A program made the translations under genes and the position numbers. From assembly GCF_003732485.1 (NCBI RefSeq), contig NZ_MOAK01000081.1, positions 360,909 through 424,908 of the forward strand: a stretch of 64,000 nucleotides of DNA, in the 5' to 3' direction. Below are positions 1-64,000 of the stretch, piece by piece. How positions within the stretch are numbered: position 1 is the first letter of the stretch; each line of letters opens with the position of its first letter. The DNA is from Pseudomonas protegens. Its GTDB lineage: Bacteria > Pseudomonadota > Gammaproteobacteria > Pseudomonadales > Pseudomonadaceae. Below the pieces are notes generated by a model, which ran no database searches, was not told where the DNA came from, and saw only the letters and a list, made by a program, of their open reading frames with translations.

Positions 1-731
1 ACAAAGGCCGCACCGGGGCTGAGCAGAAAGACGATGGCCGCGCTGACTTCCGATTCCGTACCGATGCGTTTGAGCGGCACGTGCTCGCGCAGGGTGGGAA
101 TGATTGCCTTGAATGCGCCTTCGTAGGTGTCCATGCCACTGGAGGCGATCCAGCCCGGGGCCACGGCGTTGACCCGGACCCCGGCGTGGCCCCATTCGTA
201 GGCGGCGGTCTTGGTGAAGTTGTCCATCCCCGAGCGCGCCGCGCCGGAGTGGCCCATGCCGGGCATGCCGCCCCACATGTCGGCGAGCATGTTGACGATG
301 CTGCCACCATGGCGGCTCATGGACTGGTTGAACACTTCCCGGGCCATCAGGAAGCCGCCCACCAGATTGGTGCGCAGCACGGTTTCGAAACCTTTCTGGT
401 TGATCGAAGCCAGGGGCGCCGGATATTGGCCACCGGCATTGTTCACCAGGCCATGGATCGGACCAAAGCGCTCGATCAACTGCGCCACCAGGGTCTTGAC
501 CGCTTCCTCGTCGCGAATGTCGCAGGCTTGCCAGTGGGCCAGGCCGCCGTCCTCGGCAATTTCGCCTGCGACCTTCTGCAGTTTCTCCGCCTTGCGCCCC
601 ACCAGCAGCACCTGGGCGCCCAGGGCCGCCAGCTCATGGGCCGTGCAACGGCCGATGCCGCTGCCGCCGCCGGTGACGATGATGGTCTGGCCGGCAAACA
701 GTTGTGCCTTGAAAATCGAGTCGTACACCAC
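1..731 (-). CDS. SDR-family oxidoreductase, AtuB-like (3' end cut by window edge)
   Basis: This is a Rossmann-fold short-chain dehydrogenase/reductase, probably acting on an acyl-CoA or alcohol intermediate of acyclic terpene breakdown. The product starts VVYDSIFK and carries the NAD(P)-binding TGGGSGIG motif near residue 20 and the NNAGG motif near residue 95. GTG at 731 was chosen as start: GGAG lies 5 bases upstream and it follows the atuA stop by 10 bases. Where most SDRs have YxxxK, this protein reads HSGAAR, as in peroxisomal trans-2-enoyl-CoA reductase-like SDRs, so the usual catalytic Tyr/Lys pair is altered. Position behind atuA matches atuB of the P. aeruginosa atu cluster (known order atuA-atuB). 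The C-terminus lies outside the window. The SDR fold is certain; the substrate is inferred from context. Confidence 0.85.
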   Translation of the reverse strand, partial: MVYDSIFKAQLFAGQTIIVTGGGSGIGRCTAHELAALGAQVLLVGRKAEKLQKVAGEIAEDGGLAHWQACDIRDEEAVKTLVAQLIERFGPIHGLVNNAGGQYPAPLASINQKGFETVLRTNLVGGFLMAREVFNQSMSRHGGSIVNMLADMWGGMPGMGHSGAARSGMDNFTKTAAYEWGHAGVRVNAVAPGWIASSGMDTYEGAFKAIIPTLREHVPLKRIGTESEVSAAIVFLLSPGAAF

Positions 732-741
732 GGCAGCTCCT

Positions 742-2532
742 TTAGTTGACGGCGTCGGCGATGCGCTGGGGCACCGGGATCTGGATTTCCAGCAACTGCT
801 GGGCGAAGGCCTTGCCTTGCGGGTCGATGCGCAGGCTGGCGACACCGCCGCCGCCCAGGGCGTTTTCCAGCAGGAAGTTGAGGCCATGAATGCCCGGCAG
901 GTACCAGCGCTGTACACGGCCGAGGACCGGGTCCAGCACATGCCCCATCCAGTCCACCAGCACTTCGGGGGTCAGGGCTTCGGCGATCCACGGCAGGTAG
1001 TCGGGATGACGCGCCAGCACGCCGATGTTGCTGTGGTTGCCCTTGTCGCCCGAGCGCGCCACCGCCAGCTTGACCAGGGGCACGCTGGCATCGGGACGGC
1101 CTTGGGGCTTGGGCAGTGAATGCGGGGCGGGCAGGGCGCTGGCGTCCAGGCGGTCGACTTCGGGCAGGGCGCAGGGATGACGCTGGCCGGCGAGGTCGAT
1201 TTCCAGGTGGCAGGCGTCCTTGTCCAGCAGGAAAGAAAACAGCCGGATCACCGGATACACCGTGGGTCGTCCGCCGACGATGCCGGTCAACCCAGGAGCC
1301 ATGCCGGTGGCCGCCTGGGCAATCTCCCGGGAGAACAGCACCAGCGCCGCCTTGTGCGGATGGCGCACCGCCAGCTTGATCACCACTTCGCGGCTGTCCT
1401 GGCGCCGGCCATGGGGGCCGTAGGTGGCCTCGCTGCCCAACAGTTCGATGTTGACTTCGCTGTAGTCCGGCCAACCACGCTGGCTGAACATTTCGCGGGT
1501 CTTGTCGATGATCGCCTGGCTGACCCGGCGCGCCTTGGCCACCGCATCGATCCCGGCCATCAGGCAACTGGCGGTGCAACGGAAACCATCCGGGTAGGTG
1601 GCACTGACCTTGTATTGATGGCTTGGGGGCAGGCCCTTGGCGCCCTGGACCCGGACTTCATTCGGTGCCGACTGCTGCACCTGCACCTGGGAGAAATCGC
1701 ACACCACATCGGGAAGCAGATAAGCCCGTGGATTACCGATTTCATACAGCAACTGCTCACCGACTGTCAGCGGACTGATGAGCCCACCGGTCCCCGGGGC
1801 CTTGCTGACCACGAACCCGCCGTCGGCGTCGACCTCGACGATGGGGAAGCCGATGTGCTCGTAGTCCGGCACGTCGCGCCAATCGGTGAAGTTGCCGCCG
1901 CTGCACTGGGCGCCACATTCGATGATGTGCCCGGCCAGCGCCGCCTGGGCCAGGCGGTCGTAGTCCCGCCAGGACCAGGCGAACTCGTGAACCAGGGCGC
2001 CACTGACCACCGCGCTGTCGACCCCGCGACCGGTGATCACGATATCCGCTCCCAGGCGCAGGGCCTCGACGATGCCCGGGGCACCCAGGTAGGCATTGGT
2101 GGAGACGCACATCGCTGGCAAGGGGGCGTCACTGAACATTTCCTTGATCCCGGCGCCGGCCAGTTGCTTGAACTGCGGTTGCAGGTCGTCCCCCAGCAGC
2201 ACGGCGATCTTCAGCGCCACCCCGGCCTGCTCGCAGGCGGTACGCAAGGCACTGGCGCAGGCGTGGGGATTGACCCCGCCGGCATTGCTGATCACGCGGA
2301 TCTGCTGTTGATGGATCGAGGCCAGCAGCGGCTTGAGCACCTCGACAAAATCCGTGGCGTAACCCGAGTCCGGGTCTTTCATGCGGGCCCCGGCCATGAT
2401 CGACAGGGTGATCTCCGCCAGGTAATCGAACACCAGGTAATCCAGGCGTCCACCTTCCACCAGTTGCGCGGCGGCGCTGCTGGTGTCGCCCCAGAAGGCG
2501 CTGGCGCAGCCGATTCGTACGGTCTTGGTCAT
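742..2532 (-). CDS. atuA: AtuA, acyclic terpene utilisation protein
   Basis: The 596-residue product has the composition of the AtuA family (formerly DUF1446): an N-terminal core beginning MTKTVRIGCASAFWGDT with SNAGGVNP, ITGRGVDS and GTGGLIS segments, and a C-terminal AtuA-associated domain (KLAVARSGDKGNHSNIG) that is a separate protein in some bacteria. In P. aeruginosa and P. citronellolis atuA is the first gene of the citronellol/geraniol degradation operon; the exact biochemical role of AtuA is not settled. Here it is also first, followed 10 bases later by an SDR gene and divided from divergent atuR by two palindromic operators. ATG at 2532 is the natural start. Strong family assignment. 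Confidence 0.9.
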   Translation of the reverse strand: MTKTVRIGCASAFWGDTSSAAAQLVEGGRLDYLVFDYLAEITLSIMAGARMKDPDSGYATDFVEVLKPLLASIHQQQIRVISNAGGVNPHACASALRTACEQAGVALKIAVLLGDDLQPQFKQLAGAGIKEMFSDAPLPAMCVSTNAYLGAPGIVEALRLGADIVITGRGVDSAVVSGALVHEFAWSWRDYDRLAQAALAGHIIECGAQCSGGNFTDWRDVPDYEHIGFPIVEVDADGGFVVSKAPGTGGLISPLTVGEQLLYEIGNPRAYLLPDVVCDFSQVQVQQSAPNEVRVQGAKGLPPSHQYKVSATYPDGFRCTASCLMAGIDAVAKARRVSQAIIDKTREMFSQRGWPDYSEVNIELLGSEATYGPHGRRQDSREVVIKLAVRHPHKAALVLFSREIAQAATGMAPGLTGIVGGRPTVYPVIRLFSFLLDKDACHLEIDLAGQRHPCALPEVDRLDASALPAPHSLPKPQGRPDASVPLVKLAVARSGDKGNHSNIGVLARHPDYLPWIAEALTPEVLVDWMGHVLDPVLGRVQRWYLPGIHGLNFLLENALGGGGVASLRIDPQGKAFAQQLLEIQIPVPQRIADAVN

Positions 2533-2568
2533 GGCAGGGCTCTCGAGAAAAGAACTGCGAGGAGGCTA

Positions 2569-2584
2569 CCAAGCAAGCGCTTGG
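2569..2584. promoter_or_regulatory. Putative AtuR operator, site 1
   Basis: The sequence CCAAGCAAGCGCTTGG lies in the atuA-atuR intergenic region, with the perfect core palindrome CAAGCGCTTG at 2574-2583. It is 37 bases upstream of the atuA start. AtuR of P. aeruginosa is known to bind two 13-bp inverted repeats in the atuA promoter region, which this layout reproduces. Confidence 0.75.
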
Positions 2585-2613
2585 TTTGTAAATGGGCGAG
2601 TGAATTCTTCCAC

Positions 2614-2629
2614 CCAAGCGCTTGCTTGG
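2614..2629. promoter_or_regulatory. Putative AtuR operator, site 2
   Basis: CCAAGCGCTTGCTTGG is the exact reverse complement of site 1, centred 45 bp away (about four helical turns). It shares the perfect core CAAGCGCTTG (2615-2624). Its position between the divergent atuA and atuR genes suggests joint repression of atuA and autoregulation of atuR. Confidence 0.75.
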
Positions 2630-2710
2630 TAGCAGTGAGGGGCTTAAATTGCGCGCGTTACAGCCGGTTTCCGGCTGAGCTTTTGACGAAGTGACGGTAG
2701 GAGAACACCG

Positions 2711-3334
2711 GTGGACGAGCAAAAAGCCTTGCAGGTAGTGCGCGAGCTGATCGCCAGCGGACAAGTGACCGATCCCGAGAGCGCCCGGGGCAAGCTGTTG
2801 CAGACCGCCGCGCACCTGTTTCGCAACAAGGGCTACGAACGCACCACGGTGCGGGATCTGGCCGGTGCGGTGGGTATTCAATCCGGCAGCATCTTCCACC
2901 ACTTCAAGAGCAAGGACGACATCCTGCGCGCCGTGATGCAGGAAACCATCCACTACAACACCGCCTTGATGCGCGCCGAACTGGCCGAGGCCGGCAGCGT
3001 GCGCGAGCGAGTGCTGGCGCTGATCCGCTGCGAACTGCAATCGATCATGGGCGGCAGCGGCGAAGCCATGGCAGTGCTGGTCTATGAGTGGCGCTCGCTG
3101 TCCCCGGAAGGCCAGGCCGCGGTCCTGGCATTGCGGGACATCTACGAACAGATCTGGCTGCAGGTGCTGGGCGAGGCCAAGGACGCCGGATTCATCAAGG
3201 GCGATGTGTTCATCACCCGACGCTTCCTCACCGGCGCCCTGTCCTGGACCACCACCTGGTTCCGCGCCCAGGGCAGCATGACCCTTGAGCAATTGGCCCA
3301 GGAAGCCTTGCTGCTGGTACTCAAGGATCATTGA
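2711..3334 (+). CDS. atuR: AtuR, TetR-family repressor of terpene catabolism
   Basis: This 207-residue TetR/AcrR regulator has its helix-turn-helix at about residues 35-75: LLQTAAHLFRNKGYERTTVRDLA, then SIFHHFKSKDDIL, a typical TetR recognition helix. The C-terminal part is all-helical ligand-binding domain. The start is GTG at 2711, preceded by GGAGAACACC. It is divergent from atuA with two mirror-image operators in the 178-base gap, the arrangement known for AtuR, which releases DNA when acyclic terpene intermediates accumulate. The DNA-binding family is certain; the ligand is inferred from synteny. Confidence 0.87.
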   Translation: MDEQKALQVVRELIASGQVTDPESARGKLLQTAAHLFRNKGYERTTVRDLAGAVGIQSGSIFHHFKSKDDILRAVMQETIHYNTALMRAELAEAGSVRERVLALIRCELQSIMGGSGEAMAVLVYEWRSLSPEGQAAVLALRDIYEQIWLQVLGEAKDAGFIKGDVFITRRFLTGALSWTTTWFRAQGSMTLEQLAQEALLLVLKDH

Positions 3335-3430
3335 GGCGCTGATTTATTCTCTGCCGCGAGATTGTCGAAGCGCCTGAAAACGCCTAGCTTTACGGCATCC
3401 CTTTTCACTTATCCGAGGTGTGTTGCCTTG

Positions 3431-4225
3431 ATGTCCTTGCCGCTGCGGTCAGCCTTGCGAATGCTCTTGCTGGCGCTGGCAACACTTTGGGTCTGTCCGG
3501 CCTCCTCGGCGCAGCTGGTGCGGGTCGCGGCGGCGCATTTCCCGCCCTATACCGTCCGTCCTGAAACCGGTGCCGATACCGGTTTGCTGCCGCAGTTGGT
3601 GGAAGTCCTCAACCAGTCCCAGGACGAATACCAGTTCGTCCTGGTACCCACGTCGATTCCCCGGCGCTTCCGAGACTTCGAGCAAGGTCGGGTGGACCTG
3701 GCGATCTTCGAGAATCCGGCTTGGGGCTGGCAGAACATTGCCCATACCAGTGTCGATATGGGCCTGGAAGATGCGGAAATTTTCGTTGCTCAGCGTGAGC
3801 CCGGCCGGGACCAGGAGTATTTCGTTGACCTCAAGGGCAAACGCCTGGCGCTGTTCAGCGGTTATCACTACGCCTTCGCCCAGTTCAATGCCGACCCCAA
3901 GTACCTGGCCGATACCTACAACGCCACGCTCACCTATTCCCACGACAGCAACCTGCTAATGGTGCTGCGGGACAGGGCGGACATCGCCCTGGTGACCCGT
4001 TCCTACCTCAGCGACTTCCTTGCCCGCAATACCCAGAGCAACGGTCAGTTGCTGGTGTCCCAGCGCATCGATCAGGTCTACCACCATTACACCCTGATCC
4101 GGCCCAAGGCGCCCATCAGCGCCGAAGACTTTGCCGGGCTCCTGCAAAAACTCCGGGACAACGGCCAGATGCGCAGAATCTTCGATCCCTACCGCATCGT
4201 CGTGATGCCCGTACCCCACGCCTGA
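3431..4225 (+). CDS. Periplasmic solute-binding protein, SBP family 3-like
   Basis: The 264-residue product has a clear signal peptide (hydrophobic run MLLLALATLWV, then CPASSA before QLVRV). The mature part resembles amino-acid-type extracellular solute-binding proteins (AAHFPPYTV, DTGLLPQLVEVL, VDLAIFENPAWGW, DLKGKRLALFSGYHY). ATG at 3431 is preferred over upstream in-frame alternatives because it sits directly before the charged n-region of the signal peptide. There is no transporter permease or sensor nearby, so it may be an orphan binding protein. The gene stands alone between atuR and a small unknown. The ligand cannot be told from sequence. Confidence 0.7.
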   Translation: MSLPLRSALRMLLLALATLWVCPASSAQLVRVAAAHFPPYTVRPETGADTGLLPQLVEVLNQSQDEYQFVLVPTSIPRRFRDFEQGRVDLAIFENPAWGWQNIAHTSVDMGLEDAEIFVAQREPGRDQEYFVDLKGKRLALFSGYHYAFAQFNADPKYLADTYNATLTYSHDSNLLMVLRDRADIALVTRSYLSDFLARNTQSNGQLLVSQRIDQVYHHYTLIRPKAPISAEDFAGLLQKLRDNGQMRRIFDPYRIVVMPVPHA

Positions 4226-4321
4226 GGGCCCGGGTTTGCCCGGTTCTGCGGGGCACGCGCCTAAATTTCTCCTGCCGGCCCACGTCACTTGGTTGAATGC
4301 CCATTGACGGTGAGCCTTGCC

Positions 4322-4681
4322 ATGTCCCTTGTGAATCCGCTGAGTGTCGAGGCTGTGTCCGCAGGCAGGGTGCCGGTGATCGACGAGGTTGCCGGCCGGC
4401 AGCGGCTGTTCGAATGGATGTGTACCCGGGGGCAGGTGCCCGCGCCCATCGATGCCCAGTCCGTAGAGGAGGCCCGGCAGGACCGGCTGGCATTCTGGTT
4501 GTCGGCGCAGGTGCATGCGCTGTACCTGGACCCGCCGGGCACGCAAGCGCCCCCGGCATTCGCCCACGCCCCCTCCTGTGCCGGGCATAACCGTTGTCGG
4601 TACTGCCAGCAGGAGTTCGATCTGTTGCACAAACGTGCGGCGTTGCTGGTGCTTGGCCAGAGCGGCCTGCTTGAGGTGTGA
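4322..4681 (+). CDS. Small cysteine-rich protein of unknown function
   Basis: This 119-residue protein begins MSLVNPLSVEAV and is not one I recognise. The first half is a helical, Glu/Arg-rich stretch; the second holds a compact Cys/His cluster, CAGHNRCRYCQQEF at about residues 87-100, which could bind a metal. No signal peptide or membrane segment is visible. It is convergent with pvdS, ending 40 bases from the pvdS stop, with an imperfect CTTGAG...CTCAAG repeat between them. In-frame GTG (4310) and TTG (4289) starts exist but have no better ribosome-binding site. Sustained Pseudomonas-like codon use supports a real gene. Confidence 0.55.
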   Translation: MSLVNPLSVEAVSAGRVPVIDEVAGRQRLFEWMCTRGQVPAPIDAQSVEEARQDRLAFWLSAQVHALYLDPPGTQAPPAFAHAPSCAGHNRCRYCQQEFDLLHKRAALLVLGQSGLLEV

Positions 4682-4721
4682 ACACGGCTCAAGCCAGGTG
4701 ATGCAGGGTGCCGGTCGCAGG

Positions 4722-5270
4722 TCAGCGGCGGGCGAAGGTATCGGGTCGGTTGCCCGAGACTTTGCGGCAATGCACCAGGGCATCGCGAATCATGAAGTTC
4801 ACCAGGGTCGGCGAGACCCCCAGCTCCTTGGCGATGTCCTTTTGCGGGACGCCGTGCAGGCGATACATCTCGAAGGCGTAGCGCGTGCGGCTGGGCAGCT
4901 CGGTCAGCGCTTCGGCGATGTTTTCCAGGGTGGAAAAATTCATGTGGGAGGTTTCAGGTGAAGCGCCATGAATGACCACATTCAAGCCTTCCTCTTCAGT
5001 GCCTGAATACTTCTGCTCCAAGGCCTGCTTGCGGTAGTGATCGATGGCCAGGTTGCGCACGATCTGGAACAGGTAACTGAGCTGGGCCTTGAACGAGGAG
5101 GTGATTTGCGGCGCCGACTGCAGGCGGAAAAAGGCATCCTGGACCACATCTTCAGCCCGGGATCGGCAGCCGGTAATACGGGCTGCGATCTTCACCAGGA
5201 TCAGACGGTTGTCGACAAAAGCCTGGAGTAACGGTGAATCGCACCTGCTTGTGGATACTTGTTCCGTCAT
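4722..5270 (-). CDS. pvdS: PvdS, iron-starvation ECF sigma factor
   Basis: This 182-residue ECF sigma factor has sigma-70 region 2 (SRAEDVVQDAFFRLQSAP, LSYLFQIVRNLAIDHYRKQ) and region 4 (ELPSRTRYAFEMYRLHGVPQKDIAKELGVSPTLVNFMIRDAL). PvdS directs RNA polymerase to the pyoverdine biosynthesis genes and is itself repressed by Fur-Fe(II). The assignment rests on region sequence, length close to P. aeruginosa PvdS, position next to pvdL, and a Fur box over its promoter. ATG at 5270 (MTEQVSTSRC) was chosen; an in-frame upstream extension would run into the promoter. Iron-starvation boxes for this sigma factor are visible before pvdL and pvdH. Confidence 0.95.
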   Translation of the reverse strand: MTEQVSTSRCDSPLLQAFVDNRLILVKIAARITGCRSRAEDVVQDAFFRLQSAPQITSSFKAQLSYLFQIVRNLAIDHYRKQALEQKYSGTEEEGLNVVIHGASPETSHMNFSTLENIAEALTELPSRTRYAFEMYRLHGVPQKDIAKELGVSPTLVNFMIRDALVHCRKVSGNRPDTFARR

Positions 5271-5341
5271 GGAAATCACCTTGCTGCAAAGAGGTAAGTG
5301 GGACGTCAGAAAAATCTGACCTGTCCTACACATCGAGCGAC

Positions 5342-5374
5342 AAATTAGGCTGAATGATAATGATTGTCAATTGA
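5342..5374 (-). promoter_or_regulatory. pvdS promoter overlapped by a Fur box
   Basis: On the minus strand, TTGACA (5370-5365) and TAATTT (5347-5342) are spaced by 17 bases and form a good sigma-70 promoter for pvdS. A Fur-box-like sequence, GATAATGATTGTCAATTGA on the plus strand at 5356-5374, covers the -35 and spacer. Fur-Fe(II) bound here would block polymerase, in agreement with known Fur control of pvdS. The rest of the 374-base pvdS-pvdL gap holds the pvdL iron-starvation box and no further gene. Confidence 0.85.
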
Positions 5375-5464
5375 GAAAAAGAACTAATGCTCTCTGTCGG
5401 TGCAGATTGAGAACGGCTGCTCGTTCATGAGCTGGATCAGGGCCTTGAAGGGCAGCATGCGGAC

Positions 5465-5488
5465 TAATTATTTCAAGACGTCATCCGT
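5465..5488 (+). promoter_or_regulatory. Iron-starvation box (PvdS promoter) for pvdL
   Basis: TAATT at 5465-5469, then 16 bases, then CGT at 5486-5488. PvdS promoters have the form TAAAT-N16/17-CGT; this is a one-base variant with exact spacing, 156 bases upstream of the pvdL ATG. The box sits 90 bases from the Fur box of divergent pvdS. Confidence 0.75.
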
Positions 5489-5644
5489 TCTCATTGGAGA
5501 AAGATTCCGGGCAGCAGGTCCGGCTACGGCGCCCTCCGGATGCCCATGACTTTCTTATAACTATTTGATTTATAGCTAGTTATTAAGGTTATGGGAGAGC
5601 AGGGCCCGCTCTCCATTGCAAGCACAATCCTGGCAGGAAACCCC

Positions 5645-8600
5645 ATGACGGACGCGTTCGAACTCCCCAGCACCCTGGCCCAAGCCCTTCAACGCCGGGC
5701 AGTCCTGGCACCTGATCAAGTGGCGTTGCGCTTTCTCGCCGAAGAGCAGGATCAGAGCGTGGTCCTCAGTTACCGGGACCTGGACCTTCGTGCGCGCACC
5801 ATTGCTGCGGCTCTGCAAGCCAACGCCGAATTCGGCGATCGCGCGGTATTGCTGTTTCCCAGCGGCCCGGACTACGTCGCGGCGTTCTTCGGTTGCCTGT
5901 ACGCCGGGGTGATAGCGGTGCCGGCCTATCCGCCGGAATCGACCCGGCGTCATCACCAGGAGCGCCTGATCTCGATCCTCGCCGACGCCGAACCGCGTCT
6001 GCTGCTGACCAGCGCCGGGCTGCGGGAGTCGCTGGCGCAAATGGACGAGCTGCAGGCCGCGGGCGCGCCACAACTGCTGTGCGTGGACACCCTGGACGCC
6101 GGGCTGGCCGAAGACTGGCAGGCGGTTGAGCTTAAGGACGACGACATCGCCTTCCTGCAATACACCTCCGGTTCCACCGCGCTGCCCAAGGGCGTGCAGG
6201 TCAGCCATGGCAACCTGGTGGCCAACGAACTGCTGATCCGTCGCGGTTTCGGTATCGATCTCAATCCGCACGACGTGATCGTCAGTTGGCTGCCGCTGTA
6301 CCACGACATGGGCCTGATTGGCGGCCTGCTGCAACCGATTTTCAGCGGCGTGCCCTGTGTGCTGATGTCGCCGGCCTACTTCCTGGCGCGGCCCGTACGC
6401 TGGCTGGAAGCGATTAGCGAATACGGCGGCACCATCAGCGGCGGGCCGGATTTCGCCTACCGCCTGTGCAGCGAGCGAGTCAGTGAATCGGCCCTGGAGC
6501 GTCTCGATGTCAGTGGCTGGCGCGTGGCCTATTCGGGCTCCGAGCCGATTCGCCTGGACACCCTGGAGCGTTTCGCCGAGAAGTTCAGCACCTGCGGTTT
6601 CAGCCATGACAATTTCCTTGCCTCCTACGGCCTGGCCGAAGCCACCCTGTTCGTCGCCGGTGGCGTGCGCGGCCGGGGCATCCCGGCGCTGCACCTGGAC
6701 GACCAGGCCCTGGCGCAGAACCGCGCCGAGCCGGGGCAGGGCAGCGCGATGATGAGCTGCGGCTTCAGCCAGCCGGAACATGCCGTGCTGGTAATGGATC
6801 CGCAGCAACTGGGCGAATTGCCTGACAACCGTATCGGCGAAGTCTGGGCCGCCGGACCGAGCATTGCCCACGGCTACTGGCGCAATTCTGAAGCCACCGC
6901 CAAGACCTTCGTCCAGCATGCCGGCCGTACCTGGCTGCGCACCGGCGACCTGGGTTTCCTGCGCGAAGGCGAACTGTTCATCACCGGGCGCCTGAAGGAC
7001 CTGCTGATCGTGCGCGGGCACAACCTGTATCCCCAGGACATTGAAAAAACCATCGAGCGCGAAGTGGAAGTGGTGCGCAAGGGCCGGGTGGCAGCGTTCG
7101 CGGTCAGCGACCAGGGCCAGGAAGGCATCGGCATCGCTGCGGAAATCAGCCGCAGCGTGCAGAAGATCCTGCCCCCCGAAGCGCTGATCAAGGCCATTCG
7201 CCAGGCGGTCGCCGAAGCCTGCCAGGAAGCGCCGAGCGTGGTGGTGCTGCTCAACCCCGGGGCCTTGCCGAAAACCTCCAGCGGCAAGTTGCAGCGCTCC
7301 GCCTGCCGCACCCGTCTGGCCGATGGCAGCCTGGATTACTACGCGCTGTTCCCCCAGGCCAACAGCGAACCCGCCCGCGTCGGCGAAGGTTCTGGCGATG
7401 AGCTGCAAAACCTGATCGGGCGGATCTGGCAGGAACAGCTGCAATGCGCGGCAGTGGCCGCCGACGATCACTTCTTCCTCCTGGGAGGCAACTCCATCGC
7501 GGCCACCCAGGTCATGGCCCGCCTGGGTCAGGAACTGGGCCTGGAGTTGAGCCTGCGCCTGTTGTTCGAGGCCCCGACCTTGGGCGCCTTCAGCGCCGCA
7601 GTGGCGCGCCTGCAACAGGACGGCGGCGTGGCCCAGGGCAGCATTCAGGCCCTGTCGCGCCAGCAGCCGCTGCCCCAATCCCTGGCACAGAACCGTCTGT
7701 GGATCACCTGGCAACTGGACCCGCACAGCAGCGCCTACAACATTCCCGGCGGCCTGCGCCTGCGTGGCGAACTGGACGAAGACGCCCTGCGTACCAGCTT
7801 CCAGCAGTTGCTCCAGCGCCACGAAGCCCTGCGCACGCGCTTCTTCGAGCGTGACGGCCAGGCCCTGCAGCAGGTGGACGCGGCCGGCGAATTCAATCTG
7901 CAAGTGATCGATATCAGCGATTTGCCTGTGGCCGAGCGTGAAGCCCGGGCGCAGCAGATCCGCGAGGATGAAGCCCATACCCAGTTCGACCTGGAGCAAG
8001 GCCCGCTGTACTGGGCGACCCTGGTGCGCCTGGATGACGAAGAGCACCAACTGCTGCTGACCCTGCACCACATCATCGCCGACGGCTGGTCGCTGAATGT
8101 GCTGATTGACGAGTTCTCCCGGCTCTACGCAGCAGCGGCCCAGGGGCAGAGCCTGGAGCTGGCTCCCCTGAGCTTGCAGTACGCCGACTACGGCAGCTGG
8201 CAGCGCCAATGGCTGGCCCAGGGCGAAGGCCAGCGTCAGCTGGACTACTGGAAGCGCCAGCTGGCCGACGAGGCTCCGGTACTCAGCCTGGCCACCGACC
8301 ACCCGCGCTCGGCCCAGGTCCGCCACAGCGCGGCGCGCCACAGCCAGCGCTTGAGCGCGACCCTCAGCGAGGCGATCCGCCAGACTGCCCAGGCCCAGCA
8401 AGTGACGCCGTTCATGCTGTTGCTGGCCACCTTCCAGACCCTGTTGCACCGCTACAGCGGGCAGAGCGATATCCGCATCGGTGTGCCCAACGCCAACCGT
8501 CCGCGCCTGGAAACCCAGGGCCTGCTGGGCTTTTTCATCAACACCCAGGTAATGCGCGGTCAACTGGATTCGCGCCAGACCTTTGCTGAGCTGCTGCAAC

Positions 8601-11600
8601 AGACCCGCAGCACCGCGCTTGAAGCCCAGGCTCATCAGGACCTGCCCTTCGAACAGTTGCTCGAAGCCTTCCCCGAAGCCCGCGAGCAAGGCCTGTTCCA
8701 GGTCATGTTCAACCACCAGCAGCGCGACCTCAGCGCCTTGCGCCGTCTGCCGGGGCTGCTGGCCGAAGAGCTGCCGTGGCACAGCCGCGAAGCCAAGTTC
8801 GACCTGCAACTGCACAGCGAGGAAGACCGCAACGGCCGCCTGAGCCTGGCCTTCGACTACGCCGACGAGCTGTTCGAGGCGGCCAGCATCCAGCGTCTGG
8901 CCGGGCATTTCATCAGCCTGCTGGAGCATGCCTGCCTGCAACCGGACTGCGCCCTGGGCGACTTGCCGTTGCTCGGCAACGCCGAAGCGGCGCAACTGCA
9001 GCAATGGAGCGTGGCCCCCTGCGCGCCGGCCGAGCAGTGGCTGCCGGAGCGCCTGCACGAACAACTGCGCCAGAGCCCGGAACGCACCGCGCTGGTCTGG
9101 GACGGCGGCCAACTGAGCTTCGCCGAGCTCCATGCCCAGGCCAACCGCCTGGCTCACTACCTGCGGGACAAGGGCGTCGGCCCGGACGTGTGCGTGGCCA
9201 TCGCCGCCGAGCGTTCGCCGCAACTGCTGATCGGCCTTCTGGCAATCATCAAGGCCGGCGGCGCCTACGTACCCCTGGACCCGGACTACCCTGCCGAACG
9301 CCTGGCCTACATGCTCGAAGACAGCGGCGTGGGCCTGCTGCTGACCCAGACCCATCTGCTGGGCCGGATGCCCGAAGCCCCGGGTGTCAGCGCCATCGCC
9401 ATGGACAGCCTCAAGCTCGACAGCTGGCCGAGCCACGCGCCGGGCCTGCACCTGCACGGCGAACACCTGGCCTATGTGATCTACACCTCCGGTTCCACCG
9501 GCCAGCCCAAGGGCGTCGGCAACACCCATCGCGCGCTGATGGAGCGCCTGCAATGGATGCAGGACAGCTACCAGTTGCAGGCCGACGATGTGCTGATGCA
9601 AAAAGCCCCCATCAGCTTCGACGTGTCGGTGTGGGAATGCTTCTGGCCACTGATCACCGGTTGCCGCCTGCTGATCGCCGCCCCCGGCGAGCACCGCGAT
9701 CCCCATCGCATCGCCCAGCTGGTGCAGGAGTACGGCGTCACCACTCTGCACTTCGTGCCGCCGCTGTTGCAGCTGTTCGTCGATGAGCCGCTAAGCGCCG
9801 AATGCCACAGCCTGCGCCGGGTGTTCTCCGGTGGTGAAGCCTTGCCCGCCGAACTGCGCAATCGCCTGCTGCAACTGTTGCCGAACGCGCAACTGCACAA
9901 CCGCTACGGGCCCACCGAAACCGCGATCAACGTCACCCATTGGCAGTGTTCGATCGATGACGGCGAGCGCTCGCCCATCGGCCGCCCGCTGGGCAATGTG
10001 CTGTGCCGGGTGCTGGATGCCGAACTCAACCTGATGCCCGTCGGGGTGCCCGGCGAGCTGTGCATCAGCGGCCAGGGCCTGGCCCGGGGTTACCTGGGAC
10101 GCCCGGCGCTGACCGCCGAGCGCTTTGTGGTCGACCCCCTGAGTGAGGAGGGCGCGCGCCTGTACCGCACCGGTGACCGCGTACGCTGGTGCGCCGACGG
10201 CGTGCTGGAATACCTCGGCCGCCTCGACCAGCAGGTCAAGCTGCGGGGCTTTCGGGTCGAGCCGCAGGAAATCGAAGCGCGGCTGCTGGCCCAGGACGGC
10301 GTGGCCCAGGCCGCGGTGCTGGTGCGGGACACCGTCGCCGGCCCGCAGTTGATCGGCTACTACACCGCCCAGGCCAGCGACGAAGATGAAACCGAGCAAC
10401 GCGCTCGGCTGACAAGCGCCCTGGCCGCCGAGCTGCCGGAGTACATGGTGCCGGCGCAACTGCTGCGCCTGGACGCCATGCCCCTGAGCCCCAGCGGCAA
10501 GCTGGATCGCCGGGCCCTGCCGGAGCCGCAATGGCAGGTGCGCGAGCACGTCGAACCGAGCACCGATCTGGAACGGCAGATCACCCAGATCTGGCGCGAA
10601 GTGCTGGGTCAGCCACGGATCGGCCTCAAGGACGACTTCTTCGCCCTGGGCGGGCATTCCCTGCTGGCCACTCAGATCATTTCCCGCACCCGCCAGGCCT
10701 GCGACGTCGAACTGCCGCTGCGGGCGCTGTTCGAAGCCAGCGAACTGGGAGACTTTGCCGAACAGGTGCTGCTGATCCAGCAGTCCGGCGCGCGCAACCA
10801 GCAGCCGCCGATTGCCCGGGTCGACCGCAGCCTACCGGTGCCGCTGTCCTATTCCCAGCAGCGCATGTGGTTCCTCTGGCAGATGGAGCCGGACAGCCCG
10901 GCCTACAACGTCGGCGGCATGGCGCGGCTTTCCGGGGTGCTGGACGTGGGCCGCTTCGAGGCGGCGCTGCAAGCGCTGATCCTGCGCCACGAAACCCTGC
11001 GTACCACCTTCCCCAGCATCAATGGCGTGGCCCGTCAGCAAGTGCATGCCGACACCGGCCTGCGCATGGCCTGGAAGGACTTCTCGGCCCTGGCCCCTGA
11101 TGCGCGGCAGCAGCGTCTGCAACAACTGGCGGACAGCGAAGCGCACCAGCCCTTCGACCTGGAAACCGGCCCGCTGCTGCGCGCCTGCCTGGTCAAGGCC
11201 GGCGAGCAGGAGCACTACTTCGTCCTGACCCTGCACCACATCGTTACCGAAGGCTGGGCCATGGACATCTTCGCCCGCGAATTGGGCGCGCTGTACGAAG
11301 CCTTCCTCGACGACCGCGAATCGCCCCTGGAACCCTTGCCGGTGCAGTACCTGGACTACAGCGTGTGGCAGCGCCAGTGGCTGGAATCCGGCGAGCGCCA
11401 GCGCCAGCTGGACTACTGGACCGGGCAACTGGGCCGCGAACACCCGCTGCTGGAGCTGCCCAGCGACCGGCCACGGCCGGCGGTGCAAAGCCACCAGGGC
11501 GAGCTGTACCGCTTCGACTTGAGCGACGAGTTGGCGGCCCGGGTGCGCGCCTTCAATGCCGAGCACGGCCTGACCCTGTTCATGACCATGACCGCCGCAC

Positions 11601-14600
11601 TGTCGGTGCTGCTGTACCGCTACAGCGGCCAGAGCGACCTGCGCATCGGCGCGCCGGTGGCCAACCGCATCCGCCCGGAAAGCGAAGGGCTGATCGGCGC
11701 CTTCCTCAACACCCAGGTGCTGCGTTGCCAGCTCGACGGGCAGATGAGCGTCGGCCAGTTACTGGAGCAGGTGCGCCACACCGTGATCGAGGGCCAGTCC
11801 CACCAGGACCTGCCGTTCGACCATCTGGTGGAAGCCTTGCAACCACCGCGCAGCACCGCCTACAACCCGCTGTTCCAGGTGATGTGCAACGTCCAGCGCT
11901 GGGAATTCCAGCAAATCCGGCAGTTGGCGGGCATGACCGTGGAATACCTGGTCAACGATGCCCGGGCCACCAAGTTCGACCTCAACCTGGAAGTCACCGA
12001 CCTGGATCAGCGCCTGGGCTGTTGCCTGACCTACAGCACCGACCTGTTCGACGAGCCGCGCATTGCGCGCATGGCGGCCCATTGGCGCAATCTGCTGGAG
12101 GCCTTGCTCAGCGATCCGCAACAGCGTCTGTGCGAGTTGCCGCTGCTGCACGCCGAGGAGCAGCAACAGCTGCTGGACAGCTTGAGTGTCGAGCCTGGCG
12201 AGCAACGTCTGGACCAGTGCATCCACCACCTGTTCAGCGAACAGGCCCTGGCCCGCAAGGACGCCCCGGCCCTGACCTTCGCCGGGCAGACCCTGAGCTA
12301 CAGCGAACTGGACAGCCGCGCCAACCGCCTGGCCTGGATGCTCCGCGAGCGCGGTGTGGGCCCGCAGGTGCGAGTCGGCCTGGCCCTGGAGCGTTCCCTG
12401 GAAATGGTCGTCGGCCTGCTGGCGATCCTCAAGGCCGGCGGCGCCTACGTGCCTCTGGACCCGGAATACCCCCTGGACCGCCTGCACTACATGATCGAAG
12501 ACAGCGGCATCGGCCTGCTGCTCAGCGATGCGCGGATGTTCGCCGCCCTGGGCGAGCTGCCGGCCGGAGTCGGCCGCTGGTGCCTGGAAGAGGACGGTGC
12601 GCTGCTGGCCGACTACCCGGCGGGCGAATTGCCCTTCATCAGCCTGCCCCAGCATCAGGCGTACCTGATCTACACCTCCGGTTCCACCGGCCAGCCCAAG
12701 GGCGTGGTGGTGTCCCACGGGGAAATCGCCATGCACTGCCAGGCGGTGATCCGCCGCTTCGGCATGCGCCTGGACGACTGCGAGCTGCACTTCTATTCCA
12801 TCAACTTCGACGCCGCCACCGAGCGCTTGCTGGTGCCGCTGCTCAGCGGCGCCCAGGTGGTGCTGCGGGCCCAGGGCCAGTGGGACGCCGAGGAAATCTG
12901 CCAGCTGATTCGTCAGCATCGCATCAGCATCCTTGGCTTCACCCCGAGCTACGGCAGCCAGTTGGCCCAGCATCTGGCGACCCAGCAGCAGACCCTGCCG
13001 GTGCGCATGTGCATCACTGGCGGCGAGGCCCTGACCGGCGAACACCTGCAGCGCATCCGTGCGGCCTTCCAGCCGAGCCTGTTCTTCAACGCCTACGGCC
13101 CCACCGAAACCGTGGTCATGCCTTTGGCCAGCCTGGCGCCGGAGCAATTGGCGGACGGCGTGGCCAGCGTGCCCATCGGCCGCATCGTCGGGGCCCGGGT
13201 GGCTTACATTCTCGATGCCGATCTGGCGCTGGTGCCCCAAGGGGCGACCGGTGAGCTGTATGTCGGCGGTGCCGGTCTGGCCCAGGGTTATCACCGTCGT
13301 CCGGGGATGAGTGCCGAGCGTTTTGTCGCCGATCCGTTCGCCACCGACGGCGGGCGCCTGTACCGCACCGGGGACCTGGTGCGCCAGTGCGCCGACGGCC
13401 AGCTGGAGTACATCGGCCGGGTCGACCATCAGGTGAAGATTCGCGGCTTCCGCATCGAGCTGGGGGAGATCGAAACTCGTCTGCTGGATCATCCGGCCGT
13501 GCGTGAAGCGGTGGTGCTGGCCTTGGATACCCCGGCCGGCAAGCAGCTGGCTGGTTACCTGGTGACCGAGGTGGCCGAGCACAACGAGGTGCAGCAGGCC
13601 AACCTGCGTGAAGCCCTCAAGCAGCAACTGAAAACCCAGTTGCCGGACTACATGGTGCCGACCCACCTGATCCTGCTCGGCAGCATGCCGTTGACCGCCA
13701 ACGGCAAGCTCGATCGCCGAGCCCTGCCGATGCCCGATCCGGAGCTCAATCGCCAGCAGTACGTGGCGCCGAGCAACGCGCTGGAACAGACCCTGGCCGG
13801 GGTCTGGGGCGAAGTGCTGAACGTGCAGCAAGTGGGCCTCAACGACAATTTCTTCGAACTGGGGGGCGACTCGATCCTGTCGATCCAGGTGGTCAGCCGT
13901 GCCCGCCAGTTGGGGATTCACTTCACCCCGCGAGACCTGTTCCAGCACCAGACCGTGCAGACCCTGGCGCGGGTCGCCAGCCACACTCAGCGCGTCAGCG
14001 CCGAGCAGGGCCAGCTCAGTGGCGAAGCGCCGCTGACGCCGATCCAGCACTGGTTCTTCGACAGCCGCATTCCCCAGCCGCAGCACTGGAACCAGGCTTT
14101 GTTGCTGGAACCGCTGGGCACCCTGGATGGGTCGTTGCTGGAGCAAGCGCTGTTGGCGGTGCTGGAGCAGCACGACGCCCTGCGCCTGCGTTTCTCTCAG
14201 GCAGGCGGGCAGGCAGGCGGGCAGTGGCGCGCCGAGTACCTGCCGCTGTCCGACGCACCCTTGCTGTGGCAGGTGCGGGTGCCGTCCATGGACACCTGCG
14301 AGGCGCTGTTCGCCGATGCCCAGCGCAGCCTCGACCTGGAACACGGGCCGCTGTTGCGGGCGGTGCTGGTGGACGGCCCTGAAGGCGAGCAACGCCTGTT
14401 GCTGGCCATCCACCACCTGGTGGTGGACGGCGTGTCCTGGCGCGTGCTGCTGGAGGATCTGCAGAACGCCTATCGTCAGCTGGAGGCCGGGCAGGCCCTG
14501 AACCTGCCGGCCAAGACCAGCGCCCTGCGGGACTGGTCGAGCCGCCTGCAAGCCTATGCCGGCAGCGAATCCCTGCGTGAAGAGCTGGGCTGGTGGCAGC

Positions 14601-17600
14601 AGCAACTGGCCGGCCCGGCCGCGCAACTGCCGGGGCTCAAGGCCACTGGCAGCCAGCAGCATCAGCAGGCCCAAAGCCACAGCGTGACCCTGGATGCCGA
14701 GCGCACCCGCCAGCTGCTGCAACAGGCCCCAGCGGCCTACCGCACCCAGGTCAACGACCTGCTGCTGACCGCCCTGGCCCGGGTGCTGTGCCGCTGGAGC
14801 GGGCAGCCTTCGGCCCTGGTGCAACTGGAAGGCCACGGCCGCGAGGCGCTGTTCGACGAGATCGACCTGACTCGTACCGTGGGCTGGTTCACCAGCGCCT
14901 ATCCGTTGCGCCTGACCCCGTTGCAAGTGGAAGAAGCGGCCGGGCAGGGCGCCTCGATCAAGGCTATCAAGGAACAACTGCGGGCCGTGCCGCACAAGGG
15001 CCTGGGTTACGGCGTGCTGCGCTACCTGGCGGATGAAAGCTGCCGCGAGGCCCTGGCAGCGCTGCCGCTGGCGCCGGTGACCTTCAACTACCTGGGGCAG
15101 TTCGACCAGAGCTTCGGCGCCGACGCACTGCTGCGTCCGCTGGATGAATCCGTCGGCCCGGCCCACGCACCGGAAGCACCGTTGCCCAACGAACTGAGCA
15201 TCGACAGCCAGGTGTATGGCGGCGAGCTGGTGCTGCGCTGGACCTACAGCAGCGAACGTTTCGACGCCGAGCTGATCGGCGAGCTGGCGGACGCCTACCT
15301 GGGCGAGCTGCACAGCCTGATCGCCCATTGCCTGAAGGACGATGCCGGTGGCCTGACGCCGTCGGACTTCCCCCTGGCGCGCCTGACCCAGACCCAGCTC
15401 GATGGCCTGCCGGTGCCGGCTGTGCAGATCGAGGATGTCTACCCGCTGACCCCGATGCAGGAAGGCATGCTGCTGCACACCCTGTTGGAGCCGGGCACCG
15501 GCCTCTACTACATGCAGGACCGCTACCGCATCAACAGCGAACTGGACCCGGAGCGTTTCGCCCAGGCCTGGCAGACGGTGGTGGCGCGCCACGAAGCCTT
15601 GCGCGCGTCTTTTTGCTGGAACGTCGGCGAAGACATGCTGCAAGTTATCCACAAGCCGGGCCGCACCCCGATCGAATTCCTCGACTGGAGCGCGGTACCC
15701 GAGGCCGAGCAGGAAGCCAAGCTGCAAACCCTGCATAAACAGGAGCGCGAGGCCGGTTTCGATCTGCTCAACCAGGCGCCGTTCCACCTGCGGCTGATCC
15801 GCGTCGGTGCGGCCCGTTACTGGTTCATGATGAGCAACCACCACATCCTCATCGATGCCTGGTGCCGCTCCTTGCTGATGAACGACTTCTTCGAGATCTA
15901 CACCGCCCTCGGTGAAGGTCGCGAGGCGCAGTTGGCGGTGCCACCGCGCTACCGCGACTACATCGGCTGGCTGCAGCACCAGAGCCTGTCGGAGGCGCGG
16001 CAGTGGTGGCGGCAGAACCTAGAAGGTTTTGAACGCACCACGCCGATCCCCAGCGACCGGCCGTTCCTGCGGGAACACGCCGGCGACAGCGGCGGCATGA
16101 CTGTCGGCGACTGCTACACCCGCCTGGATGCCCGGGACGGCGCGCAACTGCGGGAACTGGCGCAACAGCACCAGCTCACCGTCAACACCTTCGCCCAGGC
16201 GGCGTGGGCTCTGGTGCTGCGGCGCATGAGCGGCGATCGCGACGTACTGTTCGGGGTCACCGTGGCCGGGCGCCCGGTGGAAATGCCGGAGATGCAACGC
16301 ACCGTCGGCCTGTTCATCAACAGTATTGCCCTGCGGGTCAAGCTGCCCCAGGACGGTGAGCGCTGCAGCGTGCGCCAGTGGCTCAGCGCCTTGCTCGACA
16401 GCAACATGCAGCTGCGTGAATACGAGTACCTGCCGCTGGTGGCGATCCAGGAAACCAGCGAACTGCCCAAGGGCCAGCCGCTGTTCGACAGCCTGTTCGT
16501 GTTCGAGAACGCGCCGGTGGAAGTCTCGGTGCTGGACCGTGCCCAGAGCCTGAACGCCAGTTCGGATTCCGGCCGCACCCACACCAACTTCCCGATCACT
16601 GCCGTGTGCTACCCGGGGGATGACCTGGGCCTGCACCTGTCCTACGACCAGCGCTACTTCGAGCAGGCGACCATCGAGCGCATGCTCGGCGAGTTCAAGC
16701 GCCTGCTGCTGGCCCTGATGCAGGGCTTCCATGGCGACATGGCCGAACTGGCGCTGCTGGGTGAAGAGGAGCAGGACTTCCTGCTGGCCGGCTGCAACCA
16801 GAGCCAGCATGAGTACCCGCTGGAGCGCAGCTACGTGGAGCTGTTTGAAGCCCAGGTGGCGGCCCATCCGCAACGCATCGCCGCCAGTTGCCTGGACCGG
16901 CGCTACAGCTACGCCGAGTTGAACCGCTACAGCAACCGCTTGGGTCATGCCTTGATCGCCAACGGCGTGGGCTTTGATCAGCCGGTGGCCCTGCTGGCCG
17001 AGCGCGGCCTGGAACTCTTGGGCATGATCATCGGCAGCTTCAAGGCCGGGGCCGGCTACCTGCCCCTGGACCCGGGCCTGCCGGGCCAGCGCCTGGGCCG
17101 TATCATCGAGCTCAGCCGCACGCCGATCCTGGTGTGCAGCGCGGCCTGCCGTGAACAGGCCCAGGCCCTGCTGGACGAGTTCGGCTGTGCCGGGCGTCCG
17201 CGGCTGCTGGTCTGGGAAGAGCTGCAAGCCGCCGGGCATGCCGAGCACAACCCGGGCCGCTACAGCGCGCCGGACAACCTGGCCTACGTGATCTACACCT
17301 CCGGTTCCACCGGCCTGCCCAAGGGCGTGATGGTGGAGCAGCGCGGCATGCTCAACAACCAGTTGAGCAAGGTGCCGTACCTGCAACTGAGTGAGGCCGA
17401 CGTGATCGCCCAGACCGCGTCCCAGAGCTTCGACATTTCGGTCTGGCAGTTCCTTGCCGCACCGCTGTTCGGCGCTCGGGTGGACATCGTGCCCAACACC
17501 ATCGCCCACGATCCCCAGGGCCTGTTGGCTCACGTCCAGGAGCAGGGCATCACGGTGCTGGAGAGCGTGCCGTCGCTGATCCAGGGCATGCTCGCCCAGG

Positions 17601-18673
17601 ACGCCATCGCCCTGGATGGCCTGCGCTGGATGTTGCCCACCGGCGAGGCCATGCCGCCCGAGCTGGCGCACCAGTGGCTGCTGCGTTATCCACAGATCGG
17701 TCTGGTCAACGCCTACGGCCCGGCGGAGTGCTCCGATGACGTGGCCTTCTTCCGTGTCGATATGGCCTCGACCCGTGGCGCCTACCTGCCCATCGGCACG
17801 CCCACCGACAACAACCGCCTGTACCTGATGGACGAAGCCCTGGAGCTGGTGCCCCTGGGCGCGGTCGGCGAGTTGTGCGTGGCCGGTACCGGTGTTGGCC
17901 GCGGTTACGTCAGCGACCCGTTGCGTACAGCGCTGGCCTTCGTGCCCCATCCGTTCGGTGCTGCGGGCGAACGCCTGTACCGCACCGGCGACCTGGCGCG
18001 CCGGCGCAGCGACGGCGTATTGGAATACGTTGGCCGGATCGACCATCAGGTGAAGATCCGTGGCTATCGCATCGAGCTGGGGGAGATCGAAGCGCGCCTG
18101 CATGAACAGCCGGAACTGCGCGATGCCGCCGTGGGCGTGCAGGAGGGCGTCAACGGCAAGCACCTGGTTGGGTACCTGGTGGCCAGTGACACGAACCTGA
18201 GCCCGAGCGAATGCCTGGAGCGGATCAAGCCGCGGCTGCGCGCCGAACTGCCGGAATACATGGTGCCGCTGCACTGGCTATGGCTGGAACGCCTGCCCCT
18301 CAACGCCAACGGCAAGCTCGATCGCAAGGCCCTTCCGGCCCTGGAGATCGGTCAGTTGCAGAGCCAGGACTATCAAGCGCCGGGCAATGAACTGGAGCAA
18401 ACCCTGGCGGACATCTGGGCCGAGGTGCTCAAGGTCGAACGGGTGGGCGTGCGCGACAACTTCTTCGAGTTGGGCGGGCATTCCCTGCTGGCGACCCAGA
18501 TCGCTTCACGGGTACAGAAGACCCTGCAACGCAACGTGCCGCTGCGGGCCATGTTCGAATGCAGCACGGTGCAGGAGCTGGCCGCGTACATCGACGGTTT
18601 GGCCGGGAGTGAGATCAGCGAGGAGAAGGTCGACCGGCTGAGTGATCTGATGGCCGAGCTGGAGGGGCTGTGA
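5645..18673 (+). CDS. pvdL: PvdL, initiating non-ribosomal peptide synthetase of pyoverdine
   Basis: This 4342-residue NRPS has the same length as P. aeruginosa PvdL. Visible order: fatty acyl-AMP ligase ([11 protein letters not shown] at 173), carrier (Ser 617 in LGGNS), condensation (HHIIADGW at 808), adenylation 1 ([11 protein letters not shown] at 1280), carrier (Ser 1672), condensation (HHIVTEGW at 1864), adenylation 2 (2343), carrier (Ser 2743 in LGGDS, the form that precedes epimerases), epimerase (HHLVVDGV at 2923), condensation (HHILIDAW at 3399), adenylation 3 (3884), carrier (Ser 4280). There is no thioesterase, so the chain passes to the next synthetase. By homology PvdL loads a fatty acid, then L-Glu, D-Tyr and L-Dab, the chromophore precursor shared by all pyoverdines. 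ATG 5645 was chosen behind GGCAGGAAA; an upstream in-frame extension is less likely. Confidence 0.97.
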
Positions 18674-18727
18674 TCGACGGATGAGCGGTGGGGCGTTGTT
18701 CGCGCAGCAGGAGGACCGACATCTGGC

Positions 18728-18810
18728 GTAGGAGCCGGCTTGCCGGCGAAGAGGCCCGCAAGCCTTGCATCGTCCTGGCCGACGCCTTTGCTGGCAAGCC
18801 AGCTCCTACG
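18728..18810. repeat. REP/BIME pair downstream of pvdL
   Basis: Two head-to-head Pseudomonas REP units: GTAGGAGCCGGCTTGCCGGC at the left and the mirrored TGCTGGCAAGCCAGCTCCTAC at the right. Together they can form a long cruciform. The element lies in the 227-base gap between pvdL and the next gene and may protect or end the pvdL transcript; no clear T-run terminator is visible. Confidence 0.85.
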
Positions 18811-18829
18811 GGCGAAGAGGCCCGCAGGT

Positions 18830-18848
18830 CCTCTGCTATGATCGCGCC
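18830..18848 (+). promoter_or_regulatory. Promoter-like motif shared by two paralogous genes (copy 1)
   Basis: CCTCTGCTATGATCGCGCC contains a TATGAT -10-like hexamer 53 bases ahead of the ATG at 18901. A near-identical copy lies at 19995-20013 at a similar distance before the paralogue at 20058. No convincing -35 is seen. Confidence 0.5.
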
Positions 18849-18900
18849 CGGCCCAGGTCCAAGCACCTGCGCCGGGCGTTTTCATTCAAGGACCGCAACC

Positions 18901-19938
18901 ATGGCAGAACAGCTTTACTGGCGCGACATCGAAGATTCCCTGGGCAACTGGAGTGGCCTCGGTGTCGAGGTCGAACCGGGCTCCACGGACAGACCGCCGT
19001 TGTACCTGCGCACCGGCGCCAATGCCCGGATCAAGCTGATGCACCACGACATGCCGTTGTTCTGGGCCACCCTGGCCCGGGACCACGGCGGCGTCTGGCT
19101 GGTGCGCAACCCGCTGGCGGACGGCGCCGCATGCCGGCTGCTGGCACCCATCGACTCACCCACCGTGGAGCAGCACGCCGCCCTGGCGCCCGAGCTGCGG
19201 ATCAAGGCCTGGAGCCGCTATTTCGTCAGCCGTCTCAGTGAAAGCGCCCGGCACTTCCTCACCCCCGGTTTCTGGCTGGCCCAGGGCCTGCTGCCGGAGC
19301 CCTCCAGCACCGCGAGCGGCCTGGACCACTGGCGCTTCACCTCGGTGATCGACCCTTTGACCCATGTGCCCAACTGGCACCTGTACGGCGAGGATTTTCT
19401 CGACAACCTGCAACCCCAACCCCTGGAGTGGATCGACTGGTGGCATGGCGGCGGCAAGCTCATCGGCCTGCACCGTGTCGACCCCGAGGCCGGGCGCCTG
19501 AAGTGGTGGCGCAAGAAGGCCCGCGAAGGCAGCCTGCCGCCGATCCTGTTGTGGTACGTCGGCGGGTTGGCGTCCTACGTGGTGATCGACGGCCATTACC
19601 GTTTGCAGGCGGCCATCGCGGAAAACCTTGCGCCATCATTCATCGTCCTCAGCGCCACCCGCGAGCGCGGCTTCGCACCGAGCCTGGAGCATCAGCAACG
19701 GGTCATGGATTCACTGCGCAAGCGCGGCGACGCGGTGCCGCGCAACCCGGCCCTGAGCACCGAGAACCTCAACCGGGTGCTGATCCAGGCGTTCGATGAC
19801 CGGCCGCAGTACCGCAGCGCTACCCCGGCCTGGGCCGGCAATGAGCCGGAGTCGCAGTGGTGCGACGAGGTGCGTCAGTGCCTGGGCGGGCAAGGGTTGG
19901 CAGACGAAGTAGACGCGGTCATTGGTCGCCATGGGTAA
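18901..19938 (+). CDS. Unknown protein with ParB/sulfiredoxin-like DGHYR motif (paralogue 1)
   Basis: The 345-residue soluble protein starts MAEQLYWRDIED and is not a family I can name. It is clearly homologous along its length to the next gene: shared WRDIED at the N-terminus, GPIDSP near residue 80, HVPNWHLYG/ILDN near 150-165, and the most conserved block near 200-245, GRLKWWRKKAREGSLPPILL, a WYV-G segment and DGHYRLQAA. The last resembles the GxHR motif (I-DGHHRLxAA) of the ParB/sulfiredoxin nucleotide-binding fold, preceded as in ParB by a P-IL strand. There is no HTH, signal peptide or TM. The function is unknown; a nucleotide-binding or phosphotransfer role is only an inference from the motif. 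Confidence 0.75.
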   Translation: MAEQLYWRDIEDSLGNWSGLGVEVEPGSTDRPPLYLRTGANARIKLMHHDMPLFWATLARDHGGVWLVRNPLADGAACRLLAPIDSPTVEQHAALAPELRIKAWSRYFVSRLSESARHFLTPGFWLAQGLLPEPSSTASGLDHWRFTSVIDPLTHVPNWHLYGEDFLDNLQPQPLEWIDWWHGGGKLIGLHRVDPEAGRLKWWRKKAREGSLPPILLWYVGGLASYVVIDGHYRLQAAIAENLAPSFIVLSATRERGFAPSLEHQQRVMDSLRKRGDAVPRNPALSTENLNRVLIQAFDDRPQYRSATPAWAGNEPESQWCDEVRQCLGGQGLADEVDAVIGRHG

Positions 19939-19950
19939 AGCGCTGGCCGC

Positions 19951-19980
19951 CTTCGCTGGCAAGCCAGCTCCTACAGGCGA
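19951..19980. repeat. Single REP unit
   Basis: CCTTCGCTGGCAAGCCAGCT followed by CCTACAGGCG is one half of the usual REP pair, located in the 119-base gap between the two paralogous unknown genes. Confidence 0.75.
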
Positions 19981-19994
19981 ATGCGCCCTCCAGC

Positions 19995-20013
19995 CCTCTG
20001 CTATAGTCGCGCC
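19995..20013 (+). promoter_or_regulatory. Promoter-like motif shared by two paralogous genes (copy 2)
   Basis: CCTCTGCTATAGTCGCGCC differs from the copy at 18830-18848 at two positions and lies 45 bases before the GTG at 20058. Since the coding parts are well diverged, conservation of this 19-mer suggests a retained control element, or that the duplication included the promoter. Confidence 0.5.
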
Positions 20014-20057
20014 TGCCCGCCGCAGGGCCGGTCATTGATCAAGGATTAGGGACAATC

Positions 20058-21107
20058 GTGGAACAGATTTTCTGGCGTGATATCGAGGATTTGGCCGGCC
20101 ACTGGAACGGCCTCGGCGTGGACGTCAAACGCCCGGCCAGTGGCAAGCCCAACCTGTGCCTGCTCAGTGGCAACAACAGCCGTATGCAGTTGGTGCTCGG
20201 CGACCAGACCCTGCTCTGGGGCACCATGTCCCGCTGCCTGTATGGCGTGTGGCTGGTGCGCAATCACCTGCCGGAGCAACTGCCGCAAACCCTGGTGGGC
20301 CCCATCGACTCGCCTCAGGTGGAACAACAGGCGCGCCTTGACCCGGCGCTGCGCCTCAAGGCCTGGAGCCGCTTCTTCGTCGAGCAATTGATGCAGCACC
20401 AGCCGGACTTCTTTTACCCCGGCTACTGGCTGGTGCGGGCCCTGCGCCCGGCATCGCAGAAACCGATGCGGCCGCTGCTCAGCGGCACCGAAGCCTGGTA
20501 CTTCAAGGGCGGTGAAGACGCCCTGAGCCATATGCCGCAGTGGGCGATCTATGGTCGTAACATCCTCGACAACCAACAGGCCGGTACGGCGCGCTGGGTC
20601 GGGTTGGGGGAGTACGGTGGCGCAGTAGTCGGCCTGCATGCCGTGGACCCGCATTCCGGGCGCTTGAAGTGGTGGCGCAAAAAAGCCCGCGAAGGCAGCT
20701 TGCCGCCGATCCTGCTGTGGTACGTCACCGGTCTGAGCTGCTATCTGATTCTCGATGGCCATTACCGCCTGCAGGCGGCCATCGATGAAAACCTGCCGCC
20801 GGAGTTTCTGGTGCTCAGCTCGCCGCGGCTCTACCACTATCGCCCCAACCCGCAAGAGCAGCAGAAGGTGCTGGGGGCGCTACAAGTGCAAATCCAGCGC
20901 AAAAAACTGGACACCGGGCGCTTCAACCAGTTGCTGATCAGCACCTTCGACGACCGGCCGTATCACGGCTTCGGCAGCCAGTCCTGGGCGGGGATTGCCT
21001 CGGAGCAGGCGTGGATCGACCAGGTCAGCGGCATTCTCAAGGAACGCGGTGACCTGAGCGACCTGGAGGAAATCCTCGAACGCGAAGCGCCGGAAGAGTA
21101 CCGTTGA
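20058..21107 (+). CDS. Unknown protein with ParB/sulfiredoxin-like DGHYR motif (paralogue 2)
   Basis: The 349-residue protein starts at GTG 20058 (MEQIFWRDIEDLAGHWNGLG) and is a diverged copy of the preceding gene. The block from GRLKWWRKKAREGSLPPILL through WYVTG to DGHYRLQAA (residues about 203-245) is almost unchanged between the two, while the first 80 and last 80 residues have drifted. FDDRP-----G--SWAG near residue 300 is also shared and may be part of the active site. No signal peptide or membrane helix. It lies directly upstream of an iron-regulated sigma/FecR/receptor cassette, but a Fur box and 78-base gap separate them, so joint function is not implied. Confidence 0.75.
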   Translation: MEQIFWRDIEDLAGHWNGLGVDVKRPASGKPNLCLLSGNNSRMQLVLGDQTLLWGTMSRCLYGVWLVRNHLPEQLPQTLVGPIDSPQVEQQARLDPALRLKAWSRFFVEQLMQHQPDFFYPGYWLVRALRPASQKPMRPLLSGTEAWYFKGGEDALSHMPQWAIYGRNILDNQQAGTARWVGLGEYGGAVVGLHAVDPHSGRLKWWRKKAREGSLPPILLWYVTGLSCYLILDGHYRLQAAIDENLPPEFLVLSSPRLYHYRPNPQEQQKVLGALQVQIQRKKLDTGRFNQLLISTFDDRPYHGFGSQSWAGIASEQAWIDQVSGILKERGDLSDLEEILEREAPEEYR

Positions 21108-21181
21108 CCGCCACCCCCGGATTTGCCGCGGCGCTGGGGGATTTGCAACGACGAACGTTGATTTTCATGATCGGCAAACTG

Positions 21182-21200
21182 GATAATGATAACAATTACC
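21182..21200 (+). promoter_or_regulatory. Fur box upstream of ECF sigma gene
   Basis: GATAATGATAACAATTACC agrees with the Fur consensus GATAATGATAATCATTATC at 16 of 19 positions. It ends 18 bases before the ATG of the ECF sigma gene, so binding would block its transcription when iron is plentiful. Confidence 0.85.
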
Positions 21201-21218
21201 ATTAGCGTGCCGGTCTCG

Positions 21219-21725
21219 ATGCACAGTCCCGTAGACACCAAAGCCATAGTTGCCAACCTCTATAGCGAGAATTACCGCTGGTTGCGTGCCTGGCTGTATC
21301 GCCGATTGCAGTGCCCGCAGGATGCCGCGGATCTGACTCAGGACACCTTCGTGCGCACGCTGACCGCCGGCCAACTGGCCGATCTCAACGAACCGCGGGC
21401 CTTTCTCGCCACGGTGGCCAGGCGCTTGTTGAGCAACCTGTTCCGGCGCCGTGCCCTGGAGCAGCAGTACCTGCTGGAACTGGCGCGGATGCCGCAGGCC
21501 TTCAGCCCCTCCGAAGAGGAGCTGGCGCTGGTACGCGAAGCGCTGGAACTGATCGACCGGCTGCTCGAAGGTCTACCGCAACGGGTGCGCCATGCTTTTA
21601 TCCTGCATCGCCTTGAAGGCCTGGCGCAGCCGCAGATCGCCGAGCGCCTGGGAGTTTCTCTGGCGACCGTCGAGCGCGACCTGCGGCGAGCCTTCCTGCA
21701 TTGCCTCAGCGAGCGCGCCGCATGA
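21219..21725 (+). CDS. FecI-type ECF sigma factor
   Basis: This 168-residue ECF sigma factor of the iron-uptake group has region 2 (YRRLQCPQDAADLTQDTFVRTL, FLATVARRLLSNLFRRRALEQ) and region 4 (GLPQRVRHAFILHRLEGLAQPQIAERLGVSLATVERDLRRAF). It should transcribe the TonB-dependent receptor gene downstream after a signal through receptor and FecR-type protein. ATG 21219 (MHSPVDTKA) was chosen; an upstream in-frame start would lie inside the Fur box. The stop overlaps the anti-sigma start (ATGA). The partner siderophore is unknown. Confidence 0.9.
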   Translation: MHSPVDTKAIVANLYSENYRWLRAWLYRRLQCPQDAADLTQDTFVRTLTAGQLADLNEPRAFLATVARRLLSNLFRRRALEQQYLLELARMPQAFSPSEEELALVREALELIDRLLEGLPQRVRHAFILHRLEGLAQPQIAERLGVSLATVERDLRRAFLHCLSERAA

Positions 21726-22681
21726 GCCGTACCGCCAGCGACCAGGCCAATCGCGCCGCCGTGGACTGGTTGCTGAAGCTGGAATCCAGCAGCCAGGGAG
21801 ATGCCGTGCAGCAAGCCTTTGCCCACTGGCTGGCGCAGAGCGGCGAACACGCCGCTGCCTGGCAGCGGGTCAACGCCGTGCTCAGCCAGCCCTTGCAGCA
21901 ACTGCAGAGCAGCGAGCAACTGCAGGCGGCCAGCCGGGCCTTGCGATCGCTGCCTTCGCCAGCGCGGCGCAAAGTGCTGGGCGGCGGGCTGGCGTTGCTG
22001 GTGCTGGGAGGCGGTGCTGCCGGGCTGGTTAACCGCGTGTTGCCCTTGGGTCAGGTGCTGGCCGACCTGGATACTGCCACCGGCCAGCGTCAGTCCATGA
22101 TCCTGGCCGATGGCAGTCGGCTCCACCTGAACGCCCGCAGCGCCGTGGATATCCGCTTCGATGCCGGGCAGCGGCGCATCGTCCTGCGTGAAGGCACGGT
22201 GCAGGTCGACGTCGCCGCCGACCCGGCGCGGCCGTTTATCGTCGAAAGCCGCGAGGGGCGGGTGCAGGCCCTGGGCACCCGTTTCATGGTCAGCCGCAAC
22301 GATCTCGGCAGTCTGGTTTCCGTGCAGCAACACAGCGTGCTGCTGACCACCGCCCAGGGGCGCCAGCAGCGGGTCGAGGCCGGTGAAGCCTTTGCTTTCG
22401 ACGCTCAAGGCATCGAGCGTCAGGCACCGTCGTTGCGTACCCGGGTGGACTGGCTCGACGGCCGCATCGATGTGCGCAACGAGCCCCTGGGCGAATTGAT
22501 CGAGCTGCTGCGGCCCTACCGCAGCGGCCTGTTGCGCATCAGCCCGGAAGCGGCGCGGGTCCGGGTCTATGGGGTGTTCCCCTTGGATGACAGCGATCAG
22601 GTGCTGCGCTCCCTCGGCGAAACCCTGCCGATCCAGGTGACTCGCTATGGCTTCTGGCTGACCCGTATCGAGCTGCGCTGA
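21722..22681 (+). CDS. FecR-type anti-sigma regulator
   Basis: The 319-residue product has the cytoplasmic N-terminal sigma-binding domain (AAVDWLLKLESSSQGDAVQQAFAHWL, DUF4880 type), one membrane segment near residues 85-105 (VLGGGLALLVLGGGAAGLV), and a periplasmic FecR domain (TATGQRQSMILADGSRLHLN, FIVESREGRVQALGTRF) ending in an STN-like C-terminal part. It would hold or activate the ECF sigma factor according to ferric-siderophore occupancy of the receptor. The 4-base overlap with the sigma gene implies translational coupling. Close in length to E. coli FecR (317). Confidence 0.92.
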   Translation: MSRTASDQANRAAVDWLLKLESSSQGDAVQQAFAHWLAQSGEHAAAWQRVNAVLSQPLQQLQSSEQLQAASRALRSLPSPARRKVLGGGLALLVLGGGAAGLVNRVLPLGQVLADLDTATGQRQSMILADGSRLHLNARSAVDIRFDAGQRRIVLREGTVQVDVAADPARPFIVESREGRVQALGTRFMVSRNDLGSLVSVQQHSVLLTTAQGRQQRVEAGEAFAFDAQGIERQAPSLRTRVDWLDGRIDVRNEPLGELIELLRPYRSGLLRISPEAARVRVYGVFPLDDSDQVLRSLGETLPIQVTRYGFWLTRIELR

Positions 22682-22767
22682 TTGTTAAAAAAGCCAGGAA
22701 CAGTGAGGGGGTTCGGTTTTTCCCGTGTCCTGGTTATGGAAAGCCAACCTAATAACGAGCCCTTTCC

Positions 22768-25209
22768 ATGTCCCAGATTATTTTCCGTCCCAGCTTGCTG
22801 GCGATGGCTGTCGTTCTGAGTTACGCCGCTCTGCCCACTGTCGCCCATGCCGCGACCGACCCGCAGCAGGCTCAGGCCACCCGAGCGTTCGATCTGCCCG
22901 CCGGTGACCTGGGTGAGACCTTGAGCCGCATCGCCCGGGACAGCGGCCGGGTGCTGTCGGTGGCCCCGCAGTTGCTCAGCGGCAAGCGCGCCAGTCGGGT
23001 CAGTGGCCAACTGACTCCCGAGCAGGCTGTGCAGCAGGCCCTGGTGGGCAGCGGCCTGGGCCTGACCACCACCCCCAGTGGCACCTGGAGCCTGTACCTG
23101 TTGCCCACGGGGTCGGCGTTGCAACTGCAGCCGACCCATATTCAGGGCCAGGATCAGGAGCAGGCCTGGGGGCCAGTGGATGGCTACGTGGCTACTCGCA
23201 GCGCCACCGCGACCAAGACCGATACGCCGATCCTGGAAATTCCTCAGACCATCAACGTGGTCACTGCCGATCAGGTGCAGACCCAGGGCGCGCGCAACCT
23301 GACCCAGGTCCTGCGCTACACGCCGGGACTGAGCGTCAACGGCTACACCGACCGCAATACCATTGCCGACGAGATCACCAGCCGCGGTTTCGCCCCGACC
23401 CCGCTGTACCTGGACGGCGCCTACCTGCCCTATGCCGGCAGCCTGGGCGGGGCGCCGCAAATCGATCCCTACACCCTGGAGCGCGTCGAGGTACTCAAGG
23501 GGCCGTCGTCGGTGCTCTATGGACAGAACCAGCCCGGTGGCCTGGTCAATCTAGTGTCCAAACGCCCCAGCAGTACGCCGCAACATCAGGTCAAGTTCGG
23601 CCTGGGCAGCTACAACCGGGTCTATGGCGCCCTGGACAGCAGCGGCCCACTGGATGATCAGGGAGAGTTCTCCTATCGCCTGATCGGCGTGGCGAAAAAG
23701 GGCAACGAACAGGTGGCTCACACCAACAGCCAGCGCACCCTGCTGGCGCCGAGCCTGACCTGGAGCCCAAGCGACGCCACGCGCCTGACGCTGTTTGCGC
23801 AGATCCAGCGCGACGATGGGCTGGCCGACTACCAGGCGTTGCCGAAAATCGGCACCCTCGAACGCGGCCCCGATGGGCGCAAGATCGACCGCGATTTCTT
23901 CAATGGCGATTCGCGCTACAACGACTACAAGCGCGACCAGTACATCCTTGGCTACGAGTTGAGCCAGGCCCTCAACGACGACCTGAAATTCCGTTCCACC
24001 GCGCGCTACATCGACGTGCGCGACCGCTACAAGGGCTTTTACCTGCGTGGCTTCGTCACCGATGCTGGCGGTGTGACCGACTACACTCGAGCTACCCGCA
24101 CCAAGCTCGACTGGCAGCAGCACAACACGGCCTACACCCTGGACAACAACCTGGAGTACCGCTTCAACACCGGTGCCCTGGAGCACACCACCCTGGCGGG
24201 CGTGGACTATCGCCATTTCAATCGCAAGTACACCGGCTACAACGCCTACGGGGTCTTGCCGGTAGACCTGTACGGCAAGAACAACTACGACACCAGCAGC
24301 GTCACCCCCGAACTGACCACGCGCTGGGACAACACCGTCAGCCAGACCGGCGTCTACGTCCAGGACCAGATCAAGCTTGACCAATGGATACTGACCCTCG
24401 GCGGCCGCCAGGACTGGGCCGAAGTGGAAAACAAGGACCTGCTGGCCCGCAGCATCGTTGAACAGCGGGACCACAAGTTCACCGGTCGGGTGGGCCTGAC
24501 CTACGTGACCGATTTCGGTCTGGCGCCCTATGTCAGCTACTCCCAGTCCTTCCTGCCGACCGTGGGCACCAGCGCCCCGGAGCGCGGTGCCAAGGCCTTC
24601 AAGCCGACCGAGGGCGAGCAGTATGAAGCGGGGGTGAAGTACCAGCCCGTGGACAAGACGCTGATGACCGCGTCGGTGTTTCAGGTGAAGCAGAAGAACG
24701 CCCTGACCAACGACATCGACTACCCCGAATACAACGCGCAGCAGGGCGAGATTCGTTCCCGGGGCATCGAGCTGGAAATCAAGTCCAGCCTGGACAACAT
24801 CGATGTGATGGCTGCCGCCACCTACATCGATTCCTTCTATACCAAGGCCAATGACTCCACCAAGGGCAACCGTAATGAAGCCCAAGCGCCGGTCTCGGCC
24901 AGTGCCTGGGTCGACTACCACTTCACCCAGGCGGCGCTCAGCGGCCTGACCTTTGGCGTGGGCGCGCGCTACACCGGCAGGAAGCCGGGGGACTCGGGCA
25001 GCACCTTCAGCACACCAGCCTATGTGGTGTACGACACCACCATCAGCTATGACCTGGGCAAGCTCGACCCGAGCCTGCGCGGGCTGAAAAGCAGCCTCAA
25101 CGTGCAGAACCTGTTTGACCGGGAATACGTCTCCGACTGCAACTACAACTTCGGCTGCTACTACGGCCAGGAGCGGGTGGCTTCGGTGGAAATGAGCTAC
25201 GACTGGTAA
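22768..25209 (+). CDS. TonB-dependent siderophore receptor with signalling domain
   Basis: The 813-residue outer-membrane receptor has a signal peptide (VLSYAALPTVAHA), then an STN secretin/TonB N-terminal domain (about residues 45-115, RAFDLPAGDLGETLSRIARDSG) that contacts the FecR protein, a plug domain (TPILEIPQTINVVTADQV, RGFAPTPLYLDGAYLPYAG, VEVLKGPSSVLYGQNQPGGL) and a 22-strand barrel ending in aromatic W (EMSYDW). The C-terminal NLFDREYVSDCNYNFGCYYG segment with paired Cys resembles ferrichrome/hydroxamate-type (FhuA/FiuA) receptors. It is the third gene of the sigma/anti-sigma cassette. Uptake of a xenosiderophore, possibly a hydroxamate, is likely but not provable here. Confidence 0.9.
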   Translation: MSQIIFRPSLLAMAVVLSYAALPTVAHAATDPQQAQATRAFDLPAGDLGETLSRIARDSGRVLSVAPQLLSGKRASRVSGQLTPEQAVQQALVGSGLGLTTTPSGTWSLYLLPTGSALQLQPTHIQGQDQEQAWGPVDGYVATRSATATKTDTPILEIPQTINVVTADQVQTQGARNLTQVLRYTPGLSVNGYTDRNTIADEITSRGFAPTPLYLDGAYLPYAGSLGGAPQIDPYTLERVEVLKGPSSVLYGQNQPGGLVNLVSKRPSSTPQHQVKFGLGSYNRVYGALDSSGPLDDQGEFSYRLIGVAKKGNEQVAHTNSQRTLLAPSLTWSPSDATRLTLFAQIQRDDGLADYQALPKIGTLERGPDGRKIDRDFFNGDSRYNDYKRDQYILGYELSQALNDDLKFRSTARYIDVRDRYKGFYLRGFVTDAGGVTDYTRATRTKLDWQQHNTAYTLDNNLEYRFNTGALEHTTLAGVDYRHFNRKYTGYNAYGVLPVDLYGKNNYDTSSVTPELTTRWDNTVSQTGVYVQDQIKLDQWILTLGGRQDWAEVENKDLLARSIVEQRDHKFTGRVGLTYVTDFGLAPYVSYSQSFLPTVGTSAPERGAKAFKPTEGEQYEAGVKYQPVDKTLMTASVFQVKQKNALTNDIDYPEYNAQQGEIRSRGIELEIKSSLDNIDVMAAATYIDSFYTKANDSTKGNRNEAQAPVSASAWVDYHFTQAALSGLTFGVGARYTGRKPGDSGSTFSTPAYVVYDTTISYDLGKLDPSLRGLKSSLNVQNLFDREYVSDCNYNFGCYYGQERVASVEMSYDW

Positions 25210-25618
25210 CGCAGGGCCAGGGGAGCAGATGGCCGTGAAGGCGCCTGCTGCCCTGGAACGTAGTGGCTCCGAATGTCGAGGAACAACGTCTGATAGTCAG
25301 GCGGTTCGCTTTCTTTTGTAAGGCAAATCCGAGAAACTGCGGGCCGCTTGAATGCGCCTGGTGGGCGGGCTAGGGTTCCGGAGCCATCGCCCAATCGATG
25401 GCTCGGATGTGCAAGTCCGGTCATGTCGGCGCATCGTTGTCAAAAGCAGTTCGGGGTTTTTTGCCCGTTGTTTCTGCGTTATGGCAGCCGTGCGTGGGAG
25501 ACTTTCGAGTCTGCCGGGTTCCGATATGCCCGGTCTTGCACACCTGCGTACGGCTGCCACCCTATTCGTGTGCAAGCGAACGGTGACGGCTCCTTTGAGT
25601 TCATATCGGAGTTACACC
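25210..25618 (+). promoter_or_regulatory. Structured leader of the downstream small gene
   Basis: This 409-base gap has no convincing gene but many stems. Just after the receptor stop an imperfect hairpin (CCAGGG...CCCTGG, 25217-25257) may stabilise the receptor mRNA. A perfect 9-bp hairpin GAGCCATCG/CGATGGCTC occupies 25381-25404. Then a multi-branched element at 25482-25559: a 10-bp closing stem (TGGCAGCCGT with ACGGCTGCCA) encloses AGACT-TTCG-AGTCT (25499-25512) and CCGGG...CCCGG (25514-25533). It ends 59 bases before the ATG of the small gene. This looks like a structured RNA leader or small RNA rather than a simple promoter region. Confidence 0.55.
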
Positions 25619-25975
25619 ATGAAAAAGCTCGTCCCCGATCCACCCACGTCCTATCGCGATCCCGCCCTCAAGGCCGCCAACGCCACCCTGCGCGTGGCCC
25701 TGGCCCGGCAACCGCTGGACCCCGCGGTGTTCCAGCTCACGACCCAAGCCAAACCCGTTTCCCCCGACTCGCTGTTCAGCGTGCGCGAAGGCGTCAGCGC
25801 CGAAGAGGCCTTGGTGCATGTGGCGCTGCTGCTCAAATGCGCCGAAGAGGTCTGCGATGAAATCACCCCGCAGGGCAGCGGCCTGGAGCGCGGGCTGATC
25901 TGGTCCATGGTGCATTCGGTGGAGATGGCCCGCGCGGTGGTGGAGGCCTTGCTCGACGGCCAACGCGGGCCTTGA
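25619..25975 (+). CDS. DUF6124-type small protein
   Basis: The 118-residue protein (MKKLVPDPPTSYRDPALKAAN...) fits the small Pseudomonas family annotated as DUF6124/DUF3077. It opens with a Pro-rich stretch; residues 35-115 are helical with conserved features of the family (SVREGVSAEEALVHVALLLKCAEEVCDE, then LIWSMVHSVEMARAVVEALL). The function of the family is unknown; no signal peptide. Its notable trait is the long, highly structured upstream region. ATG is preceded by CGGAG at a good distance. Confidence 0.75.
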   Translation: MKKLVPDPPTSYRDPALKAANATLRVALARQPLDPAVFQLTTQAKPVSPDSLFSVREGVSAEEALVHVALLLKCAEEVCDEITPQGSGLERGLIWSMVHSVEMARAVVEALLDGQRGP

Positions 25976-26083
25976 ATCCGGGCATTTCCTGATACGTTTT
26001 GTCGGCAGGGTCCGATTGACTGAGCTTTTTTCACGGCACAGTCTGTCGGACCTTTTTCGTCATTTCCCTACAGGAGCTACCCG

Positions 26084-26896
26084 ATGCCCTTCGCGACCAT
26101 CGATGGACAACCGTTGCACTACCTTGACCAGGGCCAGGGGCCGGTGGTGTTCCTGGCCGGCAGTTATTTGTGGGACACGAGCATGTGGGCACCGCAGATC
26201 GAGGCGTTGTCGGCGCAGTACCGGGTGATTGCCGTGGACCTGTGGGGCCACGGCCAGTCCGGGCCGTTGCCGGCAGGCACCGCATCGCTGGACGATGTGG
26301 CGCGGCAGATGCTGGCCTTGCTCGATCATTTGCAGATCGAACGGGTGACCCTGGTGGGCTTGTCGGTGGGCGGCATGTGGGGCGCGCGTCTGGCCCTGGC
26401 GGCGCCGCAGCGCATCGACGGGTTGGTGCTGATGGACACTTACCTGGGCGCCGAGCCTGAGCCGACCCGGCAGTATTACTTTTCCCTGTTCCAACAGATT
26501 GAGGACAGTGGCCTGATCGCCGAAGCGCTGCTGGATATCGTGGTGCCGATTTTCTTCCGTCCGGGTATCGATCGGCAGTCGGCGCTGTTCCAGGATTTTC
26601 GCGCCAGCCTCGCGGCGCTGCCGACCGAGCGTTTGCGCGCGAGCGTGATTCCCATGGGGCGCATCACCTTCAGTCGGGCGGATGTGCTGGATCAGCTGGA
26701 GCGCCTGGATGGGCAGAACACCTTGCTGCTGTGTGGTGATCAGGACCAGCCGCGGCCGCCTGCAGAAACCCTCGAAATGGCTGAGCGCATTGGCTGCCCT
26801 TACCAGTTGGTGCCCGAGGCGGGGCATATTTCCAGTCGGGAGAATCCGCAGTTCGTGACCCGGGCCTTGCTGGCGTTTTTACAGCGCCACGGTTGA
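26084..26896 (+). CDS. Alpha/beta hydrolase
   Basis: The 270-residue alpha/beta-fold hydrolase begins MPFATIDGQPLHYLDQG. The oxyanion region (GPVVFLAGSYLWDTSMW), the nucleophile elbow GLSVGG (Ser at about residue 94), an acid on LLLCGDQDQPRP, and the catalytic His in PEAGHISSRENP near the C-terminus are all visible. It is cytoplasmic by the lack of a signal peptide. The substrate is not predictable; the gene stands alone, with a BIME pair array downstream. Confidence 0.88.
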   Translation: MPFATIDGQPLHYLDQGQGPVVFLAGSYLWDTSMWAPQIEALSAQYRVIAVDLWGHGQSGPLPAGTASLDDVARQMLALLDHLQIERVTLVGLSVGGMWGARLALAAPQRIDGLVLMDTYLGAEPEPTRQYYFSLFQQIEDSGLIAEALLDIVVPIFFRPGIDRQSALFQDFRASLAALPTERLRASVIPMGRITFSRADVLDQLERLDGQNTLLLCGDQDQPRPPAETLEMAERIGCPYQLVPEAGHISSRENPQFVTRALLAFLQRHG

Positions 26897-26913
26897 AGCC
26901 CGATTCTTCCGTT

Positions 26914-27094
26914 GTAGGAGCTGGCTTGCCAGCGAAGGGGCCCGCAAGCCGGGCGCCAACCTGACGGACGCTTTCGCCGGCAAGCCGGCTCCTACGGGTG
27001 GGGATACGCGTTGTAGGAGCTGGCTTGCCAGCGAAGAGGCCCGCGAGTCGGGCGCCAACCTGACGGACGCCTTCGCCGGCAAGCCGGCTCCTAC
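26914..27094. repeat. Tandem BIME: two REP pairs with 99-base period
   Basis: Two near-identical head-to-head REP pairs, 26914-26995 and 27013-27094, each starting GTAGGAGCTGGCTTGCCAGC and ending GCCGGCAAGCCGGCTCCTAC, with an identical inner spacer (GGGCGCCAACCTGACGGACG). They fill the gap between the convergent hydrolase and dsbG genes and can act as a stem-loop terminator for both. Confidence 0.9.
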
Positions 27095-27109
27095 GGGGAA
27101 GGGGCGGGG

Positions 27110-27877
27110 TTATTTGGGGCCGAGGATCTGCGTCAGCTTGCCCGGGGCCGGGGCGCCTTGCTGCTGTTGCAACTCGCCCTTGTCGTCGAGGTAGAAGATC
27201 GCCGGGGTCGCCGACAGCTCCAGTTCTTCCATCAATTTCATGTTGGCGTCGAGTTTGGCCTGGACCGCTGCAGGAATACTGGCCAGGGGTTTCAGGGTGC
27301 TGCCCTTGCCGGCCTTCTCATGATTCTGCAGGGCCTGTTGCGGGTCCTTGGCGGCCAGCAGGGCGGCGGATTTGCCCGGGCTGTCTTCGCGGATGATGCC
27401 CACCATGATATGCCGCAGCTGCACTTTGCCGGCCTTGACCCAGGGCCGTGCCTGTTCCCAGAACATGTTGCAGTAGGGGCAGTTGGGGTCGCTGAACAGG
27501 TAGACGATGCGCGGTGCATCGGCCTTGCCGTCGGCGATCCAGTTGCTCTTGTCCAGGTTGCCCCAGACCTCCTTGGCCATCGGCGCGTAGACCAGTTTCT
27601 GCAAGGGTTCGGCGCTGAGGTCCTTGCCGTTGGCGTCGTACAGGTTGCCCAGCAGCACGTGCTTGCCGTCAGGGGTGAGGTACAGGGTCATGCCGCGGTT
27701 CTGGTACTGCGCGGCGTAGCCCTTGAGGCCGTCCGGCGCATCGAAGCTGCCGATGATCTTGGCGCCTTTTTCCTCGATCTTGCGGATCGGTGCAGGCAGT
27801 TCTTCGGCCTGCAGCAGCGGCACGTTGAGCAACGCTGCGCCCAAAGACAGGCTCAGCAGGTGGCGGATGAAGGGCAT
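27110..27877 (-). CDS. dsbG: DsbG, periplasmic disulfide isomerase/reductase
   Basis: The 255-residue protein has a signal peptide (LLSLSLGAALLNVPLLQA) and the DsbC/DsbG layout: N-terminal dimerisation part (ELPAPIRKIEEKGAKIIGSFDAPDGLKGYAA), linker, then a thioredoxin domain with CPYC (SDPNCPYCNMFW, about residue 127) and cis-Pro TPAIFY near residue 228. DsbG protects single Cys thiols from oxidation and is kept reduced by DsbD. It is last in the dsbD-dsbE-dsbG operon; ATG at 27877 lies inside the end of the preceding gene (25-base overlap in another frame). Confidence 0.92.
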   Translation of the reverse strand: MPFIRHLLSLSLGAALLNVPLLQAEELPAPIRKIEEKGAKIIGSFDAPDGLKGYAAQYQNRGMTLYLTPDGKHVLLGNLYDANGKDLSAEPLQKLVYAPMAKEVWGNLDKSNWIADGKADAPRIVYLFSDPNCPYCNMFWEQARPWVKAGKVQLRHIMVGIIREDSPGKSAALLAAKDPQQALQNHEKAGKGSTLKPLASIPAAVQAKLDANMKLMEELELSATPAIFYLDDKGELQQQQGAPAPGKLTQILGPK

Positions 27878-28716
27878 GGCGGTTTCCTTGATGGGGCGAC
27901 CGGAGTCGGGTGTATGCCGTCGAAATTTTCCAGGGCCCGGGCCAGGCTGGCCTCGGACAACTCCCCCAGGTGGCTGCCCAGCAGGCGGCCGTCGGCGCTG
28001 TAGAACAGCGTAGTCGGCAAGGCCATGGAGCCCACGGCCTGGCCCAGGCGGCCACCGCCGTCGAACAGGACGTTGTCCAGGTTCAGTTCCTGGGTGGCGA
28101 GGAAGGTGGCCACGCTTTGCATGCTTTCGCCCTGGTTGACGAACAGGAAGGTCAGGTCCGGGCGTTGCTGCTGGGCTTTTTCCAGCACCGGCATCTCTCG
28201 CCGGCACGGCGGGCACCAGGTGGCCCAGAGATTGATCACCAAGGGCCCGCCCTGGTAGTCGGTGAGTTGCACGTGGTCGCCGGTGGCATTGTGCAGGGCC
28301 ACTTCGGGCAGGCGCGTGCCCTGGTCGTAGAGGGTCAGGGACAGGGTCGCCAGCAGCCAGAAGGCCAGGCCGCTGCCGACTCCGGCGCCCAGGGGGCGAC
28401 GCAGTGCCGGGCGTTTCCAGCCCCAGGCCAGGGCCGCCAGGAGCATGAGGATGACCCCGGGCCACGCCAGGAAGCCGCCGTCGCGCAGGTCGATGATCAT
28501 CCACAGGTCGTGACGGTAGTGCTTCCAGTAGGCGATGACGAAGCTGATCCGCGCCGCCAGCATGCCCAGCAGGAACAGCGAAAACAGCACCGACTCAGGG
28601 TTGTCACCGCCGCGCTTGGCCACCCGCCAGCCCACCAGGGTGGCCAGGGCCAAGGCACTGATCAGCAGCAGGTGGTTGAGGGCAATGGCAAAGGTGCCGA
28701 TGGTAAAGGTCAGCAT
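27853..28716 (-). CDS. DsbE-like thioredoxin fused to a membrane domain
   Basis: The 287-residue protein has about four membrane helices in its first 120 residues (FAIALNHLLLISALALATLVGW, VLFSLFLLGMLAARISFVIAYW, WPGVILMLLAALAWGW, GLAFWLLATLSLTLY), a pattern like the prolipoprotein diacylglyceryl transferase family, followed by a TlpA/DsbE thioredoxin domain with WCPPC (VINLWATWCPPCRREMP, about residue 170). It corresponds in place and order to the dsbE gene of the P. aeruginosa dsbDEG operon (PA2477). The start overlaps the dsbD stop by one base (TGATG). It probably receives electrons from DsbD in the periplasm. The last 30 residues, read over dsbG, look unstructured. Confidence 0.88.
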   Translation of the reverse strand: MLTFTIGTFAIALNHLLLISALALATLVGWRVAKRGGDNPESVLFSLFLLGMLAARISFVIAYWKHYRHDLWMIIDLRDGGFLAWPGVILMLLAALAWGWKRPALRRPLGAGVGSGLAFWLLATLSLTLYDQGTRLPEVALHNATGDHVQLTDYQGGPLVINLWATWCPPCRREMPVLEKAQQQRPDLTFLFVNQGESMQSVATFLATQELNLDNVLFDGGGRLGQAVGSMALPTTLFYSADGRLLGSHLGELSEASLARALENFDGIHPTPVAPSRKPPCPSSATC

Positions 28717-30467
28717 CAACGGGCTTCCCGGGTCTGGGTCCAGCGTTGCAGGAAGACGTTGGCATCCACTTCGCCGGTGATGCGCTGGCTGCGGCGCTCG
28801 CTGCCGTCCGGGCCGATCCACAGCATGCTCGGTGGCCCCGGCACTTTGTAGCGGCTGAGCAGTTCACGGCCGTCGGCGTTGTCCAGGGTGACGTCCAGGC
28901 GCAGCAGGCGCACGTCCTTCAGGGCCTCCAGGACCTGGGGCTGGCCGAACACGGTTTTCTCCATGATCTTGCAGGACACGCACCAGTCGGCGTAGTAATC
29001 CAGCAGCACCCACTGACCCTGGGCCTGGGCGCTGTCCAGGGCACGTTGCAGTTCGGCGGGCGACTTGACGGTGCTGAAGGCATCGTGGGCCGTGACGCTG
29101 CCCGCCACGCCTCCTCCGCTGTAGACCTTGAGTGGTCGCCACAGGTCGTCGCTGCCACCGGCGGCGCCCACCAGCAGCATGCTGCCCCAGACCCCGAACA
29201 GCACCGAGCCGGCGCCGAAGGCGTGCACCAGCCGCCCGGCGATGGCCCGCTGTTGCCAGGCGCAGTAGGCGAGTACCAGGGCCAGGGCGCCCCACAAACC
29301 TATCCACAGGCTGGCGCCCAGTACCGGGCGCAGCATGTAGATGGCGGTGCCCAGGAACAGGAAGCCGAACACGCCCTTGAGCAGGTTCATCCACGGCCCC
29401 GGCTTGGGCAGGAAGCGGTTGCCCACGGTCACCAACAACAGCAGCGGCAGGCCGATGCCCAGGCCCAGGGCGAACAGCGCCAGGCCGCCAAACAGGGCAT
29501 TGCCGGTCTGGGCGATGTACAGCAGGCCACCGGCCAGGGGCGCGGTCATGCACGGGCCCACCAGCAGCGCCGACAGGGCGCCGAGAGCGCCGCAGCCGAT
29601 CAGGCTGCCGCCCTGACGCTGGCGACTGGCACCTTCCAGGCGGTCGCGCAGGGCCACGGGCAACTGCAATTCAAAGAAGCCGAACATCGGCAGCGACAGC
29701 AGCACGAACAGGGCGGCGAAACTGCCCAGCACCCAGGGTTGTTGCAGCCAGGCCTGCAGGTTGCTGCCCAGCAGGGCGGCGATCACCCCCATGCCGGCAT
29801 ACACCAGGGCCATGCACAGCACGTAGCTTGAGGCCAGGGCCAAGCCGCGGCGCGGGCTGGCACCGCTGCCGACGACCATGCCGGCGAGAATCGGCAACAT
29901 CGGCAGCGAACAGGGGGCGAAGGCCAGCAGCAGGCCGAAGCCGAAGAAGGCCAGCAGGCCCAGGCCCCAGGATTTCTGTTGCAGCTCATTGGCCAGCAAC
30001 TGGTCCTGGGCCGAGCCGCCGCTGGTTGTCGCAGAGTTGGCGGCAGCGACTGTGGGCGCACCGCCCAGGTCCACTTCCAGGGTTTGCGGCGGGTAGCACA
30101 GGCCGGCGTCGGCACAGCCCTGCCAGCCCAGCTTGATCTTGCCGCTGGCGGCGGCGGGCAATTTCACTTCCAGGCCTTGGCGATACACCGTCTGCTCGCC
30201 GAAGAATTCGTCGCTGTGGTCTTCACCCGCCGGCAAGGCCGGTTGCTGCTCGGGCGGCAGGCCGTCGAACTTCAGGCGCTTCTGGTACAGGTAGTAGCCG
30301 TCGGCGATCTGCCAGAACAATTGGGTTTCCCCGGAAGGCAGGCGTTCGGAGGTAAACACGAAGGCCTTGCCCACCGGCAGGAAGTCGGGCTTGACCTCGA
30401 ACGGGTTGTTGCCGGCTTGCGCCAGGGTGGAGAACAGCATGAACAGCAAAATGAACAATCGACGCAT
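28716..30467 (-). CDS. dsbD: DsbD, thiol:disulfide interchange protein
   Basis: The 583-residue protein has a signal peptide (FILLFMLFSTLAQA), a periplasmic alpha domain with paired Cys (WQGCADAGLCYPP), a central eight-helix membrane domain containing the Cys-Pro site FAPCSLPMLPI and a second Cys in VGPCMTAPL, and a C-terminal thioredoxin domain with YADWCVSCK. It carries electrons from cytoplasmic thioredoxin to periplasmic DsbG/DsbE-type proteins. ATG at 30467 was chosen; an in-frame TTG two codons upstream is less likely. First gene of the dsbD-dsbE-dsbG operon, divergent from the DsbRS-like regulators. Confidence 0.95.
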   Translation of the reverse strand: MRRLFILLFMLFSTLAQAGNNPFEVKPDFLPVGKAFVFTSERLPSGETQLFWQIADGYYLYQKRLKFDGLPPEQQPALPAGEDHSDEFFGEQTVYRQGLEVKLPAAASGKIKLGWQGCADAGLCYPPQTLEVDLGGAPTVAAANSATTSGGSAQDQLLANELQQKSWGLGLLAFFGFGLLLAFAPCSLPMLPILAGMVVGSGASPRRGLALASSYVLCMALVYAGMGVIAALLGSNLQAWLQQPWVLGSFAALFVLLSLPMFGFFELQLPVALRDRLEGASRQRQGGSLIGCGALGALSALLVGPCMTAPLAGGLLYIAQTGNALFGGLALFALGLGIGLPLLLLVTVGNRFLPKPGPWMNLLKGVFGFLFLGTAIYMLRPVLGASLWIGLWGALALVLAYCAWQQRAIAGRLVHAFGAGSVLFGVWGSMLLVGAAGGSDDLWRPLKVYSGGGVAGSVTAHDAFSTVKSPAELQRALDSAQAQGQWVLLDYYADWCVSCKIMEKTVFGQPQVLEALKDVRLLRLDVTLDNADGRELLSRYKVPGPPSMLWIGPDGSERRSQRITGEVDANVFLQRWTQTREAR

Positions 30468-30513
30468 GGCCAAGCCTTAAACCGGTGCAAGTAGCGAGCA
30501 CAATGGCGGGTCC

Positions 30514-30533
30514 TGATTAACCGATGATTAACC
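30514..30533. promoter_or_regulatory. Direct repeat, candidate DsbR site
   Basis: TGATTAACC occurs twice, at 30514-30522 and 30525-30533, start-to-start 11 bases. Direct repeats one helical turn apart are typical of OmpR/PhoB-family operators. It lies 47 bases ahead of the dsbD start and 88 bases ahead of the response-regulator gene. A CATAAT -10-like hexamer for the regulator gene follows near 30563. Confidence 0.6.
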
Positions 30534-30621
30534 CTACCTGGCTTGTGGCCAGTGAGCGGCAGGCATAATGTCCGCTTAATCCGCAGCCTGCTTAATCAAC
30601 GCCTTTGTTACAGGACCGACC

Positions 30622-31299
30622 ATGCACGTACTTGTCTGTGAAGATGATGAGCTGATTGCCAGCGGGATAGTCGCCGGCCTCACGGCCCAGGGCCTGACGG
30701 TCGAGCATGTGGCTACCGCTTCTGCGGCGCGGGCCATGCTCGGCGTGGCCGATTTCGACGTGATGGTACTGGACTTGGGCCTGCCGGATGAAGATGGTTT
30801 GAAGTTGCTCAAGCAACAGCGCCAGCAGGGCCTGGAGATTCCGGTGCTGATTCTCACCGCCCGCGACTCGGTGACCGACCGGGTCGACGGCCTGCAGGCC
30901 GGTGCCGACGACTACCTGCTCAAGCCGTTCGACCTGCGGGAACTGGCGGCGCGGCTGCACACCCTGTTGCGCCGGGTGGCGGGGCGCAGCGTCAACCTCA
31001 TTGAACACGGACGCCTGACCTACGACCCCAGCACCCGGGAAACCCTGTTGGGCGGCCAGCCGGTGGACTTGTCCCGGCGCGAGCAATCCCTGCTCCAGGC
31101 GCTGCTGCACAACCGGGGTCGGGTGCTCTCCAGCGAGCAACTCAAGGACAGTGTCTACGGCTTCAACGATGAGCTGGAGAGCAACGCGCTGAATGTGCAC
31201 ATCCACCACCTGCGACGCAAACTCGGCAATGGCATCGTTGAAACCGTGCGCGGCCTGGGCTATCGCCTGGGGCCGGCCGACGGCGAGGAGAACCGGTAA
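30622..31299 (+). CDS. dsbR: OmpR-family response regulator (DsbR-like)
   Basis: The 225-residue response regulator has an acidic pocket (CEDDE), phospho-acceptor Asp in FDVMVLDLGLPDEDG (about residue 51), switch residues in LILTARD, Lys in LLKPF, and a C-terminal winged helix (LSRREQSLLQALLHNRGRVLSSEQL... NALNVHIHHLRRKLG). In P. aeruginosa the pair PA2479/PA2480, divergent from dsbDEG, was described as the copper-responsive DsbRS system that induces dsbDEG; synteny here is the same. It is followed without gap by the sensor gene. Confidence 0.9.
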   Translation: MHVLVCEDDELIASGIVAGLTAQGLTVEHVATASAARAMLGVADFDVMVLDLGLPDEDGLKLLKQQRQQGLEIPVLILTARDSVTDRVDGLQAGADDYLLKPFDLRELAARLHTLLRRVAGRSVNLIEHGRLTYDPSTRETLLGGQPVDLSRREQSLLQALLHNRGRVLSSEQLKDSVYGFNDELESNALNVHIHHLRRKLGNGIVETVRGLGYRLGPADGEENR

Positions 31300-32625
31300 G
31301 TGAGGAGCCTGCGCCTGCGCCTGAGCATGACCCTCGGCGCCGCTTTCATCCTGATCTGGGCCCTGGCGGCGGCGTGGATGCTCAGTGACCTGCGCAACCA
31401 GATGATGTTTTCCCTGGACCAGCGCCTGGTGGCCTCGGCGCGCATGGTGGCCGGCCTGCTGGAGCAGATGCCGACGCTGCCGTCCCACGCCCCGGGCAAT
31501 CAGATCAATAGCGCGGCCCTGACCATTCCCGGCGGCATGGCCTGCCAGGTCAGCTCCTTGCGTGGGCAGATCCTGGCTCGCAGCCACAGCACTCCGGAAC
31601 ACACCCTGGAAGCCGAGAAGCTGGGCTTTCATGACCAGATGATCGACGGTGCGCCCTGGCGCACCTTCACCCTGGTGCGCGGTGACTTGCGCATCACCAC
31701 CGCCGACCGTCAGGTGGAACGCGAGGCCCTGAACATGTCGGTGCTGCTCGCCGCTTCGGTGCCGGTAGGCGTGGCTCTGCTGGGTTGCCTGTGGCTGTTG
31801 TGGCTGGGCATCGGCCAGAGCCTGGCACCGCTGAACCGGATTCGCGATGCGCTGATGCGCCGCAGCGCCGACTCCCTGGAACCGCTGCAGATCCAGCCCA
31901 TGCCCAGCGAGTTGCGGCCGTTGCTGGAAACCCAGAACCAGCTGTTCCAGCGTATTGCCAAGACCATCGAGCGCGAGCGCCGGCTGACCGGCGACGCGGC
32001 CCATGAGTTGCGCAGCCCGCTGACCGCGATCAAGACCCACCTGCAAGTGGCGCGCATGACCGAAGGCGCGGCCCGTGACCAGTCCCTGGCCCGGGCCGAG
32101 GAAGGCGCCGACCGCATGCACCGGACCCTGGAGCAACTGCTGTTGCTGGCCCGGGTCGAGGGCAGCCTGTCGTTCGATGACGGTGTGCACTGCAACGCCG
32201 AGCAGGTGGCGCGCCTGGCGATCCAGGACGCTGCCATGGGCGCCCGCCAGCGGGTCAAGGTGCACCTGGGGGACAAGGCTGGCGAAGCCCCGGTGGAAAT
32301 GCCCTCGACCCTGGCCATTGCCGCCTTGCGCAACCTGCTGGACAACGCCCTGCGGCATACACCCGAAGAATGCCCGGTGGAGTTGAACCTGGAGATCGTC
32401 GCCGGTCGCCTGCGCTTCCAGGTGCGTGACCATGGCTCGGGAATCCCCGCAGAAGATCTGCAGCACCTGACGCAGCGCTTCTGGCGTGACAGCCAGAGCA
32501 GCGGTTGCGGCCTGGGGCTGGCGATTGTCCAGGCCATCGTCCAGCGTTGCGGTTGCGACCTGTATTTCGACAGCCGTCCCGACGGCCTGCGCGTTGAACT
32601 GACCCTGCCTGCCCACCGCGCCTGA
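31300..32625 (+). CDS. dsbS: Sensor histidine kinase (DsbS-like)
   Basis: The 441-residue membrane kinase starts at GTG 31300, one base after the regulator stop. It has TM1 at about 10-30 (MTLGAAFILIWALAAAWML), a periplasmic loop of about 115 residues, TM2 near 150-170 (VLLAASVPVGVALLGCLWLLWL), a HAMP-like linker, an H-box AHELRSPLTAIKTHL, an N-box NLLDNALRHTP, and G boxes DHGSGIP and GCGLGLAIV. Only two Cys are seen in the periplasmic/TM region (ACQVSS and the TM2 GCLW); DsbS of P. aeruginosa is reported to sense Cu(I) through a periplasmic Cys. Cognate to the upstream regulator. Confidence 0.9.
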   Translation: MRSLRLRLSMTLGAAFILIWALAAAWMLSDLRNQMMFSLDQRLVASARMVAGLLEQMPTLPSHAPGNQINSAALTIPGGMACQVSSLRGQILARSHSTPEHTLEAEKLGFHDQMIDGAPWRTFTLVRGDLRITTADRQVEREALNMSVLLAASVPVGVALLGCLWLLWLGIGQSLAPLNRIRDALMRRSADSLEPLQIQPMPSELRPLLETQNQLFQRIAKTIERERRLTGDAAHELRSPLTAIKTHLQVARMTEGAARDQSLARAEEGADRMHRTLEQLLLLARVEGSLSFDDGVHCNAEQVARLAIQDAAMGARQRVKVHLGDKAGEAPVEMPSTLAIAALRNLLDNALRHTPEECPVELNLEIVAGRLRFQVRDHGSGIPAEDLQHLTQRFWRDSQSSGCGLGLAIVQAIVQRCGCDLYFDSRPDGLRVELTLPAHRA

Positions 32626-32641
32626 CCCATCACCGTCCACT

Positions 32642-32706
32642 GCAGGAGCTGGCTTGCCAGCGAAGGGGCCTTTGAGACCGCCTTCGCCAGCAAGCTGGCT
32701 CCTACG
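32642..32706. repeat. REP/BIME pair
   Basis: GCAGGAGCTGGCTTGCCAGC facing GCCAGCAAGCTGGCTCCTAC. It separates the sensor kinase gene from the pvdH promoter region. Confidence 0.85.
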
Positions 32707-32739
32707 GGTCGATATGTGCAATTTCATCGCCCCGAGGTG

Positions 32740-32763
32740 TAAATCCCGACCTCGCTGGTGCGT
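32740..32763 (+). promoter_or_regulatory. Iron-starvation box (PvdS promoter) for pvdH
   Basis: TAAAT at 32740-32744 followed by CCC, and CGT at 32761-32763, with exactly 16 bases between: a textbook PvdS-dependent promoter. It lies 96 bases before the pvdH ATG. Confidence 0.9.
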
Positions 32764-32859
32764 TTCCAAAACAGGAAAACCTGTCAGTGCGCACCCCGCT
32801 TCGGCTGCGCATCCGGCCGGTGGCCGTTTTGCTCAAATTGCAGCGCGAGGGTTCGAGAC

Positions 32860-34272
32860 ATGTCAGCCGTTACCAGCCTTATGGAAGATTCCCCGGTGGG
32901 CCTTGCCGCCACTGCGGCGGAGACGCTTTACCAGTTCGACGAGTCGCCCCTGCTGGCCCGTCAGAATCGCCAGGAATCCAATGCTCGCAGCTATCCGCGA
33001 CGTATCCCCCTGGCCCTCAAGCGGGCCAGCGGCATCCACGTCGAGGACGTCGAGGGCCGGCGTTTCATCGATTGCCTGGCCGGTGCCGGGACCTTGGCCC
33101 TGGGCCACAATCACCCGGTGGTGATCGCTGCGATCCAGCAGGTGCTGGCCGATGAGTTGCCGCTGTTGACCCTGGACCTGACCACCCCGGTCAAGGATCA
33201 GTTCGTCCAGGACCTGTTCGGCCTGTTGCCCGAGGCCCTGGCCGCCGAGGCCAAGATCCAGTTCTGCGGCCCCACCGGCACCGATGCCGTTGAAGCCGCG
33301 CTGAAGCTGGTACGCACCGCCACCGGACGCAGCACCGTGCTGTCGTTCCAGGGCGGTTACCACGGCATGAGCCAGGGCGCGCTGAGCCTGATGGGCAGCC
33401 TGGGGCCCAAGCGCCCGCTGGCGGGACTCTTGAACAACGGCGTGCAGTTTTTGCCCTTTCCCTATGACTACCGCTGCCCGTTCGGGCTGGGGGGCGCCGA
33501 GGGGGTCAAGGTCAACCTGCATTACCTGGAAAACCTGCTGACCGATCCTGAAGCGGGAGTGGCCCTGCCGGCGGCGGTCATCGTTGAGGCCGTGCAGGGC
33601 GAGGGTGGGGTGATCCCGGCGGACCTGGAATGGCTGCAAGGGGTGCGTCGCATCACCGAGAAGGCTGGGGTGGCGCTGATCGTCGATGAAATCCAGAGCG
33701 GTTTTGGTCGTACCGGCAAGATGTTCGCCTTTGAACACGCGGGGATCATTCCCGATGTGGTGGTGATGTCCAAGGCCATCGGCGGCAGCCTGCCGCTGGC
33801 GGTGATGGTCTATCGCGACTGGCTCGACACCTGGCAGCCAGGCGCCCACGCCGGCACCTTCCGCGGCAATCAGATGGCCATGGCCACCGGTTCCGCGGTG
33901 ATGCGCTACCTCAAGCAACACCGGCTGCCCGAGCACGCGGCGGCCATGGGCGAGCGCTTGCGCGAGCACCTGCTGATCCTGCAGCGCGACTACCCGCAAC
34001 TGGGGGATGTCCGCGGCCGTGGCCTGATGCTTGGCGTCGAGCTGGTGGACCCGACCGGCGCGCCGGACGCCCAGGGCCATCCGCCACAGCATTCGCGCCT
34101 GGCTCCCCTGGTACAGCGTGAATGCCTCAAGCGCGGCCTGATCCTTGAACTGGGCGGGCGCCATGGCAGCGTGGTGCGCTTCCTGCCGCCGCTGATCATC
34201 AGCGCGGCGCAGATCGATCAGGTGGCGGGGATCTTCAGCAAGGCAGTAGCGGCGGCAGTGGCCAGCCTCTAA
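32860..34272 (+). CDS. pvdH: PvdH, L-2,4-diaminobutyrate:2-oxoglutarate aminotransferase
   Basis: The 470-residue class-III PLP aminotransferase converts aspartate semialdehyde to L-2,4-diaminobutyrate, the Dab residue that PvdL and other pyoverdine synthetases use. Visible features are the cofactor phosphate region FCGPTGTDAVEAALKLVR, the Asp of VDEIQSGFGRTG, the Schiff-base Lys in VVMSKAIGGSLP (about residue 306), and a substrate Arg in the C-terminal part (RGRGLMLGVEL). Length matches P. aeruginosa PvdH (469). ATG 32860 follows a GAGG site. The iron-starvation box and the MbtH-like gene downstream support the role. Confidence 0.95.
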   Translation: MSAVTSLMEDSPVGLAATAAETLYQFDESPLLARQNRQESNARSYPRRIPLALKRASGIHVEDVEGRRFIDCLAGAGTLALGHNHPVVIAAIQQVLADELPLLTLDLTTPVKDQFVQDLFGLLPEALAAEAKIQFCGPTGTDAVEAALKLVRTATGRSTVLSFQGGYHGMSQGALSLMGSLGPKRPLAGLLNNGVQFLPFPYDYRCPFGLGGAEGVKVNLHYLENLLTDPEAGVALPAAVIVEAVQGEGGVIPADLEWLQGVRRITEKAGVALIVDEIQSGFGRTGKMFAFEHAGIIPDVVVMSKAIGGSLPLAVMVYRDWLDTWQPGAHAGTFRGNQMAMATGSAVMRYLKQHRLPEHAAAMGERLREHLLILQRDYPQLGDVRGRGLMLGVELVDPTGAPDAQGHPPQHSRLAPLVQRECLKRGLILELGGRHGSVVRFLPPLIISAAQIDQVAGIFSKAVAAAVASL

Positions 34273-34354
34273 TTTTTCGCAGCCTGGATTCGTTCCTTCT
34301 ACACAACGGCCGCGCCTGGGGCGCGGCACACTTTATTAGCGATGGAGACAAGTA

Positions 34355-34579
34355 ATGACTTCAGTATTCGACCGTGAGGACATCCTGTTCCAGGTGGTGG
34401 TCAACCATGAAGAGCAGTACTCGATCTGGCCCGACTACAAGGCCGTGCCCCAGGGCTGGCGCACTGTGGGCAAGAGCGGTTTCAAGAAAGACTGCCTGGC
34501 CTACATCGAGGAAGTCTGGACCGACATGCGTCCCCTGAGCCTGCGCCAGAAGATGGACCAGCAGGCCGTGGCCGGCTGA
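34355..34579 (+). CDS. MbtH-like protein for NRPS adenylation domains
   Basis: The 74-residue MbtH-family protein carries the signature [23 protein letters not shown] and the terminal SLRQKM segment. MbtH-like proteins bind NRPS adenylation domains and are needed for their folding or activity; in P. aeruginosa PA2412, next to pvdH, is required for normal pyoverdine production. It lies 82 bases after pvdH, probably in the same transcript, and is followed by a strong terminator. Confidence 0.95.
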
Positions 34580-34656
34580 TCTTCGGAAGGTCTGTAGCCG
34601 CTGCCGAGCCTGCGAGGCTGCGAAAAGGGCTGTAGGACTTTCGACAATCCCAACGT

Positions 34657-34696
34657 AAAAAAGCCCGCTGACCCCTTGAGGCCAGCGGGCTTTTTT
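34657..34696. terminator. Bidirectional rho-independent terminator
   Basis: AAAAAAGCCCGCTG (34657-34670) and CAGCGGGCTTTTTT (34683-34696) form a 14-bp perfect arm pair with A/T tails on both strands. It ends pvdH-mbtH on the plus strand and the methyltransferase gene on the minus strand. Confidence 0.95.
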
Positions 34697-34708
34697 CATG
34701 CCCGGCGA

Positions 34709-35536
34709 TCAGGCCGTGCGTTTGACGGCCTGTAGGGTGTAGCTCAGTGGCAGGCGCCATGGCGCTTCCTTGAGTCGCCATTCGCCATGTTCATCCACCA
34801 CCATCTGCCCGGGGAGAGCTTCCCAGGGAATGCTCTGGTGTTCCACCAGCCCGGTGATTTCCAGGCCTTGGGCCAGCAAGGCGCTGATGATTTCCCCCAT
34901 GCCGTGATTCCACTCGTGGGTCACCGTGGCCTTGAGGCTGCTGTCGGTTTCCACGTAGGTGGCGTCATCGTCCCAGACCAGCGGCTCGCTGCGTTCGAAG
35001 TAGGGAAACGCCACTTGCAGCGAGTCGCTGTGACCCTCATCCAGGGCCCAGAGCATTGGATGCCCCTCGCGGATAAACAGTCGGCCACCGGGCTTGAGCA
35101 AGGCGCCGACGGTGTGGGCCCAGCGCTCGATGCTCGGCAGCCAGCACAGGGCGCCGATGCCGGTGTAGACCAGGTCGAACTCGCCGCGGGGCAGCACTTC
35201 GGCGGCCGCGAACACGTCCGACTCGTGGTAGTCGATGGGGGTCTTGCAGTGCTGGGCCAGGGTCCGGGCTTCAGCCAGTGAGGCCGAGGAAAAGTCCAGC
35301 CCGCTCATCCGCGCGCCGAGGCGGGCCAGGGACAGGGTATCGGTGCCGATATGGCATTGCAGATGCACGCCACGCAGGCCCTGGATATCGCCTAGCAAGG
35401 GGCGGTCGAACTGCACGACATCGGAGAGAAACTGTGGGTCGTCGACAAAGCGTTGCACCGCGTAATCCGCCGAGGCGGCGTGCAAGGGCGCGCGTTCATC
35501 CCAATTGGTCTTGTTGAGTTTCAGGTATTCGCTCAT
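34709..35536 (-). CDS. Class I SAM-dependent methyltransferase
   Basis: The 275-residue cytoplasmic methyltransferase begins MSEYLKLNKTNWDERAPLHA. The SAM-binding motif I is atypical, VHLQCHIGTDTLSLARLG, with a QCHIG loop found in a subgroup of these enzymes; motif II-like SGLDFS and the acidic strand FDLVYTGIGALCWLP follow. The substrate is unknown. It is convergent with mbtH across the shared terminator; pyoverdine relevance is possible from position only. Confidence 0.8.
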   Translation of the reverse strand: MSEYLKLNKTNWDERAPLHAASADYAVQRFVDDPQFLSDVVQFDRPLLGDIQGLRGVHLQCHIGTDTLSLARLGARMSGLDFSSASLAEARTLAQHCKTPIDYHESDVFAAAEVLPRGEFDLVYTGIGALCWLPSIERWAHTVGALLKPGGRLFIREGHPMLWALDEGHSDSLQVAFPYFERSEPLVWDDDATYVETDSSLKATVTHEWNHGMGEIISALLAQGLEITGLVEHQSIPWEALPGQMVVDEHGEWRLKEAPWRLPLSYTLQAVKRTA

Positions 35537-35658
35537 GGCGTGGATTTCCTGTCTGGGCATTTTTGCGAAGCGCAGACTAGCACCGGGAAATGACCACAAT
35601 CTTGAGGGAATATGTAAGCGCCGCCGCCGAACAGGCGGCAGCAGCGACGGGGATGGGC

Positions 35659-36648
35659 TCAGCTTTTCGGGGCCAGGGCCTGGGTGACTTTCTGCAGGTT
35701 GCCTTCCAGTTCGCCGAGCGGGTCGGCGCTGTCGGTTTCCAGTACCAGCAACTGGCTGCCGCCGGCGCTGACAGCGGCTTTCAGGGCATCGGACGGCTGG
35801 CGATGGTGCAGGACCACGGCCACATCGTTGTCCTTGAGCCGGGCTTGCAGCTTCTGCAGCGCTTCGGGCGTCCATTCGTTGTCGGCGCGGGCGTCGACTT
35901 CCACCAGTTCCAGGTTCAGGCCGCTGACCAGATAGCCAAAGTGCTCGGAGAGGCTCAGCACGCTGAGGTTATCGGCCTCGGCCAGGCGCGCTTCGCTGTC
36001 GGCGCTGAGTTTGAGCAAGCGTTGTTTCAGCCCTGCCAGGTTGCTCTCGATCTGTGGCTTGGCTTCGGGGGCCAGGCGTGCGAGGTCGGCCGCGAGTACG
36101 TCGGCCATGCGCCCCAGGTTGTTGCTGGACAGCCAGGGCTGGGTGTTGAGCCCGTCGCTCTTGCCCGGTTGCAGGGCCACCCCCGGCAGGGCGCCGTCCA
36201 CCGGGCGTGCGGCGTCGATCTCGACGATGCGGATGTTGCTGCGCCGGGCGTTGGGGTACAGCGGGTCGTCCGGCCAGATCGAGCGCAGGCCGATCACCGC
36301 GTCGGCATTCAACGCCAGTTTGCTCAGGGCCGGGGCGCCGCGCCCGGTGAAGTAGGCGGTCTGTCGCGAGCCTGGCAGGTTGGCCGGGGCCGCCCGCTCC
36401 AGCTTGACGTGGGTGCCTTGCAGCAGGATCTGCCCCAGGCCGAAGGTCACCGGCAGCGAGGCCAGCACCGTCAGCGGTTTTTCCGAGGTGGCGCTGTGCA
36501 GCGCGGTATTGCCCATGCCGTGGCTGGCCACCACGCGCATCGGTTCGAAGTGGTCGCGCTCGGCCAGGGCCGGGCTGCTGGTAAGGCCGCCGAGGACCAG
36601 GGCCAGGCTCAGTTGAGGCAATGACAAGTGACGCAATGAACTGTGCAT
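35659..36648 (-). CDS. fpvF: FpvF, periplasmic metal-binding protein of the FpvCDEF transporter
   Basis: The 329-residue protein has a signal peptide (LSLALVLGGLTSSPALA) and the cluster-A solute-binding fold of metal ABC systems (MRVVASHGMGNTAL, NADAVIGLRSIWPDD, LEVDARADNEWTPEALQKLQ helix). In P. aeruginosa PA2410 is the second of two binding proteins in FpvCDEF, which bind iron and/or ferripyoverdine in the periplasm. It is the last gene of the operon and starts one base after the permease stop. Downstream a GC-rich hairpin (35622-35641) lacks a T-run. Confidence 0.88.
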   Translation of the reverse strand: MHSSLRHLSLPQLSLALVLGGLTSSPALAERDHFEPMRVVASHGMGNTALHSATSEKPLTVLASLPVTFGLGQILLQGTHVKLERAAPANLPGSRQTAYFTGRGAPALSKLALNADAVIGLRSIWPDDPLYPNARRSNIRIVEIDAARPVDGALPGVALQPGKSDGLNTQPWLSSNNLGRMADVLAADLARLAPEAKPQIESNLAGLKQRLLKLSADSEARLAEADNLSVLSLSEHFGYLVSGLNLELVEVDARADNEWTPEALQKLQARLKDNDVAVVLHHRQPSDALKAAVSAGGSQLLVLETDSADPLGELEGNLQKVTQALAPKS

Positions 36649-37548
36649 TTATCCGATATTCCCTTTCAGGCTGGGGACGGTGCCGCGGGCGATGGCGGCC
36701 AGGGCGAAGGCCACGCCGGCCACCAGGATGATTGCCGCGCCGGAGGGCACCGGCAGGTCGAAGACGATCGGCAGCAGGATGCCGCACAAGGTGCTGACGG
36801 TGGCGATGCTCACCGAGATCCAGAAGAAGCCCTTGAGCGACTGGCTGAGCAAGCGGGCGGCAGCGGCCGGAATCACCAGCAGCGCGCCCACCAGGATGGC
36901 GCCGATGACCTTGACCGCGGCCACGGTGATCAGGGTCACCAGGATCACGAACAGGTAGTCCAGGGTCTTCACGGCGACGCCGCGCACGGCCGCCAGCTGT
37001 GGGTTGAAGCTGGCCAGCATGATGCGGTTGTACAGCGGCAGGCTCAGGCCCAGCACCAGGGCACCGACGATCAAGAGCACCAGCAGGTCGTTGCCGTTGA
37101 CCGTGAGCACCGAGCCGAACAGCACGTTTTCCAGGATGTGCACGTTGATCTTGCCGGCCAGGATCAGCAGCAGGCTGGCGCCCAGGGCCAGGGACACCGA
37201 AAGGAACACGCCGATCAGGGTGTCCGGGGCCAGGCCGGTGCGATTGCGCAGGTAGTTGAGCAGGATGCCGAACAGCAGGCAGTAGCCGAACAGGCTGCCG
37301 TAGGGGCCGGTGTAGGGTTCGCCCAGGAGAATGCCGATGGCCACCCCGGTGAGGGCAGCGTGGCCTACCGCTTCGGAGAAGAAGGCGAAGCGCTTGACCA
37401 CCACCAGCGTGCCCAGGCCGCCGAGCACCGGGCCGATCAGCAGGCCGGCCAGCAATGCATTGACCACGAACCCGTAGGCCAGGGCTTCGGGCAGGTAGCC
37501 GGCCGAAGCCCAGCCCTGGACCATCAGGCGAAAAGCTTCATAGGTCAT
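36649..37548 (-). CDS. fpvE: FpvE, metal ABC transporter permease
   Basis: The 299-residue inner-membrane ABC-3 family permease has about eight hydrophobic segments (VVNALLAGLLIGPVLGGLGTLVV, AALTGVAIGILL, LIGVFLSVSLALGASLLLILAG, LLVLLIVGALVLGLSLPLYN, VILVTLITVAAVKVIGAILVGALLVIPAAAARLL). The conserved cytoplasmic EAVGHAALTG and the terminal GALLVIPAA element are typical of manganese/zinc/iron permeases. Its ATG overlaps the ATPase stop by one base. It should move iron released from pyoverdine into the cytoplasm. Confidence 0.92.
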   Translation of the reverse strand: MTYEAFRLMVQGWASAGYLPEALAYGFVVNALLAGLLIGPVLGGLGTLVVVKRFAFFSEAVGHAALTGVAIGILLGEPYTGPYGSLFGYCLLFGILLNYLRNRTGLAPDTLIGVFLSVSLALGASLLLILAGKINVHILENVLFGSVLTVNGNDLLVLLIVGALVLGLSLPLYNRIMLASFNPQLAAVRGVAVKTLDYLFVILVTLITVAAVKVIGAILVGALLVIPAAAARLLSQSLKGFFWISVSIATVSTLCGILLPIVFDLPVPSGAAIILVAGVAFALAAIARGTVPSLKGNIG

Positions 37549-38291
37549 CAGGCGGCGCTCCCGGCGGTTCGTGGATGGGTGGAGAACAGGCTGAGCAGGC
37601 GCTCCGGGGTCAGGGTCTGCTGCGCCGGGCCGTCGAACAGCACCCGACGGTTGAGGCCGGTGACCCGGTCCGCCAGACGGCCCACCGCTTCCAGGTCGTG
37701 CTCGATCCACAGCAGGGTGATGCCGCTCTGGCGCCAATCGTGGAGCAGGCGTTCGAAGACCTGGATACCGGCTTCGTCCAGGGCCGACATCGGTTCGTCC
37801 AATACCAGCAGTTGCGGGGCCGGGATCAGGCCCTGGGCCAGCAGCACCCGCTGGCGTTCACCGCCGGACAGAGCGCCCATGCGCCGTTTGCGCTTGTCTT
37901 GCATGCCGACCCGTTCCAGGGCCTCGCCTATGGCCTGGGCGTAATGCCGGCTGAGGCCGAGAAAGGCCGGGCGGCGCTGGCACATGGCAGCCATGAAATC
38001 GTCCACGGTCATCGGCAGGCCACGGTCGAACTCCAGGGCCTGGGGCACGTAGCCGATGGTGCCGGGCGCATCCGGCCATTGCAGGCGCAATTGGCCCTGG
38101 TGCGGCATCTGCCCCAGCAGGGTCTTGATCAGCGAACTCTTGCCGCCGCCGTTGGGGCCCACCAGTGCGTGCACGCTGCCGGGCTGGACCTGGAAGGTCA
38201 CGCGGTCGAGGATGGTGGTGCGGCCCAGGGTCAGGCTGACCTGATCGAACTCGATGGCCGGGCCCCGCATCAGGGTCTCGATGGCGGTCAT
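37548..38291 (-). CDS. fpvD: FpvD, ABC transporter ATPase
   Basis: The 247-residue ABC ATPase has Walker A GPNGGGKSS (about residue 43), signature LSGGERQRVLLAQG, Walker B LLVLDEPMSALD and H-loop WIEHD. It powers the FpvE permease. Start and stop overlap the neighbouring genes by 4 and 1 bases, so the four transporter genes are translationally coupled. Confidence 0.93.
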   Translation of the reverse strand: MTAIETLMRGPAIEFDQVSLTLGRTTILDRVTFQVQPGSVHALVGPNGGGKSSLIKTLLGQMPHQGQLRLQWPDAPGTIGYVPQALEFDRGLPMTVDDFMAAMCQRRPAFLGLSRHYAQAIGEALERVGMQDKRKRRMGALSGGERQRVLLAQGLIPAPQLLVLDEPMSALDEAGIQVFERLLHDWRQSGITLLWIEHDLEAVGRLADRVTGLNRRVLFDGPAQQTLTPERLLSLFSTHPRTAGSAA

Positions 38292-39217
38292 GCCCCGGCC
38301 TCCTGGATGGCCCGGACCACGGTGTCGAGGTTGCCCTTCATTTCCTTCTCGTATTTCTCGGCGCTGTAGTCGCCGTAGGAGATATGCGACAGCGGGTAGA
38401 GCTTGACCCCGGATTCACGCTGAATGGTCTCGACGTAGGTGGAGGGGAAGTCCATCTCCGAGAAGATCACCTTGACGTCCAGTTCCCGCAGCTGGTCGAT
38501 GGTTTTTTTCAGCTGACTAGGGCTGGGCTCGATGCCGTGGGCCGGCTCCACCACCGCGGTCACTTGCAGGCCGAACTCGCGCAGCAGGTAGTCATAGGCA
38601 GCGTGCACCGTGGCTACCCGCAGGTCGGCGTTGGGCGCCTGGGTCAGCTTGGCCAGGGCATCGGCGCGCATCTGCCGCAGGCGCTTGCCGTAGGCTCGGG
38701 CGTTCTGGGTGTAGCTCTTGGCGTTGGCCGGGTCCATCTTGCCCAGCTCCCGGGCGATGTTGTTGACCTGGGCGATAGAGGCGCTGATGGACAGGAAGGT
38801 GTGCGGGTTGACCACCTTGCCGGCGCCCCGGGCGGCGACGCCGGTGGCGGCCAGCAGCGGCACGTTTTCGTTGGCTTCGATCACCGGGATGTCCGGGCGC
38901 TCGCTGGCGGCGATCATGCGGTCGGCGAAGTCATCGTGGCCCACGCCGTTGAGCACGATCACATCCAGGCTGCCGATGCGCTTGATGTCCTCGGCCCGGG
39001 GCTCGTAGGCGTGGGGGTTGAAGCCGGCGGGAATCAGCGGCACCACCTCGGCCTTGTCGCCGACGATATTGGCCACGTAGCTGTAGTAGGGGTGCAGGGT
39101 GATACCGATGCGCAGGCGCTTGGCCGGGTCGGCGCTGACCAGGGGGCTGAGCACCAGGGCCAGCAGGCTGACCAGCAGCACCCGCAGGAATGGGCGGCGT
39201 TGCGATGAAATAGGCAT
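38288..39217 (-). CDS. fpvC: FpvC, periplasmic metal-binding protein
   Basis: This 309-residue cluster-A (ZnuA/TroA) binding protein has a signal peptide (VLLVSLLALVLSPLVSA). Metal-ligand positions of the family are present: His in GITLHPYYSYV, His in GFNPHAYEPRAEDI, His in KVVNPHTFLSISASIAQV, and the C-terminal FSEMDFPSTYVETI segment. In P. aeruginosa FpvC (PA2407) binds iron freed from pyoverdine. ATG at 39217 was chosen; TTG two codons upstream is less likely. First of the four transporter genes, 36 bases after fpvK. Confidence 0.92.
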   Translation of the reverse strand: MPISSQRRPFLRVLLVSLLALVLSPLVSADPAKRLRIGITLHPYYSYVANIVGDKAEVVPLIPAGFNPHAYEPRAEDIKRIGSLDVIVLNGVGHDDFADRMIAASERPDIPVIEANENVPLLAATGVAARGAGKVVNPHTFLSISASIAQVNNIARELGKMDPANAKSYTQNARAYGKRLRQMRADALAKLTQAPNADLRVATVHAAYDYLLREFGLQVTAVVEPAHGIEPSPSQLKKTIDQLRELDVKVIFSEMDFPSTYVETIQRESGVKLYPLSHISYGDYSAEKYEKEMKGNLDTVVRAIQEAGA

Positions 39218-39253
39218 GGGCAAGCGTTCTTCTCTCGGATGAATGCAAAAAGA

Positions 39254-39826
39254 TCAATGACGATGCTGGCGAGTCACCCCGGCATCGAATTGCGCGACCA
39301 CCTGTTGCCAACCGGTGGCGGCCAGCGTCGTGTCGCTGAGATCGAAAGGCACGGTGACGGACGGGGCACGATTGAGCCAGATATCCACCTTGGTCTGATC
39401 CTTGGTATCCAGGCGCATCAGAAAGGAACCGGCCACTTGCGGGTTCTGGCTCAGGCCCAGGTAGGCCTGATCCTGCAATTGCCAGGCATGGCCACCACGG
39501 CTCACCGAGCTGGCGTCCTGGGCGAAGGGGGCGAAGCCTTCCTCGGCCAGTTGCGCCGGGCTCGGCAGCGTCTGGCTTTCGGCCTGCAGCAGGTGGATTT
39601 CATCGAGGGTCACCCGCAGGTCGGCGTAGATGCCTTGTTCGCCGGCACTCAGGTCGCGGCGGGCGTCGAGCTGGTGGCTGGCGACGCTGGCGGTTTCGAC
39701 TTTTTCGCCGCGCCACAGCACCACAGTGGCGGCCACACTCAGAATCAGCGCGCACAACAACAGTACATAGAGGGTTTCGTGGCCGGCGCCGGCGGGGCGC
39801 ACGACCTGGGTGGTGGCAGGAGTCAT
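39254..39826 (-). CDS. fpvK: FpvK, membrane protein of the ferripyoverdine reduction module
   Basis: The 190-residue protein has one N-terminal membrane helix (ETLYVLLLCALILSVAATVVLW) and a periplasmic domain with predicted helices and no Cys. It matches PA2406 (FpvK) by place: fourth in fpvGHJK, ahead of fpvCDEF. FpvJ and FpvK modulate the inner-membrane reductase FpvG in P. aeruginosa. ATG overlaps the fpvJ stop by 4 bases. Recognised mainly by operon position. Confidence 0.85.
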   Translation of the reverse strand: MTPATTQVVRPAGAGHETLYVLLLCALILSVAATVVLWRGEKVETASVASHQLDARRDLSAGEQGIYADLRVTLDEIHLLQAESQTLPSPAQLAEEGFAPFAQDASSVSRGGHAWQLQDQAYLGLSQNPQVAGSFLMRLDTKDQTKVDIWLNRAPSVTVPFDLSDTTLAATGWQQVVAQFDAGVTRQHRH

Positions 39827-40164
39827 GGGGCCTCGATATCCGCTTGGTCGATCTCGACCACGTGGCCGGGGCCCGCATCGAAGAGCACGTAGAACTCGCT
39901 GGAGGGCTTCTTGAAGGTCAGGGTCGAATCGGCCCCCAGCTTGCCCGGCACCAGGATGGTTTCGTCGTAGCCGATCACGTCCAGGGTCACCCCCGGAGCG
40001 CCGCTGCCATCGGAAAAACCACCGGTGCAGCGAATCTGGTCGGCGTCGATGGCCTTGCATTCGCACATCGGGTTGTGGGCCAGGGCGCTGTGGCTGAAGG
40101 CGCCGCCCAGCAGCAACAGGGCAACGGCGCCGAGGCGCCGGGTGGATACTGCGCGAATCATCAT
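39823..40164 (-). CDS. fpvJ: FpvJ, small periplasmic protein
   Basis: The 113-residue secreted protein has signal peptide LGAVALLLLGGAFSHSALA and a mature part HNPMCECKAIDADQIRCTGG, with three Cys and a beta-rich body that ends in a strand-like FYVLFDAGPGHVVEI. It matches PA2405 (FpvJ). The cluster of His/Met/Cys at the mature N-terminus could bind metal. Overlaps with fpvH and fpvK are 4 bases each. Confidence 0.85.
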   Translation of the reverse strand: MMIRAVSTRRLGAVALLLLGGAFSHSALAHNPMCECKAIDADQIRCTGGFSDGSGAPGVTLDVIGYDETILVPGKLGADSTLTFKKPSSEFYVLFDAGPGHVVEIDQADIEAP

Positions 40165-40700
40165 TTGCCTCCTTGTTTTTCGAGCCAGGCCACGGTGGCG
40201 GGCGAAGCCTGACTCAGGGGAATGGATGCCTGGTGCATGCTGCCGTCCCAGCCTTCCATGGTGATCCACAGCTCAGCGTCGACTTTGGTCTTTTCCGGGA
40301 CGGGCAGGCTGGCCCCCATGCGATACGGGCTGCCGAAGAAGATCACCCCGGCGGCCCGCAGGCTGCGGGGTTTGCCGATGCGCAGGTAGGTGGCCTTGAC
40401 CGGTTCGATGCAGGCCTGGCACAGGGCGGCGTTGAAGCTTTTCACGTAACCGGCGGGGCCATCGCTGCGCGGCGCTTCGTTGCGCATCTCGGCCAGGCGC
40501 AGGCTCCAGGGGCCGACCTGGATTTCACCGATCTCCCGTTCACCCAGGCCGCTTTCACCCCGAAACAATGCGACGTCGGCGAAGTACTTGGGCATGAAGC
40601 CCAGGGGAATCAGCAACAGCAGGATGTTCAGGTGAAAGCGCCATTTGTGCCAAAGCCGGCTCAGGTTCGAAGGCGCGGTGGCGGTGCTGGTCTGGCTCAC
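40161..40700 (-). CDS. fpvH: FpvH, periplasmic/inner-membrane protein of iron release
   Basis: The 179-residue protein starts at GTG 40700, overlapping fpvG by 4 bases. One N-terminal membrane helix (FHLNILLLLIPLGFMPKYFADV) anchors a periplasmic domain with two Cys in ALCQACIEPVKATYLR. It matches PA2404 (FpvH), needed with FpvG for efficient release of iron from ferripyoverdine. No known enzymatic motif. Confidence 0.88.
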   Translation of the reverse strand: MSQTSTATAPSNLSRLWHKWRFHLNILLLLIPLGFMPKYFADVALFRGESGLGEREIGEIQVGPWSLRLAEMRNEAPRSDGPAGYVKSFNAALCQACIEPVKATYLRIGKPRSLRAAGVIFFGSPYRMGASLPVPEKTKVDAELWITMEGWDGSMHQASIPLSQASPATVAWLEKQGGK

Positions 40701-41920
40701 AGGGTGCTCTCCGAGGTTTTGGCGCTCATGGCCGGGGCGGGTGCCTGGGCGGGTTTGCTGGCGGGGCGCGCACGGGCGGCCTTTTCTTCGCGCTTGAGGG
40801 CGTTGGCGGTGGCCAGGGCGGTGCGTTTGGTCCAGATCAACAGGCCGCTGAGGACCATCATGCTCAGCACCAGGCCGAAGAAGAACCAGATCAGCTTGAT
40901 CCAGAGGCCGCCGAAGTCGCCGGTGTGCAGCGGGCGCATGGACTCGGTGACGAACTCCAGGGTGTTGCGGTCGCTCAGCAGGTGCGAGGTGTCCAGGGAG
41001 CCGGTGTAGGGGTTGATGTTGGCGGTCTGGTACATCAGCGGGTACCAGCCACGACCGCCCACGTACAGGTGGCTGTAGGCATTGCTTGGCAGGCTGACGA
41101 AGCTGATGTCGAAACCGGGGATCTTCTGGGTGGCGATGCCGATGGCCTGGTCCAGGCCGATCATCGGTGCCGGGCTGCCGTCAGTGGTGGTCGGCACCTG
41201 CTCCCGGGCAATGACCGGGACAATGGGTTGGCTGGAAATGCTGACGTGGTTGTCGGCGAGGACCGCCTCGATCAGGAACCAGGTGCCGGTGATCGAAATC
41301 ACCGTGATAAACCAGATGGACCAGATGCCGCTCAGGCGGTGGAAGTCGCCCCAGAAGATCCGTGCCCCATGGCGCAGGCGCAGGGTCGGCTTGAGAAAGC
41401 CCTTCCAGAATTTCTTGTAGACCACCAGTCCGGTGATCAACGAAATCAGCATCGGCAGGCCCAGGAACGACACCAGGTACCAGCCCCAGCTATAGCCGTT
41501 GGTGAAGGGCACCAGCCACCAGCCATGCAGAGCCCGGGTGAAACCCTGGAAATCGAACTCTGGGCTGGTGCCCTGGATTGCCCCGGTGTAGGGGTTGACG
41601 TACAGCGTCGGGGAACGGCCGTCCGGGTAGCTGACGCTGACACTCAGGGCGAAATGGCTTTCGTCCGGGGTCACGATGGTATCGATGCGGGTGCTGGGTT
41701 CGGCCTGCTTGATGGCCGCCACGATCTGGTCGTAATTGAGCGGCTGCGCATCATCGCTGGGTTTGCTGGCACGGATATCCGGATTGGCCAGCCACACGAT
41801 CTCCTGGCTGACCACCGCCAGGGTGCCGGTAACGCAGACGATCAGCACAAAGAACCAGATGGGCAGGGCCAGCCAGCTGTGCACCAGAAACCAGATTTTT
41901 GAACGGGACTTCTTCGACAT
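40697..41920 (-). CDS. fpvG: FpvG, PepSY-type inner-membrane reductase
   Basis: The 407-residue PepSY-TM protein has four strong membrane segments (LALPIWFFVLIVCVTGTLAVVS, GWYLVSFLGLPMLISLITGLVVY, IWSIWFITVISITGTWFLIEA, LIWFFFGLVLSMMVLSGLLIW) with paired His (HSWLALPIW, HGWWLVPF, FHRLSGIWS, PLHTGDFGG) suitable for haem. FpvG reduces Fe(III)-pyoverdine in the periplasm so that iron is released and pyoverdine recycled. ATG 41920 (MSKKSRSKIW) chosen over an upstream in-frame extension. First gene of the eight-gene fpv operon. Confidence 0.92.
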   Translation of the reverse strand: MSKKSRSKIWFLVHSWLALPIWFFVLIVCVTGTLAVVSQEIVWLANPDIRASKPSDDAQPLNYDQIVAAIKQAEPSTRIDTIVTPDESHFALSVSVSYPDGRSPTLYVNPYTGAIQGTSPEFDFQGFTRALHGWWLVPFTNGYSWGWYLVSFLGLPMLISLITGLVVYKKFWKGFLKPTLRLRHGARIFWGDFHRLSGIWSIWFITVISITGTWFLIEAVLADNHVSISSQPIVPVIAREQVPTTTDGSPAPMIGLDQAIGIATQKIPGFDISFVSLPSNAYSHLYVGGRGWYPLMYQTANINPYTGSLDTSHLLSDRNTLEFVTESMRPLHTGDFGGLWIKLIWFFFGLVLSMMVLSGLLIWTKRTALATANALKREEKAARARPASKPAQAPAPAMSAKTSESTL

Positions 41921-42007
41921 GGAGTGGGCGTCTTGATTCGAGGAATGGAGCGGCACTGGAACCCTGGGCCGGGCCTGGCGCAAAAGTACCGGGCATAGCC
42001 TTGGCCA

Positions 42008-42051
42008 ACGCGGCCTGCTGCATCTAATTAAGACGAATGAGAATCGTAAAT
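42008..42051 (-). promoter_or_regulatory. Candidate Fur/PvdS control region of fpvG
   Basis: The sequence ACGAATGAGAATCGTAAAT (plus strand, 42033-42051) agrees with the Fur consensus at 11 of 19 positions. On the minus strand, TAATT (42030-42026) and CGT (42010-42008) are 15 bases apart, one short of the PvdS box seen before pvdL. Either could give iron control to the fpv operon, 90-130 bases upstream of fpvG. Both matches are imperfect. Confidence 0.4.
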
Positions 42052-42082
42052 CCCGAAAGGCGATATGAAAGTAAATGTTACG

Positions 42083-42124
42083 AAGCCAAGGAAGCCCCGT
42101 AAAAATGGGGTTTTTCCTAGGCTT
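42083..42124. terminator. Long imperfect hairpin with T-run
   Basis: AAGCC...AGGAA...CCCC pairs with GGGG...TTTCCT...GGCTT around an AT-rich loop, and GGGG is followed by TTTTT on the plus strand. Transcripts of the minus-strand VOC gene would also cross it. With the BIME at 42155-42220 it makes up most of the 347-base gap between fpvG and the VOC gene. Confidence 0.5.
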
Positions 42125-42154
42125 GCGGTTTGTGCATCAGGGGCGGCTGACCGG

Positions 42155-42220
42155 TGTAGGAGCTGGCTTGCCAGCGAAGGGGACCGTGAGATCGCCTTCG
42201 CCGGCAAGCCGGCTCCTACA
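42155..42220. repeat. REP/BIME pair
   Basis: GTAGGAGCTGGCTTGCCAGC facing GCCGGCAAGCCGGCTCCTAC, with inner text CGTGAGATCGCC as in the copies at 45.8 and 56.3 kb. Confidence 0.88.
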
Positions 42221-42267
42221 AGAGGAGGGCCGTGAGAGGGGCTTCGCCGGCTGGGCGTCAGGGCGGG

Positions 42268-42735
42268 TCAGTGGGGCTGTTGCTGGAACATTTCCTGCGC
42301 GCGGCGGCTGATTTCCTCGGGACTCAAGTCTTCCTTGCGGCTGGCCAGAAACCAGACATGTCCGAAAGGGTCTCGCAGGCTGGCACTGCGATCGCCATAG
42401 AACTGGTCCTTGAGCGCCGACACTTCGGTGCCGCCGGCGGCCAATGCCCGGGCGAAGCTGCTATCGACATCCTCGACATACAGATGCAGCCCAACCGAGG
42501 TCTTGTGGGTGTCCGGGCTGTCCATCGGGGTTTCTTCGCAGGGGCTGCCGAGCATGATGGCCGAGCCGCCGATGCGCAGTTCGGCATGGCCGACGCTGCC
42601 GTCGGGCATGTCCAGACGCATGGTTTCCACCGCGCCGAAGGCCTGTTTGTAGAACTCGATGGCCTCGGCGGCGCGCTTGATGCCCAGGTACGGAGTGACG
42701 CCGCTGAAGCCTTCGGGAATGGGTTTGACGCTCAT
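42268..42735 (-). CDS. VOC-superfamily (PhnB/glyoxalase-like) protein
   Basis: The 155-residue vicinal-oxygen-chelate protein starts MSVKPIPEGFSGVTPYLGIK, with the paired beta-alpha-beta modules of the fold: AAEAIEFYKQAFGAVE..., GHAELRIGGSAIMLG and VGLHLYVEDVDSSFARALAAGG, DPFGHVWFLASR. Family members include glyoxalases, fosfomycin-resistance proteins and many uncharacterised PhnB-like proteins; substrate cannot be chosen. A stand-alone gene, divergent from sfnB. Confidence 0.85.
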   Translation of the reverse strand: MSVKPIPEGFSGVTPYLGIKRAAEAIEFYKQAFGAVETMRLDMPDGSVGHAELRIGGSAIMLGSPCEETPMDSPDTHKTSVGLHLYVEDVDSSFARALAAGGTEVSALKDQFYGDRSASLRDPFGHVWFLASRKEDLSPEEISRRAQEMFQQQPH

Positions 42736-42850
42736 CTGGGTTTCTCCTTGATGTTGTTTTTGGAAACGGGTCCGTCGCCGGATCGAGCCGCTTTCACTCT
42801 ATACCCGGGAACCTTCGGTACCGGTGTGGGCCGACGAGGTGTCGTCCAGG

Positions 42851-42881
42851 CAACAGCAAGGCACTGTTGGTCCAGCAACAG
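42851..42881 (+). promoter_or_regulatory. Candidate SfnR enhancer repeats upstream of sfnB
   Basis: CAACAG (42851), CTGTTG (42864) and CAACAG (42876) form alternating inverted repeats 84-114 bases upstream of the -24 element. The same hexamers stand at the same distance before msuE (61761-61793). Confidence 0.6.
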
Positions 42882-42963
42882 CCATCCAGCAATTTGTCCG
42901 GCGGCCTGCTGGGCAAACGTCAGCGATGACCTGTAAGCCCTTGAACTCAAAGGCCAGATCTTT

Positions 42964-42979
42964 CGGCACAGAAGCTGCA
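42964..42979 (+). promoter_or_regulatory. Sigma-54 promoter of sfnB
   Basis: CGGCAC-AGAAG-CTGC has GG (42965-42966) and GC (42977-42978) with the required spacing of the TGGCAC-N5-TTGC consensus. It lies 39 bases before the sfnB ATG. Confidence 0.75.
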
Positions 42980-43017
42980 GTGACGGGGTAGAACCTTCAT
43001 TCGCCCGAGAGCGCTGT

Positions 43018-44241
43018 ATGTCTTCATTGCCTGAATCTGCCTTTTATCCCCTGCATACCCCGGCCGCCCATGTGATCGGTGATGGCGCCGAAGCGTTGAT
43101 CGTGGCCCGGCGCGTGGCTGCCGTCCTGCTGGAGCAGGATGCCGAGCGCGACCGCACTCGTGAGGTGCCGTCGCAGGTGGTCGACCTCTATTCCAACAGT
43201 GGCCTGTGGGGCATCAGCGTGCCCCGGGAATATGGCGGTGCCCAGGTGTCCTACGCGGTGCTGGCCGAGGTGATCGCCATCATTTCCGCCGCCGATCCGT
43301 CCCTGGGGCAGATCCCGCAGAATCACTACTGCCTGCTGGAAGACATCCGCCTGCAAGGCACCCCGGAGCAGCAGGCGCATTTTTTTGCCCTGGCCCTGCA
43401 AGGCCACCGTTTTGCCAATGCGCTGTCGGAAACCGGCGGCAAGAACGTTCAGGACATTCAGGCCAGCATCCGTCGCTCAGGTGATGGTTATGTGATCAAC
43501 GGCCGCAAGGGTTACTGCACCGGTTCGCTGTATGCCCACTGGCTGGCGGTGCTGGCTCTGGACGAGCAGGGCCGCGGGCAACTGGCCTTTGTGCCCCGGG
43601 GCAGCGAGGGACTGGTAGTGATCGATGACTGGGACAGCATCGGCCAGCGCACCACGTCCAGCGGCACGGTGCTGGCGCAAAACCTGCTGGTGCCGGCCTT
43701 CAACCTGTTCCCCACCTATCGTTCCTATGAAAGCCCGACCCTGGCCGGGCCCTTCGCCCAGCTGACCACGGCGGCCATCGACGCCGGCATCGCCCGGGCG
43801 GCGCTACGGGACACCATCGCCTTTGTTCGTCAGCACGCCCGGCCGTGGATCGACGCCGGGGTGGAAAAGGCCAGTGAAGATCCACTGACCATCATCCAGG
43901 TGGGGGCCCTGGAGATCCGCCTGGAGGCCGCCGAAGCCCTGTTGGAACGGGCCGGCCTGGCCCTGGACGCGGCGCGTCCGGCACCCGATGAAGACAGTGT
44001 CGCCCTGGCTTCCCTGGCGGTGGCCAAGGCCAAGGTGCTGACCACCGAGATCGCCATCGAGGCCAGCAACAAGCTGTTCGAGTTGGGCGGCACCCGCTCG
44101 ACCCTCAAGCGCCACAACTTTGACCGCCACTGGCGCAATGCCCGGGTGCACACCCTGCACGACCCGGTGCGCTGGAAGTACCACGTGGTGGGCAACTGGC
44201 TGCTCAACGACATCAAGCCACCGCGCCACGACTGGTCCTGA
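43018..44241 (+). CDS. sfnB: SfnB, acyl-CoA-dehydrogenase-fold sulfur acquisition oxidoreductase
   Basis: This 407-residue flavoprotein of the acyl-CoA dehydrogenase fold belongs to the SfnB/DszC group, which use reduced flavin in organosulfur metabolism rather than dehydrogenate acyl-CoA. Seen: N-terminal helical domain (DLYSNSGLWGISVPREYGGAQVSYAVLAEVIA), middle beta domain (ALSETGGKNVQDIQ, GYVINGRKGYCTGSLYAHW), C-terminal helical bundle ending LFELGGTRSTLKRHNFDRHWRNARVHTLHDPVRWKYHVVG. P. putida SfnB is induced under sulfate starvation with dimethylsulfone. It is followed 4 bases later by metI, and its sigma-54 promoter fits SfnR control. Confidence 0.88.
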   Translation: MSSLPESAFYPLHTPAAHVIGDGAEALIVARRVAAVLLEQDAERDRTREVPSQVVDLYSNSGLWGISVPREYGGAQVSYAVLAEVIAIISAADPSLGQIPQNHYCLLEDIRLQGTPEQQAHFFALALQGHRFANALSETGGKNVQDIQASIRRSGDGYVINGRKGYCTGSLYAHWLAVLALDEQGRGQLAFVPRGSEGLVVIDDWDSIGQRTTSSGTVLAQNLLVPAFNLFPTYRSYESPTLAGPFAQLTTAAIDAGIARAALRDTIAFVRQHARPWIDAGVEKASEDPLTIIQVGALEIRLEAAEALLERAGLALDAARPAPDEDSVALASLAVAKAKVLTTEIAIEASNKLFELGGTRSTLKRHNFDRHWRNARVHTLHDPVRWKYHVVGNWLLNDIKPPRHDWS

Positions 44242-44245
44242 CGCC

Positions 44246-44911
44246 ATGGCCGAGTGGTTCAAGAACATTTATTGGGCCGATATCGCCCAGGCCTGTCTCG
44301 ACACCCTGAGCATGCTCGGTGCGGCCCTGGGCTTTACCGTGCTATTGGGGCTGCCGCTGGGGGTGCTGTTGTTTCTCACCGGCAAGCGCCAGTTGCATGA
44401 AGCCCAGGGCATCTATCGAGTGCTGTCGGTGCTGGTCAACGTGCTGCGTTCGTTGCCCTTCATCATCCTGCTGATCGTGCTGATTCCCCTGACCACGCTG
44501 CTGGTGGGCACCTCCCTCGGGGTGCCGGGCACCATCCCGCCGCTGGTGGTGGGCTGTACGCCGTTCTTTGCCCGGCTGGTGGAAACCGCCCTGAGGGAGG
44601 TGGACCGTGGAGTGGTGGAGGCGACCCAGGCCATGGGCGGCAGCACCTGGCAGATCATCCGCCACACGTTGTTGCCCGAAGCCCGAGGCGGCCTGCTGGC
44701 AGCGGTAACGGTGACCGCCATCGTCCTGGTGGACTACACCGCCATGGCCGGGGTGATCGGCGGTGGCGGGCTGGGGGACCTGGCGATTCGCTACGGCTAC
44801 CAGCGTTTCCAGACCGACGTGATGCTGGTTACCGTGGTCCTGTTGCTGGTGCTGGTGCAGGCCCTGCAGATGACCGGCGATCGCCTGGTGGCGCGCTACA
44901 GCCGACGTTGA
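44246..44911 (+). CDS. MetI-type methionine/sulfur-compound ABC permease
   Basis: The 221-residue MetI-family permease has five membrane helices (MLGAALGFTVLLGLPLGVLLFLT, VLRSLPFIILLIVLIPLTTLLVG, LLAAVTVTAIVLVDYTAMAGVIGGGG, VMLVTVVLLLVLVQALQ) and the ABC-binding EAA loop (VETALREVDRGVVEATQAMGGSTWQIIRHTLLPEA). ATG 44246 is 4 bases after the sfnB stop. Usually the order is metN-metI-metQ; here the ATPase gene is missing, so another locus must supply it. Probably imports methionine or a related organosulfur compound. Confidence 0.9.
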   Translation: MAEWFKNIYWADIAQACLDTLSMLGAALGFTVLLGLPLGVLLFLTGKRQLHEAQGIYRVLSVLVNVLRSLPFIILLIVLIPLTTLLVGTSLGVPGTIPPLVVGCTPFFARLVETALREVDRGVVEATQAMGGSTWQIIRHTLLPEARGGLLAAVTVTAIVLVDYTAMAGVIGGGGLGDLAIRYGYQRFQTDVMLVTVVLLLVLVQALQMTGDRLVARYSRR

Positions 44912-44993
44912 AGCGATTTCTTTGAACCCAACCCGAAACACGGCCCCACGTGCGCCCCACGACGGCTGCCTGCCTCTTCCTTAGGAGCAACCC

Positions 44994-45764
44994 ATGAAGA
45001 AAACCCTGGCCGTATTGGCCGCCGTACTGTCCCTGAGCGTCAACGCCAACGAAAAGCTGCTGGTGGGCGCGACCCCGGTGCCCCACGCCGAGATCCTCGA
45101 GTTCGTCAAACCGCAACTGGCCAAGGAAGGCGTGGACCTGCAGATCAAGGTGTTCACCGACTTCATCCAGCCCAACCAGCAACTGGCGCTGAAGAACCTC
45201 GACGCCAACTACTACCAGTACCGGCCGTTCCTCGATGACTTCAACAAGACCCGGCACACCGACCTGGTGCCGGTGGTGGGGGTACACATCGAGCCCTTCG
45301 GTGCGTATTCCACCCGGATCAAGCACATTGCCGAGCTCAAGGACGGCGCCACGGTGTCGATTCCCAACGACCCGGTGAACACCGGTCGTGCCCTGGTGCT
45401 GCTGCATGAGGCGGGGCTGATCAAGCTCAAGGACCCGAGCAACACCCTGGCCACCCCGCGTGACATCGTCGACAACCCCAAGCACCTGAAGATCCGTGAA
45501 CTGGAAGGCGCCTTGCTGGCCCGCTCGGTGAGCCAGGTGGACCTGGCGTTCGTGTTCGCCAACTACGCCCTGGAAGCCGGGATCGACACCAACAGCGCCT
45601 TGATCGTAGAGAAGGGCAAGGACCTGTACATCGAGTTTCTGGTGGCCCGCCCGGACAACCTCAACGACCCGCGGATTCAGAAACTGGCCAAGGCCCTGAA
45701 CTCCGACGCAGTGCGCCAATTCATCCTGACCCGCTACAAAGGCCAGATCGCCCCCGGCTTCTGA
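44994..45764 (+). CDS. MetQ-type substrate-binding protein
   Basis: The 256-residue NlpA/MetQ-family binding protein has a short signal peptide (MKKTLAVLAAVLSLSVNA); unlike many MetQ it has no lipobox Cys and is probably free in the periplasm. Family features are GATPVPHAEILEFVKPQLAKEGVDL, DFIQPNQQLALKNLDANYYQYRPFLD, VGVHIEPFGAYS, and NDPVNTGRALVLL. RBS TTAGGAGCAACCC. It is third in the sfnB-metI-metQ operon. Confidence 0.9.
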   Translation: MKKTLAVLAAVLSLSVNANEKLLVGATPVPHAEILEFVKPQLAKEGVDLQIKVFTDFIQPNQQLALKNLDANYYQYRPFLDDFNKTRHTDLVPVVGVHIEPFGAYSTRIKHIAELKDGATVSIPNDPVNTGRALVLLHEAGLIKLKDPSNTLATPRDIVDNPKHLKIRELEGALLARSVSQVDLAFVFANYALEAGIDTNSALIVEKGKDLYIEFLVARPDNLNDPRIQKLAKALNSDAVRQFILTRYKGQIAPGF

Positions 45765-45785
45765 GCATCTGCCCCATCCCCGGCC

Positions 45786-46006
45786 GTAGGAGCTGGCTTG
45801 CCAGCGAAGGGACCCGCGAGATCGCTTTCGCCGGCAAGCCGGCTCCTACAGGCGAGGCGGATAGGTAGGCGCTGGCTTGCCAGCGAAGAGGCCGAGAGAT
45901 CGCTTTCGCCGGCAAGCCGGCTCCTACTGGGGAGGCGGATTGTAGGAGCTGGCTTGCCAGCGAAGAGGCCCGCGAGATCGCCTTCGCCGGCAATCCGGCT
46001 CCCACA
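45786..46006. repeat. Three REP/BIME pairs flanking the unknown operon (3' side)
   Basis: Three successive head-to-head pairs at about 45786-45850, 45875-45928 and 45942-46006, each with GAGATCGC in the inner spacer. They fill the 254-base convergent gap between metQ and the coiled-coil gene. The last unit has two changes (GCAATCCGGCTCCCAC). Confidence 0.88.
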
Positions 46007-46018
46007 GGGCGAGGCGGG

Positions 46019-47353
46019 TCAGGTGCGCTGTTGCGCCCGCTCCCGGTACTCCTGCTGGGTGTCGTCCAGTTGCACTTCCTTGAGCGGCACGGCCCCTACG
46101 GCCAGGGCTTTCTCGATGCTCAGGTCGTCGCCCTGGGCGGCCAGCAGGGCTTGCAGTCGCTGGAATTCGCCGCACCAGAGGGTCTCGATGTCTTTGTCGC
46201 GCTGGGTGTCGCGCTGGGCGCTGAGGGCGACCGCACGTACTTGCAGCCGGCCGTTGTCGGCCGTGCCTCCAACCTCCACGCCATACCCCGGAGTGGCGCT
46301 CTTGCGCAGCACCACTCGACCGTCCTTGGCCCAGGCGGTGGCCATGCCCTCGCGAACTTCGTAGCCCAGGCTGGCCAGGCCTTCGAGTACCGCCTGGCGA
46401 CGGGCCAGGGCAGCGCGTTGTTGCAGCTCGGCTTCGATCAGTGTGTTGAAGCGGGCAATCAGCTCATCCACTGGCGCCATATTGGCCAGGCTGCATTGTC
46501 CGGCCTGGACCAGCTCTTGCTCGACAGCCGTGGGACATAGGAGCGCGACTTCATTGGCCAGCTCCTGGAGAAGAACCAGGCGCGCACGGCGTTCATGGCT
46601 GTCGCGGGTGGCCTGGGCCAGTTCCAGCACCAGGCTGTCCAGCAGCAGGTTGCGCTGTTGCTCGCGGGTTTCGGCGTCTATCTGGCGCAACTTGGCCAGA
46701 TAGGGTTCGGCACTGGCCTGATCATCGAGGGTCAGCAACTGGGCAATGTGCTGCTCGATGCGTTCCAGCCTGGGTTCCTTTTGTTCATGGGCGGCGCGCC
46801 ATTGCGCCAGGGTCTGGGTAGCGCTTTCGCCCTGCAGGCGCCCGGCCAGTTGCTGCTGTGCCTCGCTCAGGCCCTGTTCTTCGGCTGTGGCACCGAGGCT
46901 GGCGAAACCCTGGGCGAGAATCGACTCGACAGCCGCCACGGGCTGTCCGTCGGCAAGCGCCTGCAACTGTTGCAGCAGTTGGGTTGGCAGCGCTTTGCCT
47001 TGCAGCGCGCCCAGCAGAGTGGTGGCGTTTTCCCGCTGGCGGCGGGCCAGTTGGCGCTGTTGCGTGGCCTGCTGCACCGCGCGGTTTTCCCGCTGTTGCA
47101 GATCGTCCTTGAGGTACTGGATTTCGATCGGCACCTGTTTCTGCAGATCCAGCAGGCGATCGGCCTCGATCAATTGGTGCAACTGTTTGAACCGCTCGTG
47201 GGTGGCGGCCCGTTCCTGTTCGGTCAGTTGCCCCAGGCGTTGTGCCTGCTCTTCCCAGCGGGCAATAGCTTGCTCCAGGCGCCGCAGGTGGCCGGCGCAG
47301 ATTTCCAGGATTTCTTCGCGGGTGACGATACGCACCACTTTCGGGCCGCTCAT
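46019..47353 (-). CDS. Coiled-coil protein of the four-gene unknown operon
   Basis: The 444-residue Gln/Leu/Arg/Glu-rich protein starts MSGPKVVRIVTREEILEICA. Heptad-like helix runs from about residue 15 to 135 (HLRRLEQAIARWEEQAQRLGQL, KQVPIEIQYLKDDLQQRENRAVQQ), again at 165-290 (EPRLERIEQHIAQLL, RQIDAETREQQRNLLLDSLVLELAQATRD). The last 130 residues are more globular, with beta-like SLGYEVREGMATAWAKDGRVVLRKS and GYGVEVGG. No signal peptide or membrane segment. Its ATG overlaps the stop of the helicase-like gene by 4 bases, so the two should be made together. I know no family for it; scaffold or adaptor is a guess. Confidence 0.75.
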   Translation of the reverse strand: MSGPKVVRIVTREEILEICAGHLRRLEQAIARWEEQAQRLGQLTEQERAATHERFKQLHQLIEADRLLDLQKQVPIEIQYLKDDLQQRENRAVQQATQQRQLARRQRENATTLLGALQGKALPTQLLQQLQALADGQPVAAVESILAQGFASLGATAEEQGLSEAQQQLAGRLQGESATQTLAQWRAAHEQKEPRLERIEQHIAQLLTLDDQASAEPYLAKLRQIDAETREQQRNLLLDSLVLELAQATRDSHERRARLVLLQELANEVALLCPTAVEQELVQAGQCSLANMAPVDELIARFNTLIEAELQQRAALARRQAVLEGLASLGYEVREGMATAWAKDGRVVLRKSATPGYGVEVGGTADNGRLQVRAVALSAQRDTQRDKDIETLWCGEFQRLQALLAAQGDDLSIEKALAVGAVPLKEVQLDDTQQEYRERAQQRT

Positions 47354-50300
47354 GGGGTTTGCTCCGTGTCAGCCAGGGCTTGGGGTTGCGTCTGTGATGC
47401 GCTGCCGGCCAGCGGCTGCAAGGCCTGCTCGATGGCGGCCTGCAGGCGAGCGCGTTCGCTTTGCGGGTCGTGGTACCAGGCCTGCGACGAGACCCGATGC
47501 AGATGGGGAATGGCCCGGCGCAGTACCGATGGCCGCCAGATTTCCCGGGAGCGGGCGCGGGTCAGCAGCCCATGGCGCGGGGTGTCGCATTCGATGCCCA
47601 GGGCATAGAGCCCGGTATCGGGATGCTCGATGGCAAAGTCCAGGCCAAAGGCATCCCCTTCGTTGGCGCTGACCGGGCTCCAGCCCAGGGTGCGGATGAA
47701 CGCCGCCACCGCCTGGGTGAAACCGTCGCTGTGGGCGTTGTGCTGGACCTTTGCATCCTGGCGCTCGGTGACCAGGCGCCCCAGCAGGTTGTGGCCGCTG
47801 GCGAACTCACCGGCCGACAGGGCTCGGGCGTACTCCAGGTAGCCTTGCAGGTAGTCTCGCGGGCTGGCGGGTGGGCGCTGGGTGGTGAGCATGTCGGAGA
47901 TATCGGCAATCGGCATCGAGGTGATCATCACCACTTTGCGCCGGGCCCGGGTCACCGCCACATTGAGCCGGCGTTCACCGCCGGTTTGTCCCAGGACCCC
48001 GAAGTTGCGCCGGAAACTGCCCTGGCTGTTACGCCCGAAGGTCGAGGAGAACACGATGATGTCGCGCTCATCGCCCTGGACGTTCTCGACGTTCTTGACG
48101 AACACCGACATGTCCTCGCCGTCCTCGCTGCGTTCGCGCTCCTGGCTGTAGGCCGCACGAAACGCCGGGTCCTGCTCGGCGCGCAGCTCCAGGCGCTCCT
48201 CGATCAGGTCGGCCTGCTTGCGGTTGAAGGTCACCACGCCCACCGAGGGCCGTTCGGCGTAGGGCGCTTGCCAGAGCTCGGCCAGGTAGTCGACCACCCG
48301 TTCGGCCTCGTCGGGGTTGACCTGCTGCTGATAGACGCCGTCCACGCGGATCAGCTCCAGCGGCTTGATGGCGAGGATATTGGCCTGGGGATGGCGTACC
48401 GGGATGCTCAGGCGGTTGCCGTAGAACGATGCGTTGGAGAAACCGATCAGCTCGCGGTAGGCCGAGCGGTAGTGGATCTGCAGGGTGGTGGAGGGTAGCG
48501 AGCTGCGAGCCAGTTGCAGCAGATCCGGGCAGTCCTTGATTTCGCGGCGGTTCCAGGTGTCTTCGAAGGCTTCCCGTTGTTCCTCGTCGGCATCGGCGTC
48601 CGGCTGGTCGCCATCGAAGAGTTCGGCCTCGTCGCTTTCCACCCGGCTGGAGAAGAAGGCGGTGGGCGGCATCTGCTTCTCGTCGCCGCTGACCACCGTG
48701 ACCCGACCCCGGTACAGGGTCGGCAGGGCGAACTCCACCGGCATCTGCGAGGCCTCGTCGTAGATCACGATATCGAACAGCCCGGGCTTGAGCGGCAGCA
48801 CCCGGCTGGCCACGTCCGGGTTCATCAGCCACACCGGTCGCAGGCTCATCAGCCCCAGTCCCGCGCCCATCTCCATGAACTCGCGCAGCCTGCGCGAACG
48901 CCGTCCGGTGAGGCGGGTGACGTCTTCCCATTGTTTGCGGGTGCCCAGGCGCGACAGCTCGATGCCTTCACTGAGCAGTTGGCGGTTGAGGCTGCGCATC
49001 TGGGTGTCGGCTTCCCCGAGGCTGGCGATCTTCGCCGCGGTTTCACTGTGCTCCAGCATCAGTTCGGGTTGGCGTTGTTCGATCTGGCGTTTCCAGCCCA
49101 GCCGCGCTTCACGGTTGAGCATGCGCCGGACCACAGCTTCCAGTTGCTCGGCGGGAATCTCGTCGAGCGTTGCTTGGTAGTCCCGCAGTACCCCCAGCAA
49201 CTCCAGGTCTGCCGGCGCCAGCTGGCCGGCCCGGGCGCGGAACGCCTGGTAGGCGCTCAGGGTCGGCAAGGCTTCGCGCAGGCGATTGAGAGGCAACTGA
49301 TTGCTTTGGTTGAGCTCCACGCGCTGGCGCAGTTGGCCCAGCAGCTCCGGTTGCAGCCACTGATTCAGGCGTTGCAGGGCATTCAGGCTGTCCTGGCGCA
49401 CGCTGTGGCGGATAAAGGCCGCGTCATAACCGGCCAGCAGGCTGTCCAGTGATCGCCGCTCACCGGTCAGTATCACGGCGTCCAGTTGCTGGACCTGGGG
49501 CGCTTGCGCCAGCGCCGCGGCTAGAGTGCGCATTTCGTCCAGTTGCCCCAGGTCCTGGCGTACCTGCGGCAGCAGGCCCGGACCACAGTCGTTGGGGATA
49601 TCTGCAAGGCTCAGTTGCTGATGCAGTTGCTGCAACTGCGCGCGCAATGGGCGCCACTGGCTTTCCAGCAGGGCCGCCGCCAGCAGTTCCGGCAGGCGCT
49701 GCGGTTCGGCCGGGGCGCCCTGTTCGGCGAGGAAGGCCAACAGCTTGCGCTGGCGGATCAGGCGCAGCGGGTTGAGGCGTGCCAGCCAGGAGCGACCCTG
49801 GATCACGGCGCGGGCGCGTTGCTGCAGAGTGCGCAGCTGGGCCGCGGGCAGGGCGCTGAGGCCCGGCGCCAGGCTGTCCTGGTGGGCCGCCGTGTCGCAT
49901 TGCTCCAGTTGTTGGCGCAGGGCCTGCAGCGCCAGGATCAGCCCATCGCCTTGCGCTGCTTGGCCGTTATTGCCACGGAACAGGGGGAGCCAGCGCGCCA
50001 GCCGTTGGCGGCGCTCATCGTCCAGGCCCAGCAGGCTGTGCAGGTGCTGCTCGAGCCAGGCGCGGTAGGGCGCCGGGTCGTCGACTTCGAAGTCGGCCGG
50101 GTGCGCCTGCAGGGTTTCCAGGCGCAGCTCCTCGCCGCTCAACAGGCGCTCAAAGCCCTGGTTGAACGCTTGCAGGGTGGCTGCGTCAGTGGGGAAGGCC
50201 TGGAGTTGGGCCAGGGCGCTGTGTTCATAGCGGGCCGGCAGCCACAGGCGGATCAGCGGCGCACAGGCTTCTTCCAGGCGCGTCAGGTCGGCGATGTCCA

Positions 50301-53300
50301 GGGCGGCCAGGTGCTGGCGCAAGACCGGAACATCCAGTGGCGCAGGCCCCTGTTCCAGGCCGATCAGTTCGCCGATCAACTGGCGGTAGCTCAAGCCACA
50401 GTGTTCATCGATGCGGTGCAGGCTCTGGTGGAAGCGATCCAGGTCGCCCTCCAGGGCTTCGATCCGCGCCGCCAGGCGTTCGCGCTGGTGCAGCCAGGGT
50501 TGCTGGGCGGCATCGCTCTTGAACAGGGCTTCGAGCTGTTCGCGGACACTGCGGATCACCGGTTCACGGTCGCGGTTGATGTCGTTGAGCATCACCACCC
50601 GGTTGCCCAGGCCCTCGGCCACCAGGCGCTTGTGTACCACTTCCAGGGCGGCGTGCTTCTGGCAGACGATCAGCAGGCTGCGCTGGCGACCGATGGCATC
50701 GGCCACCATGTTAACGATGGTCTGGCTCTTGCCGGTGCCGGGCGGGCCCTCCACCAGTAACCCGGGGGCCTGGCGGGCCTGGAGCACCGCGGCTTCCTGG
50801 GAAGGGTCGCTGGCCACGGTAAAGAAGCGCTGCAGTTCAGGCGGGAGCGGGGTGGCCTGGCTGTCGCTGCTGTCTGGTTCCGTCGGACTCAGGCGCAGGG
50901 CGGTTTCCAGGCCGGTGCCGCCGGGAGGCAGGGCCTTGAGCTGGCGCAGGTCCTCGCCAATGGCCTGGCCCATGAAGGCCACATGGAACAGCACGGCGGC
51001 ACAGGCCAGTTGATCCTGGTAGGGCTGCACTTCGGTGCTCGGCGGCGGCAGGCTGCCGAGCACTCGGGAGCTGGCTGTGGCCAGCATGCCGAAGGCGTCC
51101 ATGACGTCGGCGGCCTTGAGCGCCGAGCGCCCCAGCAGTTCGTCGGCGGCCTTGCGCCAGAGCTTGGCGGCATCAATGCCCAGCAAGGTGTCGAGCCCCG
51201 GGTTGAGGCGCACCTCTTCACGCTCGCTGTCGAAGACCAGGGCCACCTTGCCGCGGCTGCCGACTTCCAGCAGCAGCTTGACCGGCCACAGCAGCAAGGG
51301 TGCGATGCGGGTGCGGGTGGTGCCCCGCGGGTCCCGGGTCAGAAGGAAGGGGAAGCCCAGGTACAGGCCATCGATCCCGGTGTCGCGTTTGTACAGCGAG
51401 CTCTGGCGGTACAGGCTGTTGAGCCGCGCATCCAACTGCGGGTTCTCGGCGAAGCACGCCGGGTCGAGGGTGATGGGCTGGGCGTTGCGCGCGATCAGGT
51501 GATCCAGTAGCGCCGGGGCCGGGCTGCGCTCGCTGTGCAATTCGTTGAGGTCGACCCGGGCGGTGGTCTTGCCGATGCTCATGCGCACCAGCGGGCCGCG
51601 TAGCACCACGCTGGCGACCTTTTTCTCGAAGAAGTCGAGGATCTGCGAAACGTAATGCTGCTTTTGCGGTTCCAGCCACTGCTCGGCGCCGATGGCCAGC
51701 AGCACCAGGGCCTTGGCCAGGGGCATGCGCCGTTCCAGGCGAAATTGCTCGGCCCACTCATCGATGCTCGGCACGCCACAGCGGGCGAAGCCGCTGATGC
51801 GTTCGTCGATTTCACGGTACAAGGCCGGGCGCGGCAGCCCCAGCAGTGCGCGGGCGCTATCGGCATCGAAGCTCAGGACCACGGCCTCGCGGGCCAGGGT
51901 GGTGGCCTCCTCCAGGATGGCGTCCACCGAGCGGAACTGACCGATGGCGGCACTGAGCAGCACGATCAGGTCTTCTTCGCTGATGGAGCGGCGGTCCGCC
52001 AGGGACAGGATGCCGTTGTGCTCGCTGTCCGGCAGCAGGCGCTGGCGTTCTTCCCACTGTGCGGCCAGACGGGCGCGGGAGCTGGAGAGCAGGTAGATGC
52101 GCAGTTGCTCCTCGTCCAGTTCGATGGCCTGGTGCTGGGCGCGCTGGCGTACCTGTTCGGCCCGCAGCTTGAGCCGCGACAGCCAGTGCTCGGTCTCCAG
52201 GCGTTCCAGCAGGTCCGGGGCCGGGCCGCTGATCAAGCGGTAACCGTCCAGGGGATGCTCCAGCAACCAGCCGGGGGTGACGATCTCGCCGCGCTGGATC
52301 AGGGGCATTTCCGGGTTCAGCAGTTTCAAGGCGAGCATCAGCCGGGTGTCATCGTCCAGCCCTTCGTGCTGGGCCACCTGGCGCAGGCCCGCCAGCTGCC
52401 GTGCGGGCAAACCGGCCTGTTCGGCCCAGGTGACGATCACCCCACGCAACAGGTGATCCAGGGCCTGGGGCCAGTGCTCGACCTCGGCGGCCGCCAGGGC
52501 GAACGGCCCCGGCCGGCGAAAGCGCCGGCTGCCCAGGGCGATGCTGGCGCCTTCGTCGGCGTCCTCTTCGCTGGCGACCGAGTCCGGTACGCTGGGGCTT
52601 TCGCCCTGGAGCCAGGCCTGCACCTGGGGCCATTGCCAGCGCTGGTGACGGTCCCGGGCCAGCAGGCCGCGCAGCAGCAGCTCCAGGCGCGGGTCGAGGT
52701 CGTCCGGCAGCATTACGCCATTGGCCAGGATGTGAATCAGGTAGGCGTTGGCATTGATGCCGGCGAAGCACTCACCCTGGGTCAACTGTTCCAGCAGGAT
52801 CATCCCCAGGCTCCACCAGTCGGAGGCGGCGGCCACGCCTCCGGCGATGGCTTCGGGGGCCATGTAGCGGCTGGTTTCCAGAGGCGAGACGATGTCCAGG
52901 TCGAACTCCGACAGCCGCGCCGAACCGAAGCCGCTGATCACCAGGTCCAGGGGCTCACGGCTGCGCACCAGCAAGGTCGCGGGACGCAGGTCGCGGTGGC
53001 GCAGGCCGGCTTCGCTGAAGGCATGCAGGGCCTGGCCCAGTTCACTGACGATGTGCTGCACCGCGGCCCTGTCGCTGACCACGATCCCCAGATCGGCCAG
53101 GGTGCCGCCGGTGAGTTCCTCGGCCACTTCGAAGGCGCGCTCGTCCCAACGGCCAGTGTGGATGATCTCCGGCACGTGTTCCCGGGGCAGGCGCTTGAGG
53201 GCTTCGTACACCGAGGGATCGGGTTCGGCGCCGGCCTGGTAGAGGGTCAGTACCGCCTGGTGGGCGGTTTCACGGTGCTCGGCGATAAAGCGCTCGCGCA

Positions 53301-53667
53301 CGCCGCCGCTGCTGATCTGCCGCAACAGGCGCCAGCCGTCGATCACGGTTTCACTGTCGGCGGCTGGGGGCGCGGCGGGTGGCTGTTGCTCCGGGGCGAG
53401 CGGATCGGCGCCGCAGACCAGGCACATCAAGTCGCCGTCCGCCATGGCATGACCGTTGCCGCAGAGCAGGGGGGAGCCGCTGTCCGCCGCGACCGGGGGC
53501 TGCGGCTCAAGCGCTTCGAGGGTGATGACCGGCTGTGGGCGCCAGCCTTCGGGATGAATCGCTTCGGCGGAGAGTTCCCAGCCGCAGGCCCGGTTGTCGA
53601 CCCGCCCTTCGCAGAAGATTTCGGCCAGTGAGCGTTCAGTCTGGCAATTGGGGCAAAAACGTATCAT
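47350..53667 (-). CDS. Giant zinc-ribbon / pseudokinase / COG1112-type helicase / nuclease-like protein
   Basis: 2105 residues in one frame. Residues 5-28 (C5, C8, C19, C28) and 69-85 (C69, H73, C82, C85) look like two zinc ribbons. Residues about 110-350 resemble a Ser/Thr kinase with lost key positions: VAIK Lys replaced (QAVLTLYQ), HRDLRPATLL for HRDLKPxN, SGFGSARL for DFG. A DUF4011-like region follows near 730-800 (LYKRDTGIDGLYLGFPFLL, APLLLWPVKLLLEV). An SF1 helicase/ATPase of the AAA_11/AAA_12 type has Walker A GPPGTGKS (about 972), a long coiled insert, Walker B VIYDEASQMPVE (1637), GDEKQMPP, HYRSAYRELIGF, ERDIIVFSSTFGRN and LNVAVTRARRKVV (1906). The C-terminus (1975-2090) reads DFAIEHP...ALGIECDTPRH, like a restriction-endonuclease/Vsr-like domain. 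Overlaps the coiled-coil gene by 4 bases. Function unknown; antiphage or nucleic-acid surveillance is inferred. Confidence 0.85.
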   Translation of the reverse strand: MIRFCPNCQTERSLAEIFCEGRVDNRACGWELSAEAIHPEGWRPQPVITLEALEPQPPVAADSGSPLLCGNGHAMADGDLMCLVCGADPLAPEQQPPAAPPAADSETVIDGWRLLRQISSGGVRERFIAEHRETAHQAVLTLYQAGAEPDPSVYEALKRLPREHVPEIIHTGRWDERAFEVAEELTGGTLADLGIVVSDRAAVQHIVSELGQALHAFSEAGLRHRDLRPATLLVRSREPLDLVISGFGSARLSEFDLDIVSPLETSRYMAPEAIAGGVAAASDWWSLGMILLEQLTQGECFAGINANAYLIHILANGVMLPDDLDPRLELLLRGLLARDRHQRWQWPQVQAWLQGESPSVPDSVASEEDADEGASIALGSRRFRRPGPFALAAAEVEHWPQALDHLLRGVIVTWAEQAGLPARQLAGLRQVAQHEGLDDDTRLMLALKLLNPEMPLIQRGEIVTPGWLLEHPLDGYRLISGPAPDLLERLETEHWLSRLKLRAEQVRQRAQHQAIELDEEQLRIYLLSSSRARLAAQWEERQRLLPDSEHNGILSLADRRSISEEDLIVLLSAAIGQFRSVDAILEEATTLAREAVVLSFDADSARALLGLPRPALYREIDERISGFARCGVPSIDEWAEQFRLERRMPLAKALVLLAIGAEQWLEPQKQHYVSQILDFFEKKVASVVLRGPLVRMSIGKTTARVDLNELHSERSPAPALLDHLIARNAQPITLDPACFAENPQLDARLNSLYRQSSLYKRDTGIDGLYLGFPFLLTRDPRGTTRTRIAPLLLWPVKLLLEVGSRGKVALVFDSEREEVRLNPGLDTLLGIDAAKLWRKAADELLGRSALKAADVMDAFGMLATASSRVLGSLPPPSTEVQPYQDQLACAAVLFHVAFMGQAIGEDLRQLKALPPGGTGLETALRLSPTEPDSSDSQATPLPPELQRFFTVASDPSQEAAVLQARQAPGLLVEGPPGTGKSQTIVNMVADAIGRQRSLLIVCQKHAALEVVHKRLVAEGLGNRVVMLNDINRDREPVIRSVREQLEALFKSDAAQQPWLHQRERLAARIEALEGDLDRFHQSLHRIDEHCGLSYRQLIGELIGLEQGPAPLDVPVLRQHLAALDIADLTRLEEACAPLIRLWLPARYEHSALAQLQAFPTDAATLQAFNQGFERLLSGEELRLETLQAHPADFEVDDPAPYRAWLEQHLHSLLGLDDERRQRLARWLPLFRGNNGQAAQGDGLILALQALRQQLEQCDTAAHQDSLAPGLSALPAAQLRTLQQRARAVIQGRSWLARLNPLRLIRQRKLLAFLAEQGAPAEPQRLPELLAAALLESQWRPLRAQLQQLHQQLSLADIPNDCGPGLLPQVRQDLGQLDEMRTLAAALAQAPQVQQLDAVILTGERRSLDSLLAGYDAAFIRHSVRQDSLNALQRLNQWLQPELLGQLRQRVELNQSNQLPLNRLREALPTLSAYQAFRARAGQLAPADLELLGVLRDYQATLDEIPAEQLEAVVRRMLNREARLGWKRQIEQRQPELMLEHSETAAKIASLGEADTQMRSLNRQLLSEGIELSRLGTRKQWEDVTRLTGRRSRRLREFMEMGAGLGLMSLRPVWLMNPDVASRVLPLKPGLFDIVIYDEASQMPVEFALPTLYRGRVTVVSGDEKQMPPTAFFSSRVESDEAELFDGDQPDADADEEQREAFEDTWNRREIKDCPDLLQLARSSLPSTTLQIHYRSAYRELIGFSNASFYGNRLSIPVRHPQANILAIKPLELIRVDGVYQQQVNPDEAERVVDYLAELWQAPYAERPSVGVVTFNRKQADLIEERLELRAEQDPAFRAAYSQERERSEDGEDMSVFVKNVENVQGDERDIIVFSSTFGRNSQGSFRRNFGVLGQTGGERRLNVAVTRARRKVVMITSMPIADISDMLTTQRPPASPRDYLQGYLEYARALSAGEFASGHNLLGRLVTERQDAKVQHNAHSDGFTQAVAAFIRTLGWSPVSANEGDAFGLDFAIEHPDTGLYALGIECDTPRHGLLTRARSREIWRPSVLRRAIPHLHRVSSQAWYHDPQSERARLQAAIEQALQPLAGSASQTQPQALADTEQTP

Positions 53668-53682
53668 CGGTAGCGGTTCCGG

Positions 53683-54327
53683 TTAACGGCGGCGTGAGGT
53701 GTGGGCGCTGATCTGGAGTTGGTGGCCCTGGTCGTGCAGCAGGTCGCGCAGACGCAGCACGTCGTCACGCCGAGGGATTCCAGCCATCCAGACACTGCCG
53801 TTGTCGTCGAACATCACATCCAGCGCGCGGTCCTCGCGGTGCAGCGGGCGCTGGTAGGCGGACAGACGCTGGCGGCCCAGCTCGGTCAAGAGGATCAGGC
53901 GCTGGTTGTCGCTGCCCCGTAGGACCAGCGTTTGCGCCTGTTGTTGCTCGAAGGGGTCGCAGATCAGTGCATCCAGCAGGCCTTCGGCTTGTTCAAGCAG
54001 CGGTTGCAGGGTTTCCAGGGAGTGCCCGCTGTAGACCAGGATGTCGACCTGGGTGCGTTCGCGCAGGGCTCTAAGCAGGGCCAGTAGCGCCTCGGGCTGG
54101 TCGAAGGGCTCGCCACCGGACAGGGTGATGCCTTCGGCCCGGGCCAGCCAGGGTTGCAGGTCGTGCAGCACCTGGCTCAACGGCAATGGCTGCTTGCCCG
54201 GCCCCCAGGTGTCCGCGGAAATGCAGCCTTCACAACGGATGCTGCAGCCTTGGAACCACAGGCCCAGGCGCTGTCCCGGCCCCAGGGTGGTGACCGGGAA
54301 GTGCACCCGCGACAGGCTGATGTTCAC
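53683..54327 (-). CDS. Radical-SAM activating enzyme-like protein
   Basis: The 214-residue radical-SAM protein of the NrdG/PflA-like type has the cluster motif CSIRCEGC (CxxxCxxC) at about residues 29-36 in WFQGCSIRCEGCISADTWGPG, SAM-binding ITLSGGEPFDQPEALLALL, and DILVYSGHSLETLQ. The C-terminal third (LDVMFDDNGSVWMAGIPRRDDVLRLRDLL) is not typical of NrdG. GTG at 54327 was chosen: it overlaps the AAA+ stop by 4 bases (GTGA). No glycyl-radical enzyme, the usual partner of such activases, is encoded in the window. Ends 15 bases before the giant helicase-like gene. Confidence 0.85.
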   Translation of the reverse strand: MNISLSRVHFPVTTLGPGQRLGLWFQGCSIRCEGCISADTWGPGKQPLPLSQVLHDLQPWLARAEGITLSGGEPFDQPEALLALLRALRERTQVDILVYSGHSLETLQPLLEQAEGLLDALICDPFEQQQAQTLVLRGSDNQRLILLTELGRQRLSAYQRPLHREDRALDVMFDDNGSVWMAGIPRRDDVLRLRDLLHDQGHQLQISAHTSRRR

Positions 54328-56162
54328 GAGGCGCGGGCAAGCAGTTGCAGGCCGCCGGCCTGCAGTTGGCGGATTTCGAAGGATTGGCCGGGCTGGGCAT
54401 CCTGGTCGAACAGGGCCCGGGCCAGGGGGTTGAGCAGGTGCGCCTCCAACTGGTTGCGAATGCCCCGGCCGCCGTTGGACAGGTCCTGCAGGCACAGCTG
54501 GCGCAGGTTGTTCAGGGACGGGTCATCGAGTTGCACATGCAGTGCCTGGGCCGCCAGGTCGGCGAGGATGTTGCCGACCATCTGCTGGAAGATCTGCTCG
54601 GCGATGTCCGGGCGGATGAAGTCGAAGACAATGATGTTCTCGCCGATCCGGTTGAGGATTTCCGGACGGTTGAGCACCAGTTTGAAATAACGTTCGATCT
54701 CGCCCTGGACCTTGCCCTGCACGGCCTCGAAGGCTTCGCCGGGCTGGACGTTGGCGACTCGCTCGCCGTTGTCGCCCTGGCGGTAGATGCCCAGGTTCGA
54801 GGTGAAGACGATCAGCGCTTCGGAGAAGTACACGCGATCGCCGCGACCGGAGGTGAGCACGCCGTCGTCGAGGATCTGCAGGAACTTGTCGAGGATCCGT
54901 GGGTGAGCCTTCTCGATCTCGTCGAACAGCACCACGCTGAAAGGCTTTTCGCGGATCGCGTTGGTCAGTTCGCCGCCCACGTCGTAGCCGACATAGCCGG
55001 GCGGTGCGCCGACCAGGCGCTGGTCGGCGTGTTCGGCGCTGAATTCCGACATATCGAAGCGGATGTAAGCGCTTTCATCACCAAACAGCAGGCTGGTGAT
55101 GGTCTTGGCCAGTTCGGTCTTGCCGACCCCGGTGGGCCCGGCCAGAAAGGCCACGCCACGGGGGCGATTGCCCTTGCGGCTGGCGCCGACCCCGGTCATG
55201 GCGCGCTTGACGATATCCAGCATGTGGGTCACCGCGTGGGCCTGGCCCTTGACCCGCTGGCGGATGAAGTCGTCGGCCTGGCGAATGCGCTGGCGGTCGA
55301 TCTTCAGCCAGGGGTCTTCGGTGACGCCGACTTTATAGCGGCGCACCGCGTCGCCAATGCGCTCCATGGCCAGGCCTTCGACCCGGGCCAGTTGGACGAT
55401 CGCGTTGAGGTCGAGCAGCAGCAGGCCTTCGGTATTCTCAACGAAGGCTCGCACCGCGTTGTCGCGGCTTTCTTCGCTAGCCTCCTGGGCGCCGGGCAGG
55501 CCTCGCAACAGCGCCGGTGCCAGGGCCTGGCGGGCCTGCTGGTCGGGTTTCGATACGGGAATCGGGCGCAGGCGCGGGTTGTCGATCAGCATCCAGTCGG
55601 GCAGGTCGCCTTCCTTTTCCACCACCCAGAGGATGCTGTTGAAGAACGGCGTGCGCTGCTCCCCGGCCGGGCGGCTGCGGGCCTGGTGGGACAGCACCAG
55701 GGCCTGGGTGAACAGTTGGTGCTCGGCGGCGCTCAGGGCGTCATTGCGGATCACCAGGCGTGATGCAAAGTCGACAATCAGGGCCAGGGGGGCGCCTTGG
55801 CGCTCCACCAGGCGCGGCAAGGTGGCCGCCAGTAGATCGAGGCCGGCCGGCGCCGCTCCTTCCACCGGGGTCAGGCCCAGCTCGCGCAGCAGGTTGTCGG
55901 CCTGGGCCGGTTCGCTGCCCGGAGGCAGCAGCACGCGCAGGCCGCCAAGGGGGTCCCAGCTCAGCACCTGGGCATAGCCCACCGCCAGCAGTTCGTCGCG
56001 CAGATTGAGGTTGAAGGGCTGGGGGGTAATGACCCCGGGGGCCACCTCACTGGCTTGCAGGTCGCGGACGTTGCCGGACAGTACGAACTGGCTTTTCAGG
56101 GGCAGAAAGCGCAGCAGATCGCGCAGCCAGCGTGGCTTTTCGAAGGAGGCAGTCCTTGGCAT
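54324..56162 (-). CDS. ClpB/ClpA D2-like AAA+ ATPase with degenerate N-terminal AAA domain
   Basis: The 612-residue protein starts MPRTASFEKPRWLRDLLRFL. Residues about 25-230 look like a worn AAA domain: LPLKSQFVLSGNVRDL in place of a P-loop, acidic LALIVDFASRLVI, a sensor-like SILWVVEKEGDLP and NPRLRPIPVSKPD. Residues about 310-560 are a good ClpB D2-type domain: Walker A GPTGVGKTE, pore-loop GAPPGYVGYD, Walker B VVLFDEIEKAHP, sensor 1 IVFTSN, arginine finger region RPEILNRIGENIIVF. It lacks the ClpN domain and the ClpP-binding loop I would look for. Probably a protein-remodelling ATPase. First gene of the four-gene operon; no gene precedes it in the 343-base gap to soxR. Confidence 0.87.
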   Translation of the reverse strand: MPRTASFEKPRWLRDLLRFLPLKSQFVLSGNVRDLQASEVAPGVITPQPFNLNLRDELLAVGYAQVLSWDPLGGLRVLLPPGSEPAQADNLLRELGLTPVEGAAPAGLDLLAATLPRLVERQGAPLALIVDFASRLVIRNDALSAAEHQLFTQALVLSHQARSRPAGEQRTPFFNSILWVVEKEGDLPDWMLIDNPRLRPIPVSKPDQQARQALAPALLRGLPGAQEASEESRDNAVRAFVENTEGLLLLDLNAIVQLARVEGLAMERIGDAVRRYKVGVTEDPWLKIDRQRIRQADDFIRQRVKGQAHAVTHMLDIVKRAMTGVGASRKGNRPRGVAFLAGPTGVGKTELAKTITSLLFGDESAYIRFDMSEFSAEHADQRLVGAPPGYVGYDVGGELTNAIREKPFSVVLFDEIEKAHPRILDKFLQILDDGVLTSGRGDRVYFSEALIVFTSNLGIYRQGDNGERVANVQPGEAFEAVQGKVQGEIERYFKLVLNRPEILNRIGENIIVFDFIRPDIAEQIFQQMVGNILADLAAQALHVQLDDPSLNNLRQLCLQDLSNGGRGIRNQLEAHLLNPLARALFDQDAQPGQSFEIRQLQAGGLQLLARAS

Positions 56163-56259
56163 GGAAGCGGAGCTCGTCGTAGGAAGCAGGACGCGACATT
56201 AGCATAGGGACGTTTTTACTTACGATGCTCCACAGGTTTTCTTACCTGTCAGCGCTGAG

Positions 56260-56490
56260 TGGGAATCTGGCTTGCGAGGGAAGATGCCGGTGAGATCGCC
56301 TTCGCCGGCAAGCCGGCTCCTACGGGTATGAAGGCGATGTGGCTGTAGGAGCTGGCTTGCCAGCGAAAAAGCCCGTGAGATCGCCTTCGCCGGCAAGCCG
56401 GCTCCTACGGGTACGAAGGCGATGTGGCTGTAGGAGCTGGCTTGCCAGCGAAGAGGCCCGAGAGTCAGCCTTGGCCGGCAAGCCGGTTCC
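56260..56490. repeat. Three REP/BIME pairs flanking the unknown operon (5' side), with 85-base tandem duplication
   Basis: Three head-to-head REP pairs at about 56260-56324, 56345-56409 and 56429-56490. The segment from TACGGGTATGAAGGCGATGT at 56321 recurs at 56406 with one change, a tandem repeat of 85 bases that includes a whole REP pair. The gap 56163-56505 otherwise holds only a short AT-richer stretch upstream of the AAA+ gene (56165-56225) with a weak TATGCT -10-like element on the minus strand. Confidence 0.88.
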
Positions 56491-56505
56491 GGCGAGGGAA
56501 GCCGA

Positions 56506-56979
56506 CTACGGGCTGTCGGCGGCGGCGTCGGGCTCCAGCAGGCGGGCGCCCGGGCCGGCGTCTCCCAGGACATCTCCATAGTTGCGCAGCGGACACCCTT
56601 CCATGGACAGGCAGCCACAGCCAATGCACTGGTTCAGCCGCTCGCGCAGCAGGCTCAGTTGGCGGATGCGTTCGTCCAGTTCGCGGCTCCACTGTTCCGA
56701 AAGGCGCTGCCAGTCTGCGGCAGTGGGGGCGCGGTCGGCGGGCAGGGTGGCCAGGGCCTGGCCAATCTCCGAAAGGGGAATGCCCAGGCGCTGGGCCACC
56801 TTGATCAGGGACACGCGACGCAGCACCGAGCGCGGGTAGCGCCGTTGGTTGCCCGCGTTGCGATTGCTCTTGATCAGCCCCTTGGTTTCGTAGAAATGCA
56901 AGGCGGTCACGGCCACGCCGCTGCGCGCCGACAGTTGGCCAACCGTCAGTTCTTTGTGGAGGGCGTCGGGTTCGATCAT
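56506..56979 (-). CDS. soxR: SoxR, redox-sensing MerR-family regulator
   Basis: The 157-residue MerR-family regulator has an HTH with the SoxR hallmark ([48 protein letters not shown]), a dimerisation helix, and the 2Fe-2S motif [12 protein letters not shown] at about residues 117-128. In Pseudomonas SoxR responds to redox-cycling compounds such as phenazines and switches on pumps and monooxygenases. It is divergent from a small monooxygenase-like gene with a SoxR box between. Confidence 0.95.
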
Positions 56980-57010
56980 TAAAGGGCACCAGGATGAAAA
57001 ACAGGCTTGA

Positions 57011-57028
57011 CCTTGACTTAACTAGAGG
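57011..57028. promoter_or_regulatory. SoxR box
   Basis: CCTTGACTTAACTAGAGG matches the SoxR consensus CCTCAAGTTAACTTGAGG at 14 of 18 positions, in the 108-base gap between soxR and the divergent monooxygenase-like gene. SoxR is expected to activate that gene. Confidence 0.75.
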
Positions 57029-57087
57029 TATTACCCTGCAGCGCATTCAATCGCAAGATTCTGTCCGACCGCCGTAGGGAGCAGTTC

Positions 57088-57446
57088 ATGGCCGCATTTG
57101 AGAGAAACCGCAGCTTTACCCAATTGATCCAGTTCGAGATCGAACCGCACCAGCAGGAGGCCCTGGTGTCGGCCTTGTCCGCGCAGACCGAGCGCCTGGC
57201 CCAGGGCTATGGCGGCTTTCTCAGTGCCAGCGTGCAGGCCAGCGACGACGGTCGGCGGGTGCTCAATTACCTGCAATGGCAATCCCGGGAAGCCGGCGAG
57301 GCGGCCTTCGAGAGTTTCGAGAGCGGCGAGCAGGATTTCTGGCAATTGATCCTGGCCCATCAGGCCAGGACCGTGACCTTCGGCTCGTTCCAGGTGCTGA
57401 GCAGTATTGCCCGCAGCCAGGACAATGCCTTGCACTGCAACCTGCT

Positions 57447-57450
<4 letters not shown>
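57088..57450 (+). CDS. Antibiotic-biosynthesis-monooxygenase-like (ABM) protein
   Basis: The 120-residue ABM-fold protein (ferredoxin-like dimer) has SFTQLIQFEIEPHQQEALVSAL, a central GFLSASVQASDDGRRVLNYLQWQSREAGEAAF and a C-terminal aromatic strand. Such proteins act as cofactor-free monooxygenases or quinone-handling enzymes. Divergent from soxR behind a SoxR box, so likely part of the SoxR regulon, as ABM genes are in other pseudomonads. Its TAG stop overlaps the sfnR stop on the other strand in the palindrome CTAG. Confidence 0.85.
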
Positions 57451-58547
<1,097 letters not shown>

Positions 58548-58571
58548 CGGCACTCTCCGTGAACAATAAGG

Positions 58572-59759
58572 CTAGGAGTAGAAAGTCGGGGTCGGCAGGG
58601 ACTGGTTCAGTGCCCAGTCACCCAGTTCGTGGAGCTTGTAATCCAGCGGGTCGTGCAGGGTCTGGGTGCGCAGGTTGCGCCAATGGCGGTCCAGGCGCAG
58701 GGAGGCGTGGGTCGAGCGCGCACCGGTGACTTCGAACAGGCGACTGCACAGCTCCAGGCCCTGGCGGCTGGCGGCAACCTTGGCGGTAGCGATGGCGGTG
58801 GCCAGGTGTCCGCGCTCCTCGGCGCTGAGGCCGGGGCCTTTGGCCCACGCCTGGTCCAGCAGCCCGGCGGCCCGCTCCACCAGTAGGCGGATGCCTTCCA
58901 GGGCCACCCAGAATTCGCCGTAGTGGCTGAGGATGTAAGGGTCCTGGCGCACATCCTGGGCGCTGGACTTATGCCAGACCCGAGTCTCGCTCAGGGTGTA
59001 TTGCCGGGCTTCCTCGAAGGCGCCTTCGGCAATGCCGAGGAACATGTGGGTGAAGGTCAGTTGGGCGATCAAAGGGCGCAGGCAGGCGAACGGGGTGCTC
59101 AGCGGACCCGGGTCCAGCAGCAGTTCCGACTCTTCCACCCTGACCCGTTCAAAGGTGGCGCTGCCGCTGTCGGTCTGGCGCTGGCCCATGTTGTTCCAGT
59201 CGTTGTGCAGGGTGATGCCGCTGCGACCGCTGGGGATGGCGGCGATCAGCAATTTGCCGCCGTTGCTTTCATCCACCGCCGAGGCGATGAGCATTTCCGA
59301 ATCGCTGGCCCCGGAGCAGAAGCTCTTCTTGCCGGAAAACTCGCGCCAGCCGCCGAGGTTCCTGACCAGGGTGCGGGTGTCCAACGGGTTGAGGGCGTTG
59401 CCCCAGAACCAGTTCTTGCGCGCGGTCTGTTCAAACCAGGGTTGCCATTGCTCAGGTTTGGCGAACAGGCGCACGGTGGCCAGCATCAAGTGATGGAAGC
59501 CAAAGACGTGGGCGATGGAGCTGTCGACCCTGGCGAACTCGCGGACGATGTTCAGGGTTTCGCTCCAGGGGGCACCGAGTCCGCCGAACTGGGTGGGAAT
59601 GCTCAGGGCCAGCAGGCCGCTGTGGCGCAGGGCATCACGTTCGGCCTTGGGGGTGCCGCCACGTTCATCGCGCTCGACGGCGGTGAGGGCAAACTCGGCG
59701 GCCAGTTGGCGAGCGGTCTGCAAGGGGGACAACAGGGCGCTTTGCGGTTTGGCAGTCAC
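58572..59759 (-). CDS. msuC: MsuC, flavin-dependent methanesulfinate monooxygenase
   Basis: This 395-residue acyl-CoA-dehydrogenase-fold flavoprotein has the same length as P. aeruginosa MsuC, which oxidises methanesulfinate to methanesulfonate with FMNH2. Features: ALSIPTQFGGLGAPWSETLNIVREFARVDSSIAHVFGFHH, NWFWGNALNPLD, GGWREFSGKKSFCSGASDSE, C-terminal LFEVTGARSTHASLRLDRHWRNLRTQTLHDPLDYKLHELGDW. GTG start at 59759. Homologous to SfnB at 43 kb. Separated from msuD by 130 bases with a REP pair. Confidence 0.9.
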   Translation of the reverse strand: MTAKPQSALLSPLQTARQLAAEFALTAVERDERGGTPKAERDALRHSGLLALSIPTQFGGLGAPWSETLNIVREFARVDSSIAHVFGFHHLMLATVRLFAKPEQWQPWFEQTARKNWFWGNALNPLDTRTLVRNLGGWREFSGKKSFCSGASDSEMLIASAVDESNGGKLLIAAIPSGRSGITLHNDWNNMGQRQTDSGSATFERVRVEESELLLDPGPLSTPFACLRPLIAQLTFTHMFLGIAEGAFEEARQYTLSETRVWHKSSAQDVRQDPYILSHYGEFWVALEGIRLLVERAAGLLDQAWAKGPGLSAEERGHLATAIATAKVAASRQGLELCSRLFEVTGARSTHASLRLDRHWRNLRTQTLHDPLDYKLHELGDWALNQSLPTPTFYS

Positions 59760-59812
59760 GCGGTGTTCCTCGTTCGTGGCCGTTGTGGCAGCCGGGAAAA
59801 GGTGCTGCGAGC

Positions 59813-59879
59813 TGTAGGCGCTGGCTTGCCAGCGAAGAGGGCCGGAAGATCGCCTTCGCCGGCAAGCCGGCTCCTACAG
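59813..59879. repeat. REP/BIME pair inside the msu operon
   Basis: GTAGGCGCTGGCTTGCCAGC facing GCCGGCAAGCCGGCTCCTAC between msuD and msuC. Within an operon such a pair can stabilise the upstream (msuED) part of the mRNA. Confidence 0.85.
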
Positions 59880-59889
59880 CGACAGGGGT

Positions 59890-61029
59890 TCAGGAGCGAT
59901 TGGGCAACACGTCGTTGGCGATCATTTCGCCGAACGGCCCGGTCAGGTTGGTGACGCCGCGGCCGGCCAGGCTGGCATAGGGTTCCGGTAGCAGTGGGAA
60001 TACCAGTTCGGCGAAGCGATAGGCCTCTTCCAGATGCGGGTAGCCGGAGAAGATAAAGCTCTCGATGCCCAGGTCCGCATATTCCTTGATGCGCTCCGCA
60101 ACCTGTTGCGGGTTGCCCACCAGGGCGGTGCCGGCACCGCCACGCACCAGGCCGACCCCGGCCCAGAGGTTGGGGGCGATCTGCAACTGATCACGGCGAC
60201 CGCCGTGCAAGGCGGCCATGCGCCGCTGACCTTCGGAGTCGAAGCGCGAGAAGGATTGCTGGGCGGCGGCGATGGTTTCGTCACTGATGTGTTCGATCAG
60301 TTTGTCCGCGGCTTTCCAGGCTTCGTCCTCGGTTTCGCGGACGATCACGTGCAGGCGAATGCCGAACTTCAGGGTGCGGCCCTTGCGCGCGGCGCGTTCG
60401 CGCACGTCGGCCAGCTTTTGGGCCACCGCCGCAGGAGGCTCGCCCCAGGTCAGGTAGACATCCACCTGATCGGCGGCCAATTCGTGGGCGGCCTCGGAGG
60501 AGCCGCCGAAGTACAGCGGGGGATAGGGTTTCTGCACCGGTGGATACAGGGCCTTGGCGTTCTGCACATGCAGGTGCTTGCCCTCGAAGTCCACGGCTTC
60601 GCCTTGCAGCACCCGGCGCCAGATCTGCAGGAATTCGTCAGTCACTTCGTAGCGTTCGCTGTGGCTGAGGAAGCTGCCGTCGCCACGGTTTTCGTCCGGG
60701 TCGCCACCGGTGACCACATTGATCAGCAGGCGGCCGTTGGACAGTCGGTCCAGGGTTGCGGCCATGCGCGCGGAAACAGTGGGGGAGATGATCCCCGGAC
60801 GAATCGCCACCAGATAGCGCAGGCGCTCGGTCAGCGGCACCAGGGCCGAGGCGATGACCCAGGAGTCTTCGCAGGAGCGCCCGGTGGGAATCAGCACGCC
60901 GTGGTAGCCCAGGCTGTCCGCAGCCTGGGCCACTTGCTTGAGGTAGTTGAGGGTGACCGGGCGGGCGCCCTGGGCAGTGCCCAGGAAGTGGCCGTCGCCG
61001 TGGGTCGGAAGAAACCAGAACACATCCAT
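59890..61029 (-). CDS. msuD: MsuD, FMNH2-dependent methanesulfonate monooxygenase
   Basis: The 379-residue LLM-class (luciferase-like) monooxygenase begins [18 protein letters not shown]. It is close to SsuD: active-site region [70 protein letters not shown], and C-terminal [19 protein letters not shown]. It splits the C-S bond of methanesulfonate to sulfite and formaldehyde using FMNH2 from MsuE. MsuD and SsuD are hard to separate by sequence; the msuE-msuD-msuC order decides. Confidence 0.92.
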
Positions 61030-61038
61030 GACAGGTCC

Positions 61039-61602
61039 TTAAGCGATTTTCAGCAGGTTTTTCGGGTGGGCGCCAAACAGCGGCGCGGCCCGTTCGGCGG
61101 CCAGCTGGATGCGGGCTTTCAACAGTTCGCTGGTGATCTGGTAATGGCTGAAGTCGGCTTCGGTGGCGTACACGCCAATCGGCAGGGTCAGGGCCTGGAA
61201 GAAACTGAACAGCGGACGCAACTGGTGATCCAGCACCAGGGCGTGGCGTTCGCTGCCTCCGGTTGCGGCCAGCAGCACCGGGGTATCGATCAGGGCGTTC
61301 AGGTCGATGAGGTCGAACAGGTGCTTGAGTAGCCCGGGGTAGGAGCCGCGATAGACCGGGGCGGCAACGATCAACAGGTCGGCGTTTTCGATGGCCTGGA
61401 GCTCGGCCTCGACCTCGGCCGGCAGTTCCTGGCGCGACAGGGCTGCGCCTAGCGGACGGGCAATATCGCCCAGTTCAATGAGGTGGCTGTTGATTGGCAG
61501 GTGCCCGGACAGTTCGTCCAGCAGGGCCTGGGTCAGCACCAGGGTGCGGGACGGGCGCCAGGTTCCACCGGAGAGGGCAACGACGTTCAAGGGACGGGAC
61601 AT
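61039..61602 (-). CDS. msuE: MsuE, NAD(P)H-dependent FMN reductase
   Basis: The 187-residue flavodoxin-like FMN reductase has VVALSGGTWRPSRTLVLTQALLDEL (FMN phosphate loop), VAAPVYRGSYPGLLKHLFDLID, and ATGGSERHALVLDHQLRPLFSFFQA. It supplies FMNH2 to MsuD and MsuC. First gene of the operon, 9 bases before msuD, with a sigma-54 promoter and repeat cluster upstream. Confidence 0.92.
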   Translation of the reverse strand: MSRPLNVVALSGGTWRPSRTLVLTQALLDELSGHLPINSHLIELGDIARPLGAALSRQELPAEVEAELQAIENADLLIVAAPVYRGSYPGLLKHLFDLIDLNALIDTPVLLAATGGSERHALVLDHQLRPLFSFFQALTLPIGVYATEADFSHYQITSELLKARIQLAAERAAPLFGAHPKNLLKIA

Positions 61603-61660
61603 GATCGGTTCCTTTTTAAACAGTGGCTCTGCGAGCAATGGCAGGTGTCCTGGATCGGGA

Positions 61661-61675
61661 GCAAGAGCTGTACCA
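61661..61675 (-). promoter_or_regulatory. Sigma-54 promoter of msuEDC-sfnR
   Basis: On the minus strand the sequence reads TGGTACAGCTCTTGC, one change from the consensus TGGCAC-N5-TTGC, with correct -24/-12 spacing, about 60 bases ahead of the msuE ATG. Confidence 0.8.
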
Positions 61676-61760
61676 ACCCGTAGAAGCCTTGTATTACGGG
61701 GCTTGTGGGTGATCCGGAGCAGATTGGCTGCTGTTGCGCAGGCACTGTTTTGTTGATCGA

Positions 61761-61805
61761 CTGTTGCCTGGCGAACAGTTGCCGGGGCAACAGTTGGGCA
61801 ACGCA
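61761..61805 (-). promoter_or_regulatory. Candidate SfnR enhancer repeats upstream of msuE
   Basis: Interlocking inverted repeats: CTGTTGCC-TG-GCGAACAG (61761-61778) and the perfect GTTGCC-GG-GGCAAC (61778-61791), followed by CAGTTGGGCAAC. They lie about 87-130 bases upstream of the -24 element, as expected for an enhancer. The rest of the 399-base gap to the lipoprotein gene is AT-richer, with small inverted repeats TTCCATA/TATGGAA (61852-61877) and CGATAG/CTATCG (61911-61925) of unknown meaning. Confidence 0.65.
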
Positions 61806-62001
61806 ATGCCGTTGTTATAAAGGCTTGTTGTTATTCCTCAAAAGAGCTTGTTTCCATATTTATAGGTCTTTATGGAATATAAGCCGCGACTGCCAAGACC
61901 TTGGAACAGTCGATAGCGACTATCGAGCTGGATGATTTTTGCCGGTGCCTGGGCGGGAGTAGCCTTTGTTCATTGTTCGCAACCCGCTCCAGGTGCTCGC
62001 C

Positions 62002-62262
62002 ATGAAGGCTTCCTCCGTTGTTCTGTCGATGTTGGTTTTTAGTGTGCTGGCCGGCTGTGCCAGCCCGGGCACTCCTGAGCTGCGTCCCTACACGGCCGAG
62101 GAAACCCGCGAACTGGCACTGGAAGCCTTGAGTCGCCGCGGCCTGTCGTTCGATGAATACCAGCAGAAAAAGGCCGAGCTGCTTGGCCGTCCCGCGGCGT
62201 TCGATAGCCAGGGCGAGATGAGCGCCCAACGCAATATCAATCGGCACCATCCGGCCAGTTGA
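62002..62262 (+). CDS. Small lipoprotein, SHOCT-like
   Basis: The 86-residue precursor has a lipoprotein signal (SSVVLSMLVFSVLAGC, lipobox LAGC), so the mature protein of about 66 residues would be membrane-anchored. The body (YTAEETRELALEALSRRGLSFDEYQQKKAELLG) is a short helical hairpin like SHOCT domains. ATG 62002 chosen because it places the signal peptide properly; an in-frame upstream start would add 12 residues. Function unknown. Confidence 0.75.
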   Translation: MKASSVVLSMLVFSVLAGCASPGTPELRPYTAEETRELALEALSRRGLSFDEYQQKKAELLGRPAAFDSQGEMSAQRNINRHHPAS

Positions 62263-62365
62263 TAAAAACTGTACTGGTTGAAGTTTTGCGCAACTGTCCG
62301 TGGGTTTCAGACAGGCCCTGAGTTAGGGTCGAAGCCTGATCGACCTTGTCCAGGACCTTGTATTC

Positions 62366-62980
62366 ATGACCCTTTCCGTTGACCTGCTGTTGGCGTTCGC
62401 CCTGTTTGCCTTGGTCACTTCCATCACGCCCGGCCCTAACAACACCCTGTTGCTGGCCTCGGGGGTGAACTTCGGCTTCAACCGTTCCATTCCTCATATC
62501 CTGGGCATCAGCTGCGGTTTTTTCGTTCTGGTGCTGGCGGTTGGTCTGGGCCTGGGGGCGGTGTTCGAGGCCTATCCGTTGCTGTACAGCGTGCTGCGAT
62601 ATGTCGGAGCGGCGTACCTGCTGTACCTGGCGTGGAAGATCGCCCGTTCCGGGCCCCTGTCCGAGGAGCAACAGGGCCAGGGGCAACCTTTGGGGTATTG
62701 GGGGGCTGCGGCGTTTCAGTGGGTCAATCCCAAGGCTTGGGTGATGGCGGTGGGGGCTATCAGCACGTACACCCCGTTGCAGGGCTACTTCACCAATGTG
62801 CTGGTGATCGCGGCGGTGTTCGCCTTGATCAATGCTCCTACGGTCAGCCTTTGGGCCGCGTGCGGCAGCCTGTTGCGCAATGTGCTGCGCAATCCTCGCT
62901 GGCTGCGCCTGTTCAATCTGGGAATGGCCGGATTGCTGGTGATTTCCCTGGCGCCCTTGCTGCTGGAAAACATCAGTTAA
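62366..62980 (+). CDS. LysE/RhtB-family exporter
   Basis: The 204-residue LysE-family transporter has about six membrane helices: LLAFALFALVTSITPGPNN (with the family P-G-P motif), ILGISCGFFVLVLAVGLGLGAVF, LLYSVLRYVGAAYLLYLAWKI, FQWVNPKAWVMAVGAIST (conserved NPK), VLVIAAVFALINAPTVSLWAACG, LFNLGMAGLLVISLAPLLL. Members export amino acids or homoserine lactones. The substrate is unknown; single gene. Confidence 0.9.
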   Translation: MTLSVDLLLAFALFALVTSITPGPNNTLLLASGVNFGFNRSIPHILGISCGFFVLVLAVGLGLGAVFEAYPLLYSVLRYVGAAYLLYLAWKIARSGPLSEEQQGQGQPLGYWGAAAFQWVNPKAWVMAVGAISTYTPLQGYFTNVLVIAAVFALINAPTVSLWAACGSLLRNVLRNPRWLRLFNLGMAGLLVISLAPLLLENIS

Positions 62981-63104
62981 GTGGCGCTTCAACGCGTTGC
63001 CCCGAGCCTGTTAAGCTGCGTCCCAGGAGCGTTCCTACGCACTTTTAAACGAAGTGGTTCTTCTTTAACTGCATCCGATCGCGTATTGCTGAGTGCCTGC
63101 TTTG

Positions 63105-63128
63105 ACGCGCCGTTCTTGTACGGCGCGT
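63105..63128. other. Perfect hairpin upstream of cysteine desulfurase gene
   Basis: ACGCGCCG-TTCTTGTA-CGGCGCGT, an 8-bp perfect stem followed by TTTGTG. It may be a weak terminator of the LysE transcript or part of the leader of the next gene, 61 bases upstream of its ATG. Confidence 0.4.
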
Positions 63129-63189
63129 TTGTGCGTCATCTTCTCTGAGCCAATGCCGATCCTGGAACAAGCTCTGCGGGTCTTCAGTC

Positions 63190-64000
63190 ATGAACAAACG
63201 TCCTCTTTATTTCGACTACGCCGCCACCACGCCGGTGGATGAGCGGGTCATCCAGGTGATGCTGGAGTGTCTGGGTTTTAACGCCAATTTCGGCAACCCG
63301 GCGTCCAGTTCCCATGCTTTTGGCCAGGAGGCGCGGCGCAGTGTCGAACGCGCCCGGCAGCAAGTCGCCCAGTTGGTGGGGGCGCAGCCGGAGCAAATTG
63401 TCTGGACCTCCGGGGCCACCGAGTCCAACAACCTGGCGCTCAAGGGCGTGATGCAGGCCCGGGGCCTGAGCGGTGGGCACATCATCACCAGCCAGATCGA
63501 ACACAAGGCGGTGCTCGACACCGCCCGCCAGCTGCAGGAAGCCGGCGTGGCAGTGACCTATCTGGTGCCGGATGCGGACGGGTTGATCACGGCCCAGGCG
63601 GTCAGTGAAGCCTTGCGCGACGACACTTTTCTGGTGTCGTTGATGCTGGTCAACAACGAACTGGGCACCCTCAACGACATCCCGGCGATTAGCCAGGTGG
63701 TGCGTGCGCGAGGCGCGCTGCTGCATGTGGACGCGGCCCAGGGAGCCGGCAAGGTGGCCATCGATCTTGAGCACTGGCCGGTGGATCTGATGTCGTTCTC
63801 TGCCCACAAGTTGTATGGCCCCAAGGGCATTGGCGCGCTGTATGTCGGGCCGCGGGCGCAGCAGCGGCTGCTGGCGCAGATTCATGGTGGCGGTCACGAA
63901 GGCGGATTGCGCTCCGGGACCCTGGCCACCCACCAGATCGCCGCCATGGGCGCGGCCTTTGCCCTGGCGGGTGAGCTGTTCGAGGAAGAAACCGCGGCCA
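63190..64000 (+). CDS. Cysteine desulfurase, IscS/NifS-like (3' end cut by window edge)
   Basis: The first 270 residues of a class-V PLP enzyme that takes sulfur from cysteine as a persulfide. Seen: N-terminal [45 protein letters not shown] (PLP phosphate loop), [33 protein letters not shown], and the Schiff-base Lys in [17 protein letters not shown], followed by [21 protein letters not shown]. The catalytic Cys loop lies beyond the window. Closest to NifS/IscS (group I) enzymes. No iscR, iscU or other Fe-S assembly gene is visible, so it may be a stand-alone paralogue. Confidence 0.9.

Follow-up and report, generated by a model that had tools for sequence, protein, structure and literature searches.

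Among the described systems closest to the locus analysed here, type I Mokosh combines MkoA, a helicase with an active Ser/Thr kinase domain, with MkoB, which carries a PLD nuclease, and Hhe is a single-gene system. To our knowledge, Mokosh includes no AAA+, radical SAM or coiled-coil gene, and the radical SAM enzymes of bacterial immunity are mainly viperins producing nucleotide analogues. In the window, i.e. the whole stretch of 64,000 nucleotides of Pseudomonas protegens DNA that was analysed, a block of four genes was found that looks like an uncatalogued immune-type system moving between distant bacteria as a unit.

The open reading frames of the block were verified at positions 46019-56162, where four tightly packed genes lie on the minus strand. 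They encode a ClpB-D2-like AAA+ ATPase of 612 aa (54324..56162), a radical SAM enzyme of 214 aa resembling NrdG and PFL activases (53683..54327), a giant protein of 2105 aa (47350..53667) and a coiled-coil protein of 444 aa with an MSGPK N-terminus (46019..47353). The AAA+ stop and the radical-SAM start overlap by 4 bases (GTGA), the latter likely being the GTG at 54327 rather than 54495, where the longest ORF begins. The radical SAM gene is separated by 15 bases from the gene of the giant, which overlaps the coiled-coil gene by the 4 bases ATGA. With starts chosen by script, the first junction measures -4 to +3 in 46 of 46 loci and the last one -4 in 45 of 46. The sequence-only reading had described a single operon with junctions of 4, 15 and 4 bases and an unusual combination of genes; both points were supported, the junctions having been read from the sequence.

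A promoter and terminator scan returned nothing above chance, and a sigma-70 consensus promoter was not found. The upstream region (56163..56560) contains REP-like repeats and, by eye, a TATGCT -10-like element. On the left, REP-like repeats occupy the junction region (45765..46018) between the operon and an NlpA-type lipoprotein gene on the plus strand (44994-45764). The right junction was placed within 56163..56560 because the DNA from about 56561 onward is common to genomes with an empty site. Since this right-flank DNA is found in empty-site genomes, a 193-aa ORF at 56465-57046 was rejected as a fifth gene and assigned to the right flank; it is perhaps no gene at all. The window copy is located in a gene cluster of organosulfur type and not in a defence island.

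The giant protein begins with zinc-ribbon-like Cys pairs (residues about 1-90), followed by a pseudokinase (about 106-350), an undefined region, DUF4011 with an SF1 UPF1-like helicase (helicase about 945-1920) and an MTES_1575 Vsr-like REase (1983-2079). Its Pfam matches comprise Pkinase (1.7e-18), DUF4011 (1.6e-10), AAA_11/AAA_12 and the MTES_1575 REase (E 3.8e-18; 65.8 bits against a cut-off of 38.2), and the nuclease call made earlier is upheld. Conservation was analysed in 39 rows, namely the window and 38 of the 40 loci; the set excludes L005 and L010 because their coiled-coil gene is interrupted or their AAA+ gene is cut at a contig end. In this set all 39 kinase-like domains retain HRD, DFG is replaced by GFG in 38 and by ELG in one, and at the beta-3 Lys position we read Thr in all of the copies for which the form is listed (33 of 39). 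By sequence the domain is a pseudokinase that lacks catalytic residues, in agreement with the earlier call. Of the proposed zinc ribbons, the N-terminal Cys pairs stood, being invariant in the 39 aligned copies and the sole basis of the call, and a family assignment did not, as no zinc-ribbon Pfam match was obtained in the giant. In PADLOC, the helicase-nuclease half matched PDC-S37 best (E 4e-151), then Hhe and MkoA. The NCBIfam models of anti-phage ProA (NF058533; 537.8 bits, curated cut-off 1500) and of Hhe (NF042953; 322.4 bits, curated cut-off 2000) were not reached; MkoA, a family without a curated cut-off, gave 173.8 bits with its best stretch at residues 1630-1921. The earlier view of Mokosh as a near relative with a PLD nuclease that is missing here was supported; in Pfam, none of the four proteins matched a PLD family at E 0.1. 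The PA7 copy of the giant is intact (L031, 2098 aa). The PAO1 ortholog presumably corresponds to two genes, PA2727 and PA2728. A published source lists PA2727 and PA2728 as a single ORF of a different strain.

Roughly residues 1-290 of the AAA+ ATPase form an N-terminal domain that may be a degenerate AAA module. The remainder is a ClpB-D2-like module matching AAA_2 (E 1.4e-44) and ClpB_D2-small, with the Walker A motif GPTGVGKT, the Walker B motif LFDEIEKAHP and the pore loop GYVG. Invariant residues occupy 270 of 612 positions in the 39 copies, and among 33 aligned AAA+ copies of all variants the D2 Walker A and B motifs are conserved and the pore-loop Tyr is present in at least 90%. Against the ClpB equivalog, 256 bits were obtained, below the cut-off of 1232, and the alignment covers positions 529-845 of 853, i.e. 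the D2 half. A structure model of the ATPase was set aside (pLDDT 55). The radical SAM enzyme matches Fer4_12 (E 4.8e-23) and carries the CxxxCxxC feature; its three cluster Cys and the motifs GGEPF and LRGSDNQ are present in every one of the 39 aligned copies. NrdG and PFL activases are its closest models, and the NrdG equivalog was not reached (73.5 bits, cut-off 126.1). At the level of sequence, the motifs of the ATPase, the radical SAM enzyme, the helicase and the nuclease are all intact.

For the coiled-coil protein, no Pfam family was matched, Foldseek, run against solved structures and against viral models, gave no match at E <= 0.001, and a PDB sequence search returned nothing convincing. 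Cys394 is invariant in 27 of 27 aligned copies of the window type (26 of the 40 loci plus the window). Across all variants, each of 19 coiled-coil proteins has, by eye, a Cys at a similar place, and in 13 of the 18 that were aligned it falls in one column. Profile-profile comparison left the window-type and PIN-type proteins unlinked (probability 0.1 and 0.2%), and the common Cys is therefore an observation by eye; the PIN-type and G275/G439-type proteins agreed with a probability of 90%. The N-terminal strand and the C-terminal part gave a weakly KA1-like structural match, with the Chk1 KA1 domain at Z 8.1 (VIA-align; rmsd 2.7, 88 residues), a level where chance arrangements occur, and with the remaining KA1 rows at Z 5.4-7.2, between which unrelated folds rank.

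Each of the 40 loci found through the giant has all four genes in the same order; these loci belong to Pseudomonas, Burkholderiales, Xanthomonadales and Xenorhabdus. The block-wise co-occurrence in scattered genomes raised earlier is supported. The distance matrices of the four proteins from 39 genomes correlate at 0.90-0.96; for AAA+ and giant, the only pair permuted, the maximum over 500 permutations was 0.35. The four genes are, on this kind of evidence, inherited as one unit. The distribution is patchy: with the own genome included each time, there are 6 carriers among 194 relatives, 7 among 199 members of the genus (those with the AAA+ gene) and 7 among 378 phylum members. The site is empty in 3 relatives without the giant, and there are 8 large plasmid records. 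Presence at this site in all related strains with no co-occurrence elsewhere, which would have spoken against the sequence-only reading, is not what these counts, the several sites and the large plasmids display. The G+C content of the operon exceeds that of the flanks in 30 of 36 loci measured, unlike the low G+C common in recent imports. Among phage records, two had partial helicase matches, none covering more than 43% of the giant, and no viral contigs were found.

The pair of AAA+ and radical SAM genes was also encountered with other partners, a wider family that had been missed before. Together with helicase-like, PIN and coiled-coil genes it resides on plasmids of Acinetobacter, Moellerella, Polaromonas, Leisingera and Photobacterium; in the Polaromonas set, the only one scanned, the helicase is MkoA-like (E 7.6e-102) and the N-terminus of the PIN protein is MkoB-like (E 1.4e-4). 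Other operons contain kinase, FHA and phosphatase (PP2C) genes as partners, and two sister operons are on plasmids typed as conjugative. For two AAA+ relatives, both on short contigs, no radical SAM gene is seen. A DUF1257/DUF2997 set from actinobacterial and Paenibacillus plasmids was put aside as a family member because its AAA genes are not among the AAA+ relatives listed. The pair evidently recurs with exchangeable helicase-nuclease and phospho-signalling partners, and the sister operons offer an independent comparison of a control core with swappable effectors.

Regarding genomic context, the available part of Johnson et al. describes the DUF4011 gene as core in the P. aeruginosa isolates examined and as a boundary marker of the hotspot cDHS1, and proposes no defence role for the boundary-marker block. 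Combined with the position in PA7, this portion of the published work places the block at the right edge of the P. aeruginosa defence hotspot cDHS1; the distance between the operon and pheT is about 20 kb in PA7 and, in P. otitidis, 8 kb. The boundary position was absent from the earlier reading. As the block bounds a core defence hotspot of P. aeruginosa, it is a testable system in a common laboratory genus. In Luteimonas, the Wadjet genes JetA and JetC adjoin the operon. When 20 flanking proteins were scanned singly with PADLOC, 17 had no match at 1e-20, and a scan of flanking ORFs (119 of 126 ORFs at 14 of 40 loci, with no control region) matched 87 families, 25 of which are listed. The suggested link to defence islands was retained in part, for the cDHS1 edge and the Luteimonas Wadjet genes and not for the window copy in its organosulfur-type cluster.

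ClpB-type unfoldases are typical of stress systems, which counts for reading the block as a host stress-response or nucleic-acid quality-control machine whose position at a defence hotspot would be incidental. The helicase-nuclease would then clear damaged or trapped RNA and DNA, the AAA+ ATPase would dismantle complexes and the radical SAM enzyme would sense redox state or Fe-S. Core status in P. aeruginosa isolates, as given in the available part of Johnson et al., the metabolic surroundings of the window copy, the strong conservation of the AAA+ protein and a G+C content that does not look foreign all favour such a machine. It is nevertheless unlikely given the few carriers in the genus, the existence of empty sites, the copies on large plasmids with relatives on conjugative ones, and a helicase-nuclease half whose nearest families are anti-phage. 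That half, with 538 bits to ProA and its PDC-S37 match, might also mean that the giant is a divergent representative of one of the named single-gene defence families (ProA, Hhe, PDC-S37) and has its neighbours by chance; scores below the curated cut-offs (538 of 1500 for ProA, 322 of 2000 for Hhe), the partner genes at all 40 loci, junctions that hardly vary and matched divergence render this highly improbable.

Two further explanations centre on the radical SAM enzyme. Its defence-like setting would suit a viperin-like enzyme making an antiviral small molecule, with the giant working separately, and the L057 sister-operon enzyme has weak pVip matches (best E 7e-6). We give this very little credence, because the NrdG/PFL-activase-like window enzyme matched 0 PADLOC families at E 0.01, and hence not pVip, and because its gene adjoins the AAA+ gene in 46 of 46 loci. 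The kinship with NrdG and PFL activases would suit an O2-sensitive glycyl-radical switch, in which hydrogen is abstracted from a glycine of the PGYGVE segment of the coiled-coil protein or of another protein. A GYGVE-like stretch is indeed conserved in window-type coiled-coil proteins, but it varies (PGVGVE, TGFGVE, PDYGLE) and is absent from the other coiled-coil variants, there is no invariant glycine-loop motif, and Pfam detected no glycyl-radical domain in the four operon proteins, so that such a switch is quite improbable.

We infer instead, as the rather probable function, a horizontally mobile four-gene conflict (immune-type) system. Its target would most likely be phage or plasmid, with radical chemistry and AAA+ remodelling licensing the helicase-nuclease. 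The giant, through its UPF1-type helicase and Vsr-like nuclease, would patrol nucleic acid and act as the effector, cutting the DNA or RNA of an invader. The zinc ribbons and the pseudokinase would form its sensor or regulatory head, which may replace the separate ZnR-FHA and kinase genes of the sister operons. On this head the coiled-coil protein could dock and so restrain the giant; the two ends of the coiled-coil protein may together form a small KA1-like domain. The radical SAM enzyme is predicted to modify a partner protein by radical chemistry, the conserved Cys of the coiled-coil protein being a candidate, and the modification could arm the complex or read out the state of the cell (SAM, iron-sulfur, oxygen). 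The AAA+ pore would thread the marked protein, whereby the nuclease would be released or reset. More tentatively, and with doubt prevailing, the block might represent a new class of immunity, in which a SAM-derived radical mark on a protein is read by a ClpB-like unfoldase that arms or resets a helicase-nuclease, and in which the AAA+/radical-SAM pair and a coiled-coil adaptor form a portable control module for varied killers (Vsr-like REase, PIN) and phospho-inputs (pseudokinase, kinase-FHA-phosphatase) in at least Pseudomonadota and Bacillota. If true, an immune effector would be controlled by radical protein modification, distinct from the viperin-type use of these enzymes.

In comparison with known systems, the giant shares with Mokosh an SF1 UPF1-type helicase, a kinase-like domain and a nuclease, but its kinase lacks catalytic residues and the nucleases are Vsr-like or PIN instead of PLD. 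ProA, for which a literature search found no published description, and PDC-S37 cover residues 943-2096 and 948-2093 of the giant, respectively, i.e. the helicase and the C-terminal nuclease, whereas the N-terminal 900 residues are not in common and three partner genes are present here. Hhe likewise has a DUF4011-type helicase ending in a nuclease. CoCoNuT systems, in the part of the description available (PMC11090510), resemble the block in having a motor ATPase, a coiled-coil protein, a UPF1-like helicase and a nuclease, but the motor there is a McrB-type GTPase and here a ClpB-like AAA+. The main text of PMC11090510 contains none of the terms radical SAM, ClpB and NrdG. The vWA-MoxR/VMAP ternary systems, according to the accessible portion of PMC7159879, pair an AAA+ protein with a radical SAM enzyme and include an SF1 helicase with PIN among their effectors. 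They differ in a MoxR-type AAA+ with vWA, against a ClpB-D2-like protein and no vWA match here, and in radical SAM enzymes that are associated with SPASM or Memo/AMMECR1; in that same portion of PMC7159879, the radical SAM enzyme is predicted by the authors to be a peptide modifier.

The interval 56162-46019 on the minus strand was completely filled by four ORFs, namely a 612-aa AAA+ ATPase as the first gene, a 214-aa radical SAM enzyme starting from GTG at 54327, a 2105-aa giant protein and a 444-aa coiled-coil protein. The sequence-only reading, which had proposed a defence or nucleic-acid surveillance operon, had the gene junctions right (4-base overlap, 15-base gap and 4-base overlap, as read from the sequence), and this gene spacing supports one transcription unit at the sequence level. 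All AAA+, radical SAM, kinase-like, helicase and nuclease domains named in that reading were found by Pfam, as was DUF4011 in the giant; its zinc ribbons stood on invariant Cys pairs and not on a Pfam match. No Pfam family was obtained for the coiled-coil protein or for AAA+ residues 1-290. The C-terminal half of the AAA+ protein was ClpB-D2-like, with a ClpB score of 256 bits against an equivalog cut-off of 1232, and no Clp equivalog cut-off of NCBIfam was reached. Weak lid-region similarity of the first 290 residues to VCP and Vps4 (E 0.01-0.08) suggests that this part may be a degenerate first AAA module. The models closest to the radical SAM enzyme were NrdG and the PFL activases, with scores below their cut-offs, and none of the four window proteins reached an NCBIfam cut-off. 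A promoter-like pattern, CTGGAAA ... ATACCCTG, was common to five of the compared loci from several species (L008, L013, L015, L023 and L029) upstream of the AAA+ gene, and TATGCTAAT was seen by eye at a comparable distance from this gene in the window. The window also contained a plus-strand ORF of 4360 aa at 5591-18673, and very long antisense ORFs.

In one scan of genome contigs, 43 giant-encoding stretches were detected in 40 distinct loci. Block-wise co-occurrence in scattered genomes, as envisaged in the sequence-only reading, was borne out, with all four genes in identical order at 40/40 giant loci. These belonged mostly to Pseudomonas and also to Burkholderia, Paraburkholderia, Cupriavidus, Pandoraea, Chitinasiproducens, Stenotrophomonas, Luteimonas, Lysobacter and Xenorhabdus; since the scan favoured close relatives, it carries little information on distant versions. 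The junctions were almost invariant across 46 loci, and for the four proteins, matrices of pairwise distances correlated at 0.90-0.96 (n=39 copies), with 500 permutations of the AAA+/giant pair giving at most 0.35. The coiled-coil gene was interrupted in one locus (L005) and the N-terminus of the giant was broken in another (L046).

Counting its own genome, the giant was present in 6/194 relatives, and the AAA+ gene in 7/199 genus members, all seven of which also carried the giant; a profile of the AAA+ N-domain matched in 7/378 Pseudomonadota genomes. The window copy lies between an NlpA-type lipoprotein gene on the left and a sigma-54 activator of an organosulfur-type cluster on the right. 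Three loci (L003-L005) had the operon at this site with both flanks, and in three relatives (L089, L091 and L092), whose genomes yielded no giant in the search of relatives, the two neighbours stood about 1 kb apart with the operon absent. The organosulfur-type cluster around the operon (window 40697-61806) comprises genes for a PepSY membrane protein, acyl-CoA-dehydrogenase-like proteins, the NlpA lipoprotein, the sigma-54 activator, a luciferase-like monooxygenase and an FMN reductase. REP-like palindromic repeats of the GTAGGAGCCGGCTTGCCGGCG family flank the operon at 45780-46018 and 56163-56480, near the insertion junctions. At least 80% of the giant was found in 8 plasmid records (1 Caballeronia, 7 Rhizobium), each also with the AAA+ and coiled-coil genes; the radical SAM gene was listed for 3 of the 8, and the single record inspected had all four genes in order. 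G+C content was higher in the operon than in its flanks in 30/36 loci and lower in 6/36, which counts against a recent foreign origin. On Rhizobium plasmid pSK02, a 218-aa ORF (L059:7731-8387) near HEPN/nucleotidyltransferase and ThiF/multiubiquitin genes corresponded to the C-terminal part only of the coiled-coil protein and is perhaps an operon remnant.

The AAA+ protein and a sister radical SAM enzyme, used as queries against plasmids, pointed to sister operons sharing these two genes with the window, with differing partners and an AAA+ N-domain identity of 21-23%. The first type, on plasmids of Acinetobacter, Moellerella, Polaromonas, Leisingera and Photobacterium (L055, on Acinetobacter pNDM1_010055, L056, L057, L067 and L068), has five genes, encoding a long 'AAA domain' helicase-like protein (MkoA-like in L057), a PIN protein, a coiled coil of about 370 aa, a ClpB-like AAA+ protein and an NrdG-like radical SAM enzyme. 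In the Polaromonas set, the only one of this type scanned, the helicase matched MkoA (E 7.6e-102) and the first 200 residues of the PIN protein were collinear with MkoB (E 1.4e-4). Operons of this first type have the appearance of a Mokosh relative, as yet uncatalogued, that uses a PIN nuclease. The second type, on an Aristaeella (Bacillota) plasmid, comprises a DUF4011 protein, a kinase, a coiled coil, an FHA protein that begins with a zinc-ribbon-like segment, radical SAM, AAA+, a phosphatase, a DUF6273 protein and a second kinase; the window giant can be read as a fusion of such genes (zinc ribbon, dead kinase, DUF4011 helicase and nuclease). The third type, in a Pseudomonadota genome (L080:418-11798), consists of a coiled coil, AAA+, radical SAM, ZnR-FHA, phosphatase, kinase and two FGE-sulfatase-like genes; no helicase match was present within 20 kb, and it is possibly a signalling version without helicase. 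Two other AAA+ relatives, each with one MSGTPK/MSATPK-type coiled-coil ORF, had no radical SAM gene on their contigs of 10 and 8 kb, which counts against a universal core. A smaller set on actinobacterial and Paenibacillus plasmids (L062, L063, L065 and L069) contains an AAA ATPase gene, a DUF1257 or hypothetical gene, DUF2997, a radical SAM gene and sometimes a helix-hairpin-helix gene.

The AlphaFold model of the window coiled-coil protein was good (pLDDT 83.7). Its aligned ranges suggest that the first strand (residues 2-10, MSGPK motif) and the C-terminal part (about 337-418), separated by 300 mostly helical residues, form one small domain. The best VIA-align row was the Chk1 KA1 domain, at a level where chance arrangements also arise (Z 8.1, rmsd 2.7, 88 residues); KA1 domains of SOS2, AMPK, SAD and MARK1 followed (Z 7.2 to 5.4), and unrelated structures, dynein tail and spermine synthase among them, ranked in between. 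A predicted KA1-like (kinase-associated) fold beside a kinase-like domain is a lead. Cys394 was kept in 27/27 window-type coiled-coil copies, and by eye a Cys preceded a similar-looking helix in 19/19 coiled-coil proteins of all variants. In the variant alignment it occupied one column in 13/18, the program having shifted the five PIN-type sequences. Profile comparison linked the window type weakly to the second and third types (probabilities of 9 and 6% at E 0.004-0.006, with the Cys in register) and the PIN type well to another coiled-coil type (G275/G439; probability 90%), and gave no link between window and PIN types. Given these uneven links, the cysteine is hypothesised as a candidate substrate of the radical SAM enzyme.

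With respect to defence, the best scores of the C-terminal 1150 residues of the giant were to the PADLOC candidate PDC-S37 (E 4e-151) and the NCBIfam anti-phage protein ProA (538 bits, cut-off 1500). PADLOC scanning of 119 flank ORFs from 14/40 loci at E 1e-20 matched 87 families, the 25 listed including Hachiman HamA and HamB, Wadjet JetA and JetC, BrxA, LmuB and type II methyltransferase models, with one ORF for each. Among 20 of these flank ORFs scanned singly, JetC and JetA adjoined the operon in Luteimonas, and a methyltransferase was located in PA7; the other 17 had no PADLOC match. Since operon flanks alone were scanned, the link is suggestive only, and the neighbourhood of the window's own copy is metabolic. 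The distance between the operon and pheT is about 20 kb in PA7 (same sequence) and about 8 kb in P. otitidis; by this position, we take it to be the right flank of the P. aeruginosa defence hotspot cDHS1, whose marker genes, according to the accessible part of Johnson et al. 2023 (PMC10250203), were detected in every isolate examined. The right-flank genes serve there as a boundary marker, and that part of the text proposes no defence role for them.

The motifs of the ATPase motors and the radical SAM enzyme were intact, and the REase Asp and Glu were kept in 39/39 copies; the kinase-like domain of the giant appears dead, judged by its residues. In a putative mechanism, the zinc ribbons/helicase of the giant would sense, the coiled-coil protein would restrain, the radical SAM enzyme would introduce a radical modification into a partner, the AAA+ protein would extract via its GYVG pore, and the nuclease would finally be released or reset. 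An immune-type function of the operon is judged somewhat probable, and the radical-modification/AAA+ switch as drawn is a tentative and rather doubtful scheme. The window radical SAM and coiled-coil proteins matched no PADLOC model at E 0.01, and in the literature searched (DUF4011, MTES_1575, ProA, Mokosh, radical SAM/ClpB/helicase and PA2725-PA2728; mostly outside subscription journals) the four-gene set was nowhere described as a system. As far as the accessible portions of these sources go, the nearest published ideas include the vWA-MoxR conflict systems (PMC7159879), with radical SAM peptide modification, and the CoCoNuTs (PMC11090510).
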